45,037 nt of DNA from positions 1 through 45,037 of the forward strand of contig JADFJB010000020.1 in assembly GCA_022566355.1 (NCBI GenBank), written 5' to 3'. This document shows, piece by piece, positions 1-45,037 of the stretch; within the stretch, counting starts at the first letter, position 1, and each line of letters starts with the position of its first letter. Source of the stretch: a candidate division KSB1 bacterium (lineage in GTDB: Bacteria > Zhuqueibacterota > JdFR-76 > DREG01). The notes under the pieces were generated by a model. It was not told where the DNA came from. It did not search any database and was given only the letters and a program-made list of their open reading frames with translations. A program made the translations under genes and the position numbers.

Positions 1-284
1 TAATCTTCCCTGCCAAAAACATGCAGGGACAAGCTTGAGCCGGAATCTAATCATTCCAGGCATGTAGATTCCCGCTAAAAGCATGCGGGAATGACAGATG
101 GGTGCTTTTCGTTCAGACACTAATTACAGTTAGGCAAAGATCCCCGCGGTTTTATTTGGACCTGGAAGTGATAACAATGCACACCGTTAAATGAATTTCT
201 TTCATTTGAAGAGATCACAAAAAGCACCGGCATTGACTATTTTCAAAAGTTGTGGCGGCAAAATATGAAAGATTACTCTGAATC
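1..284. repeat. Gene-free left edge with palindromic repeats
   Basis: This stretch lies 3' of the serine hydrolase gene and shows no convincing gene. It holds one clear copy of the window's palindromic repeat at 65-97 (stem ATTCCCGC / GCGGGAAT around the loop TAAAAGCAT, ending AATGACAG) and a degraded copy in the same orientation at about 1-35 (stem CCCTGC / GCAGGG). Bases 40-64 look like a fragment of an opposite copy. The rest, 100-284, has no motif I recognise. Confidence 0.7.
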
Positions 285-1439
285 TCACTCTTCATTGATT
301 TTAGCTAATTCAAGCACCACATCAGAATAATTAGACAACCTAGTCCTACCACGATTGTAATTTCGCAGTAAAATAATCCCAATTTTTGTTTTTATATCAA
401 AAGCAATGTATGCATTATAACCGGCAACACTACCCCCATGCCCGACAATCTGAATTCCTCCTTCCTCTTTTCTTATGGAAAAACCCAGGCCATAACCGCT
501 GTTTGGATTAGCCGGTGTTTGGATACGTTGCATCTCAGCACGGGATTCAGTGGATAGAATTTGCACGGGGGAGACTCCGGTTTGGCCGGCGATAAATTTC
601 GCCAAATCTCCAACAGTGGAATAAACCCCGCCATTAGGAACTTTATAGCCACGCCCGGAATGTTCCATGGCTGGGAATGTTGTGTTGATAGAATCTCGAC
701 GATTTGCATATCCAACAGTCAAATGTTTTTTTAAATCTGAAGAAATGATAAATGTACTGCTATTCATGCCAAGAGGCTCAAAAATATACTCATGTACTAA
801 ATCCATAAAAGGACGATTAGCAGCTCGTGAGATAGTCAAACCGAGAATACCGTAACCAATATTCGAATAGGAGTACTTTTCTTTGGGTTTAGATAAAAAT
901 GAAGTCGTCGGGATAGATGCTAATATTTTCTCTTCCCATTTTTCGATTGAGCCAGCAGCAGCTTTTGGCAGTTTCGGTTCCCGGATCAATCCGGCTGTAT
1001 GGCTTGCTAATTGCCTCAGGGTAATTTTTTGTGCTACATCTAGGGAATCCACCAGGTTTTTAATTTCCGGCAAATATTTGGAAACAGGATCGTCTAAATC
1101 TAATATTCCTTTTTCAGCTAATCGAACCAGCAAAGCAGCCGTTACCGACTTTGAGATTGAGCCAATACGATAGATCGAGGTAATATCAGCCGGGACTTTA
1201 TTTTGAACATCTGCCCAACCAAAGGCTTTTGCCCAAACCAAATCGTTGCCCATTACAATACCTGCTGCAATACTTCCTACATTATCCTCTTCCACATCTA
1301 ATGCAATTTGCTCTTCTAAACGTGCGAAAACTTCAGCTGTTTTAGTAGAGACAGGCTGTTGCGCGTTAAGTGCAATCGAACAAGAAAAAAGAAAGAAGAA
1401 AAAGGTCTTTTGGAAATGAAGTTTTCTATTTTGGCTCAT
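285..1439 (-). CDS. Exported beta-lactamase-family serine hydrolase
   Basis: This 384-residue protein belongs to the class C beta-lactamase / penicillin-binding-protein-like family (Pfam Beta-lactamase, PF00144). These proteins act as esterases, D-aminopeptidases or peptidases as well as lactamases. The three family motifs are present: SxxK as S94-I-S-K97, YxN as Y191-S-N193, and HxG as H334-G-G336. Residues 1-26 form a signal peptide (basic start, phenylalanine-rich core, then NAQQ), so the enzyme should be exported. The start is ATG, with AAGGA about nine bases upstream. It is a single-gene unit whose 5' end faces the divergent HMG-CoA-lyase-like gene. The family is clear but the substrate cannot be predicted, and resistance should not be inferred. 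Confidence 0.88.
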   Translation of the reverse strand: MSQNRKLHFQKTFFFFLFSCSIALNAQQPVSTKTAEVFARLEEQIALDVEEDNVGSIAAGIVMGNDLVWAKAFGWADVQNKVPADITSIYRIGSISKSVTAALLVRLAEKGILDLDDPVSKYLPEIKNLVDSLDVAQKITLRQLASHTAGLIREPKLPKAAAGSIEKWEEKILASIPTTSFLSKPKEKYSYSNIGYGILGLTISRAANRPFMDLVHEYIFEPLGMNSSTFIISSDLKKHLTVGYANRRDSINTTFPAMEHSGRGYKVPNGGVYSTVGDLAKFIAGQTGVSPVQILSTESRAEMQRIQTPANPNSGYGLGFSIRKEEGGIQIVGHGGSVAGYNAYIAFDIKTKIGIILLRNYNRGRTRLSNYSDVVLELAKINEE

Positions 1440-1443
1440 CGTC

Positions 1444-1472
1444 TTGACATCCTTTGAAAGAGTAACTATAAT
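1444..1472 (+). promoter_or_regulatory. Consensus sigma70-type promoter
   Basis: TTGACA at 1444-1449 and TATAAT at 1467-1472 are separated by exactly 17 bases, a perfect match to the sigma70 -35/-10 consensus reading rightwards. It would start transcription near 1479, leaving a leader of about 165 bases before the HMG-CoA-lyase-like gene at 1644. The -35 box begins five bases from the start codon of the divergent serine hydrolase. The match is seen directly; promoter activity is inferred. Confidence 0.6.
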
Positions 1473-1643
1473 ATATTCATTATATGTTATAATATTTTAA
1501 ATTTAATGCATTAATTTTGTTCTTGCTTGCGTATTTAAGAAGCTCCATAACATAATGCATATTCAAGAAAATATTCTCTTAATACATTGCCAAAGTAATG
1601 TTAATCAGCGCAATTATTAAATTGCTAATTTAAGATAAATATT

Positions 1644-2573
1644 ATGGAAAAAATAGTTACGATATGCGAAATGGCCCCGCGCGATGGCATGCAAGTATTA
1701 AATCGTAATGGGCAAATTCCTATAGCGAAACGAATCGAGCTAATTAAAATACTGCAAAGAGCTTCTTTAAAATACATAGAAGTTGGCTCTTTTGTTAATC
1801 AGAAGATCATACCGGCCATGAAGGATACAAGCGAGCTAATGAAGCAGGTTAATAGTTACAATGGCCAATTAGCTGCGCTAGTCCCGAATATCAAGTATTT
1901 CCATGAGTTTGAAAAAGCCCCAAACCTGGACACAGTTGCATTGTTTCTTTCTGCTTCAGAGTATTATTCTCTAAAGAACACAAAGATGACTATAGAACAA
2001 GCCATTAATAATGCAGAAGAGGTGGTTGACATTGCAACTAAAAAAGGCTATCGTTTACGAGCTCATTTATCCGGTGCATTTAGGGATCTAACCCAAGAGA
2101 ACCGGCCAACCAAAGAGGAAGAAGTTGCCGAAATATGTTCAAAGCTTCGTCACTTTGATCCTGAACTAACTATAGCTCTGGCAGATACAGATGGCCGCGC
2201 TAAAGAAGATGACATCGAAAGAGTGCTAAAATATGTAATTAACACCTTTGGCTCAGCAGGAATTGCAGTTCATTTACATAACAGAAATGGAGATGGTCTT
2301 AAGAAAGTCCGTGTAGCTTTTGATGCCGGAGTTAACACATTTGATTCAGCAATTGGAGGAATTGGTGGTAATCAGAAAGTTCTAACAGAAGCAGTCGGAA
2401 ACGTGGCTACAGAAGAAATCGTAAACATGTTTGAAACAAATGGTGTCAAAACGGGTATCGATCAAAACCTACTGCTAGAAGCTGGAAAACTAGTAATTGA
2501 AATGACAGAATTAACAGGAGATCCATTGCCGCCCAGTAAACTTCTAAAAAGAAAATTAAAAGAAAAATTCTAG
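1644..2573 (+). CDS. HMG-CoA lyase-like DRE-TIM metallolyase
   Basis: This 309-residue protein matches the hydroxymethylglutaryl-CoA lyase branch of the DRE-TIM (HMGL-like, PF00682) family, which cleaves or forms C-C bonds next to an acyl-CoA or keto acid. The N-terminal APRDG motif supplies the catalytic Arg13 and metal ligand Asp14. The HLH motif supplies His210 and His212, and Asn253 in VGNVATE matches the last metal ligand. The GGLGGCP loop of true HMG-CoA lyases reads GGIGGNQ here, so Asn243 replaces the mobile-loop cysteine. Length is normal. It is the only plus-strand gene in the window and follows a consensus promoter by about 165 bases; no strong ribosome binding site is visible. The fold and metal site are secure, but the HMG-CoA lyase activity is doubtful. 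Confidence 0.8.
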   Translation: MEKIVTICEMAPRDGMQVLNRNGQIPIAKRIELIKILQRASLKYIEVGSFVNQKIIPAMKDTSELMKQVNSYNGQLAALVPNIKYFHEFEKAPNLDTVALFLSASEYYSLKNTKMTIEQAINNAEEVVDIATKKGYRLRAHLSGAFRDLTQENRPTKEEEVAEICSKLRHFDPELTIALADTDGRAKEDDIERVLKYVINTFGSAGIAVHLHNRNGDGLKKVRVAFDAGVNTFDSAIGGIGGNQKVLTEAVGNVATEEIVNMFETNGVKTGIDQNLLLEAGKLVIEMTELTGDPLPPSKLLKRKLKEKF

Positions 2574-2702
2574 ATCTAAGTAGATAGTGTATGAACGAAA
2601 ACTCTTTGCCCATACCACTCATTGTCATTTCGATCAATCACTAGATGGCAAATAATCAATAGAACTTAAAATCGATATTAAAAACAGCTAGCGGGTACAT
2701 AT

Positions 2703-3431
2703 TTATCTGCTGACTTTAATATTCTCCAAATTAATTTCAGAAATTTTTTTGAGATCACCAGTCATAAATAATTCATCATAGTCTTCTATATTTTTCTGGA
2801 TCGAATCGGAAGTAAAATTTAAGTAATCGGCAAATCGGATACCATTGACAACTCGGGGATTCAATGCCTGGCGGAAACGCGTTCCACCACCGTTTTGATG
2901 AAACGTATAAGCAAGAAAATCCATTGTTTTGTGTTTTTGATGAATCCAATACACAAACCGATCTTCAAAATCAGAGCCTCCCTGTTCTTCCGAAAATGTA
3001 ACTTCAATTTTATGATAAGATTCACCATTTATTTTCGATTTACCAAGATATCGTTTTTGAGCTGCAGGATCGTTGAGTGGAAAAGGCAACAGGGCAAAAT
3101 AAATAACGGAATTTAGAGAAGCCTGGTACGAAATCCGCTCCTGATCTGTCAGAGTTACACGCTCGCCGTTGACCTCCCTATTGAAGGCGTTGTTCGTCAA
3201 AATATCCCGAACATCACCTATGGAATCTTTGAATGCCCGAATATAGGTGAAATTACCTCCAGTCCTGTGAATATCATATTGCTTATCTCGAAAATCAAAC
3301 TGTATGTATGAATGTTTGTAACGTATTCCTCCATATTTGTCAATCGATTGATCTATTATTTTCTGTGGATCTGAATTACCGGAACAAGCACACATAAAAA
3401 GTAATATTAAAAATCCAATACCTGTTTTCAT
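2703..3431 (-). CDS. Lipoprotein resembling DUF6503
   Basis: This is a putative lipoprotein of about 242 residues. I start it at the ATG at 3431 because GGGAGG lies just upstream and the resulting N terminus is a clean lipoprotein signal (KTGIGFLILLFMCAC, lipid cysteine probably residue 16). A longer reading from 3464 would bury this signal. The start overlaps the stop of the upstream methyltransferase as ATGA, so translation is probably coupled. The body has the pattern IDFRDKxY, EVNGE, YFALLPFPLNDPA, DFEDRF and VNGIRFADY, which I recall from DUF6503 proteins of Flavobacteria. No function is known. It is the last gene of a four-gene operon. The family name is from memory and should be checked with an HMM. 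Confidence 0.72.
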   Translation of the reverse strand: MKTGIGFLILLFMCACSGNSDPQKIIDQSIDKYGGIRYKHSYIQFDFRDKQYDIHRTGGNFTYIRAFKDSIGDVRDILTNNAFNREVNGERVTLTDQERISYQASLNSVIYFALLPFPLNDPAAQKRYLGKSKINGESYHKIEVTFSEEQGGSDFEDRFVYWIHQKHKTMDFLAYTFHQNGGGTRFRQALNPRVVNGIRFADYLNFTSDSIQKNIEDYDELFMTGDLKKISEINLENIKVSR

Positions 3432-4174
3432 TTTAACCTCCCGACTCGCATGTGAATAGGCCATGTGATCTCCTTTGTTGTTTCTTCATCACCCCAGGCG
3501 TGTAGCAGTTTTTTATAAAATATAGCAATTGGACTGCGATTGTGTGTTTGAACAAATTTTTTAACTGCTGTCCACGTACTGAGAAACCCAATAAATTCCA
3601 GAAAATCCCATTGGGCTTGAATTTTAAACTCCGGAGTTTTTTCCTCTTTATATGGGAAAGGGATTGTAGCATAGCCACCATCGACATGATATATCTCCGG
3701 ACTCCAATATTCCCCAAGCGTGTTATAATTCAATTCAAAAATAATTTGATCGATTTGAGGCGAGATTTGACAAAGCGTATAACACCAGGTTGCTATTAAA
3801 CCACCAGGTCGTAACACACGGTTTACTTCTGCATAAAATTTTTCGAAATCGAACCAATGCAACGCTTGAGCAACCGTCACCAAATCTATTGTATTTGACC
3901 GTATCGCTATTTGTTCTGAAACTGAAACCATGTACGATATATTCTTCTCGTGAGTTGCATGAACAACCTGGCTTTCACTTCCGTCTGTTGCTATTACATG
4001 GACAAAACTGTTTCTTAATCCCGTCGCACACTGACCTGAACCGGAAGCACAATCCCAGGCTTGTTGTGTATCTGGGGTAATTGATGCAAGATAATCGAAT
4101 AAAGCAGGGGGATATTTCGGACGGTACTTGGCGTAAATATCGGATTGTGTGGACAAGTGATCTTTAAATGTCAT
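3428..4174 (-). CDS. Class I SAM-dependent methyltransferase
   Basis: This 248-residue protein is a class I methyltransferase using S-adenosylmethionine. Motif I is DCASGSGQCA at residues 41-50. The acidic ribose-binding position follows (ATDGSE), then QALHWFDFEKF and the VLRPGG post-motif. The opening SDIYAKYRPKYP and the ALHWFD segment resemble the yeast TMT1/CRG1 and trans-aconitate methyltransferase group of small-molecule methyltransferases. It starts one base after the cupin gene ends, and its stop overlaps the next start (ATGA), so it sits inside a coupled operon with the FAD amine oxidase and cupin. The substrate cannot be read from sequence; the neighbours suggest amine or amino-acid chemistry. 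Confidence 0.85.
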   Translation of the reverse strand: MTFKDHLSTQSDIYAKYRPKYPPALFDYLASITPDTQQAWDCASGSGQCATGLRNSFVHVIATDGSESQVVHATHEKNISYMVSVSEQIAIRSNTIDLVTVAQALHWFDFEKFYAEVNRVLRPGGLIATWCYTLCQISPQIDQIIFELNYNTLGEYWSPEIYHVDGGYATIPFPYKEEKTPEFKIQAQWDFLEFIGFLSTWTAVKKFVQTHNRSPIAIFYKKLLHAWGDEETTKEITWPIHMRVGRLK

Positions 4175-4175
4175 G

Positions 4176-4691
4176 CTACTTTCTCGGCTTAGGTTGAGTG
4201 AGCTGGCTGATAATCGCTGTATTTTCAGGATATTCCTTGATCAGATCCTGCCGGTTTGCGAAATCCAGATCTATAAAATCAAAACCGGGAGCAACGGTAG
4301 AGCCGACCAATGAATAACTGTCCTTTCTACCGCAACGAGCGGCAAGCCAGGTATTTGCTGGAACCACCAGTTGAAAGGACTCACCAGCATCAAAATCATC
4401 TCCCAATTGCAATTCTACTAAAACGCCTTCTTGATTGAGCAAATAAATTGTCAAGGAAGAACCAGAATAGAAATGCCACAATTCGTCAGATTTTAGACGG
4501 TGGAATGCAGAGAATTGTTCGCCTTTTAATAAATAATAAATAGCGGTTGAAAAGGAGCGATCGCCGTTGAAACGATTAGGTAGATGAACAGCCTGAATCG
4601 ATTCTGTCGCTCGATAGGATTCGCGAAAGTACCCGCCTTCAGGATGGGACTGCAATTGCAATTTCTCGATCCAGTACTCAGCGGATTTCAC
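4176..4691 (-). CDS. DUF985-family cupin
   Basis: This 171-residue single-domain cupin belongs to the DUF985 (PF06172) family. The diagnostic pieces are HPEGGYFRESYR near residue 17, FHRLKSDELWHFYSG in the first cupin motif, and SLVGSTVAPGFDF in the second. Family members adopt a beta-barrel and some bind metal or sugar-like ligands, but the activity is not established. The start codon is GTG, sharing its first G with the TAG stop of the amine oxidase gene (TAGTG). GAGG lies about five bases upstream, so translation should be coupled. It is the second gene of the four-gene operon. Confidence 0.87.
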   Translation of the reverse strand: MKSAEYWIEKLQLQSHPEGGYFRESYRATESIQAVHLPNRFNGDRSFSTAIYYLLKGEQFSAFHRLKSDELWHFYSGSSLTIYLLNQEGVLVELQLGDDFDAGESFQLVVPANTWLAARCGRKDSYSLVGSTVAPGFDFIDLDFANRQDLIKEYPENTAIISQLTQPKPRK

Positions 4692-5842
4692 TATACCTCT
4701 ACCTGGTCCTTATGGAATCTCGACAATCTTAAAAAATCTATGGGATGTTCAGTCGTTCCGTTTAAGGTAAGATCAGCCATGATCTCACCAACAATGGGTG
4801 TAAACTTAAAACCATGTCCAGAAAATCCAGCAGCTAAAACGATATTAGAATCTTGCGGATGATTATCTAATATAAAATCATCATCTGATGTTTTGCTATA
4901 CATGCAAACAGAATAATCGGTGCGTTCTTGTCCGGCATTGGGAATATATTCGGAAAGAAATCGTAAGAGTTCCTCTTCATCCAATGACTCCAAATTGCGA
5001 TTGACTTCATCAGCCGTTTCGATAATATTGGATTTTGAATGTTCCGCTATTTTGAGACCTTTTTCATTGATTGCCGGAAAGCCATAGAAAGTGCCATAAC
5101 TTGTTTCGAAAAAGTATACCGGAAACTGATCAGGTTTAAAACATGCCAGATTGTGACTTCTGAACCAATACACTTCCTTTCGCCAAATATCGATCTGAAT
5201 TCCTAATTGAGCTAAATAATTCTTTGACCAGGCACCCATACTTAAAACAAGTCGGTCCGCGAAAATTTCCCCATTGGTTGTTTGTATACAGAAGCCATCT
5301 CTATCCCGCCTCCATTCTAACACTTTTTCACTCGTGAAAAGTTCAGCGCCCAATTTTTGAGCTGCTTCTAAATGCACTTGCACACATGTTTCAACAAATA
5401 AAAATCCTCCAAATGGATCGTAAAAAACAGTCGAATCTTCCGGAATCCTAAATTGCGGAAACCGTTTTCTCGTTTCAGCAACTGTCCAGCATTCATGGGG
5501 CTCAGAATATTTTTGATAACATTTTTCAAGATTCACTATGGTTTCAGAATCCGGCTTGCCTCCTACGATTAAGCCATTCTGTACCATGAGTTTTTTGCCC
5601 GTTTCTTGCGCTAAATCGTCCCAAAGCTCATAAGACCGATTCAAAAGCGGCATATAATCCGGATGCTCAAAATAAGCCTTGCGAATGATGCGGGTTTCGC
5701 CATGGGAGCTGCCTAAGTTGTGAGCAATCCCGAACTGTTCTATGCCACAGACTTTGATCCCTCTCTTCGCCAAATGGTACAGAGCGCCACTTCCCATTCC
5801 CCCACATCCGATTACTGCGACGTCGAAATATTTTTTAGGCAT
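4691..5842 (-). CDS. Monomeric sarcosine oxidase / N-methyl amino acid oxidase family
   Basis: This 383-residue flavoenzyme belongs to the monomeric sarcosine oxidase / N-methyltryptophan oxidase (SoxA/MTOX) family, which oxidises secondary amines to an imine with release of hydrogen peroxide. The N-terminal dinucleotide fold is visible as VIGCGGMGSG (residues 10-19) ending at Glu35. SSHGETRIIR carries the His47/Arg51 pair. Cys313 in SVCMYSKTSDDDF matches the cysteine that covalently holds FAD, and Lys346 in GFSGHGFKF matches the oxygen-activating lysine. Length is typical. It leads a coupled operon with a cupin, a methyltransferase and a lipoprotein. The exact amine substrate (sarcosine, pipecolate, N-methyltryptophan or another) is not determinable. 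Confidence 0.9.
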   Translation of the reverse strand: MPKKYFDVAVIGCGGMGSGALYHLAKRGIKVCGIEQFGIAHNLGSSHGETRIIRKAYFEHPDYMPLLNRSYELWDDLAQETGKKLMVQNGLIVGGKPDSETIVNLEKCYQKYSEPHECWTVAETRKRFPQFRIPEDSTVFYDPFGGFLFVETCVQVHLEAAQKLGAELFTSEKVLEWRRDRDGFCIQTTNGEIFADRLVLSMGAWSKNYLAQLGIQIDIWRKEVYWFRSHNLACFKPDQFPVYFFETSYGTFYGFPAINEKGLKIAEHSKSNIIETADEVNRNLESLDEEELLRFLSEYIPNAGQERTDYSVCMYSKTSDDDFILDNHPQDSNIVLAAGFSGHGFKFTPIVGEIMADLTLNGTTEHPIDFLRLSRFHKDQVEV

Positions 5843-6100
5843 TATTACTAATGAAAAAAATTAATGTCATTCAGAGGAATCTATTTTAAATTCATGTAAG
5901 ATATTGTTTTTTATCAAGATACCGTCACGACAGGATGACAAATGTAGGAATTCTTCAATTTTCTTTATTAAACACATTGTTTTGTTGCATTCCACTTCAA
6001 AAAAACTCTTTTAAAATCGTAGATTTATAACAAATAAACAAATCATTCCGACTAGTAATCTTGTATATCCTGTTAATCCTGTCAAAATTATTGATCTACT
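5843..6100. repeat. Intergenic spacer with inverted repeat arms
   Basis: The spacer between the amine oxidase promoter side and the M48 protease 3' end holds two inverted arms, TGTCATTCAGAGGAATCT at 5865-5882 and its approximate reverse complement ending CAGGATGACA at 5917-5940. They resemble a second type of dispersed inverted repeat. Near 6061-6088 lies TATCCTGTTAATCCTGTCAA, which matches the repeat seen again at 19712-19792. No gene is visible. Confidence 0.5.
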
Positions 6101-7333
6101 TCAAGTTTTCTTAATCACCTCAATCCGTTGCAATACCGGTGGATGTGAATAATTCAAAAATACATAAAACGGATGTGGTGTTAAATTACTCAAATTATCA
6201 ACCGAGAGTTTTTTTAATGCAGAGATCATCGAAGCAGGATCTTCTGTTGTCTCGGACGCGAATCGATCCGCTTCGTATTCATTTTTTCGTGAAAAGATCT
6301 GCATAAATATGGATAGAATCATCTCCACTGGCGAAAACAACATACCAAAGAAAATCAACCCTGCATAGATTGACATTTCCTCCATATAAAATGCTGCGAA
6401 AAGACCTTGATGACGCATGAAAATAGAAAGGAGGTAAAACATCACACCCGTATGTAACATGCTGATGATCATTCCTTTCAGGATATGCTTCTTCTTATAA
6501 TGACCAATTTCATGAGCGAGAACAGATACCAATTCCTGGTTCGTATGTTTTTCGATGAGGGTATCAAACAGAGCGATTCGTTTACGTTTCCCAAATCCCG
6601 TGAAAAATGCATTTGATTTTGACGACCGTTTCGAACCATCCATCACAAAAACATTTTGTAATGAAAATTTAACCTTTTCCGCATAAGCCATAATTGCATT
6701 GCGCAGATCACCCTCCTCAAGAGGTGTGAATTTGTTAAACAGCGGCATAATCCAGGTTGGCGCAATGAATTGGATAATTAAAGTAAATATGGTGGTAGCA
6801 ATCCAGCAATATAGCCAGGCGAGGTTGCCGGCATACTGAAAGAAAGCCATAATCCCGGCTAGCAGTGGGACGCCAATAATGATGCCAAGTAATAACGCTT
6901 TGACCATATCCAGGATAAATGTCTTGGGTGTGGTTTTGTTAAAACCAAACCGTTCCTCGATTACGAAAGTTGAGTAGATGCCAAATGGCAGTGATAGTAA
7001 TGTTTTCACAGCAATCAAAATGCCAATATACAATAAACCCGTCCAGATTGAGCTTAAATTCCAACCCCTGACAATTTGGTCCAAGTAATTGAAACCTCCT
7101 GCAAACCAAAATACCAATGTGAGCAGTAATCCAAATGTACCCGTAATAAATCCGAATTTTGTATTGACTTTGGTATATTCCTGTGATTTGGCGTATTTCT
7201 CCGAATCATACACTCCCTCAAATTCAGTTGGGAGTTCTTCTTCCAATGCCTTTAAATTGAGGACTTCAGCGATGACATCTAAAACGAAGCCAAACAATAT
7301 GGTTGCTAAAATGATGATTGCATAAATATTCAT
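6101..7333 (-). CDS. CAAX-type M48 metallopeptidase (Ste24-like)
   Basis: This 410-residue integral membrane zinc protease belongs to family M48, subfamily of CAAX prenyl protease 1 (Ste24). The zinc motif HEIGH is at residues 274-278 and the NEYEAD motif with the third ligand at 351-356. Hydrophobic segments are visible near 1-22, 62-80, 95-118, 145-165, 175-195, 285-305 and 320-345, as expected for the multi-pass Ste24 fold. The N-terminal M48_N region is complete and the length is normal. Bacterial members probably degrade membrane or secreted peptides rather than prenylated proteins. It stands alone between gene-free stretches, with no strong ribosome binding site. Family assignment is secure. 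Confidence 0.92.
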   Translation of the reverse strand: MNIYAIIILATILFGFVLDVIAEVLNLKALEEELPTEFEGVYDSEKYAKSQEYTKVNTKFGFITGTFGLLLTLVFWFAGGFNYLDQIVRGWNLSSIWTGLLYIGILIAVKTLLSLPFGIYSTFVIEERFGFNKTTPKTFILDMVKALLLGIIIGVPLLAGIMAFFQYAGNLAWLYCWIATTIFTLIIQFIAPTWIMPLFNKFTPLEEGDLRNAIMAYAEKVKFSLQNVFVMDGSKRSSKSNAFFTGFGKRKRIALFDTLIEKHTNQELVSVLAHEIGHYKKKHILKGMIISMLHTGVMFYLLSIFMRHQGLFAAFYMEEMSIYAGLIFFGMLFSPVEMILSIFMQIFSRKNEYEADRFASETTEDPASMISALKKLSVDNLSNLTPHPFYVFLNYSHPPVLQRIEVIKKT

Positions 7334-7809
7334 ATTCCACTAACCTATTTTGTTATTGATGTAAAGATACTTCAATAATAGGTAGCGAATTGAAATGAAT
7401 CCCGCAAATTTTATTTTGGTTGGGCAGTAAAATAGTGATATTAAAGTAATGATTTTATCTTGATAGATTTTGATGGACTTTCAACGAATAAGATTTCTGC
7501 TAAAAGCGAGACTGCATAAATGATAATCATGCTTCCCTAACCTGTCATTTCCGACTATGCAGAATTAAGAATTCAATTACAACCCAAACTGTCATTCCCG
7601 AATGCTTTAATCGGGAATCTTATACATCGTTAAAATTCTGATCCCTTAAAAAAAAGGACAGACCCCCGATAAAAACACTCGGGGGTGACAATTATGGAGC
7701 TGTCATTACCGAAATGTTTACCCGTTTAAAACATAAGGGTACAAGTTTATCGGGAATCTACTTATTTCGTCCCACATTTGCCGCCTGCCCTGAGTGCAGT
7801 CGAAGGGTC
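7334..7809. repeat. Gene-free region packed with palindromic repeats
   Basis: No gene is visible in these 476 bases. Copies of the palindromic repeat occur at about 7490-7525 (degraded, minus orientation), 7541-7560 (partial, plus), 7590-7620 (plus, stem TTCCCGA / TCGGGAA), 7660-7692 (minus, stem ACCCCCGA / TCGGGGGT) and 7701-7760 (plus, enlarged by about 28 bases). The copies at 7660 and 7701 form an inverted doublet with an 8-base spacer. CCTGAGTGCAGTCGAAGGG at 7789-7807 resembles another widespread short repeat and abuts the stop of the SpoIIE gene. Confidence 0.75.
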
Positions 7810-9010
7810 TCACGTCTTCACCCTCATCACCACAAACGTCACATCGTCGTCCTGGGGTCTTCCATTGGCCCATTCATCTCCGGTTTTCACAAGATAGTCG
7901 ATGATCTCCTTGGGACTTTTTGTCGCTACTTTCTCAAATGCTGCATAGGCTTCATCATAACCCATATAATCCCCGTGACTGTTGAAACGTTCCGGAAAAC
8001 CATCACTCATAAGCAATAAAGTATCACCGGCAGAAATTGATAACACTTGCTCTTTGTATGGAAATTCCTCCACACAACCCAGGGGCATGCCCTTCAACAG
8101 GATCTCTTCCATCTTATTTTCAGCCGCCCTGTGAATTAACAATGGCGGCATACCAGCGCCACAAATCGCAATTTTTGAACCCTTAATTTTCAGCATGGTC
8201 ATAGCCATATTAAGTGTGCGAAGGTTCATGTTTTTCAAAACTCGATTGGACTGGTTCATAAAGCCTAAGACTTCTGCATCCGGCGCCAGCGATTCAAATA
8301 AGCTTTTAGTAGCTGTCACCATCATACCGGCATTCAAGCCATGGCCGGTGGCATCGCCGACAGCGACTGTGAGTGTGCCATCATTAGAAACATGAAAATC
8401 GTAATAGTCGCCACCCACTTCGGTGGCAGGATTCATATATACTGCAATTTCCAGATTGGGAAGGGATGGAACGGTTTTGGGCAGCATGGAAAGTTGCAAG
8501 GTTCGCGCTTCTTCAAGTTCTTTGGCTCGCCGTTGGTTTTCTGCCAAAATCGCTTTGGTCTTTTCTTTCTGAATCACTCTATGATTTTGGTACCTACCTG
8601 CAGAAACAATCGCTGATATCAAAAGGACAAAATAAATAGCATAAGCCCACCAGGTTTTCCAGAATGGTGGATTGATTATAATATTGATTGAAGTCCCTTC
8701 CTCATTCCATATCCCATCACTGTTGGCAGCTTTAACATGAAAAATGTACTCTCCAGGATCCAGATTTGTATAATTTGCCGTGTGTTTGGTTCCAACATAG
8801 CGCCAGTCTGAATCATAATTGTCCAGTTTGTAGGCGTATTCATTCTTTTCTGGGCGACTGAAATGCAAGGCTGCAAATTCAAAGGATATATCATTCTGAT
8901 TGTAGGCTAAATCAACATTGTCGGCAATGGAAATATGCTGTTTTAAGGGTGAGTCACCCCCGATTGCAACGGGTTGATCGAATAGATTAAATCCGGTTAG
9001 TGCAATTGTT
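7810..9010 (-). CDS. C-terminal part of propeller sensor: Y_Y_Y, membrane helix, SpoIIE phosphatase
   Basis: This is the 3' part of a gene whose 5' part is at 8997-11720, in another frame. The frame is open from about 9010; the first ATG is at 8868, inside a domain. Before that ATG it reads PPTIALTGFNLFDQPVAIG, the usual start of a Y_Y_Y domain. Then follow the rest of Y_Y_Y (DNYDSDW, LDPGEYIFHVKA), one membrane helix (WWAYAIYFVLLISAIV), a short coiled coil and a PP2C/SpoIIE serine phosphatase domain. The metal-binding motifs EVGGDYYDF, VGDATGHG, LLLMSDGFPE and PQDDDVTF are all present. The phosphatase would be cytoplasmic and probably dephosphorylates a STAS antagonist. The piece is almost certainly one protein with the preceding entry. 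Confidence 0.8.
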
Positions 9011-11720
9011 GGGGGACAGTATTGGTTTGCATTTGATCCGGTGAAAAAACATTTAACCCATCTGGACCACCAAAAAACATTTCCCCAGCCGCATTCTTAT
9101 AAGCTCTAAAAATCTCATGGCCTAGCAAGCCATTGGAAGCATCGAAGGTTGTGAACATGTTGTTTCGAGTATCGAATTTTGTCAACCCATTAAAAGTGCC
9201 AAGCCAGAGAAAGCCGCTTTCATCTTGCAAAATTACATTCACACTATTGACTGGTAATCCATCCTGAACTGTATAAGCTTTGAACAAACCTGTTTCGCGG
9301 TCGAATTTCAACAATCCGCCGATATAGTCAGCAAGCCATAAACTGCCGGATGCATCCTCAAAAATATCTAAAACAGCGATCAAACCGCGGCTTTCATCAT
9401 TAAAGGCTGTAAAATCATCCGTATCCCTGTTATAGCGAAAAACACCATTGGTGTTCGTACCAAACCAAAGCGTTCCGGAGCCGTCCTCAAAAATTGGACG
9501 AACTCTATCTTCGGGTATTGAATTGCCATATTCAAATTGATCGATATAGGCTAAAAGTGTATCGGTTTCGGCGTGGTTGAGGCTAAAAACGAGAATACCC
9601 CAATAATCCGGGCGGTGCGGTGGTTGAGCATTCCAGTTTCTGTAGCTATGACTGTCGTCAGTTTGATACCGGAGGGTATATTTGCCTGGTTGAAGTGTTT
9701 TCATAACAATTTGGATTCTGTTTTTTATATTTCCTCCTGCATGTTTCGTGCTGTCCAAATCCATTTCCCAGATGGTCGATTTATCTGATTCAAGAGAGCC
9801 AAAATCGAACATCTGGGTTGTCCCTTCTCCCATAGAAACGATTAGTATCGTAGTTTCCTTATCAAGAGTAAAGGTTTTCGAGATTTTTTGGTCATTTCCT
9901 ACCTTCACTATCTCAGAAAGAATTCGACCCTGTTGCATGCTTGTTTCTATAGTTTGAAAAACCATACGATGATATGTGGTATCCATGTACATATAGCGGA
10001 TAAACTTTCCGGTTTCCTTGTCGAATTGATTCAATCCGCCTTCTGTACTGATCCAGAGAGCGCCTGTGTGGTCTTCCAGGATGTCATTTACCCTGTTATT
10101 GCTTAAAGTTGTAGGATCATTTACGTCGTTTTTATAACGAGTGAAATGACCTTTTTCACGATCAAAGCGATGGAAGCCCTGAGCAGTGCCGATAAACATT
10201 TCTCCTGACGAATCTTCATAAATAGCTAGAATAATGTTTGAGCTCAATGAATTTTTATCTAATGAATCGTGTTTGAAATGGACAAAGGTATTCGATTCGC
10301 GGTCAAATCGGTTGAGACCATCCCGAGTACCTATCCAAATTATTCCCGGTTCAGAGTTCGATTCAAAAATAGCGGTTACACGGTTATCACTTAAACTATT
10401 CAAATCCCCTTCCTTTTTATTATAATTTGTAAATTTCTGTTGCGAACGATCAAGTTTATTCAAACCTCTATTACTGGTCCCGAACCATAAACTCCCGGAA
10501 CGATCGGCTAAAAATGCGACAGTTCGATCTGAACTCAAGCTGGCGGGATCATCCGGATCGCTGTGGTAATTCGAAAAGGTTCCGGCTTGCCGATTGAAAA
10601 GATCCAGGCCTCCTCCTCCCGAAAGGAACCAGATGTCGCCATTTTCCTCTTCAAACAGAGGCATCAGCCCAATATTGCTGGGTGTTGAAGAGTTTTCCGG
10701 GTCGTGTTTGTAATGGGTGAAGATACCCGTACTTGGCTCCATTCGGTCCAATCCACCTTGTGTACCAAGCCAGAGTGTACCGGCTTCATCCTCAAACAAA
10801 TGTGCAACTGTATTATCTACAATGCTGTTTGGATCTTCAGGATCATTGATGAAATTTGTAAAAGAATCGGTTTGAGGATCATAACGATTGAGACCTCCGC
10901 CAATAGTTCCGATCCACAACTGGCCGTCTTTGCTTTCTAAAATTGATGTAATAATATTTCCACTTATACTGCCGCTATTTTCCGAATCAGGCAAATACTG
11001 TGTAAAAGAATCCGTTTTATGATTATAACGATTGAACCCATTTGTTGTGCCGAACCAGATATTTGAATTTCTATCCTCCAGGAACGAAAAAACAAGAAAT
11101 GAAATGCCAAAAACACTAATTGAATTGGCGCTCAAACTGTTTGGATCTTCCGGATCATGTTCATAATGAGTAAAAGTTCCGGTTTGAGGATCCAATCTTT
11201 TCAACCGCTGGTCACTTGTAATAACCCAAATAAATCCTTTTTGATCTTCATGAATAAAAAAGACAAAATTGTTACCTAGACTGGCACTATCTCCCGGGAC
11301 ATGCCGGTAGTTAGTAAACTGCTCTGTAGCCCGGTTAAATTTATTAAGCCCGTTTTCCCTAGTTCCAGCCCAGATGTTTCCCGACCGATCCTCATGCAAA
11401 GTAAAAATAGAACGCCCCTTAATGCTGTGGGTATTGTCAGCATCCGATGTATAGATTTTCATATGATAACCATCGTACTTCACCAAGCCGTTTTGAGTAC
11501 CGAGCCAGAGAAAGCCCAGGTGGTCCTGCAGCATGGAAAACACACTATTTTCCGGCAGGCCATCTTGTACGGTAATGTGTTCGAATACCATTTTCTGGGG
11601 TTGGGAGTAGGCGATTGAAGAGGTTGTGAACAGCGTTAAGTAGAGTAATAATCGAATGCTAGTGACTCTAGTTTTAGTGGATGAGCATATGTTCATAAGT
11701 GATTTCCTTTGTAATTTCAT
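8997..11720 (-). CDS. Periplasmic two-component-regulator propeller sensor (N-terminal part)
   Basis: This 907-residue product has a signal sequence (ending near AYSQ, residue 39) followed by about 15 Reg_prop blades of the form LWxGTxxGLxxFD. These form the periplasmic seven-bladed propellers of hybrid two-component and SpoIIE-type sensors. Between blades 11 and 12 (about residues 590-730) sits a non-propeller insert with TDDSHSYRNWNAQPP. The frame ends abruptly after SPDQMQTNTVPQQLH. One extra C in the C5 run at 9011-9015 would restore the reading into the Y_Y_Y-SpoIIE part, so this is probably a frameshifted single gene of about 1,300 residues. The start at 11720 has GAGGAA five bases upstream. 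A second ATG at 11696 also has a good site (AAAGGAAA). Confidence 0.85.
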   Translation of the reverse strand: MKLQRKSLMNICSSTKTRVTSIRLLLYLTLFTTSSIAYSQPQKMVFEHITVQDGLPENSVFSMLQDHLGFLWLGTQNGLVKYDGYHMKIYTSDADNTHSIKGRSIFTLHEDRSGNIWAGTRENGLNKFNRATEQFTNYRHVPGDSASLGNNFVFFIHEDQKGFIWVITSDQRLKRLDPQTGTFTHYEHDPEDPNSLSANSISVFGISFLVFSFLEDRNSNIWFGTTNGFNRYNHKTDSFTQYLPDSENSGSISGNIITSILESKDGQLWIGTIGGGLNRYDPQTDSFTNFINDPEDPNSIVDNTVAHLFEDEAGTLWLGTQGGLDRMEPSTGIFTHYKHDPENSSTPSNIGLMPLFEEENGDIWFLSGGGGLDLFNRQAGTFSNYHSDPDDPASLSSDRTVAFLADRSGSLWFGTSNRGLNKLDRSQQKFTNYNKKEGDLNSLSDNRVTAIFESNSEPGIIWIGTRDGLNRFDRESNTFVHFKHDSLDKNSLSSNIILAIYEDSSGEMFIGTAQGFHRFDREKGHFTRYKNDVNDPTTLSNNRVNDILEDHTGALWISTEGGLNQFDKETGKFIRYMYMDTTYHRMVFQTIETSMQQGRILSEIVKVGNDQKISKTFTLDKETTILIVSMGEGTTQMFDFGSLESDKSTIWEMDLDSTKHAGGNIKNRIQIVMKTLQPGKYTLRYQTDDSHSYRNWNAQPPHRPDYWGILVFSLNHAETDTLLAYIDQFEYGNSIPEDRVRPIFEDGSGTLWFGTNTNGVFRYNRDTDDFTAFNDESRGLIAVLDIFEDASGSLWLADYIGGLLKFDRETGLFKAYTVQDGLPVNSVNVILQDESGFLWLGTFNGLTKFDTRNNMFTTFDASNGLLGHEIFRAYKNAAGEMFFGGPDGLNVFSPDQMQTNTVPQQLH

Positions 11721-11767
11721 GTGTGTTCCTCGATAATAATATAAGCGCTAAGTCATTATTCTCTATT

Positions 11768-11800
11768 CTGTCATTCCCGAATGCTTTTATCGGGAATCTA
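11768..11800 (+). repeat. Palindromic repeat, left flank of GIY-YIG gene
   Basis: This is a clean copy of the repeat in plus orientation: CTGTCATTCCCGA, loop ATGCTTTTA, then TCGGGAATCTA. It lies 6 bases beyond the reconstructed stop of the GIY-YIG gene and forms an inverted pair with the copy at 12128-12159 on the gene's other side. Confidence 0.8.
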
Positions 11801-11806
11801 CTTTTT

Positions 11807-12092
11807 CTATATTTTATTATACAAATCTTTCCAATCAGGATTTTCTTTCTCAATCAAGTCTATCTTCCATTGGCGGTTCCATTTTTTAATTTTGTTTCTC
11901 CCTGAAGATAGCATATTTAATATCGTTATGAACCTCATAAAAAACCAAACTATGAACTTTATATTTATTTGTAAACCCTTTTATTAAGTCATGTTTATGC
12001 TCATATATTCTTCTTTTGAGATTATTTGTAACTCCAATGTAAAGAACACCATTTTTCTTACTAGCTAAAACGTAGACAAAATAATAATTCAA
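11807..12092 (-). pseudogene. GIY-YIG nuclease, frameshifted
   Basis: The first 67 residues match the small single-domain GIY-YIG nucleases (COG2827 type): FVYVLASKKNGVLYIG supplies the two strand motifs, and NNLKRRIYEHK the conserved arginine helix. The open frame then stops at 11886 after REKQN. Removing one A from the AAAA run near 11889-11892 continues it with IKKWNRQWKIDLI and ENPDWKDLY, exactly the normal C terminus, to a stop at 11807-11809. The full product would be about 94 residues, the usual length. The start is TTG at 12092 with no clear ribosome binding site. The gene lies between two inverted copies of the palindromic repeat. It may be an inactivated gene or a sequencing error. 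Confidence 0.8.
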
Positions 12093-12441
12093 TAAAAAGG
12101 CCAGTTATGTTTTAAAAAATCACAATCTAGACCCCCGATAAGACATTCGGGGGTGACAGTTTTGGGGTTTGCTGACCGCCTAATAATTATTTGGAATGAT
12201 AACCATGCTACCCTACCTGTCATTCCCGAATGCTTTAATCGGGAAGCACCATTTTTCTTACACCCATATTAAATATATACAAAATAGTACTTCACATTTA
12301 AGTCATTTCACAATCAAGATTCCTGCTAAAAACATGCAGGAATGACAATTTTTTCCTATCCCTGTCATTCCCGAATGCTTTTATCGGGAATCTAATACCC
12401 ACATACTTTAAGCTCAGAGGTTTCTTCGCGTTTTCCGTTTT
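12093..12441. repeat. Gene-free cluster of palindromic repeats
   Basis: These 349 bases hold no gene but at least four repeat copies of alternating orientation. They are 12128-12159 (minus, stem ACCCCCGA / TCGGGGGT), 12217-12246 (plus, truncated at its right end), 12317-12347 (minus, stem ATTCCTGC / GCAGGAAT) and 12362-12394 (plus, stem TTCCCGA / TCGGGAA). The last two form an inverted doublet with a 14-base spacer. A degraded minus copy precedes the 12217 copy. Bases 12247-12261 (CACCATTTTTCTTAC without its first base) repeat a stretch inside the GIY-YIG gene at 12047-12061. Confidence 0.75.
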
Positions 12442-12479
12442 TCACGTCTCACGTTTGCCGTCTGCCGTTTCACGTTTTA
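12427..12479. repeat. GTGAAACGGCAAACG-type short tandem repeat
   Basis: Read on the minus strand this is a series of imperfect units of GTGAAACGGC(A/G)(A/G)ACG. It covers the 3' end of the SpoIIE gene at 12442, encoding its tail KRETADGKRET. A similar block lies directly after the stop of another SpoIIE gene at 16191-16225. Confidence 0.65.
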
Positions 12480-13617
12480 TTTTCAAAACCACGAACGTCA
12501 CATCATCATCCTGGGGGCGGCCATTGGCCCATTTGATGCCTGTTTTAACCAGGTGGTCAATAATCTCCTTCGGTGATTTCCCCCCTACATTTTTAAATGC
12601 GGCATACGCATTTGGATAATCCAGCATTTTTTCCTTATCATTCATCAATTCCGGAAAACCGTCGCTCATGAGTAGAATCGTATCTCCAGGTTTCAATTTT
12701 ACCGTTTCTTGCCGGTAAGGAAATCCTTTCATGGCGCCCAACGGCATGCCGTCAATATTCAATTCTTCGAGTTTTTTGCTGGCATTGCGATAGATCAAAA
12801 CGGGCGGAATTCCAGCAGAAGATAATTTTAGGATTCCATTACTGAATTTAAGCATTGCCAAACACATGGATAATAATGGCAATTTCATCGATTTGATGGA
12901 TGTGTTCATTTCTGCAAATGTGGATAAGATATCAGGATTCTTAGCCAAAGCGCTAAACAAAGTTTTGGCAGCCGTAACCATGGTACCGGCTTTCAAGCCA
13001 TGTCCGGTGGCATCCCCAACCACGACTGTTAAAGTGCCATCATCACTTGTATGAAAATCATAATAATCACCGCCGACTTCTGTAGCGGTTTTCATGTAAA
13101 CAGCGATTTCAAGGCCGGGCAATTTAGGAACGTCTTTCGGCAGCATCGAAAGCTGCAGCTGTCGTGCCTCTTCTAATTCCCGGGCTTTGCGCTGGTTTTC
13201 TTTTTCCAGTTCAGCCTTGGCTGCCGCCAATTGTGTGAAGTCTTCATAACGTGCATAGGCTACGGCAAAGGCATCGGCAAGGGGCGCCTGGATGAGGTTA
13301 ATTTCATCGTCCGCCAGCGGTGTGGCGCTGCCGACATAGAGCATACCCTGGGTAAAAGGCACGAACTGCAACGCGAGCCTCTCGGGCGCTTCCTCACCGG
13401 CCTGGTACTGTTTCGGACTATCAATCTGCGATAGGATCGTCTGCGTCCACGCTATGAATTGCTCCCGGTCCCATTCTTCCCGAAAAACCTTTCTCTGCCG
13501 CCAGTACTGCACAGCTTGCTCAACCAGGGGCGTACTGCCAAATTTCAGATGCAGCGCGGCGAGGGATTCTCCGGACGGGGTAGAGAGATAAAAAAGGGCA
13601 TGCTCCGCTGGCCTCAT
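12442..13617 (-). CDS. SpoIIE-type phosphatase, C-terminal piece of broken modular sensor
   Basis: The 391-residue frame contains the end of a GAF-like sensor module (to about residue 130), a coiled coil (AKAELEKENQRKARELEEA) and a complete PP2C/SpoIIE phosphatase domain with EVGGDYYDF, VGDATGHG, ILLMSDGFPE and PQDDDVTF. The phosphatase is closely similar to that at 7810. The N-terminal MRPAEH is not a natural start: the module begins upstream in two other frames, so this is the 3' part of a gene that runs from 16073. The tail KRETADGKRET is encoded by a short DNA repeat and is probably dispensable. The domain could still be active if translated on its own. Function is probably to activate a STAS antagonist. 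Confidence 0.8.
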   Translation of the reverse strand: MRPAEHALFYLSTPSGESLAALHLKFGSTPLVEQAVQYWRQRKVFREEWDREQFIAWTQTILSQIDSPKQYQAGEEAPERLALQFVPFTQGMLYVGSATPLADDEINLIQAPLADAFAVAYARYEDFTQLAAAKAELEKENQRKARELEEARQLQLSMLPKDVPKLPGLEIAVYMKTATEVGGDYYDFHTSDDGTLTVVVGDATGHGLKAGTMVTAAKTLFSALAKNPDILSTFAEMNTSIKSMKLPLLSMCLAMLKFSNGILKLSSAGIPPVLIYRNASKKLEELNIDGMPLGAMKGFPYRQETVKLKPGDTILLMSDGFPELMNDKEKMLDYPNAYAAFKNVGGKSPKEIIDHLVKTGIKWANGRPQDDDVTFVVLKIKRETADGKRET

Positions 13618-13667
13618 CGATAATTAAAACCCCGCAGCGGATAAATGGCACACTGAGGACGTTTAGT

Positions 13668-15116
13668 TCACGCCAGATGAGCGGGGGTGATGCGTTGCAG
13701 GTCGTCGGCGGTTCGCATCGTCGCGATCTCCGCCCGTACGCGATCTACGGAGGCTTGCTGTTCGGCTTCCCGTGCCCGCGTTTCGGCTTCCTTTAAATCA
13801 AGGTACCGCCGGTAGGTCAATCCCAGCACCGACGTAAATTTTCGGAAGATGCGAAGTTCTTCTTCCACGAATTCCTTTTCAGCCCAAGTATAAAGGGCTC
13901 CTTCCGGAAAGTAGAAAAAATACCCATACTGGATATTGATACTTTGCCAATCCGGAATGTCAATATGAGGTCTTACAAGTTCATAATATTTTTTTAAGGA
14001 ATTGCCTTTCAGTACAGGATGATATTCCTTCTGCACCTTCCAATATTCGAATACGCTTTCCAATACGTAGTGGCCCTTCAACTTTACTGTGCCGACAAGT
14101 TCCAAGGCATGATCCTCTTTGGTGGCGCTGGTGGTTAATAGCTCGACGACCTGAGTTTCTCCGTCGATCAGACCGACGCCGCAACGCATCGGTGTGATGT
14201 GCAGGGTCCGCAATTCTTGAAAAACGACACTGACAGTTGTGGCCAGATCTTCAGAACTATGCATAGCCATCGCCTTGGCTCGCACACGCTCAAGAGCAGC
14301 TTCGATCTGTGCTTCGCGGGCTTGTGCCTCGGCTTTTTGAAGGTCGAGGAAGCGCGTGTATGTTTGCTCGAATACCTGTGCAAATCGCTTGATTATGCCA
14401 TTCTCATCAGGGGTATAGGGTACTACCTTGTAATTCCAAATAGTCAGAGAAGTATCTTTTGAAAGGACAGTAGACCTGGCTATTCCTTTTGCGGCAGCAA
14501 TATACGCTTTTCGTTTCTTAGGCACTGTAAATTCCGCATGTGTATAAAAGTGGACAAAAAAGCTGTTCTTTTCTTCAAAAGTCATGGTATCAGTCAGCAG
14601 TGCTTCTCCATTGTGAAGAGCCGTCTCATATCGGGTAAAAAATGGATGGTTAAAGTATGGTAAATGCACCCGCCTATCATATCGCTGGCTGGTAGCGGCT
14701 GTCCACATATAATGGTCTTTGGAGTCTTTTAAATGCACGTTGATGTTACTTGCATCTATGTCGAGATTCAGGGATTCTAATTGTTCGAAGACGACCCTGA
14801 TAACTTCTTGTAGTTCTTCACTTTGATGCATGGCCATTGTGCACGCCCGAACCCTTTCGAGCGCTGCTTCGATCTGTGCTTCACGCGCCTGGGCTTCGGC
14901 TTTTTGAAGGTCGAGAAAGCGCGTGTAGGTCTGCTCGAAGACCTTAGCGAAGCGTGCGAGAACATCGAAGTCGTCCTCGGCTAAAGGCTCATACGTAATC
15001 GTGTTCATAATGCCGTGGCTGTAGGAAGCACAGTTCATAACCACTCTGTCTGGGGCGCTTTCTCCGGCAGGATACCGCCATCCATACTGCACGATGTGCG
15101 TCACGAAATCCTTCAT
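13668..15116 (-). CDS. Middle piece of broken modular sensor: GAF-like modules
   Basis: This 482-residue frame holds tandem sensor modules. Each begins with a coiled-coil signature such as REAQIEAALERVRAKAMAMH, continues with a GAF-like region of about 140 residues (RCGVGLID in one) and ends with a helix like FEQTYTRFLDLQKAEAQA. Modules start near 14868, 14301 and 13745, spaced 555-567 bases. The frame begins within a module: the preceding 15 codons are in frame with the upstream piece, from which only a TAG at 15162-15164 separates it. At the other end, after DDLQRITP, the correct continuation (LIWRELNVLSVPFIRCGV) is in another frame, so a one-base insertion is likely in the G5 run at 13683-13687. 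Not a complete gene on its own. Confidence 0.75.
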   Translation of the reverse strand: MKDFVTHIVQYGWRYPAGESAPDRVVMNCASYSHGIMNTITYEPLAEDDFDVLARFAKVFEQTYTRFLDLQKAEAQAREAQIEAALERVRACTMAMHQSEELQEVIRVVFEQLESLNLDIDASNINVHLKDSKDHYMWTAATSQRYDRRVHLPYFNHPFFTRYETALHNGEALLTDTMTFEEKNSFFVHFYTHAEFTVPKKRKAYIAAAKGIARSTVLSKDTSLTIWNYKVVPYTPDENGIIKRFAQVFEQTYTRFLDLQKAEAQAREAQIEAALERVRAKAMAMHSSEDLATTVSVVFQELRTLHITPMRCGVGLIDGETQVVELLTTSATKEDHALELVGTVKLKGHYVLESVFEYWKVQKEYHPVLKGNSLKKYYELVRPHIDIPDWQSINIQYGYFFYFPEGALYTWAEKEFVEEELRIFRKFTSVLGLTYRRYLDLKEAETRAREAEQQASVDRVRAEIATMRTADDLQRITPAHLA

Positions 15117-15161
15117 GGCCTGCTCTTCAAAGAAAACGGAGAAGCGATCTTCGTTTGCGAG

Positions 15162-16073
15162 CTAACGTTCTGAGAACTCACGTATTTTGTCGTTCTCCAG
15201 CATAGGGACCGTAAAACCATGTACACCAGGCTGGTCACCAGTGGAGGAAGCCCAAATTGAGAACGTCTCTTCATCCTGATCGATTACGGTAATCACAATA
15301 CGGCGTAGCGAAGGGATCTCCAGCCTAGTAAATTGCTCGAAAACCACTTCGGCTACGCGGGTGAGTTCATCGGATGTGTGCATGGCCATGGCGCGGGCGC
15401 GGACGCGTTCAAGGGCAGCTTCGATCTGGGCCTCGTGGGCCCGCTCCTCGGCTTGCTTCAGGTCCAGGTAGCGCCGGTAGGTCAAGGCAAAGACCGATGC
15501 AAATCTTTTGAATATCCGGATCGCTTCTTCGGTTATTGGATCATCAGAAAAAAAGAAGAGCAAGCCCTCTCGAAAACTGAACGTAGCTAAAGACTGTCGT
15601 TTAGGAATCTTGTCCGGCACAATGTTGGGATAGTCAGGGGCAGCGTCAAGGGCGGCGAAATAATTCTTCACGTCCTTGCCAACCAAATCGCGTGTGTAGA
15701 ATGACTGCTGTGTTTTCCAGGCGTCGAACGCGCCTTCCAGCATTGGATGAATCGTCATGTCCACTCGGCCTATGATCCGAATATCATCTTCATCAGCGCT
15801 TGCAGTTGCAGTCCAGACATCCATGTGTTTGGTTTCATCGAGAATGCCGACTCCGCAGCGGAGCGTGACGATTCCCAGTCTCTCGAGTTCCCTAAATACG
15901 ATTGCCGTAGCATCTGAGATGTCGTCGCTGTTGTGCATGGACATCGCCTTTGACCGAACACGTTCGAGTGCAGCTTCGATCTGTGCCTCACGTTCCAGTT
16001 TCTCGATTTTTTGACGGGCTAAAGCCAGCTCTTTTTCTTGGCTCTGCTGTGTTTTGGAGGATGGTTTATTCAT
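15162..16073 (-). CDS. N-terminal piece of broken modular sensor
   Basis: This 303-residue frame carries the true N terminus of a modular cytoplasmic sensor: a charged, glutamine-rich start (MNKPSSKTQQSQEKE), a coiled coil, then two repeats of the module with REAQIEAALERVRSKAMSMH and HEAQIEAALERVRARAMAMH. The first GAF-like domain contains RCGVGILDE. No membrane segment or signal peptide is present. It ends at TAG inside the second module (after REFSER), but the same frame continues with LANEDRFSVFFEEQAMKDF into the next piece, so a single C-to-T change from CAG would explain the stop. The DNA here is richer in G and C than its neighbours. Together with the two downstream pieces it would encode about 1,200 residues ending in a SpoIIE phosphatase. 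Confidence 0.75.
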   Translation of the reverse strand: MNKPSSKTQQSQEKELALARQKIEKLEREAQIEAALERVRSKAMSMHNSDDISDATAIVFRELERLGIVTLRCGVGILDETKHMDVWTATASADEDDIRIIGRVDMTIHPMLEGAFDAWKTQQSFYTRDLVGKDVKNYFAALDAAPDYPNIVPDKIPKRQSLATFSFREGLLFFFSDDPITEEAIRIFKRFASVFALTYRRYLDLKQAEERAHEAQIEAALERVRARAMAMHTSDELTRVAEVVFEQFTRLEIPSLRRIVITVIDQDEETFSIWASSTGDQPGVHGFTVPMLENDKIREFSER

Positions 16074-16190
16074 TAGCTTCCTGAATTATTCAGGTTAGGT
16101 ATTTTATAAGCGTCAAGCATGTAGTCTAAAAAGCTTCACTTTGTAACTTTATTACTTTACTTTGTGCTTCTATGACTCGTGGTTTTCTTC

Positions 16191-16225
16191 GTTTCACGTT
16201 TGCCGTTTGCCGTTTCACGTTTTAC
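16191..16225. repeat. GTGAAACGGCAAACG-type short tandem repeat
   Basis: On the minus strand this reads as units of CGTGAAACGGCAAACGGC, directly after the stop codon of the SpoIIE gene at 16222. It matches the block at 12427-12479, which also sits at the 3' end of a SpoIIE gene. Confidence 0.65.
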
Positions 16226-17889
16226 TTATTTCGTTTCAAAAACAAGGCCGTAATATCATCACTCTTCGGCTGGCCGCCGACAAATTCCCGGACATCATTC
16301 ATCAAATCATGAATAAAGAGGTCAGCATTTTTATGTGCATTATTCACAAAATATTCTTCCAATGTTTCATCTTCATAAAAGTTCTCTTCATCAACTGTTG
16401 CTTCGGGTATGCCATCTGTAAACAACAGCAAGCTTTCACCAGGTTCGATAGTTATGGATTCAGTCGTAAATTCGATTCCTGAATCAAACATTCCGATGCA
16501 GATTCCACCCGCTTCTAACTTGTGAAGAGAATTATCACTTTTTAGCAATAGAGCTGGATTGTGTCCTGCGTTTAGAACCTCCAGTTTGCCTTGTCCGGGT
16601 GAAAGCACTGCCATAAAAAATGTGATGTATTTATCAATCGTTGAAGCATTGAATATTGCATGATTTAATTTATGGGCTAATTTTGGCAATGAGAGATTGC
16701 CCTCCAGGTACGCATAAAGAGAGGCTTGCAAGCTGCTTACAAGCAATGAAGCCGGAACACCTTTACCACTCACATCAGCGATGACTAGTGCAAATCGACC
16801 ATCTTGAAGATGAATACAATCATAGTAATCTCCACCTACATCTTTCGAAGGAATATTGATTCCAAATAAATCATAGCCAGGAATTTTATGAAGTTCTTTG
16901 GGAATTATTGCCTGTTGAATCGCCCCGGCAACTGCAATCTCTTGCTCGATCTTTTGTTTTTCTAACAATTGCTTTAATAAATAATCATTTTCCAAAGCAG
17001 CGTTTACCTGCCTGACAATGCCTTCCAAAATCATTGAATCGGTATCATCGAATGAAACAACTCCAGATCTACTTTCTTTTTCAAACAGTGTAAAACAATA
17101 GGTTTTATCCTGGTAATCAAACGAATGGGTGATCCTGCTTTCTTCTAATGAGGGTTCTTCATTGTTAAACTCGCCTGGAAAATAAATATGGTTTACAGTC
17201 TCTTCGGCAGTAATTCTCAGGTGGGCTTTTGAGGCATTTGTAAGCGAAGCGACGCTTTGCAGCGATAGTTCAAATAGTGAAAGTTGGTTACCAACCTGAT
17301 CGCTATCATGACCACTTTCAAGAAAGGCATTAAACTCCTGAACCGCATTTTGTTTCGCCATGCTTGCAATTTCGATTCCGGTATCAATTAAGCTATTTAT
17401 TTGCAGGACTCTGGTATTCAATGAAAATATTAGATCTTTCTCTCTTTTGAGTTGATCGAATGCTTGATACGCATTGTTTAACAGGTTAATCAAAAATTGT
17501 AAAGTGAGTTTATCCAAATCCGAAAAGCCTGAATTGTCGAGTTTATGTCCAATAAGAATATGAAAAATTGACCCGGTTCCATTCGGAAGGATTACAAAAA
17601 TATGGTTCGATTCAGGATAGTCATAAGAAATACTGAATTCTTCTTTTGAATGATGTGTAACTTTGTTTTCAATCGTCTTAGAGTGATTGGAAAATAAGGA
17701 TTGCCATTCATCTGAATTCGAAGAGCGATAAAAAACACTCACTCCTGATACCAAAAGATTTCTCTTTATTAATTGGGCATATTTATTGGCAAAATCTTTT
17801 AACGAAGTTGAGGTTAAGAGAGAATTGAATCCTTCCTGGAAAGAAGCGATATTGAGTGAGAAATGTTCCAGGAGATTAGAATGGCTCAT
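16222..17889 (-). CDS. RsbU/RsbP-like SpoIIE phosphatase with GAF-like sensor
   Basis: This intact 555-residue cytoplasmic protein has two sensor regions without membrane segments (about 1-150 and 190-310, the latter GAF-like). A coiled coil follows (LLEKQKIEQEIAVAGAIQQA) and then a PP2C/SpoIIE serine phosphatase domain from about 330 to the end. The metal-binding motifs DVGGDYYD, IADVSGKGVPA, LLLFTDGIPEA and PKSDDITA are complete. Such RsbU-type enzymes dephosphorylate a STAS anti-anti-sigma protein. The next genes upstream encode exactly such a STAS protein and an RsbW-like kinase on the same strand, about 85 bases away, so they probably work together. No disruption is visible in this gene, unlike its neighbours. 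Confidence 0.9.
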   Translation of the reverse strand: MSHSNLLEHFSLNIASFQEGFNSLLTSTSLKDFANKYAQLIKRNLLVSGVSVFYRSSNSDEWQSLFSNHSKTIENKVTHHSKEEFSISYDYPESNHIFVILPNGTGSIFHILIGHKLDNSGFSDLDKLTLQFLINLLNNAYQAFDQLKREKDLIFSLNTRVLQINSLIDTGIEIASMAKQNAVQEFNAFLESGHDSDQVGNQLSLFELSLQSVASLTNASKAHLRITAEETVNHIYFPGEFNNEEPSLEESRITHSFDYQDKTYCFTLFEKESRSGVVSFDDTDSMILEGIVRQVNAALENDYLLKQLLEKQKIEQEIAVAGAIQQAIIPKELHKIPGYDLFGINIPSKDVGGDYYDCIHLQDGRFALVIADVSGKGVPASLLVSSLQASLYAYLEGNLSLPKLAHKLNHAIFNASTIDKYITFFMAVLSPGQGKLEVLNAGHNPALLLKSDNSLHKLEAGGICIGMFDSGIEFTTESITIEPGESLLLFTDGIPEATVDEENFYEDETLEEYFVNNAHKNADLFIHDLMNDVREFVGGQPKSDDITALFLKRNK

Positions 17890-17973
17890 ATTGACAATTT
17901 TGTAATTGAAATCTTTATTCCGTAATTTCAGTTAATTTAGAAATCGTGGCTTGTAAGAGAAATTTGACGAATT

Positions 17974-18310
17974 CTATAGCATGGCCGCCTCTAAGGAATC
18001 AGCCTTCTTTGCATATTGAAATAACCCCATAATTGTGAAGGATTTTTCAATGGGTGGATCCAGGTTAATAAAGGTTAGTGTACCTCTTTACATCATTGAG
18101 TTTTTCAATCACTTCAATCAGTACCGATATCCCTATCGAGTTCACAACCTTGGAATCTTTTAAATCCAGGATCACTTTTGTTGTACCTTCATCGATATAC
18201 TTAAAGCACTCTTTAGCAATATTTTCTCCACCATGTTGATTGATATAACCTGATGTAGTTACTACCAAATGATCTTCTTCCATTCTGGATGTAAATGTTA
18301 GCTGTGTCAT
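17974..18310 (-). CDS. STAS anti-anti-sigma (RsbV-like) protein, frameshifted C terminus
   Basis: This is a STAS-domain antagonist that binds and releases an anti-sigma kinase depending on phosphorylation of a serine. The site lies in VVNSIGISVLIE (serines 62 and 66 counted from a GTG at 18322). I start it at the ATG at 18310, four bases after GGAGGG. The open frame stops at 18065 after EKLNDVKRYTNLY, too short for the family. One extra base near 18085-18089 explains this: the alternative frame continues GTLTFINLDPPIEKSFTIMG and LFQYAKKADSLEAAML to a stop at 17974, giving the normal length of about 112 residues. Gene order (kinase, antagonist, phosphatase) supports a partner-switching role. 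Confidence 0.82.
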
Positions 18311-18326
18311 GCAACCCTCCACATAT

Positions 18327-18746
18327 TTAAATCAAATTCTTGATCATAGTGATTTTTGTTCCATTGGGACCAGATTCGATGATAAAGTCGTCTGACATGG
18401 ATTTCATCAGTTTAAGCCCCCACCCACGTTTATTGGCGGAATGGATTTTCTCGTCTATATTTGGATCTTCAACCTTGTCAGGTTCGAACCCGGTGCCATA
18501 GTCTTCAACAAAAATGACTAATTTCTCTTTAGTCATTGTAAACTCAACTCGAACTTCCTGGCTATCTTCACCAGCATGCCCGAGCGCATTAATAATGGCT
18601 TCGTTTACCAGTATTCTTGCTTCACCGATTTTCTCATCCTGAATACCGAGATGTTCTGCGAGGTGTTCCATGCCTTTTATGGCTACAACCTCAACATCTG
18701 GAATTTGCGGAAGAATTACTGTTAGTTTTATAGATTCATTTTTCAT
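18327..18746 (-). CDS. RsbW-like anti-sigma regulatory factor, serine kinase
   Basis: This 139-residue protein is a stand-alone GHKL (HATPase_c) domain of the RsbW/SpoIIAB type. The N box is EARILVNEAIINALGHA (Glu42 to His57), the G1 box EDYGTGFE around Asp82, and the G2 box GWGLKLM at 108-114. These kinases bind ATP, sequester a sigma factor or other partner, and phosphorylate a STAS antagonist. The STAS gene follows 16 bases downstream and a SpoIIE phosphatase after that. The start has GAGAGGA upstream. No sigma factor gene is present in the window, so the controlled target is unknown. A perfect 16-base palindrome lies about 100 bases upstream of the start. Confidence 0.9.
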   Translation of the reverse strand: MKNESIKLTVILPQIPDVEVVAIKGMEHLAEHLGIQDEKIGEARILVNEAIINALGHAGEDSQEVRVEFTMTKEKLVIFVEDYGTGFEPDKVEDPNIDEKIHSANKRGWGLKLMKSMSDDFIIESGPNGTKITMIKNLI

Positions 18747-18844
18747 GCGAATCCTCTCAAATAGTTTCTATCCTATTTGTGGGTGTTGAGTTAATATAAG
18801 AAAATAACTTTAGGAAATAAAATAATTTATTTCAAATATAGCAC

Positions 18845-18860
18845 ATTGTAATATTACAAT
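18845..18860. promoter_or_regulatory. Perfect palindrome, possible operator
   Basis: ATTGTAATATTACAAT is a perfect 16-base palindrome located 99 bases upstream of the RsbW-like gene start, in an AT-rich leader. Its length and symmetry fit a dimeric repressor site. No regulator is assigned, and AT-rich palindromes can arise by chance. Confidence 0.35.
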
Positions 18861-18892
18861 TAGAATTCGGAAATTTTGGTTTAGAAAGATTC

Positions 18893-18923
18893 GCGATTCC
18901 ATCGCTAGCAGCGATGGAATCGC
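18893..18923 (-). terminator. Perfect 14-bp hairpin after the SDR gene
   Basis: GCGATTCCATCGCT and its exact complement AGCGATGGAATCGC enclose a 3-base loop (AGC), starting 15 bases after the SDR stop codon. The stem would be very stable. On the minus strand it is followed by GAATCTTTCT rather than a clean T run, so intrinsic termination is plausible but not ideal. Confidence 0.5.
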
Positions 18924-18937
18924 CCTATATATTGGTA

Positions 18938-19696
18938 CTAGGTCCTCAAATACGAAGCGCCATTTACATCCACAATACATCCGGTTAAAAATTCCGTTTC
19001 TTTCGATGCCAGGAACAAAACCGTATGAGCGATCTCTTCCGGTTTTGCCACTCGATTAAGCGGACTTTGCCCGCGAATTTCATCGCCTTTTTTCCCCTTC
19101 AAATCTTCGACGGCCATTTCAGTTTCCACAAAACCTGGGGCCACATTATGCACGAATATATTAAAAGGAGCGAGAGATTTTGCCAGAGATTGTCCCATCG
19201 CATGCAATCCGGCTTTACTGGCGCCATAAGCCGGGCTGTCTGGCTCACCGCGAAAGGCGCCTCGAGATCCAACATTGACAATTCTACCTCCACCCTGCTT
19301 TAAAAAGTGCTGTACAGCGCAATAACACAGATTTGCCGGGCCAATCAGATTTGTTTTCAAAGTCCGATCCCATTTATCTTGCCATTGATCGTAAGTGACA
19401 CTATGAGCGGGATGTTCTTCAAAAATGCCTGCATTATTCACGACAATATCCAAACCACCCATTTCTGATACAACCTGATCAATCATATTTTGAACTGCAG
19501 TCGAATCACCTATATCCGTCTGAACGATCAAATGCGGACCACCATTTAGAGAAGCTTTGGTTTTTTCTGCAGCAGCAAGATTCTTTTTGTAATTGATCGC
19601 AACTCTTGCACCGTTTTCTGCAAATTGTTGTGAAATACTACGGCCAATTCCGCGTGAGCCGCCTGTTACCAATACGATTTTGTTTGTGAAATTCAT
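18938..19696 (-). CDS. SDR-family NAD(P)-dependent oxidoreductase (FabG-like)
   Basis: This 252-residue protein is a classical short-chain dehydrogenase/reductase. The cofactor motif TGGSRGIG is at residues 11-18, NNAG at 87-90, and the catalytic serine, tyrosine and lysine are Ser144, Tyr157 and Lys161 (SPAYGASKAG). The length is normal. The start has GGAGA seven bases upstream. FabG-type enzymes reduce 3-oxoacyl groups, but many relatives act on sugars or alcohols. No fatty acid synthesis gene lies next to it, so the substrate is open. It is followed by a strong hairpin and so probably ends its transcript. Confidence 0.9.
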   Translation of the reverse strand: MNFTNKIVLVTGGSRGIGRSISQQFAENGARVAINYKKNLAAAEKTKASLNGGPHLIVQTDIGDSTAVQNMIDQVVSEMGGLDIVVNNAGIFEEHPAHSVTYDQWQDKWDRTLKTNLIGPANLCYCAVQHFLKQGGGRIVNVGSRGAFRGEPDSPAYGASKAGLHAMGQSLAKSLAPFNIFVHNVAPGFVETEMAVEDLKGKKGDEIRGQSPLNRVAKPEEIAHTVLFLASKETEFLTGCIVDVNGASYLRT

Positions 19697-19711
19697 ATTA
19701 TTGTCTCCACA

Positions 19712-19792
19712 TTTTTTGACAAGATTAACAGGATTGTGCAGGATGAAAATAAAAATTCTCAGACTATCCGGGTAATCCTGTCATTTTTTTTC
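19712..19792. repeat. Inverted GACAGGATTAACAGGAT repeat
   Basis: Between the SDR and amidohydrolase genes, TTTTGACAAGATTAACAGGA at 19713-19732 faces an approximate inverse copy, ATCCGGGTAATCCTGTCATT, at 19766-19785. They could form a long hairpin that overlaps the last codons of the amidohydrolase gene. A related single copy lies at 6061-6088. Confidence 0.55.
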
Positions 19793-21583
19793 ATAAATCA
19801 CTATCCCATTTACAATAGTCATCAAGATTTCCCCATCAAGAATTTTACCAGGGTCCGTTTCGCCCAAAACAAAAGGATCGATATCCATTACCGTGATATC
19901 CGCCCATCTTCCTGGCTCCAGGATTCCGGTTTCATTTTCCAGAAAAGCTGCATAAGCGCTCCAATTGGTATAACCACGGATTGCCTCTTCCGGTGTCATG
20001 TTTTGCTCCGGGTACCATCCTTCAGTCGGTTGTTTATCTTTACCTCTTCTAGTCATAGCAGCATGTAAACCATAGAAAATATTGTGATCGGAACCTGGCA
20101 GATCTGAATTAAACGTTAGCCTGACGCCAATCTCTCGGAGTGTTCTCCAGGCATAGGCTCCTTTTACACGCTCAGAACCTAAACGATCCTCAGCCCAGGT
20201 TTTGTCTTCAACAGCATGGGGCGGCTCCATGGAAGCAATTAGACCTAATTCAATAAATCTTTTAAAATCATCAGGGTGGATTACCTGGGCATGTTCAATA
20301 CGGTGGCGATTGGATTTAACAGATGGATTCTCATTGATTACAGTTTCAAGAAAATCAAGAGCCTCACGATTACCGGCATCACCAATCGCATGAATAGCGA
20401 CTTGAAATCCTCTTATCATCATACTAGCTATAATATCTTCGTCAAATCCATATTCATTCCCGCTAACCCCACGATGACCAGGTTTATCGGAATAATCTTG
20501 CAGTAACCTGGCACCCCGTGAACCAAGAGCGCCATCATAATAGGCTTTCACAGAGCGAACAATAAGTTTGTTGCCTGGATTGGTCCTGGGACCCATCAGA
20601 AGCCATTCCGGCATGAAAGATTCATCGCGAGCAGAAAGCATGGCATAGATTCGAATGGGTAATTTTCCTTCATCATCCAGGATTTGCAATGCATCCATCA
20701 TTTCTCTTCTTACACCAGCATCATGTACGGCAACATAGCCAGCTTCTGCCATTGCATTAAGACCGGCTAATAACTGTTGCTTAATCTGTTCGGGAGTAGA
20801 CCCTGGAATTGCAGTTTCGAGCAAATCCGTGGCGTTGTTGATCAGTATACCTGTGAGATTTCCATTGGCATCTTTGCGAATTTCTCCACCTTTTGGCGCC
20901 TTTGTTTCTGATGTAATGCCGGCTTTCTCGAAAGCCATTTTATTGCCCCAGACTGCAAAACTATGGAGTCCTCGCAAACAAACCGGATGATCCGGAATTT
21001 TTTCAGACAACAGTTTCATATCAGGATAGCGATTAGCCCAGGCGCCTTCATCCCAACCGCGTCCGATCACCCATTCGCCTCTGGGAATATTCTTAGCCCA
21101 TTCCACAGCCTTCGCGACTGCCTCTTCTTCTGTTTCCACCCCAACTAGATTGAGTATTGAAAGCGCTTTCCCCAAATTGGTTACATGAGTATGGGAATCT
21201 ACCAATCCCGGTAGAATGGTTGCGCCATTAACATCTATCACTTTCACTGACTCATCCTGGTTAGCAATTTGGTTGGCTTCAATCACCCGCTCATTTGGAT
21301 AATTCAATGCATCTTCAGTGGAACCAACAAATAATATTTGTCCACTGCCGATCACCAGGGCTTCAGCATCCGGCTGCCATCCATCACTTGAATAAGGAGC
21401 ATTAGATGCAGGAGTTCCGTCAGGGGCAGGTTCATCCCAGGATAAAGTGTAAACTTTTCCGTTGGTGAGAATTAATTCTGGGCCAGGCTCCTGACTACAA
21501 CCTTGAAAAAACAGTAAAAATATTATGACCAGGCAAGAAGAAACCTGGAATATACCATTTTTTAATTTTAGTACATAGGACAT
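19781..21583 (-). CDS. Lipoprotein amidohydrolase (YtcJ-like, Amidohydro_3)
   Basis: This 600-residue enzyme belongs to the Amidohydro_3 (PF07969) group of metal-dependent hydrolases. It begins with a lipoprotein signal (LLFFQGC, lipid cysteine 29), so it should be anchored in an envelope membrane facing the periplasm. The metal-binding HTH is at His131 and His133 (DSHTHVTNLG). Further active-site pieces are KAYYDGALGSRG, AIHAIGDAGN, HRIEHAQV and FNSDLPGSDHN. The last part, GRWADITVMDIDPF, is the small beta domain typical of the family. AAGGAA precedes the ATG. Substrates of YtcJ-like proteins are mostly unknown. The stop codon lies inside an inverted repeat. Confidence 0.9.
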   Translation of the reverse strand: MSYVLKLKNGIFQVSSCLVIIFLLFFQGCSQEPGPELILTNGKVYTLSWDEPAPDGTPASNAPYSSDGWQPDAEALVIGSGQILFVGSTEDALNYPNERVIEANQIANQDESVKVIDVNGATILPGLVDSHTHVTNLGKALSILNLVGVETEEEAVAKAVEWAKNIPRGEWVIGRGWDEGAWANRYPDMKLLSEKIPDHPVCLRGLHSFAVWGNKMAFEKAGITSETKAPKGGEIRKDANGNLTGILINNATDLLETAIPGSTPEQIKQQLLAGLNAMAEAGYVAVHDAGVRREMMDALQILDDEGKLPIRIYAMLSARDESFMPEWLLMGPRTNPGNKLIVRSVKAYYDGALGSRGARLLQDYSDKPGHRGVSGNEYGFDEDIIASMMIRGFQVAIHAIGDAGNREALDFLETVINENPSVKSNRHRIEHAQVIHPDDFKRFIELGLIASMEPPHAVEDKTWAEDRLGSERVKGAYAWRTLREIGVRLTFNSDLPGSDHNIFYGLHAAMTRRGKDKQPTEGWYPEQNMTPEEAIRGYTNWSAYAAFLENETGILEPGRWADITVMDIDPFVLGETDPGKILDGEILMTIVNGIVIYEKK

Positions 21584-21910
21584 AAATTTGATTCCTTAAT
21601 TGATTTTGTATATTTAAAGTAAATTATGATTTGTTTGGCGGTGTTATATGTACAAATGAAAGGTATGGATAAAAAAAACTAAAAACAAATATCCAATTTA
21701 AATATGGGTTGTTATTTATTATTTTTTATTAAGCTGGTAATAATTTTTGATTGACTTATTTGAAGGCAAGATTTTTTTTAACAAGTTTCTTCAAACGTAC
21801 TGGAATGGCATAAGGTCAACTTTGTACAGACATTAATAAACGGTTTCCCCGATTCTTTATTCATTTCATATAAAATCTTAAAAATCAATCATAAATATTT
21901 TCACAAATAG
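21584..21910. other. AT-rich intergenic region
   Basis: I see no gene, repeat copy or structured RNA in these 327 AT-rich bases between the amidohydrolase and the DJ-1/PfpI lipoprotein gene. The right side of the amidohydrolase start carries its ribosome binding site (AAGGAA), and a promoter for that gene is presumably here but I could not place it. Confidence 0.5.
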
Positions 21911-22654
21911 CTAATTATAATTATGTTTAACAATCAAGTGTGGAGTCTTCTGCAAATCCCAATCCAAAACCAACCCTTGCCCGGTTCGGTGAGCACTGGC
22001 TTTTGAATAAAGCTTTTCGACCAAATATAACGCAGGCTCATAGCTCAACGCACCACCAACCGATGTAATAAATTTTCCGTCTTCAACAAAATTGACATCA
22101 TAACGAACGTCTATATTCGGAAACATCTTTGAAAAACGGTCACGATCTCCTGGAAATGTGGTAGCGACACGATTTTCCAAAGCTCCTGTAGCGGCGAGAG
22201 GAAATGCACCATCACAAAGAGTGATTACTGTTGTTGCAAAACCTATTTTTTCTTTGAGCCAATCCATTAAAATTTTGTTTTCCAGGTCGGAAGACATACT
22301 ATTCTCGGTACTTGGGATCACAAGAATATCGATTGGCGGGCAATTCTCAAAAGAGTAATGGGGTTTGATAACAATACCTTCTGAGGTGGTAAATGGTTTG
22401 CCATCCGGTGTTACGATAAAGCAGCGAATATAATTGCTTGAATCCCGATAAACCGTATGTTGTAAAATATCGTAAGGGGCCATGAGTTCTGAATTATAGA
22501 CTTTGTCGACACAAACAAAACCAGCATTGAGAATATTCTTGTTCTCATTGGCATTTAAAGACATATCAGAAAGTGAATCAGAACTTTCCTTTTGCGTACA
22601 AGCAATTATGATAAACCCAAATACAATCGAAATATATTTAAATATAATTTTCAT
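21911..22654 (-). CDS. DJ-1/PfpI-family lipoprotein
   Basis: This 247-residue protein has a lipoprotein signal (FGFIIIAC, lipid cysteine 19) and a DJ-1/PfpI domain from about residue 44. The nucleophile elbow ITLCDGAFPLAATG places the reactive cysteine at 147. DILVIPSTENSMSSD and the late ITSVGGALSYEPALYL segment match the group of PfpI-like proteins related to GATase1-type transcription regulators, but no DNA-binding domain is present. It should sit in the cell envelope. GAGG lies close upstream of the ATG. Enzymatic activity (glyoxalase, deglycase, amidase) cannot be predicted. The gene starts 28 bases after the PQQ-propeller gene ends, so they may be cotranscribed. Confidence 0.85.
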   Translation of the reverse strand: MKIIFKYISIVFGFIIIACTQKESSDSLSDMSLNANENKNILNAGFVCVDKVYNSELMAPYDILQHTVYRDSSNYIRCFIVTPDGKPFTTSEGIVIKPHYSFENCPPIDILVIPSTENSMSSDLENKILMDWLKEKIGFATTVITLCDGAFPLAATGALENRVATTFPGDRDRFSKMFPNIDVRYDVNFVEDGKFITSVGGALSYEPALYLVEKLYSKASAHRTGQGLVLDWDLQKTPHLIVKHNYN

Positions 22655-22682
22655 TCAGCCTCACAAAAACCAGAATAACAAT

Positions 22683-24269
22683 CTATTTTAAAACCGGCAA
22701 TTCAAAACATGCCGCCTCTTTATTATTTCTAACCAGGAGATAATTCCCAGCTAAGGTTGGAGAATTCCAGGTTTTGCCTTTCAAGGCTTTAAATCGTGCA
22801 AGTTCATTATGCTTTTCTGGCCTGGCTTCCGAAAGGGCAACATACCCCTTTTCTGCCATTATCAAAATAAGATCACCTACAAGAATGATTTGGCCATGAC
22901 CATAACGGCCGCTTTTCCATTTTCGCTTTCCATTTACCAGGTCGATACAAACCAGGATGCCGTCATCCAGCCCATATATGAACTCATCCTTATATACAAA
23001 ATTAGCAAATTTTGCTTTTAATCCACGAGATTCCCAAAGAATTTTCACGAAAAAATCATTTTGATTTTTCTTTTCAATCTTAAATAATTTACTTCCTATT
23101 CCATAACCGGTTGATACAAGTATACGATCTTCTGGTAAAATAACAGGTTGCGCAACATGTTCGGAGCCACTGGGCCAGGGTTGCCGCCACAATACTTTGC
23201 CATTCGTAGGGTCGTGCCCAACAAGACTTACATTCGTGAAAATGATAATTTGAGGAATTCCAGCAATTGTTGTATAAATCGGCGAGCTATAACTTGCAGG
23301 ATCATCACCGCCGCCCCAAACGAAATCACCAGAATGCTTATTATAAGAAACCAAGGAAGTTCCTTTTCTTCCTCCTGAGGTTACAATAACTAATTCATTA
23401 AGAACCAATGGAGAACAACTGGTTCCATACTCAGGATTTAGAGCTTGATGATCTTCATGAACATTCCTAGCCCAAATCTTTTTACCAGAAGCTAAGTCAA
23501 GACAATTTAATAAACCGTTTCCACCGAGTGAATAAACTCTGTCACCAGAAATAGTTGGCGTTGCACGAGGACCATCCCCGGTCATAGCGTGTTCATATTT
23601 AGTTACATCCTTATGAATCCAGCGAACATTCCCAGTGGATAGATCATAGGCTACCACCAATTCTTCCTGGCCATTCTGCTCTTGTGTAATTGCATAATCG
23701 CCTACGACTGCAAATCCTGACCAACCAGCCCCAACTTGTCTTCGCCAAATTAAAGTCGGTGGGTTTGTCGCCCAGTCTCTATCCAAATTCAGGTCTGGAA
23801 TAATCGCATTTCTATCCGGCCCGAGGAATTGAGGAAAATTGTATGTCAAGCCTTTTATAGCAGCACTTTCCGCCGTCGTGTCCTTATAATCAATTATCTT
23901 CTTATCAGTGGGTTCACCGGCTATCTTTGACCACCGCCATTCTAAAACCGGGACAACATCACCGGAGACGCCGCGGAAATCCAGTAATAAAACAGAAGTC
24001 AGGATACTAAGCACAAACAAACCAAAAATCACGAACCGGATTTTACGCACTATCCGTGCAAAAAAAAGCGCCCAAATTAATAGAAATAAGGAAGTTAAAA
24101 TTAATACTGGACCAGTCGTTAAAATTTGTACCTGCCTGCTAGAAGCCTCTGACGACCATACCCAAATCAAGATGACTATTGCCAATAAAGTTATTACAAT
24201 AGCCGGCCACCAGCGAATGGACTGTTTCTTTTTCATCTCTTTTTTCAATGAAATAGACATAAAACCCAT
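22683..24269 (-). CDS. Membrane-anchored PQQ-like beta-propeller protein
   Basis: This 528-residue protein begins with a basic stretch and three membrane helices (about residues 22-39, 49-69 and 74-96). A large extracytoplasmic domain made of PQQ-type propeller repeats follows. Recognisable pieces include FPQFLGPDRNA, VAYDLSTGNVRWIHKD, LNCLDLASGKKIWARN, DPTNGKVLWRQPW and CIDLVNGKRKWKSG. Such domains resemble BamB and quinoprotein dehydrogenases, but the metal and quinone residues of a dehydrogenase are not evident, so it is more likely a binding or scaffold protein. The start is uncertain: methionines 1, 4 and 12 are all possible and none has a strong ribosome binding site. Confidence 0.82.
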   Translation of the reverse strand: MGFMSISLKKEMKKKQSIRWWPAIVITLLAIVILIWVWSSEASSRQVQILTTGPVLILTSLFLLIWALFFARIVRKIRFVIFGLFVLSILTSVLLLDFRGVSGDVVPVLEWRWSKIAGEPTDKKIIDYKDTTAESAAIKGLTYNFPQFLGPDRNAIIPDLNLDRDWATNPPTLIWRRQVGAGWSGFAVVGDYAITQEQNGQEELVVAYDLSTGNVRWIHKDVTKYEHAMTGDGPRATPTISGDRVYSLGGNGLLNCLDLASGKKIWARNVHEDHQALNPEYGTSCSPLVLNELVIVTSGGRKGTSLVSYNKHSGDFVWGGGDDPASYSSPIYTTIAGIPQIIIFTNVSLVGHDPTNGKVLWRQPWPSGSEHVAQPVILPEDRILVSTGYGIGSKLFKIEKKNQNDFFVKILWESRGLKAKFANFVYKDEFIYGLDDGILVCIDLVNGKRKWKSGRYGHGQIILVGDLILIMAEKGYVALSEARPEKHNELARFKALKGKTWNSPTLAGNYLLVRNNKEAACFELPVLK

Positions 24270-24674
24270 ATTATTTTAAAGTATTTTTACTGAATTTAAT
24301 CCAAAAATAATAACCATTTTTTGAAGATTACGCAAGAAATAATTTTTACTGGTAGGAAATTTTGAGAATTGTATGATCATTATACGATTTGGCATTTGAT
24401 GAAATCGATATAATTGGACAACCAATTGACTACCAAAATATCGAAGTATTTCGTTTCGTTAATTTCAATATCACAATTTTACAACAAGAACTTCTCTGCT
24501 AAACGACAACTCAATCAATCCCTGGCAATTGCTTTATCTTATACCGTTCTGTAAGTAATCAACAAATAATTGAAGTAGAAAAAAGAATCGCCACAACCCA
24601 GGGAAATGGGATGTGGCGATTATCTGACCGGTACCCCTCGTATTTTATTTGTGGTTCTCTAAGTAAGGTACTTT
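24270..24674. other. Intergenic region with a terminator at its right end
   Basis: This 405-base gap between the PQQ-propeller gene start and the glutamate dehydrogenase stop contains the terminator described separately at 24586-24621. The remaining AT-rich sequence, including TATAATGATCATA-like stretches on the minus strand near 24370-24385, may hold the propeller gene's promoter. I see no gene, tRNA or repeat copy. Confidence 0.5.
24586..24621 (-). terminator. Rho-independent terminator after glutamate dehydrogenase
   Basis: On the minus strand AATCGCCACATCCC pairs with GGGTTGTGGCGATT (one mismatch) around an 8-base loop and is followed by CTTTTTTCT. Stem, loop and T run have the right order for the gene that ends at 24675, about 53 bases upstream. 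It closes the long collinear gene run to its right. Confidence 0.8.
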
Positions 24675-26090
24675 CTACGGAAAAATCCCCATCTCCATGT
24701 ACACCAATGCAATCTTATCAATCGCACAAATGAATGTTGCCATACGGAGATCTATCTCATTATTATGATCTTCTTTTATCCGTCTAATTTCAGCATAGGC
24801 ATTTATCATGGTTTCTTCCAAACCGGAATTGACCAAATCAGCTTCACCAGCACCTTGTGCCAGCGATTTCAATTCATCATCTGAAAAATATTTGCCGGAA
24901 ACTCTTTCCATAGCCTTTAATAATTGAAGTTGTGTTTTTTCCTCGAAACGTTTTTCCATTCGGCCGAATCTTACATGGGATAAGTTTTTGAGCCATTCAA
25001 AATAGGAAACCGTTACACCGCCTGCATTCAAAAAAGTATCGGGTATAATCATAACGTTTCTTTCTTTTAGCATTTCATGAGCTTCACTTGTAATGGGTCC
25101 ATTTGCAGCTTCCGCAATAATTTTTGCCTTTATTTTAGATGCATTCTCTTCTGTAATCTGATTTTCCAGAGCAGCTGGGACCAGAATATCACATTCCATT
25201 TCCAGAACTTTAATCGAAGGTATAATATTTTTAGCGCCCGGGAAATCCAATAACGAACCGGTTTCTTTGCGCAGTTGAAACACACTTTCCACATCAAGCC
25301 CATCCGCATTAAAAATGGCTCCTTCATATTCAGCGATTCCAGTGATAGTTGCACCACCTTCTTGCAGGAATTTCGCAGCATGATAGCCGACATTCCCCAA
25401 CCCTTGCACAATAACTCGTTTGTCTCCCAACCCGGGTTTAAGTCCTAAATACGTCATGTCTTCTACATGCTCACAAGCTTCCCGGATGCCAAAATAGGCC
25501 CCTCGCCCTGTTGCTTCAATACGGCCATGAATCCCGCCCTGAGCAAGAGGCTTACCTGTAACGCAAGCTAGAGAATCTAATCTACCGCCAGTTAAGGCGC
25601 TATAAGTATCAGCAATCCATGCCATTTCTTTCGGTCCCGTGCCATAATCCGGTGCAGGCACATCAATTCCGGCGCCAATAAAATTTTTGCGAACTAATTC
25701 ATACACATACCTTCTGGTGATCCTTTCAATTTCATTTTCCGAATAAAACCTGCGATCAATTTTAATTCCACCTTTTGCACCGCCAAACGGAACATCAACA
25801 ATCGCGCATTTATAAGTCATGAGCGCTGCTAAGGCTTTAACCTCATCTTCATTCACTTCAATACTATATCGAATTCCTCCCTTAACCGGTAATTTGTGTT
25901 GGCTATGCTCAGCCCGCCATGCGTGGATTGTTTCAATGGAGCCATCATCACGCTTTAATGGAAAAGAAATATGGTATATACCGTTGCACATTTTTATTTG
26001 TTTTAGTAATCCAGGTGCATGTTTTGTTAAAACAGCTGCCTTATCAAAGTTCCGGTTCACTTGTGCGAAAAAACTTATTTTATGCGCCAT
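24675..26090 (-). CDS. Glutamate dehydrogenase (Glu/Leu/Phe/Val family)
   Basis: This NAD(P)-dependent amino acid dehydrogenase interconverts glutamate and 2-oxoglutarate plus ammonia. I start it at the ATG at 26090 (471 residues), with GGAGA and AGGA just upstream. A longer frame from a TTG at 26135 would overlap the PTS IIB stop. The dimer/substrate region contains [10 protein letters not shown] and PFGGAKGGI (Lys106 in this numbering), then [20 protein letters not shown]. The Rossmann motif is QGLGNVG around 230-235. The protein is somewhat longer than the usual 420 residues because of a C-terminal extension. It is the last gene before the terminator, 41 bases after a PTS IIB gene, linking nitrogen assimilation with PTS regulation by position. 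Confidence 0.9.
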
Positions 26091-26131
26091 AGTCCTGATT
26101 CTCCAATTGTATTTTCTAGTGATTGATTGGT

Positions 26132-26623
26132 TCAATGAAGTTTCTGATGAATCAATTTCATCACATCAATTTTTTTTGCATTAGGCGTATCTTGTCCCTC
26201 AATAACAATCCCACGATTCGCCAATTTATCAAGGCAATGGATGTCATTGTTATCCAAAAAAATGTAATCGTTTAGTTCCTTTTTTTGGGATTGGTAATGA
26301 AGTCCACCGATATTTAAGGTATTCATCGGCACATTTAGTTCGTAGAGTTTTAGAGCGTCTTTAGGATTTTTAAGTAATAAAATACATTTTTCTTTATTAA
26401 AATTTTCATTTTTCACATAATTGAGTAGTTCATCAGTGCTAAAAACATTGATTGAAACATCTGAATCTGAAAATGAAGATTCGTACAAATCTTTATCAAA
26501 TTGATTGGAGGCAATTTCATCATTGCATAGGACGATACGATCTGGATGAAGATAATTTGCCCAACCCACCACAACTTGTCCGTGGATCATACGATCATCA
26601 ACGCGAATTAGTAGAAATGACAT
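26132..26623 (-). CDS. PTS mannose-family IIB component
   Basis: This 163-residue protein is a mannose/sorbose-family PTS EIIB (PF03830). The phosphorylation site is His14 in [15 protein letters not shown], the family's hallmark. Length is normal. In a transporter, IIB receives phosphate from IIA and gives it to the sugar bound by IIC/IID. Here IIA lies 3 bases upstream, but no IIC or IID gene follows; instead glutamate dehydrogenase follows. It may serve a transporter encoded elsewhere or have only a regulatory role. Confidence 0.9.
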
Positions 26624-26626
26624 GTT

Positions 26627-27031
26627 TCAAGAACCTTCGACACTACAATTGAATATTTCGATACCTCGTTTCCCGGCATCCACCAAACTAGCAGTAAGCT
26701 CCTTAAAATTTAATGATTCCCTCTTTGTTAAGAATGAAAGCAACATGGGTAAGTTAATCCCGGATATAATAGCAATCCGATCATGATCTCTGGTTAGCTT
26801 ACAAGCAACATTCCAAGTACTGCCACCCTTTAAATCCACGGCAATTACAGCACCATACTTTAAAATATCTGAGTTTTCAAAAATGTTTTTTATTTTTTTG
26901 GTTATTTCATTCGACGAGAGATGAAGGGTTGGAATACAGTAAACATCAGGTTGATCGCCTAACATGGTTGTGGCTGCTTTAAAAAATGAACTACATAGGT
27001 CACCATGGGTGAGTAATATCAACGATACCAT
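26627..27031 (-). CDS. PTS mannose-family IIA component
   Basis: This 134-residue protein is a mannose-family EIIA (PF03610). The phosphorylated histidine is His9 in ILLTHGDLC, and VDLKGGSTWNVA provides the conserved acidic site near residue 66. The tail INLPMLLSFLTKRES is also typical. It would take phosphate from HPr and pass it to the IIB encoded 3 bases downstream. HPr kinase lies just upstream (33-base gap). The arrangement hpf-hprK-IIA-IIB resembles regulatory PTS clusters known from Deltaproteobacteria and other non-enteric bacteria. HPr and enzyme I are not in the window. Confidence 0.88.
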   Translation of the reverse strand: MVSLILLTHGDLCSSFFKAATTMLGDQPDVYCIPTLHLSSNEITKKIKNIFENSDILKYGAVIAVDLKGGSTWNVACKLTRDHDRIAIISGINLPMLLSFLTKRESLNFKELTASLVDAGKRGIEIFNCSVEGS

Positions 27032-27064
27032 AATTATTAAGTTTTATCGATTGGAATTTCATTA

Positions 27065-28051
27065 TTATTCCAAGTCATGTTCAAGATATTCTTTTCGTTT
27101 CTTGCCGTAAATCGTTTTACCTTGTGCACTCATTTTTTTCAATAATCGTTTATTGAATTCTTTGGCTGGATGAATGCCATATATTTTTAGCAGCGAATTC
27201 ATTGCAATTGTTTCGATGATAACCGTTATATTCTTGCCAGGGAAAATTGGCAACCGAACCTGCGGTATTTTTATATCCAGAATTTCTGTAAAAGCATCTG
27301 TCAATCCAATTCTTTCATAGTTTTCTTTGGCATCCCATTCTTCCAGAAATACTTCAACTTCAACTCTTTTTTGCAATCTTATAGAACGAATTCCGAACAT
27401 AGTTTTTACATCCAGGATTCCAAGTCCCCTGACTTCAATATGATGTTCTAATATTTCGTTAGCGGTTCCGATTAATATATCATCGCCTTTTCGTTTAATT
27501 GCAATCAAATCATCTGCAACTAAGCGATGGCCTCTTTCTATCAAATCTAATGCGATTTCACTTTTCCCTATTCCGCTTCGACCTGATAATAACACACCAA
27601 TACCATAAACATCTACTAGGGTTCCATGGATCTGGGTTCTCGGAGCAAATTCATCTTCAAGAAAATTCCCGATAAACCGCACAAAAGTTGTAGTGGTTAC
27701 AGGGGTTCGAAAAACAGGAATATTGTGATTATTACATAGATTGATGAGACCTTTGAAGGATTTATTTTGATTGGTTATAACAAGACAAGGAATTTCAAAT
27801 TCGGTAAGTCTATTAAACGCGACTTCTCTTTCTTTTTCAGTTAAGGAATCCAAATATGCAATTTCAGTGTTGCCAAGAACTTGAATCCTTTCGTAAGAAA
27901 AAATATCCACAAACCCGGTTAATGCTAAGCCGGGTCTGTGGATTTCAAGTTGGTTTATTCTTTTTTCTAAGCCACTTTCACCCGAAAGTAGAGTGAGCTT
28001 TAACGCGCGTTTGCTTTTATCATAGAATTCATTAACTGAAATTGAAGACAT
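27065..28051 (-). CDS. hprK: HPr kinase/phosphorylase
   Basis: This 328-residue protein is the bifunctional HPr(Ser) kinase/phosphorylase, which adds or removes phosphate on a serine of HPr and so couples PTS activity to metabolic state. The N-terminal domain spans about 1-130. The catalytic domain has the P-loop GRSGIGKS (157-164), the acidic pair at 180-181 (VADDL) and the family signature VRGLGILDVKTMFG near residue 208. Length is normal. It starts two bases after the stop of hpf (TAGATATG) and is followed by PTS IIA and IIB, so these four genes form a unit. Confidence 0.95.
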   Translation of the reverse strand: MSSISVNEFYDKSKRALKLTLLSGESGLEKRINQLEIHRPGLALTGFVDIFSYERIQVLGNTEIAYLDSLTEKEREVAFNRLTEFEIPCLVITNQNKSFKGLINLCNNHNIPVFRTPVTTTTFVRFIGNFLEDEFAPRTQIHGTLVDVYGIGVLLSGRSGIGKSEIALDLIERGHRLVADDLIAIKRKGDDILIGTANEILEHHIEVRGLGILDVKTMFGIRSIRLQKRVEVEVFLEEWDAKENYERIGLTDAFTEILDIKIPQVRLPIFPGKNITVIIETIAMNSLLKIYGIHPAKEFNKRLLKKMSAQGKTIYGKKRKEYLEHDLE

Positions 28052-28053
28052 AT

Positions 28054-28401
28054 CTAATTTGTCTCTTCTTCGAGAAGTTCATGATCTCTCAAAACATCAT
28101 TGATTTTATCATGTGAATGCTGTCTTGCTTTTTCCCTATATTTTTTCAACTGTCGTTCTAGTTTATTTACAGTCAAATCAATTGATTTGAAAAAATCTTC
28201 AGAGGTCTCTTTTGCTGATAAAATTATGTTGGAGGCTTTTATTGTAATTTCAGCAATCTTATTAATTTTTTCTTTAACCAGGACTATATCACAAACAACA
28301 ATATTTAAGGAATGTTTTAACAGATTTAATACTTCCTTTTCTGAATATTGTCTTAGGTTATCGGGAGCTTTAAAATGCCTTGCTGTGAATGTGATTTGCA
28401 T
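28054..28401 (-). CDS. hpf: Ribosome hibernation-promoting factor (short HPF)
   Basis: This is a 115-residue short-form HPF/YfiA (Ribosomal_S30AE) protein that binds the 30S decoding region and stabilises inactive ribosomes. I start it at the ATG at 28401 because AGGAGA lies seven bases upstream and the family start MQITFTARHF follows; a longer frame from 28428 adds an unrelated MWQIEKETT. The pattern of basic residues (KKYREKARQH) near the C terminus fits. There is no C-terminal dimerisation domain. Only two bases separate it from hprK, so it shares a transcript with the PTS regulatory genes. Confidence 0.9.
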   Translation of the reverse strand: MQITFTARHFKAPDNLRQYSEKEVLNLLKHSLNIVVCDIVLVKEKINKIAEITIKASNIILSAKETSEDFFKSIDLTVNKLERQLKKYREKARQHSHDKINDVLRDHELLEEETN

Positions 28402-28532
28402 AGTCGTCTCCTTTTCTATTTGCCACATGCAATTTTGATAATTCTATAATTATACCATCATGAATTAGGAGATTTTTTATCAAAAAAATCCAGTACCTCC
28501 TTCCGGTAATTGATTGATTTAATGATCATTTT

Positions 28533-29432
28533 TCAAGCTCTCGGATGTGCTTGTTTATAAATTTTCACCAATTTTTCCATGCTTACATGAGTGTATATCT
28601 GGGTTGTGGACAAACTGGCATGTCCTAACAACTCTTTAACAGCTTCCAAGTCCGCTCCGGCATCCAGAAGATGGGTAGCAAAGCTGTGCCTCAGAATATG
28701 AGGACTGAGGGAATTAGCCGCAGAGATACTTTTTAAATACTGGTTGACTTTATATTGAACCTGCCGGGGAGTTATCCGCTTGCCACGCTTTCCTAAAAAT
28801 ACAGCCTTATCGTCAATTAGCGATGAATTGAAAACCAGGTATTTCCTCACTTTTAAATACCGTTGCAACATTTTGGCTGCATTATAACCAATAGGGAGGA
28901 TCCGCTCTTTATTGCCTTTTCCATGAACCCGGATCAATCGACTTTTTAAATCAATATCCAAAATGTTTAATTTAGTCAATTCCCGTAACCGAATTCCAGT
29001 GCCGTAAAATATTTCCAATATCGCTCGATCCCTAATTCCTTCTGGAGAATCAGCATTAGGAGTTTCCAGCAGTGATAATGCTTCGGAAATACTGAGAATT
29101 GATGGCAATTTCTTGCTATATTTTGGTGTTTGAATGGTTTGTGCAGGACTTGATTCTATTGCATTTATTTTTGTCTGGTAGCGATAAAATGACCTGAGAG
29201 CAGCAAGTTTTCTTCCGATTGAATTTCGTGATACCCCCCTTGCAGTTAAATTTGCAAGAAATGCACGTATCTGATTTTTTGAAGCATTTAATAAGTATGA
29301 ATCGTCACTATAAGTGGATTGAAGAAAATTTAGAAATTGCTGTAAATCAGTTGAATAAGCAATAATCGTAAATTCAGAATAATTTTTTTCAGCTTGTAAT
29401 GATTTAAGAAATCTTTGTATTGATAACTCCAC
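28533..29432 (-). CDS. xerC: Xer-type tyrosine recombinase
   Basis: This 299-residue site-specific recombinase of the XerC/XerD family resolves chromosome dimers at dif. The N-terminal SAM-like core-binding domain covers about 1-90. The catalytic set is complete: Arg148 (GTGIRLREL), Lys172 (HGKGNKER), His245 and Arg248 (HILRHSF), His271 (LLGHASL) and the tyrosine nucleophile Tyr280 (TQIYTHVS). The start is GTG one base after the TAG of topA, with AAGGAT upstream, so translation is coupled to topA. The topA-xer order favours XerC over XerD, but the sequence alone does not separate them. No dif site was searched for. Confidence 0.9.
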   Translation of the reverse strand: MELSIQRFLKSLQAEKNYSEFTIIAYSTDLQQFLNFLQSTYSDDSYLLNASKNQIRAFLANLTARGVSRNSIGRKLAALRSFYRYQTKINAIESSPAQTIQTPKYSKKLPSILSISEALSLLETPNADSPEGIRDRAILEIFYGTGIRLRELTKLNILDIDLKSRLIRVHGKGNKERILPIGYNAAKMLQRYLKVRKYLVFNSSLIDDKAVFLGKRGKRITPRQVQYKVNQYLKSISAANSLSPHILRHSFATHLLDAGADLEAVKELLGHASLSTTQIYTHVSMEKLVKIYKQAHPRA

Positions 29433-29433
29433 A

Positions 29434-31674
29434 CTATCCTTCTTGGTTTACTAACTCTTGAACAATTTCGTATTTACATTCCGGACAGCGAATAAAGTCT
29501 CCTTTTGCTTTGGTTTGCCTTTCCTCCATATATGGATTAGCACATTGGTCACATACTTTTTTTATTGGTTTATACCATGTTGCAAAATCACACTTCGGAT
29601 AATTACTGCAGCCATAAAAAATCTTACCTCGCCTGCTCTTCTTTTCAGCTATGCTTCCACTACAATCCGGTTTGGGACATTTTATATTCAACGTTAATGG
29701 CTTGGTACTTTTACATTTAGGATATGAAGAGCAAGCTAAGAAACGTCCAAACCTGCCTACTTTAATGATCATTTCAGAACCGCAAGTATCGCATTTTTCA
29801 TCCGTTTTATTTTCCACTTCATCAAGATTTCGTGTAAATTTGCAGTCCGGATAATTACTACACGCAATAAATTTACCATTTCTACCCCATTTTTCAACCA
29901 ACCCTCCACTACAGTCGGGACATTTTTCATCCGTTTGCTTTTGTAAAGAAGCTCTAATTTCAGATTTATCTTCATCAAGTTTTTTTACTGCAGCTTGAAA
30001 TGGCTCATAGAAATCCGTCAAAACAGATTTCAAGTTCTTCTTTCCATCCTCAATTTGGTCTAACTCATTCTCCATTTTGGCAGTAAATTTGACATTGAAA
30101 ATATCAGGAAAATTAGCAACCAATAATTTGTTGACAGTTCTCCCAAGTTCAGTTGGGATTAATTTCCGTTCGATCTTCTCCGTATATTTCCTGTTGATGA
30201 GAGTACTTATAATCGTGGCATATGTAGATGGCCTGCCAATTCCCAACTGATCCAGTTCTTTCACTAAAGTACTTTCATTGAACCTGGATGGCGGCTTTGT
30301 AAAATGTTGATTCTTTTCTACATCCAGTAATTTTAGATTTTCGCCAATACTTAAATTTAAAGGGAAGGGTTCTTCCGACGGATCTTTTTCTTCCTTTGCA
30401 TCATAATCGTTCATATCTTCATAAACTTGTAAAAAGCCTCGAAATATTATCGTTGAACCCGTTTTACGGAACAGATATTCACCTGCTTCAATATCAACTG
30501 TTCTATTTTCATAAATTGCAGTTGCCATTTGCGAAGCTAAAAAACGATTCCAAATTAATCTGTAAAGCTTCATCTGATCGGTTGTTAAAAACTTGGCGAT
30601 TTTCTTTGGTGACCATTTCATACTCGTGGGTCGTATGGCTTCATGAGCATCCTGGATTTTACCTTTTTTCTGAAAAGTTCGTGGTTTTTCTGGTAAGTAT
30701 TCCTGGCCGTATGAACTTCCAATATATTCTCTGGACGCTGCGATGGCTTCTTTTGCAGTTCTAGTTGAATCAGTTCTCATGTATGTAATGAGACCCACAC
30801 TACCTTCCCCGCCAAGTTCAACTCCTTCATATAACTGTTGAGCAATAGCCATTATTCTTTGACCACTAAATCCAAATCGTCTAGCTGCATCTTGTTGCAT
30901 GGTGCTTGTAGTAAATGGAGGAAAGGGATTTCTTTGAACGTTTTTCTTTGATGAATTCTTTACAATAAACTCTTTTTTCCGTATATCATCGACATAATAT
31001 TGGCAAGTAGATTCATCCTTAATTTTTGGATCTTTTTCTTCGATTTTGATTAGTTTAGCATGAAACGGATCGGTCTGCCCGCGGACGAATGCAGAAATTG
31101 TCCAATATTCTTCCGCAACAAATGCTTCAAAAGCATCTTCTCGTTCACATAAAAGACGAAGAGCTACAGATTGAACCCGTCCGGCGCTCAACCCCCTGTG
31201 AATTGTTTTCCACAATAAGGGACTTACCTGGTAGCCAACCAACCTGTCCATAACCCGCCGAGCTTTCTGTGCTTCTACTTTTTGGTGTTGGATTTTTGTT
31301 GGGTTGTTTATCGCTTCTTTTACTGCTGATTCCGTAATTTCGTTGAATAAAACTCGCTTAATATTGCCATTCTTATCTTTTAATTCTAACGCAATGTGGT
31401 GAGCTATTGCTTCTCCCTCCCGATCTGGATCCGTTGCGATTAATACATTAGTAACTTTACTGGCAGTCTTTTTTAATTCCTGCAGGGTTTTACCCTTCCC
31501 CTTGACCGTTATGTATTCCGGTTCAAATCCATTGTCAACATCTACCCCCAGGCGTTTTTTGGGTAAATCACGAAGATGTCCTACGGAGGCTTTAACAACA
31601 AAATCTTTGCCAAGTATTCGATTAATCGTTTTAGTTTTGGCTATCGATTCAACTATTACTAAAGATTGACCCAT
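29434..31674 (-). CDS. topA: DNA topoisomerase I
   Basis: This 746-residue type IA topoisomerase relaxes negative supercoils. The TOPRIM domain carries VIVESIAKTKTI at the N terminus and DPDREGE at 82-88. The active-site tyrosine is Tyr298 in GLITYMRTDS. The C-terminal region has four cysteine-rich zinc ribbons (starting CPDCSGG, CDTCGSE, CPKPDCSG and CDQCANP), the last ending CPECKYE. Length and domain order are normal for bacterial TopA. It lies between a DUF494 gene (24-base gap) and the coupled recombinase gene. No obvious ribosome binding site precedes the ATG. Confidence 0.97.
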   Translation of the reverse strand: MGQSLVIVESIAKTKTINRILGKDFVVKASVGHLRDLPKKRLGVDVDNGFEPEYITVKGKGKTLQELKKTASKVTNVLIATDPDREGEAIAHHIALELKDKNGNIKRVLFNEITESAVKEAINNPTKIQHQKVEAQKARRVMDRLVGYQVSPLLWKTIHRGLSAGRVQSVALRLLCEREDAFEAFVAEEYWTISAFVRGQTDPFHAKLIKIEEKDPKIKDESTCQYYVDDIRKKEFIVKNSSKKNVQRNPFPPFTTSTMQQDAARRFGFSGQRIMAIAQQLYEGVELGGEGSVGLITYMRTDSTRTAKEAIAASREYIGSSYGQEYLPEKPRTFQKKGKIQDAHEAIRPTSMKWSPKKIAKFLTTDQMKLYRLIWNRFLASQMATAIYENRTVDIEAGEYLFRKTGSTIIFRGFLQVYEDMNDYDAKEEKDPSEEPFPLNLSIGENLKLLDVEKNQHFTKPPSRFNESTLVKELDQLGIGRPSTYATIISTLINRKYTEKIERKLIPTELGRTVNKLLVANFPDIFNVKFTAKMENELDQIEDGKKNLKSVLTDFYEPFQAAVKKLDEDKSEIRASLQKQTDEKCPDCSGGLVEKWGRNGKFIACSNYPDCKFTRNLDEVENKTDEKCDTCGSEMIIKVGRFGRFLACSSYPKCKSTKPLTLNIKCPKPDCSGSIAEKKSRRGKIFYGCSNYPKCDFATWYKPIKKVCDQCANPYMEERQTKAKGDFIRCPECKYEIVQELVNQEG

Positions 31675-31698
31675 ATATAATATAAGAAATAATATTGA

Positions 31699-32169
31699 TT
31701 AGTGAATCATGCTATCGGGATCTAACATAGATTTCCCAAGAGGTAACATTTCACTGTTATCGGAATTTAAAAAGAGAGCGGCAACGACAGTCTTGATTTC
31801 CTCTATGCCAATTGAACTTACTCCTAACATCATTACTCTTTCAATGATTTGCTCCATTTGACTTTGCTCGATTAGGCGTAATTGACGCAGTTGAATTAAA
31901 TACCCAAAAGCTTTAGATGAAACTACCAGTCTCTCAATATCGCTAAGCATTCGATATGAGTTTACGTCAGCTTCTTCATTAACCAGAATATCTTCACTAT
32001 CGGATTTAAATCGCTCAAACAACCAAGAGAATGCCGCATTAATCTCGTTTTCAGTATAACCTTTACCAATCAAGTCTTTAGAAATTCCATCCATTAGTTC
32101 GATGTTTCCGCGTTTTTGACGAATTTCATGCATTAAATAGATGAGAATTTCAACAACTCGTTCATTCAT
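31699..32169 (-). CDS. smg: DUF494/Smg-family protein
   Basis: This 156-residue protein belongs to the DUF494 (Smg) family, whose genes often lie next to topA or dprA. The opening RVVEILIYLMHEI and the acidic, helical body with GYTENEINAAFSWL match the family. Its biochemical role is not established. It sits 24 bases before topA in the same direction, so they are probably cotranscribed. It is separated from secA by 200 bases without a recognisable gene. Confidence 0.85.
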   Translation of the reverse strand: MNERVVEILIYLMHEIRQKRGNIELMDGISKDLIGKGYTENEINAAFSWLFERFKSDSEDILVNEEADVNSYRMLSDIERLVVSSKAFGYLIQLRQLRLIEQSQMEQIIERVMMLGVSSIGIEEIKTVVAALFLNSDNSEMLPLGKSMLDPDSMIH

Positions 32170-32369
32170 TTATTTTTTACTCCGCGCTGCGTAAATAGCC
32201 TTATTCCAGTTATTGGGCTGATTGACTTCAATATAAGATATAAAATTTGATTTTCAAGCCATTTACATTTTATCTAAATCGTTTATTCAACCTCAAAACA
32301 ATTTTCTAATACAATTCGTTATTTTTAATAGGGTTATTTCTATTTATTAAAATTCTGTAATTTTTAATA

Positions 32370-35300
32370 TTAACGTCCATGGCAGTGTTTATATTTCTTG
32401 CCACTCCCACATGGGCATGGATTATTTCGACCCACCTTTTGTTCAACTTTAATGGGTTTTAGTTTACCTCTGCTTGCTGCTTGTACTGGCGATCCTGATC
32501 CTTCTTCAACTCCTGCATATTGATATCCCATCCCTGTGGAGGCAGCATGGCTGGTTTCCATTTCCTGTGGTATTGAGCTCCTTCGGCTTTCAACAACATT
32601 GGTAGGTTGGGCTTTAAATACCAATTCAAGCACCAATTCATTCTTATTTGCCAACATTTCGGTAAATGCTCGAAATCCTTCCTGTTTATACTCCAAAAGT
32701 GGATTTTTTTGCCCGTAAGCCCGGAGGCCAATTCCTTCTTTAAGCATGTCCATTTCATATAAATGCTCTTTCCAGCGTTCATCAATTACGCTTAGAACGG
32801 CAATCTTCTCAAGATGGCGCTGAATTTCGGAGCCAAAACTCTCTTCCTTTCTCTGGTAAAGTTTTTTCGCCTGTTCCAGGATAGTATCGAAAAGTTCATT
32901 TTGAGTAATGGTTGTTGTTTGTTCCGAATCAATTTTCATATTTAATAGCAAAACTCGCATCAATTCGCTTCGCAGACCATCCCAATCCCAATCTTCCTGG
33001 TATTCCTTATTGGTGTACTGCTCAACTGATTTCTCTACGAATGTAGCCAGCATCTCCATTATATCATCTTTTAGATTAGGTTCTCTTAAAGCGTGGTTTC
33101 TTTGACGATAAATATTTTCTCTCTGTTTATTCATTACATCGTCATATTCAAGAAGATGCTTACGAATGCCAAAATTTTGTGCTTCTACTTTTTTCTGGGC
33201 TCTTTGAATAGATTTCGTCACCATACTATGTTGAATTACTTCGCCATCCTCAAGCCCCATTCGATCCATAACTCCGGCTATTCTATCTGAGCGAAATAAC
33301 CGCATTAGATCATCTTCCAGGGAAATATAAAAGAGACTGGAGCCAGGGTCTCCTTGTCGTGCGGCACGCCCGCGAAGCTGTAAATCAATCCTCCGGGCTT
33401 CGTGTCTTTCTGTGGCTACTATATGTAACCCATCCAAGTTCTTAGCAACACCTGCGCCAAGTTTGATATCCGTTCCGCGGCCTGCCATATTTGTTGCAAT
33501 AGTAATCATTCCCGGTTCGCCAGCTTTCGCCACAATTTCCGCTTCCTTCTGATGATACTTGGCATTTAATACATTGTGGCGAATTCCACGACGCTTTAGC
33601 ATCCGGCTTAACAATTCGGATACATCAACTGAAACCGTACCGACCAACACCGGTCGGCGAATCTTGCTCATTTTTTCTAGTTCATCTATAATAGCATTGT
33701 ATTTTTCGCGTTTAGTACGAAAAATATGATCTTCATAATCTATTCGTATATTTTTCTCATTTGTAGGTATTACCGTAACATCTAGTTTGTAAATCTCCCA
33801 AAATTCCGAGGCTTCGGTTTCAGCAGTCCCCGTCATCCCTGCCAGTTTTTCATACATCCTGAAATAATTCTGCAATGTGATGGTAGCCAGTGTTTGGGTC
33901 TCACGCTCAATTTTTACATTTTCTTTAGCTTCTAATGCCTGATGAAGACCGTCGCTAAATCTTCTGCCGGGCATAAGGCGACCGGTAAATTCATCTACAA
34001 TCATTACCTTATTTTCAGAAACAACGTATTCTACATCCTTCTCAAACAGCGAATAGGCTTTCAACAATTGATTGACATTGTGTGCACGTTCACTCACTTC
34101 ACCGTATTCTTTATAAACCTCTGCACGTTTTTGTTGTTTTTCCGATTCCGACAAGCTTTCATCACCTTCCATTTCGGAAAGGATGGCATCGACATCAGGT
34201 ATGATAAACATACCTCCATCATCATGCGGTGAAAGTAACAACCGGCCTTTATCCGTTAAATCCGTCACATTGCTTTTTTCATCAATGGCATAGTAGAGTT
34301 CCTCATCAACCTCATGCAGTTTTTTATCACGGATAAAATCGTTCTCAACCCGCGTAATCAATTTAGCTATGCCCGTCTCCTGGACCATTTTTTGCAATCG
34401 TTTATTCTTGGGTCCTCCTCGTTGAGACTGCAATAATTTTATTCCGGCTTCGTATTCTTTTTCTTTGTCATCAGATTCTAACAATCTTTCTGCTTCTGCT
34501 AATAATTGATTCACAAGGACAGTTTGTTTTTTTACCAGCTGGTTTACAAGAGGTTTTAACTCGTCATATTTATGTGTAGAATGACTGACCGGTCCCGAGA
34601 TGATCAGAGGTGTACGGGCTTCATCAATCAGTACGCTATCCACTTCATCTACGATTGCATAATGATGTGTTCGCTGGACGACATTGTCCAGGGAATGGGC
34701 CATGTTATCACGTAAGTAATCAAAACCATATTCATTATTAGTTCCGTAGGTAATATCTGCATTATACGCGACCTTGCGTTCTTCAGGACTCATATCGTTC
34801 AAAAGATAAGCGACTCGAAGACCGAGGAATTCGTAAATTCTGCCCATCCATTCAGCGTCACGACGAGCTAAATAATCATTAACAGTGACTAAGTGGACGC
34901 CTTTTCCGGGAAGAGCATTGAGATAAATTGGCATTGTTGCAGCTAGGGTTTTTCCTTCTCCTGTTGCCATTTCTGCAATTCTACCCTGGTGCAGAACAAT
35001 TGCACCAATTAACTGGACATCATAGGGGATCATGTCCCATTTAGTCGGTTGATCCACTACATTCCATGTGGAGCCAACAAGTCTATGGCAAACTTCTTTG
35101 ACAACTGCAAAGGCTTCAGGAAGAATTTCATCAAGTACTTCCTGAATTTTCTCCGACTCTTGCTCTTCTAATTCTTGAATCTGACTACGAAGTTCTTCAC
35201 GATATTCTGCATCTTTCCCCTCTGAAAAACTTGTGTCTAATTCATTACGCAAATCAGAAATCTCATCTTGTGTTGATTTTACATTCTTATATACTCTTTG

Positions 35301-35453
35301 GCGAAATTTGGGTGTTTGCTCTTTTAATTCGTCATCACTCAACGTTTGAAATTCTTCATAATATCTATTGATTTCATCAACGATTGGAAGAATTTTTTTT
35401 ATCTCTCTTGCGTGTTTAGAGCCAAATACCTTTGTGAAAATGCTGACTGCCAT
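32370..35453 (-). CDS. secA: Preprotein translocase ATPase SecA
   Basis: This 1027-residue SecA is the motor that drives preproteins through SecYEG. The Walker A motif MATGEGKT is at 162-169, followed by the DEAD-type VDEVDSVLIDEAR. The second helicase domain has ATNMAGRGTDI and RGRAARQGDPG. The C terminus ends with the zinc motif CPCGSGKKYKHC, which binds SecB or ribosomes. It is longer than the roughly 900-residue E. coli protein because of an insert of more than 100 residues in the preprotein cross-linking region (around 300-430), as in Bacteroidetes/Chlorobi-type SecA. GGGAAAA precedes the ATG. Confidence 0.97.
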   Translation of the reverse strand: MAVSIFTKVFGSKHAREIKKILPIVDEINRYYEEFQTLSDDELKEQTPKFRQRVYKNVKSTQDEISDLRNELDTSFSEGKDAEYREELRSQIQELEEQESEKIQEVLDEILPEAFAVVKEVCHRLVGSTWNVVDQPTKWDMIPYDVQLIGAIVLHQGRIAEMATGEGKTLAATMPIYLNALPGKGVHLVTVNDYLARRDAEWMGRIYEFLGLRVAYLLNDMSPEERKVAYNADITYGTNNEYGFDYLRDNMAHSLDNVVQRTHHYAIVDEVDSVLIDEARTPLIISGPVSHSTHKYDELKPLVNQLVKKQTVLVNQLLAEAERLLESDDKEKEYEAGIKLLQSQRGGPKNKRLQKMVQETGIAKLITRVENDFIRDKKLHEVDEELYYAIDEKSNVTDLTDKGRLLLSPHDDGGMFIIPDVDAILSEMEGDESLSESEKQQKRAEVYKEYGEVSERAHNVNQLLKAYSLFEKDVEYVVSENKVMIVDEFTGRLMPGRRFSDGLHQALEAKENVKIERETQTLATITLQNYFRMYEKLAGMTGTAETEASEFWEIYKLDVTVIPTNEKNIRIDYEDHIFRTKREKYNAIIDELEKMSKIRRPVLVGTVSVDVSELLSRMLKRRGIRHNVLNAKYHQKEAEIVAKAGEPGMITIATNMAGRGTDIKLGAGVAKNLDGLHIVATERHEARRIDLQLRGRAARQGDPGSSLFYISLEDDLMRLFRSDRIAGVMDRMGLEDGEVIQHSMVTKSIQRAQKKVEAQNFGIRKHLLEYDDVMNKQRENIYRQRNHALREPNLKDDIMEMLATFVEKSVEQYTNKEYQEDWDWDGLRSELMRVLLLNMKIDSEQTTTITQNELFDTILEQAKKLYQRKEESFGSEIQRHLEKIAVLSVIDERWKEHLYEMDMLKEGIGLRAYGQKNPLLEYKQEGFRAFTEMLANKNELVLELVFKAQPTNVVESRRSSIPQEMETSHAASTGMGYQYAGVEEGSGSPVQAASRGKLKPIKVEQKVGRNNPCPCGSGKKYKHCHGR

Positions 35454-35579
35454 AATGCTATTTTTCCCAGTTATGTCGATTTGTTAGAATAATAAACTTA
35501 TCCCTCTTACGGTTTAAAGGATAATTTAGTTCAAAACTCAAATTTACAGAATAATTAACGAATAAAATTATTAAAATTA

Positions 35580-36035
35580 CTAATCCTCCAATAATCCTCT
35601 GCCAATTTTATGTAAATCTCCCGATTTTCTTAAATCTTGCAATATCGAATCTAAAATACCATTTATAAAAATCCCACTTTTTTCGGTGCTGTACTTTTTT
35701 GCGATCTCAATCGCTTCATTGATCGTAACTTTCGGAGGTATATCTTCAAAAAGCAATAACTCGCATATTCCGATTCTCAAAATTAATCGATCTAAGATTG
35801 CAATTCGAGAAAATTCCCAGTTGAATGCTTTTTCTTTAATACGCTTATCCAATTCGGAAATGTTTTCGATAGATTTGTGGATTAGGTTGTTTGCAAACTC
35901 GGCGCTGTTCTCATCCGAAAGTTCTTCACCCGGAAAATTCTCAATAACCTGCTGTATGGGATTAGCAGTCATTTCGTACGAATATAGAACCTGCAAAGCA
36001 TGCTCTCGAGCCATTCTTCTACCGCTTTTTCCCAT
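35580..36035 (-). CDS. nusB: Transcription antitermination factor NusB
   Basis: This 151-residue all-helical protein is NusB, which with S10 (NusE) binds boxA RNA during rRNA antitermination. The arginine-rich start SGRRMAREHALQVLYSYEM and the core IAILDRLILRIGICELL followed by PPKVTINEAIEIAKKY are diagnostic. Length is normal. It starts 15 bases after ilvE and is followed by 126 AT-rich bases before secA. It is probably cotranscribed with ilvE. Confidence 0.95.
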   Translation of the reverse strand: MGKSGRRMAREHALQVLYSYEMTANPIQQVIENFPGEELSDENSAEFANNLIHKSIENISELDKRIKEKAFNWEFSRIAILDRLILRIGICELLLFEDIPPKVTINEAIEIAKKYSTEKSGIFINGILDSILQDLRKSGDLHKIGRGLLED

Positions 36036-36050
36036 GAATTGAAAAAAATC

Positions 36051-36980
36051 CTATGTGTATACCTGGGTTAACCAATTATACCGATCTTCGTACTCGCCCT
36101 TAAACAAACCAAAAAATCTCTCTTGTAATTTTTGGGTCATAGGACCTCGTTTACCTTCTCCAATCTGGATTTTATCAATAGATCTCACAGGAGTAATTTC
36201 GACTGCTGTACCCGAAAAGAAAACTTCATCAGCAACGTATAGCAAGGATCTCGGAAGCATTTGTTTTTGGACTTCAATTCCGAACTCCTCAGCCAAATCA
36301 AAGACACAATCTCGTGTAATTCCAGGTAAAATCGATGCTGCTAATGGAGGGGTATATAGAATGCCTCCATAGACGATGAATACATTCGCACCACTTCCTT
36401 CACTAACATATCCTTCCTGATTCAGCGCTATTCCTTCGCTATAACCATTTACATCTGCTTCCATTCTAATCAATTGACCATTCATATAATTGCCGCCGGC
36501 TTTTGCCATACTAGGCATTGTATTAGCTGGCAAACGGCTCCAGGATGACACACAAACATCCACACCCTCTGTAATGGCTTCATCTCCCAGGTATCCACCC
36601 CAATCCCATGCTGAAATGGCAACATTTATGGGACATCCTTTTGGCAGTACTCCCAAATTTCCATAACCACGAAATACCACCGGCCGAATGTAAGCTTCTT
36701 TAAACTTATTCATTTTGATAACATCAATACATCCCTGGTAAATTTCATCATAGGTAAATGGAATATCTATACGATAGATCTTTGCAGAATTAAACAAACG
36801 TTTAATGTGTTTGTCCAATCTAAAGATTGCCGTTCCAACACTGCCGGTATTATAACAGCGAATCCCTTCAAATACACTGGAGCCATAATGAATAACATGA
36901 GCATTTACATGAACGGTAGCATCTTTCCAATCTACCATTTCCCCATCATACCAAATTTTTGAACTCTCGTTAAAGCCCAT
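36051..36980 (-). CDS. ilvE: Branched-chain amino acid aminotransferase
   Basis: This 309-residue class IV PLP-dependent aminotransferase interconverts leucine, isoleucine and valine with their 2-oxo acids. The PLP lysine is Lys160 (PSMAKAGGNYMN). HYGSSVFEGIRCY near residue 31, EGSGANVF and FFSGTAVEITPV are typical of bacterial IlvE. GGAGG lies six bases before the ATG. It follows the acyl-CoA genes in the same direction (123-base gap), so it may provide 2-oxo acids to that catabolic set, although it also serves biosynthesis. Confidence 0.95.
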   Translation of the reverse strand: MGFNESSKIWYDGEMVDWKDATVHVNAHVIHYGSSVFEGIRCYNTGSVGTAIFRLDKHIKRLFNSAKIYRIDIPFTYDEIYQGCIDVIKMNKFKEAYIRPVVFRGYGNLGVLPKGCPINVAISAWDWGGYLGDEAITEGVDVCVSSWSRLPANTMPSMAKAGGNYMNGQLIRMEADVNGYSEGIALNQEGYVSEGSGANVFIVYGGILYTPPLAASILPGITRDCVFDLAEEFGIEVQKQMLPRSLLYVADEVFFSGTAVEITPVRSIDKIQIGEGKRGPMTQKLQERFFGLFKGEYEDRYNWLTQVYT

Positions 36981-37103
36981 TTAAATCCTCCGAATAAAAA
37001 TTATTATTCCGAATGTTAATTAAAAGTTAACTAATCTGCCCAGAACTTACAAGAATATTCAAAGAACAATGGAATTAATCGAAATAATTATAATTAGAAC
37101 CAA

Positions 37104-38246
37104 CTATTCACTTAAGAGTTTCCTGGCAATAACGAGTTTTTGGATTTCGGTGGTTCCTTCATATAATTCTGTTATTTTCGCATCCCGAAAATAGCGTTCC
37201 ACAGGAAAATCCTTAAGATAACCATATCCCCCTAAGATTTGGACAGCTTCATCGGATGCCCACACAGCTACTTGTGAAGCTTTCAATTTTGCCATTGCTG
37301 CTGCTTGAACATAGTCTTTCCCGATTTGTCTTAAAAATGCTGCATGGTAAAGCATCATGCGGGCGCATTCTATTTCTGTTGCCATATCAGCCAACTTTGA
37401 CTGGATAGCTGAAAACTCACTCAATGTTTTACCAAACTGCTTGCGTTCCTTAGCATAATTCAAAGCAACTTCCAAAGAAGCCCGGGCAATCCCTACCGCT
37501 TGAGCAGCAACTCCCATTCGCCCCCCATCAAGTACACTAAGTGCTATACTTAAACCTTTACCTTCTGGTCCAATTAGATTATCCAATGGAATTCGACAAT
37601 CTTCGAAAGTCAATTCGCAAGTATCGGAACTACGGATACCCATTTTCCTTTCTTTCTTAGAAACGCGAAATCCCGGCGTCCCTTTTTCCACAATGAAAGC
37701 TGAAATACCTTTATAACCCAGGTTACGATCTAAGGTAGCAAAAACGATAATGACATCCGCACTTGCACCGTTTGTAGTGAAATTTTTGGTGCCATTCAAA
37801 ATATATCCATCACCTACTTTCTTTGCAGAGCAAATTAGGCTACCGGGGTCCGAACCGGCGCCTGCTTCAGATAGAGAAAATGCACCGAGCTGTCGACCAC
37901 CCGCCAGAGGCTTTAGATATTTTTCTTTTTGTTCTTCGCTGCCATATTTCAGGAAGACTTCACAGACCAATGAATTATTAACGGATACGATGACTGCTGA
38001 AGAAGCATCGACCTTTGCAATTTCTTCCAGCATAACGACATAGCTAACCGGATCCATGCCTGCTCCGTCATACTCTTCCGGCACCATAATCCCCATAAAT
38101 CCTAACTCGCCCATCTGTTTGATTTCTTCTTCAGGAAATCTTTCTTCTTCGTCTCTCTCATCAACGTTCTTGGCTAACACTTCTTGGGCGAACGATTTAG
38201 CTGTTTCGCGAACCATTTCTTGTTCTTCGCTTAATTCAAAATTCAT
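37104..38246 (-). CDS. Acyl-CoA dehydrogenase (short-chain type)
   Basis: This 380-residue FAD enzyme oxidises acyl-CoA to enoyl-CoA. The family signatures FSLSEAGAGSDPGS (FAD/substrate loop) and QILGGYGYLKDFPVERYFRD are complete. The catalytic base is Glu363 in LYEGTTEIQ, the position used by short- and medium-chain enzymes. The isovaleryl and long-chain type has Ala or Gly there. AAAGGAA precedes the ATG. It lies between the 3-hydroxyacyl-CoA dehydrogenase gene and ilvE. Electron transfer flavoprotein genes are not in the window. Confidence 0.93.
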   Translation of the reverse strand: MNFELSEEQEMVRETAKSFAQEVLAKNVDERDEEERFPEEEIKQMGELGFMGIMVPEEYDGAGMDPVSYVVMLEEIAKVDASSAVIVSVNNSLVCEVFLKYGSEEQKEKYLKPLAGGRQLGAFSLSEAGAGSDPGSLICSAKKVGDGYILNGTKNFTTNGASADVIIVFATLDRNLGYKGISAFIVEKGTPGFRVSKKERKMGIRSSDTCELTFEDCRIPLDNLIGPEGKGLSIALSVLDGGRMGVAAQAVGIARASLEVALNYAKERKQFGKTLSEFSAIQSKLADMATEIECARMMLYHAAFLRQIGKDYVQAAAMAKLKASQVAVWASDEAVQILGGYGYLKDFPVERYFRDAKITELYEGTTEIQKLVIARKLLSE

Positions 38247-38345
38247 AAAATCATTTCCTTTAAGTTTCTATGCGAAATTAAATTTGAAACTTATGCTAAC
38301 CTATTCAATGGTACTAAGTTAAGCTGTAAAGTCTATCGACAACAA

Positions 38346-39194
38346 TTAATAGTTATAAAACCCACGTCCACTTTTTTTACCCAAATATCCTGCCGTGACC
38401 ATTTTTTTCAATAATGGACAGGGTCGATATTTTGGATCTCCGAATCCTTCATAAAGGACATTCATTATATTTAAACAAACGTCCAAGCCAATAAAATCCG
38501 CTAACCTTAAAGGACCCATTGGATGGTTCATTCCCAATTTCATCACAGTATCGATTGACTCTTCGTTTGCAACACCTTCCATAAGACAATAAATTGCTTC
38601 GTTAATCATCGGCATGAGTACACGATTCGAAATAAAACCCGGATAATCATGAACCTCAACCGGCGTTTTACCAAGTTTTTTTGAAACTTCTATGATTGTA
38701 TTTAATGTATCGTCCGATGTTGCGAGTCCACGAATTACTTCAATCAATGTCATAACCGGGACAGGATTCATAAAATGCATACCAATCACATTTTCCGGTC
38801 GATTGGTCGCAGCCGCTAATTCCGTGATTGAAATCGATGATGTATTAGAAGCAATAATTGCTCCTTCTGTAGTGATTACATCAAGTTTTCTGAAAATATC
38901 GCATTTTAATCTCGCATTCTCAGGAACTGCTTCGATATAGAGAAAAGCATCTTTAACCTCGGCAAAATCGGTTGATGTAGAGACCCTCTTTAAAGTTTCC
39001 TTTTTATCTGTTTCGGATATCAATTCTTTTTTGATTTGTCGATCAAGATTTTTCTCAATTGCGTTTAGAGCACGAGCCAAAAATTCTTGTCTTATATCAA
39101 CTAAACTTACTTTGTAACCACGTTGGGCAAAAATATGAGTAATACCATTTCCCATTGTCCCCGCACCAATCACAACCACCCTATTTTCGTTCAT
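38346..39194 (-). CDS. 3-hydroxybutyryl-CoA dehydrogenase
   Basis: This 282-residue stand-alone 3-hydroxyacyl-CoA dehydrogenase oxidises 3-hydroxyacyl-CoA with NAD(P). The Rossmann motif VVIGAGTMGNGITH begins at residue 7. The catalytic region holds SNTSSISI and the histidine in GMHFMNPVPVM. The C-terminal domain has GFISNRVLMPMINEA and NHPMGPLRLADFIGLD. CAGGAG precedes the ATG at good spacing. It starts 26 bases after the thiolase gene ends, so the two form a unit. No enoyl-CoA hydratase domain is fused and none is encoded nearby. Confidence 0.94.
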   Translation of the reverse strand: MNENRVVVIGAGTMGNGITHIFAQRGYKVSLVDIRQEFLARALNAIEKNLDRQIKKELISETDKKETLKRVSTSTDFAEVKDAFLYIEAVPENARLKCDIFRKLDVITTEGAIIASNTSSISITELAAATNRPENVIGMHFMNPVPVMTLIEVIRGLATSDDTLNTIIEVSKKLGKTPVEVHDYPGFISNRVLMPMINEAIYCLMEGVANEESIDTVMKLGMNHPMGPLRLADFIGLDVCLNIMNVLYEGFGDPKYRPCPLLKKMVTAGYLGKKSGRGFYNY

Positions 39195-39220
39195 CGCAAC
39201 TCCTGCTTAATATATAGTTA

Positions 39221-40405
39221 TCAGCTCTCCACTGTTAAAGCTGCAGCTTCTCCACCACCTATACAAAGAGTCACTAAGCCCTTCTTCAAATTGGTACGCT
39301 TTAAAGCATAAATAAGAGTTGTTAAGATTCGAGCGCCACTTGCCCCGATTGGATGCCCTATAGCAACCGCGCCGCCATGAATGTTTATTTTATCCATCGG
39401 AATAGCTAATTCTCTCTGGGCTGCCAACAGTACCACAGAAAATGCTTCATTAATTTCAAATAAGTCTATTTCGTTTAGATCGAGATTAGATTTCTTTAAA
39501 ACTTTTTGAATTGCACCAATTGGCGCAGTCGTAAACCATTCCGGTTTATGTGCAAAAGATGCCTGGCCTTTGATCGTCACAAGTGGTTCGATGCCTAGTT
39601 CCTTGGCTTTATCTGCCGACATAACAACTATCGCAGCAGCACCATCATTGATCTTTGAGGCATTGGCAGCAGTCACTGTTCCATCTTCATCGAATGCAGG
39701 TCGTAAAGTTTTCATCTTATCAAAGTTAACTTTCTTCGGTTCCTCATCTTCGGAAACAGACAGGGGATCCCCTTTTCTCTGCGAGATTGAAACCGGAACA
39801 ATCTCATCTGTAAACCAGCCTGATTCTTGTGCCGCCAAAGCACGTTTATAACTCAACTCTGCAAATTCATCCTGATCCTGCCGCGTAATGGTTTTCTCTC
39901 GAGCACAAAGTTCAGCTGCATTTCCCATATGATAATTATTGTAAACATCCCACAAACCATCTTTAATCAAGCCATCAACTAATTGGCCGTGGCCCAGTCT
40001 ATAGCCTTGCCTGGCTTTTTCCAGATAATACGGAGCTTGACTCATGTTTTCCATACCGCCAGCCACAATAATATCTGCATCGCCAAGGAGAATCGCCTGA
40101 GTTGCCAACATAACTGCCTTTAATCCGGAACCACATACTTTATTGATGGTCATACATTCAACATTGGTTGGTAAACCAGCACCTAAGGCAGCTTGGCGTG
40201 CCGGGGCTTGGCCAAGCCCTGCGGGTAAAACACACCCCATAATCACTTCATCCACATCTGATGTATTTATATTCACACGTTTCAAAGCTTCTTCAATTAC
40301 AATTGAACCAAGTTTTGTAGCGGGTACTGTTGCCAATGCTCCATTGAAAGCACCCACCGCAGTCCTGCAAGCACTCACAATTACAGCTTCTTTATTGTTT
40401 ACCAT
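39221..40405 (-). CDS. Acetyl-CoA acetyltransferase (thiolase)
   Basis: This 394-residue thiolase cleaves 3-ketoacyl-CoA or condenses two acetyl-CoA. The acyl-carrying cysteine is Cys91 (NKVCGSGLKAV). The second site is His351 in AIGHPIGASG, and the catalytic acid is Cys381 in TLCIGGGEA. AGGAGG lies four bases before the ATG. The gene is 24 bases after the acyl-CoA dehydrogenase gene and 26 before the 3-hydroxyacyl-CoA dehydrogenase gene, consistent with a beta-oxidation-type operon. Substrate chain length is probably short. Confidence 0.95.
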   Translation of the reverse strand: MVNNKEAVIVSACRTAVGAFNGALATVPATKLGSIVIEEALKRVNINTSDVDEVIMGCVLPAGLGQAPARQAALGAGLPTNVECMTINKVCGSGLKAVMLATQAILLGDADIIVAGGMENMSQAPYYLEKARQGYRLGHGQLVDGLIKDGLWDVYNNYHMGNAAELCAREKTITRQDQDEFAELSYKRALAAQESGWFTDEIVPVSISQRKGDPLSVSEDEEPKKVNFDKMKTLRPAFDEDGTVTAANASKINDGAAAIVVMSADKAKELGIEPLVTIKGQASFAHKPEWFTTAPIGAIQKVLKKSNLDLNEIDLFEINEAFSVVLLAAQRELAIPMDKINIHGGAVAIGHPIGASGARILTTLIYALKRTNLKKGLVTLCIGGGEAAALTVES

Positions 40406-40429
40406 GGTTCCTCCTAATGGTCTATTTGG

Positions 40430-41581
40430 TTATTTCACTTCATCTAAAATATACTTAGCAATGACCAAACGCTGAACTTCAGAAGTCCCTTCGCCTATGG
40501 TGGTAAGCTTTGCATCGCGATAATAGCGTTCCACGGGGTAATCTTTTAGATACCCATAACCTCCATGAACCTGGATTGCTTGATTTGTCGTTCTCATTGC
40601 CACTTCCGAAGCGAAAAGCTTGGCCATAGCTGCATATTTCATAAATGCCTTTCCCCTATCTTTTAACCAGGCAGAATGATAGACCATAAGCCTGGCTGCG
40701 GCAATTTCAGTTGCCATATCGGATAACTTGAATCGAATAGGTTGAAAGTTTGAAATTGGCTTACCAAATTGCACCCTTTCACTGGCATATTTTCTGGCGC
40801 GATCGTAAGCAGCTTGTGCTATACCCAATGCCATAGCGCCAATACCTATTCTTCCACCATCTAAGATTTGCATAGCGATTCCAAAGCCCTCTTCCGGTTT
40901 ACCCAGCACGTTTTCTTCCTGAACTATGCAATCTTCGTAAATAATTTCTTGCGTATTTGAAGCGTTCACACCAAGTTTTCTTTCTTCTTTGCCAAGCTTG
41001 AATCCAGGTGACCCTGCTTCTACTATGAATGCAGTAATGCCTTTATGTTTTGCTACGGCTGAATCCGTCCTGGCAAAGGCTATGATGGTCTTAGCATGAC
41101 CGCCATTGGTAACGTACATCTTAGTGCCATTTAAATAATAATTGCCGTTTCTTTTAACGGCTGTCGTTTTTAATGCGGCTGCATCAGAACCTGCATCCGG
41201 TTCGGTAAGACTGAAAGCCCCAAGATTTCTACCCGAACAGAGGTCTGGTAAATATTTGTTCTTCTGTTCTTCAGTTCCCCAATTAAAAATTGGATAAGTA
41301 CCAAGAGATGAGTGGGCACAAAGGGTAAGCGCAGTGGAACCGCATGCTCCGGCAATTTGCTCTACTGCAAGGGCAAATGCCAGGGTATCCATTCCTGCCC
41401 CTTCGTACTCTTCCGGGAACGGAATCCCAAGCAAACCCAATTTACCCATTTTACTTAAGATTTCTTTTGGAAAACGTTTTTGTTCGTCCAGCTCTGATGC
41501 AATAGGCTCCAATTCTGAAGCTACAAAATCACGAACCAGGTCTTGCAGCATTTTATGTTCTTCGGATAATTCGAAATCCAT
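40430..41581 (-). CDS. Acyl-CoA dehydrogenase, second copy
   Basis: This 383-residue FAD-dependent acyl-CoA dehydrogenase is a paralogue of the one at 37104. FSLTEPDAGSDAAALKT and QVHGGYGYLKDYPVERYYRD are the family signatures. The catalytic base is Glu364 in TIGEGTSEVQRL, again the short-chain type position rather than that of isovaleryl-CoA dehydrogenase. GGAGA lies about six bases before the ATG. It follows the acyl-CoA carboxylase beta gene (89-base gap). Two paralogues in one operon suggest two different acyl substrates or successive steps. Confidence 0.93.
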   Translation of the reverse strand: MDFELSEEHKMLQDLVRDFVASELEPIASELDEQKRFPKEILSKMGKLGLLGIPFPEEYEGAGMDTLAFALAVEQIAGACGSTALTLCAHSSLGTYPIFNWGTEEQKNKYLPDLCSGRNLGAFSLTEPDAGSDAAALKTTAVKRNGNYYLNGTKMYVTNGGHAKTIIAFARTDSAVAKHKGITAFIVEAGSPGFKLGKEERKLGVNASNTQEIIYEDCIVQEENVLGKPEEGFGIAMQILDGGRIGIGAMALGIAQAAYDRARKYASERVQFGKPISNFQPIRFKLSDMATEIAAARLMVYHSAWLKDRGKAFMKYAAMAKLFASEVAMRTTNQAIQVHGGYGYLKDYPVERYYRDAKLTTIGEGTSEVQRLVIAKYILDEVK

Positions 41582-41670
41582 AGATTCTCCAAATTACAAT
41601 TAAATATTTAAATTCAATTCTATTTAAAATTATTATTGTTAAGACCAGGAAGAATGAGATTCAACAAAAG

Positions 41671-43335
41671 CTACATCCGCATTACACCGGTTCTAAATTC
41701 ACCGGTATTGGGATTATTAGAAGCTATTTCCAAACCTTCTATGAGGCAACCACGTGTATTTCTCGGATCGATAATATCATCTGTAATCAATCTAGCTGCA
41801 GAGAAATACGGCGATGTTTCTTTCTTATACTTTTCCAATATTTCTCTTTTAAGCGTTTCTCTTTCTTCATTGCTTATATTCTTTTTAGTAGATAATATTG
41901 TATTTGCTGCGATTTCTCCATCCATAACGGCTATTTTTGCTGTAGGCCAGGAAAATATTAAACGGGGATCATAAGCTTTACCACACATGGCATAATTTCC
42001 GGCGCCATAGCTGTTTCGCAAAATAACGGAAAATTTTGGAACCACAGAATTTGCTTGTACATTTACGAATTGAGCGCCGTCCTTGATAATTCCTTCACTC
42101 TCTACTTGGCGTCCTACCATGAAACCCGTGACATCATGCAAAAATACAAGTGGAATTTTCCTTTCATTACAAAGCATAATAAAATGAGTGGCTTTATTGG
42201 CCGAATCACTATAGATCACATTACCCATCTGGATTTGGGGCGGCTGGTGGTTCCCGTTCGCATCCAGTGGCATTTCTTTTTTAACCGGCCTTCCCTGGTT
42301 TGCGATAATGCCAACTGCAAAGCCACCTATTCTGGCAAAAGCTGTGACAAGTGTCTTGCCAAAATTTGGCTTAAACTCTTCCAAACGGCTACCATCAACA
42401 AGTCTTGCTATAATTTCCAAAGTTTCATAAGTTCCCCTCGCATCATCCGGTAATATGCCAAGAATTTCCTCTGGATCATAAAATGGATTTTCAGGATCAA
42501 CACGATCAAACACAGCATTCGAAGTATGGCCAAGTAGACTCATCTGATCTCGAATCCATTCGAATGCTTCATTTTCATTCTCGAATTGGTGATCGGCGAC
42601 ACCGCTTACTTCATTATGCATTTTGGCCCCTCCTAATGTTTGGATATCGACTTCCTGGCCCAAAGCAGATTTAACCAAAAACGGACCTGCCAAAAACATG
42701 CATGCATTTTGATCCACCATCGCCAAACTTGAGCTCATTCCTGGTAAGTAGGCTCCACCCGCAACGCTGAAACCGAAAACACAGGTAATTTGCGGAATCC
42801 CCATTGCTGCAATAATCGCATTATTTCTAAATATTCGACCAAAATGCTCTTTATCCGGAAATACCTCTTCTTGTTTGTCCAGAAAAACCCCGGCGGAATC
42901 AACCATATAGATAACCGGCAAGCGATTTTCCATAGCAATTTCCTGGCCACGCAGATTTTTTTTACAGGTAATTCCAACCCAGGCGCCAGATTTAACCAAT
43001 GGTTCATTCGCAATTATCATGGTTTTGCGACCACTTACAGTCCCAATGCCAATAATTGTACCCCCAGACGGGTATCCTCCCGGGATATCCTCATACATCT
43101 CATAGCCGGCAAATAAGCCGAGTTCTAATAAAGACGAGTCTTTATCGAGAATCGCCTGAATCCTTTCCCGGGCTGAGTTTTTGTTCCTGTTGTGAAGTTT
43201 TTCTAAAGCTTTTGGTGCCGGTGTAACTATCTCTTTTTGTTTAAGATTAAGTTCATTTAAAAGCTCGAGCATCCTGTTATGGCGCTGTTTATATTGTGAA
43301 GAATTCGATTTTAATCCGGAAGAATATCTTTTCAT
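41671..43335 (-). CDS. Acyl-CoA carboxylase carboxyltransferase (beta) subunit
   Basis: This 554-residue protein is a carboxyltransferase subunit of the propionyl/methylcrotonyl-CoA carboxylase family. The N half contains KKNLRGQEIAMENRLP, VDSAGVFLDKQEEVFPDKE and FSVAGGAYLPGM. The C half contains FLHDVTGFMVG and RNSYGAGNYAMCGKAYDPR. These pieces look most like the methylcrotonyl-CoA carboxylase beta or glutaconyl-CoA decarboxylase alpha types. The biotin carboxylase/biotin carrier (alpha) subunit is not in the window. It lies between recJ and the acyl-CoA dehydrogenase gene. With ilvE nearby, branched-chain (leucine) catabolism is a reasonable but unproven role. Confidence 0.92.
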   Translation of the reverse strand: MKRYSSGLKSNSSQYKQRHNRMLELLNELNLKQKEIVTPAPKALEKLHNRNKNSARERIQAILDKDSSLLELGLFAGYEMYEDIPGGYPSGGTIIGIGTVSGRKTMIIANEPLVKSGAWVGITCKKNLRGQEIAMENRLPVIYMVDSAGVFLDKQEEVFPDKEHFGRIFRNNAIIAAMGIPQITCVFGFSVAGGAYLPGMSSSLAMVDQNACMFLAGPFLVKSALGQEVDIQTLGGAKMHNEVSGVADHQFENENEAFEWIRDQMSLLGHTSNAVFDRVDPENPFYDPEEILGILPDDARGTYETLEIIARLVDGSRLEEFKPNFGKTLVTAFARIGGFAVGIIANQGRPVKKEMPLDANGNHQPPQIQMGNVIYSDSANKATHFIMLCNERKIPLVFLHDVTGFMVGRQVESEGIIKDGAQFVNVQANSVVPKFSVILRNSYGAGNYAMCGKAYDPRLIFSWPTAKIAVMDGEIAANTILSTKKNISNEERETLKREILEKYKKETSPYFSAARLITDDIIDPRNTRGCLIEGLEIASNNPNTGEFRTGVMRM

Positions 43336-43412
43336 AGAACCCTTCTATGTTTTTTTTGATTGCCTATTCTATATCGATAAAACAAATTTATACAACATCC
43401 ATTCCTGTTTCT

Positions 43413-45037
43413 TTATCGCAGGTCTTTAATTTTTAACTGCAGGTTGGTCCTTCCCAAAAATTCGTTTTCTTCGATGCAGTAAACCATGTCCAGGTTCTTT
43501 TTGCTTGGTTCTACTCGGTACATTAAATCACCCATGTCAAAACCTATCGAATCAACGACCACTCCATTTTGGCGAACTTTCATCCGCAAATGATTTTTGC
43601 CGACAATGTTTGGCGATCCAACAACTTCCAGATTTTGTGACATGAATACCGGCCTCATATTTTGTGGACCAAAAGGAGCAAATAGTTTTAATATTTTTAA
43701 AAAACGCGGAGTCATCTCATCAAGATTCAATTCAGTATCTATCCTAATTTTTGGGATTAATAAATTCTCATCCATATTTTTATCGGCATATTCATTTAGT
43801 TGCTGACATAGTTGGGGTATTTTATCCGATTCTATCTTTATTCCTGCTGCATACTTATGTCCGCCAAATCCCAGCATCAATTGTTCACAGGATTTCAGCG
43901 CTTCATACACATTAAATCCGGGAATACTCCTGACTGATCCTTTACCTACTCCATTTTCCGTAGCAATTAAAACTGTTGGCCGATAGAATTTCTCTACTAA
44001 ACGAGAGGCAACAATACCAATAACACCGGGATGCCATCCTGCCTTGGATAAGACGATGAATTTTGCATCCACCGTTTTTTCCTCCAGGATTTCACAGGCT
44101 TCTTTAAAAATTTTTTCATCAACCAATCGCCTGGATTTGTTTTCAGCTTCCAAAATTGCTGCAATATTATTAGCCAGGTTTTCTGATTCTGTCATCAATA
44201 GATCCACAGCCCTGTTTGCTTCACCCATCCGGCCAGCTGCATTAATTCTAGGGGCAATCGAAAACACGATTTGCCCTGTCCCAATATTTTTTTTAAATAA
44301 CCCGGCTTGCAGTAAAAGCGCTTGAACTCCAATTCTTGGTGTCTCATTAATTCGCTTCAAACCTTCATGAACTAAAATTCGGTTTTCGTCTATCAAAGGG
44401 ACAATATCTGCAGAACTTCCTATTCCAGCCAAATCCAGATATTTGCAATAGGTATCGTGATCCAAGCCAAGCCTTTGTGCAATTGCCTGAACCAACTTAA
44501 ACGCAACCCCAATACCGGCAAGTTCTTTAAAAGGATACTCACAACCCGGCTGATTGGGATTAAGCACAGCTAAAGCGTTTGGCAGCACATTACCAGGCTG
44601 GTGATGATCACTGATTATAACATCAATACCAAGTTGATTTGCATGCGCCACTTGATCAGATGCAGTGATTCCACAATCTGTTGTAATAATTAAATGTGCA
44701 CCCCAGCTTTTAATTTCATCAATTGCTTCTTTTGAAAGCCCATATCCTTCTTTCAATCTTTTAGGGATATAATATTTTGTCGGGAGCCCTATTTCTTTAA
44801 AGAATAGGGTTAGCAAGGCAATCGAGGTTGTGCCATCCACATCATAATCGCCATAAATGACTACATTTTCTTGATTTTTCTTTGCAGTAATAATGCGATC
44901 CACGGCGATATCCATATCTTTCATCAAAAATGGATCATTTAAATTCTGTATATTTGGGCGAAAGAATAATTTCGCCTGCTCAAGATTTTGAATTTTACGT
45001 TTGAGTAAGATTCTAGCTATTGGAAGGGGTATATTTA
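43413..45037 (-). CDS. recJ: Single-strand DNA exonuclease RecJ, 5' end outside window
   Basis: This is most of a RecJ 5'-3' single-strand exonuclease of DNA repair. The DHH domain has YGDYDVDGTTS and ITTDCG, then SDHHQPG with the DHH triad. A later part contains SIAPRINAAGRMG and the DHHA1 motif FGGHKYAAG, followed by the OB-like C terminus. The frame stays open past the first ATG at 44927 to the window edge, reading NIPLPIARILLKRK and then FRPNIQNLNDPFLMKDMD, which is the normal N-terminal region. The true start therefore lies beyond 45037. It precedes the acyl-CoA genes by 77 bases. Confidence 0.94.
   Translation of the reverse strand, partial: NIPLPIARILLKRKIQNLEQAKLFFRPNIQNLNDPFLMKDMDIAVDRIITAKKNQENVVIYGDYDVDGTTSIALLTLFFKEIGLPTKYYIPKRLKEGYGLSKEAIDEIKSWGAHLIITTDCGITASDQVAHANQLGIDVIISDHHQPGNVLPNALAVLNPNQPGCEYPFKELAGIGVAFKLVQAIAQRLGLDHDTYCKYLDLAGIGSSADIVPLIDENRILVHEGLKRINETPRIGVQALLLQAGLFKKNIGTGQIVFSIAPRINAAGRMGEANRAVDLLMTESENLANNIAAILEAENKSRRLVDEKIFKEACEILEEKTVDAKFIVLSKAGWHPGVIGIVASRLVEKFYRPTVLIATENGVGKGSVRSIPGFNVYEALKSCEQLMLGFGGHKYAAGIKIESDKIPQLCQQLNEYADKNMDENLLIPKIRIDTELNLDEMTPRFLKILKLFAPFGPQNMRPVFMSQNLEVVGSPNIVGKNHLRMKVRQNGVVVDSIGFDMGDLMYRVEPSKKNLDMVYCIEENEFLGRTNLQLKIKDLR

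Follow-up and report, generated by a model that had tools for sequence, protein, structure and literature searches.

A gene in the 45,037-nucleotide stretch of DNA analyzed here (the window, from a candidate division KSB1 bacterium) encodes a protein that has the domain, the fold and the metal site of HMG-CoA lyase, but in which the loop cysteine, the equivalent of human Tyr167 and a sufficient score with the curated lyase profile are missing. Because of these three absences, the window protein is not filed as a proven HMG-CoA lyase. We see an even chance that it is a metal-dependent DRE-TIM lyase which cleaves HMG-CoA or a close analogue in the last step of leucine-type degradation.

Gene, Domain and Fold

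1644–2573, + strand: gene for an HMG-CoA-lyase-like (DRE-TIM) acyl-CoA lyase of 309 amino acids, assigned by domain, sequence and fold matches

The reading frame starts with ATG and comprises 309 codons with no internal stops. The product scores 108.7 bits with the Pfam HMGL-like domain (PF00682; cut-off 29), but reaches only 215.7 bits with the curated HMG-CoA lyase profile NF004283 (NCBIfam), of which the cut-off is 246 bits; a related protein from the Acidobacteriota genome OFTM268 (see below) likewise remains below this value (235.1 bits). Scores with the curated profiles of DRE-TIM synthases (isopropylmalate, homocitrate and citramalate synthase) are far lower than required, the best being 55.6 against 413.55 bits. 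The solved chains nearest to the window protein by sequence are HMG-CoA lyases, and automated annotation would probably give it that name. In the window's genome, this gene is the sole HMG-CoA-lyase-like match.

The structure predicted with AlphaFold2 from 49 sequences has a mean pLDDT of 94.4, and its weakest part is the loop block of residues 241–250 (pLDDT 66). The model has the same TIM-barrel fold as human HMGCL (2cw6, 3mp3, 3mp5) and bacterial HMG-CoA lyases (1ydo, 1ydn, 2ftp), with Z scores of 41–43; the sequence identities of the window protein to the human and bacterial enzymes are 28–32%. Over the eight listed structures of HMG-CoA lyases, Z scores range from 39.8 to 43.2 (43.2 for 1ydo and 42.7 for human 2cw6), whereas the best synthase gives 30.9; a further structure comparison agrees. 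An Rfam scan of the window at gathering thresholds gave no match.

Conserved Metal Site and Altered Loop

Residues were mapped by alignment to human HMG-CoA lyase (2cw6), and a 69-row alignment was used for counts. The sites concerned are as follows.

1680–1685, + strand: Arg13-Asp14, equivalent to human Arg41 (catalytic) and Asp42 (metal ligand), kept (alignment)
1695–1700, + strand: Val18-Leu19, a two-residue insertion after Gln17, common to both Acidobacteriota proteins and absent in 62/62 Cys-type rows
1779–1781, + strand: Glu46, equivalent to human catalytic Glu72, kept (alignment)
2064–2066, + strand: His141, aligned with human catalytic Tyr167; both Acidobacteriota relatives have Tyr here (alignment)
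2271–2279, + strand: His210 and His212, metal ligands equivalent to human His233 and His235 (alignment)
2355–2375, + strand: loop GGIGGNQ, residues 238–244, with the codon of Asn243 (human Cys266) at 2370–2372
2400–2402, + strand: Asn253, metal ligand equivalent to human Asn275 (alignment)

Thus Arg41, Asp42, Glu72, His233, His235 and Asn275 of human 2cw6 all have their counterparts in the window protein. The initial annotation had listed Asp14, His210, His212 and Asn253 as kept metal ligands together with Arg13, and the human alignment confirms these residues and their numbers; its reading of the loop as GGIGGNQ, with Asn replacing the cysteine, is also correct, as Asn243 aligns with Cys266. 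Two changes had escaped it: His141 at the Tyr167 place, and the replacement of the loop Pro (human Pro267) by Gln-Lys. Relative to HMG-CoA lyases, the window protein has Asn for Cys266, (Gln)Lys for Pro267, His for Tyr167 and Tyr for Gly112, together with the two-residue insertion, and it lacks GCPYEG.

Cys occupies the Cys266 place in 62 of the 69 rows and Tyr the Tyr167 place in 47, and the latter place is therefore less strict than the cysteine. Six rows carry Asn, four of which (those besides the window and the OFTM268 locus L060) were retrieved by a pattern that requires Asn. A review names Arg41, Glu72, Tyr167 and Cys266 as the most critical residues of HMG-CoA lyase (PMC6941031); two of these four (Tyr167 and Cys266) are altered in the window protein.

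The codon of Asn243 is AAT in the window gene and AAC in two other genomes. Chance or a sequencing error was considered as the source of this residue and rejected, because Asn recurs, as AAC, in those two genomes, in proteins that are 49% identical to the window protein and share further changes with it.

Rarity of the Asn Loop

Relatives were also retrieved regardless of the loop residue. Among the 59 best-ranked loci (L002–L031 and L062–L090; more matches exist), Cys is present in 58, and the remaining one (L015) is a distant relative that has no loop and a gap at the cysteine place. In the window's phylum, a profile search revealed an HMG-CoA-lyase-like protein of at least 215 bits in 6 of 82 genomes, the next score being 65.5; five of these proteins exceed the curated cut-off and all five have Cys, whereas the window's own is below. 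At E 1e-10, a search with the window protein gave no hit in six genomes of its family and order, and no relative was found in viral contigs; 372 plasmid records match, each with <60% identity. A literature search at the title and abstract level found no work treating Asn in the HMG-CoA lyase loop.

Acidobacteriota Relatives and Phylogeny

A DNA pattern encoding H.H...G...[DE]....G.GGN was scanned with fixed spacing through one genome per species (84,980 species), so that relatives deviating at these positions would be missed. Thirteen stretches matched; five were HMG-CoA-lyase-like by BLAST, and three others gave weak BLAST matches and look like another aldolase-like family. The five are from two Acidobacteriota MAGs, Phytohabitans suffuscus (28% identity) and two Stenotrophomonas (27–28%). 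In the Acidobacteriota MAGs OFTM223 (L050) and OFTM268 (L056/L060), the full-length copies of the protein are 49% identical to the window protein over 302 residues, and each gene is the sole HMG-CoA-lyase-like match in its genome (G388 and G389). Between these two genes, dN is 0.064 and dS is 0.90 (dN/dS ~0.07); they are under purifying selection.

All three proteins have Asn in the loop and Lys in place of the Pro that follows. They also carry the insertion, which produces GMQVLNRN, and in them Glu47 is replaced by Arg, Gly112 by Tyr, Gly173 by Arg (GCPYEG being lost) and Ile206 by Asp. Of these features, the Asn, Lys and Tyr, both inserted residues, Arg at 21 and 147, and Asp at 183 are absent from all 62 Cys-type rows compared. 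Unlike the window protein, the two Acidobacteriota proteins have Tyr at the Tyr167 place and a loop shorter by one residue; also unlike the window gene, their genes adjoin a hydratase gene and lie near MCC-type genes.

A phylogeny including cysteine-less members, which the initial annotation had recommended, places the window protein in one clade with the two Acidobacteriota proteins (support 100/100; stem branch 1.87), which stands apart from the remaining Asn forms. Explaining Asn on this tree takes three changes; the bootstraps give the same number, as does an analysis with the loop residues masked in 64/65 rows. L015 was omitted from both trees, and the long-branched L007, L014 and L024 from the second. 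With its shared changes and its separate position, the clade is a small and rare subfamily that holds together well, and the loop Asn has probably arisen more than once. A single origin of all Asn forms was tried as an alternative and is not favored, given the three changes needed; constraining them to one clade gave a borderline p-AU of 0.045.

The Phytohabitans suffuscus (L051) and Stenotrophomonas (L053 and L057) proteins resemble the window protein in having Asn at the Cys266 place, but differ in their lower identity (27–28%), in keeping the following Pro and in branching elsewhere. In the Stenotrophomonas proteins (L053:2648–3856, + strand; L057:5825–7228, − strand), GLGGN is combined with Arg at the Tyr167 place, and their long branch lies close to the lyases of human and Brucella. 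The Asn-loop lyase-like gene of Phytohabitans suffuscus (L051:5606–7807, − strand) adjoins a gene which, named by eye, is CaiB-type CoA-transferase-like.

Genomic Context

On either side of the window gene lie opposite-strand genes, one of the beta-lactamase family and the other for a DUF6503 protein. Genes that might belong to the same pathway lie in a distant part of the window.

36051–41581, − strand: genes for a branched-chain aminotransferase (ilvE), two acyl-CoA dehydrogenases, a 3-hydroxybutyryl-CoA dehydrogenase-like protein and a thiolase, a possible pathway context
41671–43335, − strand: gene for an MCC-type acyl-CoA carboxyltransferase beta subunit adjoining recJ, which may provide a partner step although it is 39 kb away

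The best solved match of the window carboxyltransferase is 9tps, a named propionyl-CoA carboxylase (454 bits); the MCC beta chains 8j4z (mitochondrial) and 3u9r (P. aeruginosa type) give 449 and 428 bits, respectively. It also matches 4q0g, named as acetyl-/propionyl-CoA carboxylase AccD1, with 428 bits; scores are 338 bits with geranyl-CoA carboxylase and at most 274 bits with named propionyl-CoA carboxylases other than 9tps and 4q0g. Neither of the two acyl-CoA dehydrogenases in the window is identifiable as isovaleryl-CoA dehydrogenase (a solved-structure search was performed on one). Elsewhere in the genome, a second carboxyltransferase gene adjoins MeaB-like and mutase-like frames, and a biotin carboxylase gene adjoins a small biotin-carrier-like frame (these frames were named by eye).

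In each Acidobacteriota genome, an enoyl-CoA hydratase gene lies on one side of the lyase gene and, on the other, a gene for a carboxyltransferase that is 45% identical to that of the window. The interval between lyase and carboxyltransferase includes a small regulator-like frame in both genomes and further genes in one. This carboxyltransferase scores 504 bits with the P. aeruginosa MCC beta chain, 357 bits with geranyl-CoA carboxylase, and at most 286 bits with named propionyl-CoA carboxylases other than 9tps and AccD1 4q0g. As the two MAGs are related, their neighborhoods are in effect one case. At the Cys-type loci, a gene for a carboxylase subunit, a hydratase or an acyl-CoA dehydrogenase is present within ~1.5 kb in 35/59 (L015 counted).

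Genomes of the same order as the window's have recJ and the carboxyltransferase gene without any lyase gene. This weakens the link between MCC and the window lyase, and indicates that the carboxyltransferase does not depend on the lyase gene. At these loci (L125:7395–13978 in G002, L126, L127 and L097), recJ and the MCC-type carboxyltransferase gene are followed by an HMG-CoA-synthase-like gene and, where the contig permits, a thiolase-like gene and a small zinc-ribbon frame (DUF35-like, by eye); an enoyl-CoA hydratase-like frame is present in two of them. The window's genome has other genes at this position, and no HMG-CoA synthase gene.

Proposed Reaction and Alternatives

In the reaction that we propose, a 3-hydroxy-3-methylglutaryl-type CoA ester, supplied by an MCC-type carboxylase and then an enoyl-CoA hydratase, would be cleaved, yielding acetyl-CoA and a 3-oxoacid. 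The metal site (Asp14, His210, His212 and Asn253), together with Arg13 and Glu46, would provide for binding and the retro-Claisen step, and by this analogy the window protein would work like HMG-CoA lyase. In HMG-CoA lyases, proton transfer on the acetyl-CoA enolate is usually assigned to the loop cysteine. This step would have to be performed otherwise in the window protein, perhaps by Lys245 as the first candidate, or by His141 or water; Lys245 is kept in all three proteins of the clade, whereas His141 is Tyr in the Acidobacteriota proteins. The role proposed here resembles that of the M. tuberculosis (R)-HMG-CoA lyase Rv2498c, which, according to its description, ends leucine breakdown by cleaving HMG-CoA (PMC6689899).

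The initial annotation had suggested that the protein might act on another substrate. A lyase for a different 3-hydroxyacyl-CoA, such as a bulkier 3-substituted glutaryl-CoA (in terpenoid degradation) or a malate-type CoA ester, is possible though doubtful; in such an enzyme, the loop change, the insertion, Gly112Tyr and Ile206Asp would reshape the pocket. This suggestion has gained from the changes that the clade alone shows where the 62 Cys-type rows are conserved, from its long stem branch (1.87) and from the score below the curated cut-off (215.7 vs 246 bits), and the Cys-type relative 6nds from Acinetobacter baumannii is, by its title, solved with CoA and 3-methylmalate. It has lost ground on the side of gene context: the neighbors of the Acidobacteriota genes are of the MCC and hydratase type, no terpene-degradation genes are seen in the partly annotated loci of the relatives, and the Acidobacteriota carboxyltransferase is closer to MCC than to geranyl-CoA carboxylase (504 vs 357 bits). 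The location of the relatives near leucine-degradation-type genes and the sole lyase-like match per genome fit ordinary lyase action. More broadly, and with somewhat less than even confidence, we propose that the three proteins represent a new subfamily of DRE-TIM acyl-CoA lyases with a remade lid (Asn-Lys for Cys-Pro, inserted Val-Leu giving QVLNRN, and absence of GCPYEG), and with either a substrate other than HMG-CoA or a cysteine-free enolate protonation.

Action in the condensation direction, producing HMG-CoA or a related acyl-CoA, had been suggested as well and is now very improbable. The superfamily is shared with synthases, and genomes of the same order (G002, G004, G005 and G006) have an HMG-CoA synthase gene near the carboxyltransferase gene that is absent from the window's genome. 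HMG-CoA reductase is present in G002, G004 and G006, as well as in both Acidobacteriota genomes; the window's genome (98.5% complete) has no match to HMG-CoA synthase or HMG-CoA reductase, so that no mevalonate-type use of HMG-CoA is visible, which speaks against condensation, and synthesis of HMG-CoA for mevalonate by the window protein is unlikely. Moreover, every synthase profile listed is far under its cut-off, and the window loop is unlike the GERxGN loop of DRE-TIM synthases. It is likewise very improbable that loss of the catalytic cysteine and tyrosine has left the protein with little or no activity. Although the equivalents of Cys266 and Tyr167 are both altered, Arg, Glu and every metal ligand are retained, Asn is maintained in the 49%-identical relatives, the two Acidobacteriota genes show a dN/dS of ~0.07, and the fold is predicted with confidence (pLDDT 94.4).

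Whichever substrate the proposed lyase uses, natural relatives that are cysteine-less yet have the metal site, at three places on the tree, offer a direct test of the role of the cysteine. Should the Asn form prove to be a full HMG-CoA lyase, the cysteine would be dispensable in a suitable setting; otherwise, the clade would be a lyase for another substrate.

Other Genes in the Window

At 12442–18746, two genes for SpoIIE-type phosphatases, together with a small HATPase gene, resemble a partner-switch regulation set. Genes for a Glu/Leu/Phe/Val dehydrogenase, a PTS IIB sorbose-type subunit and an HPr kinase are clustered at 24675–28051.
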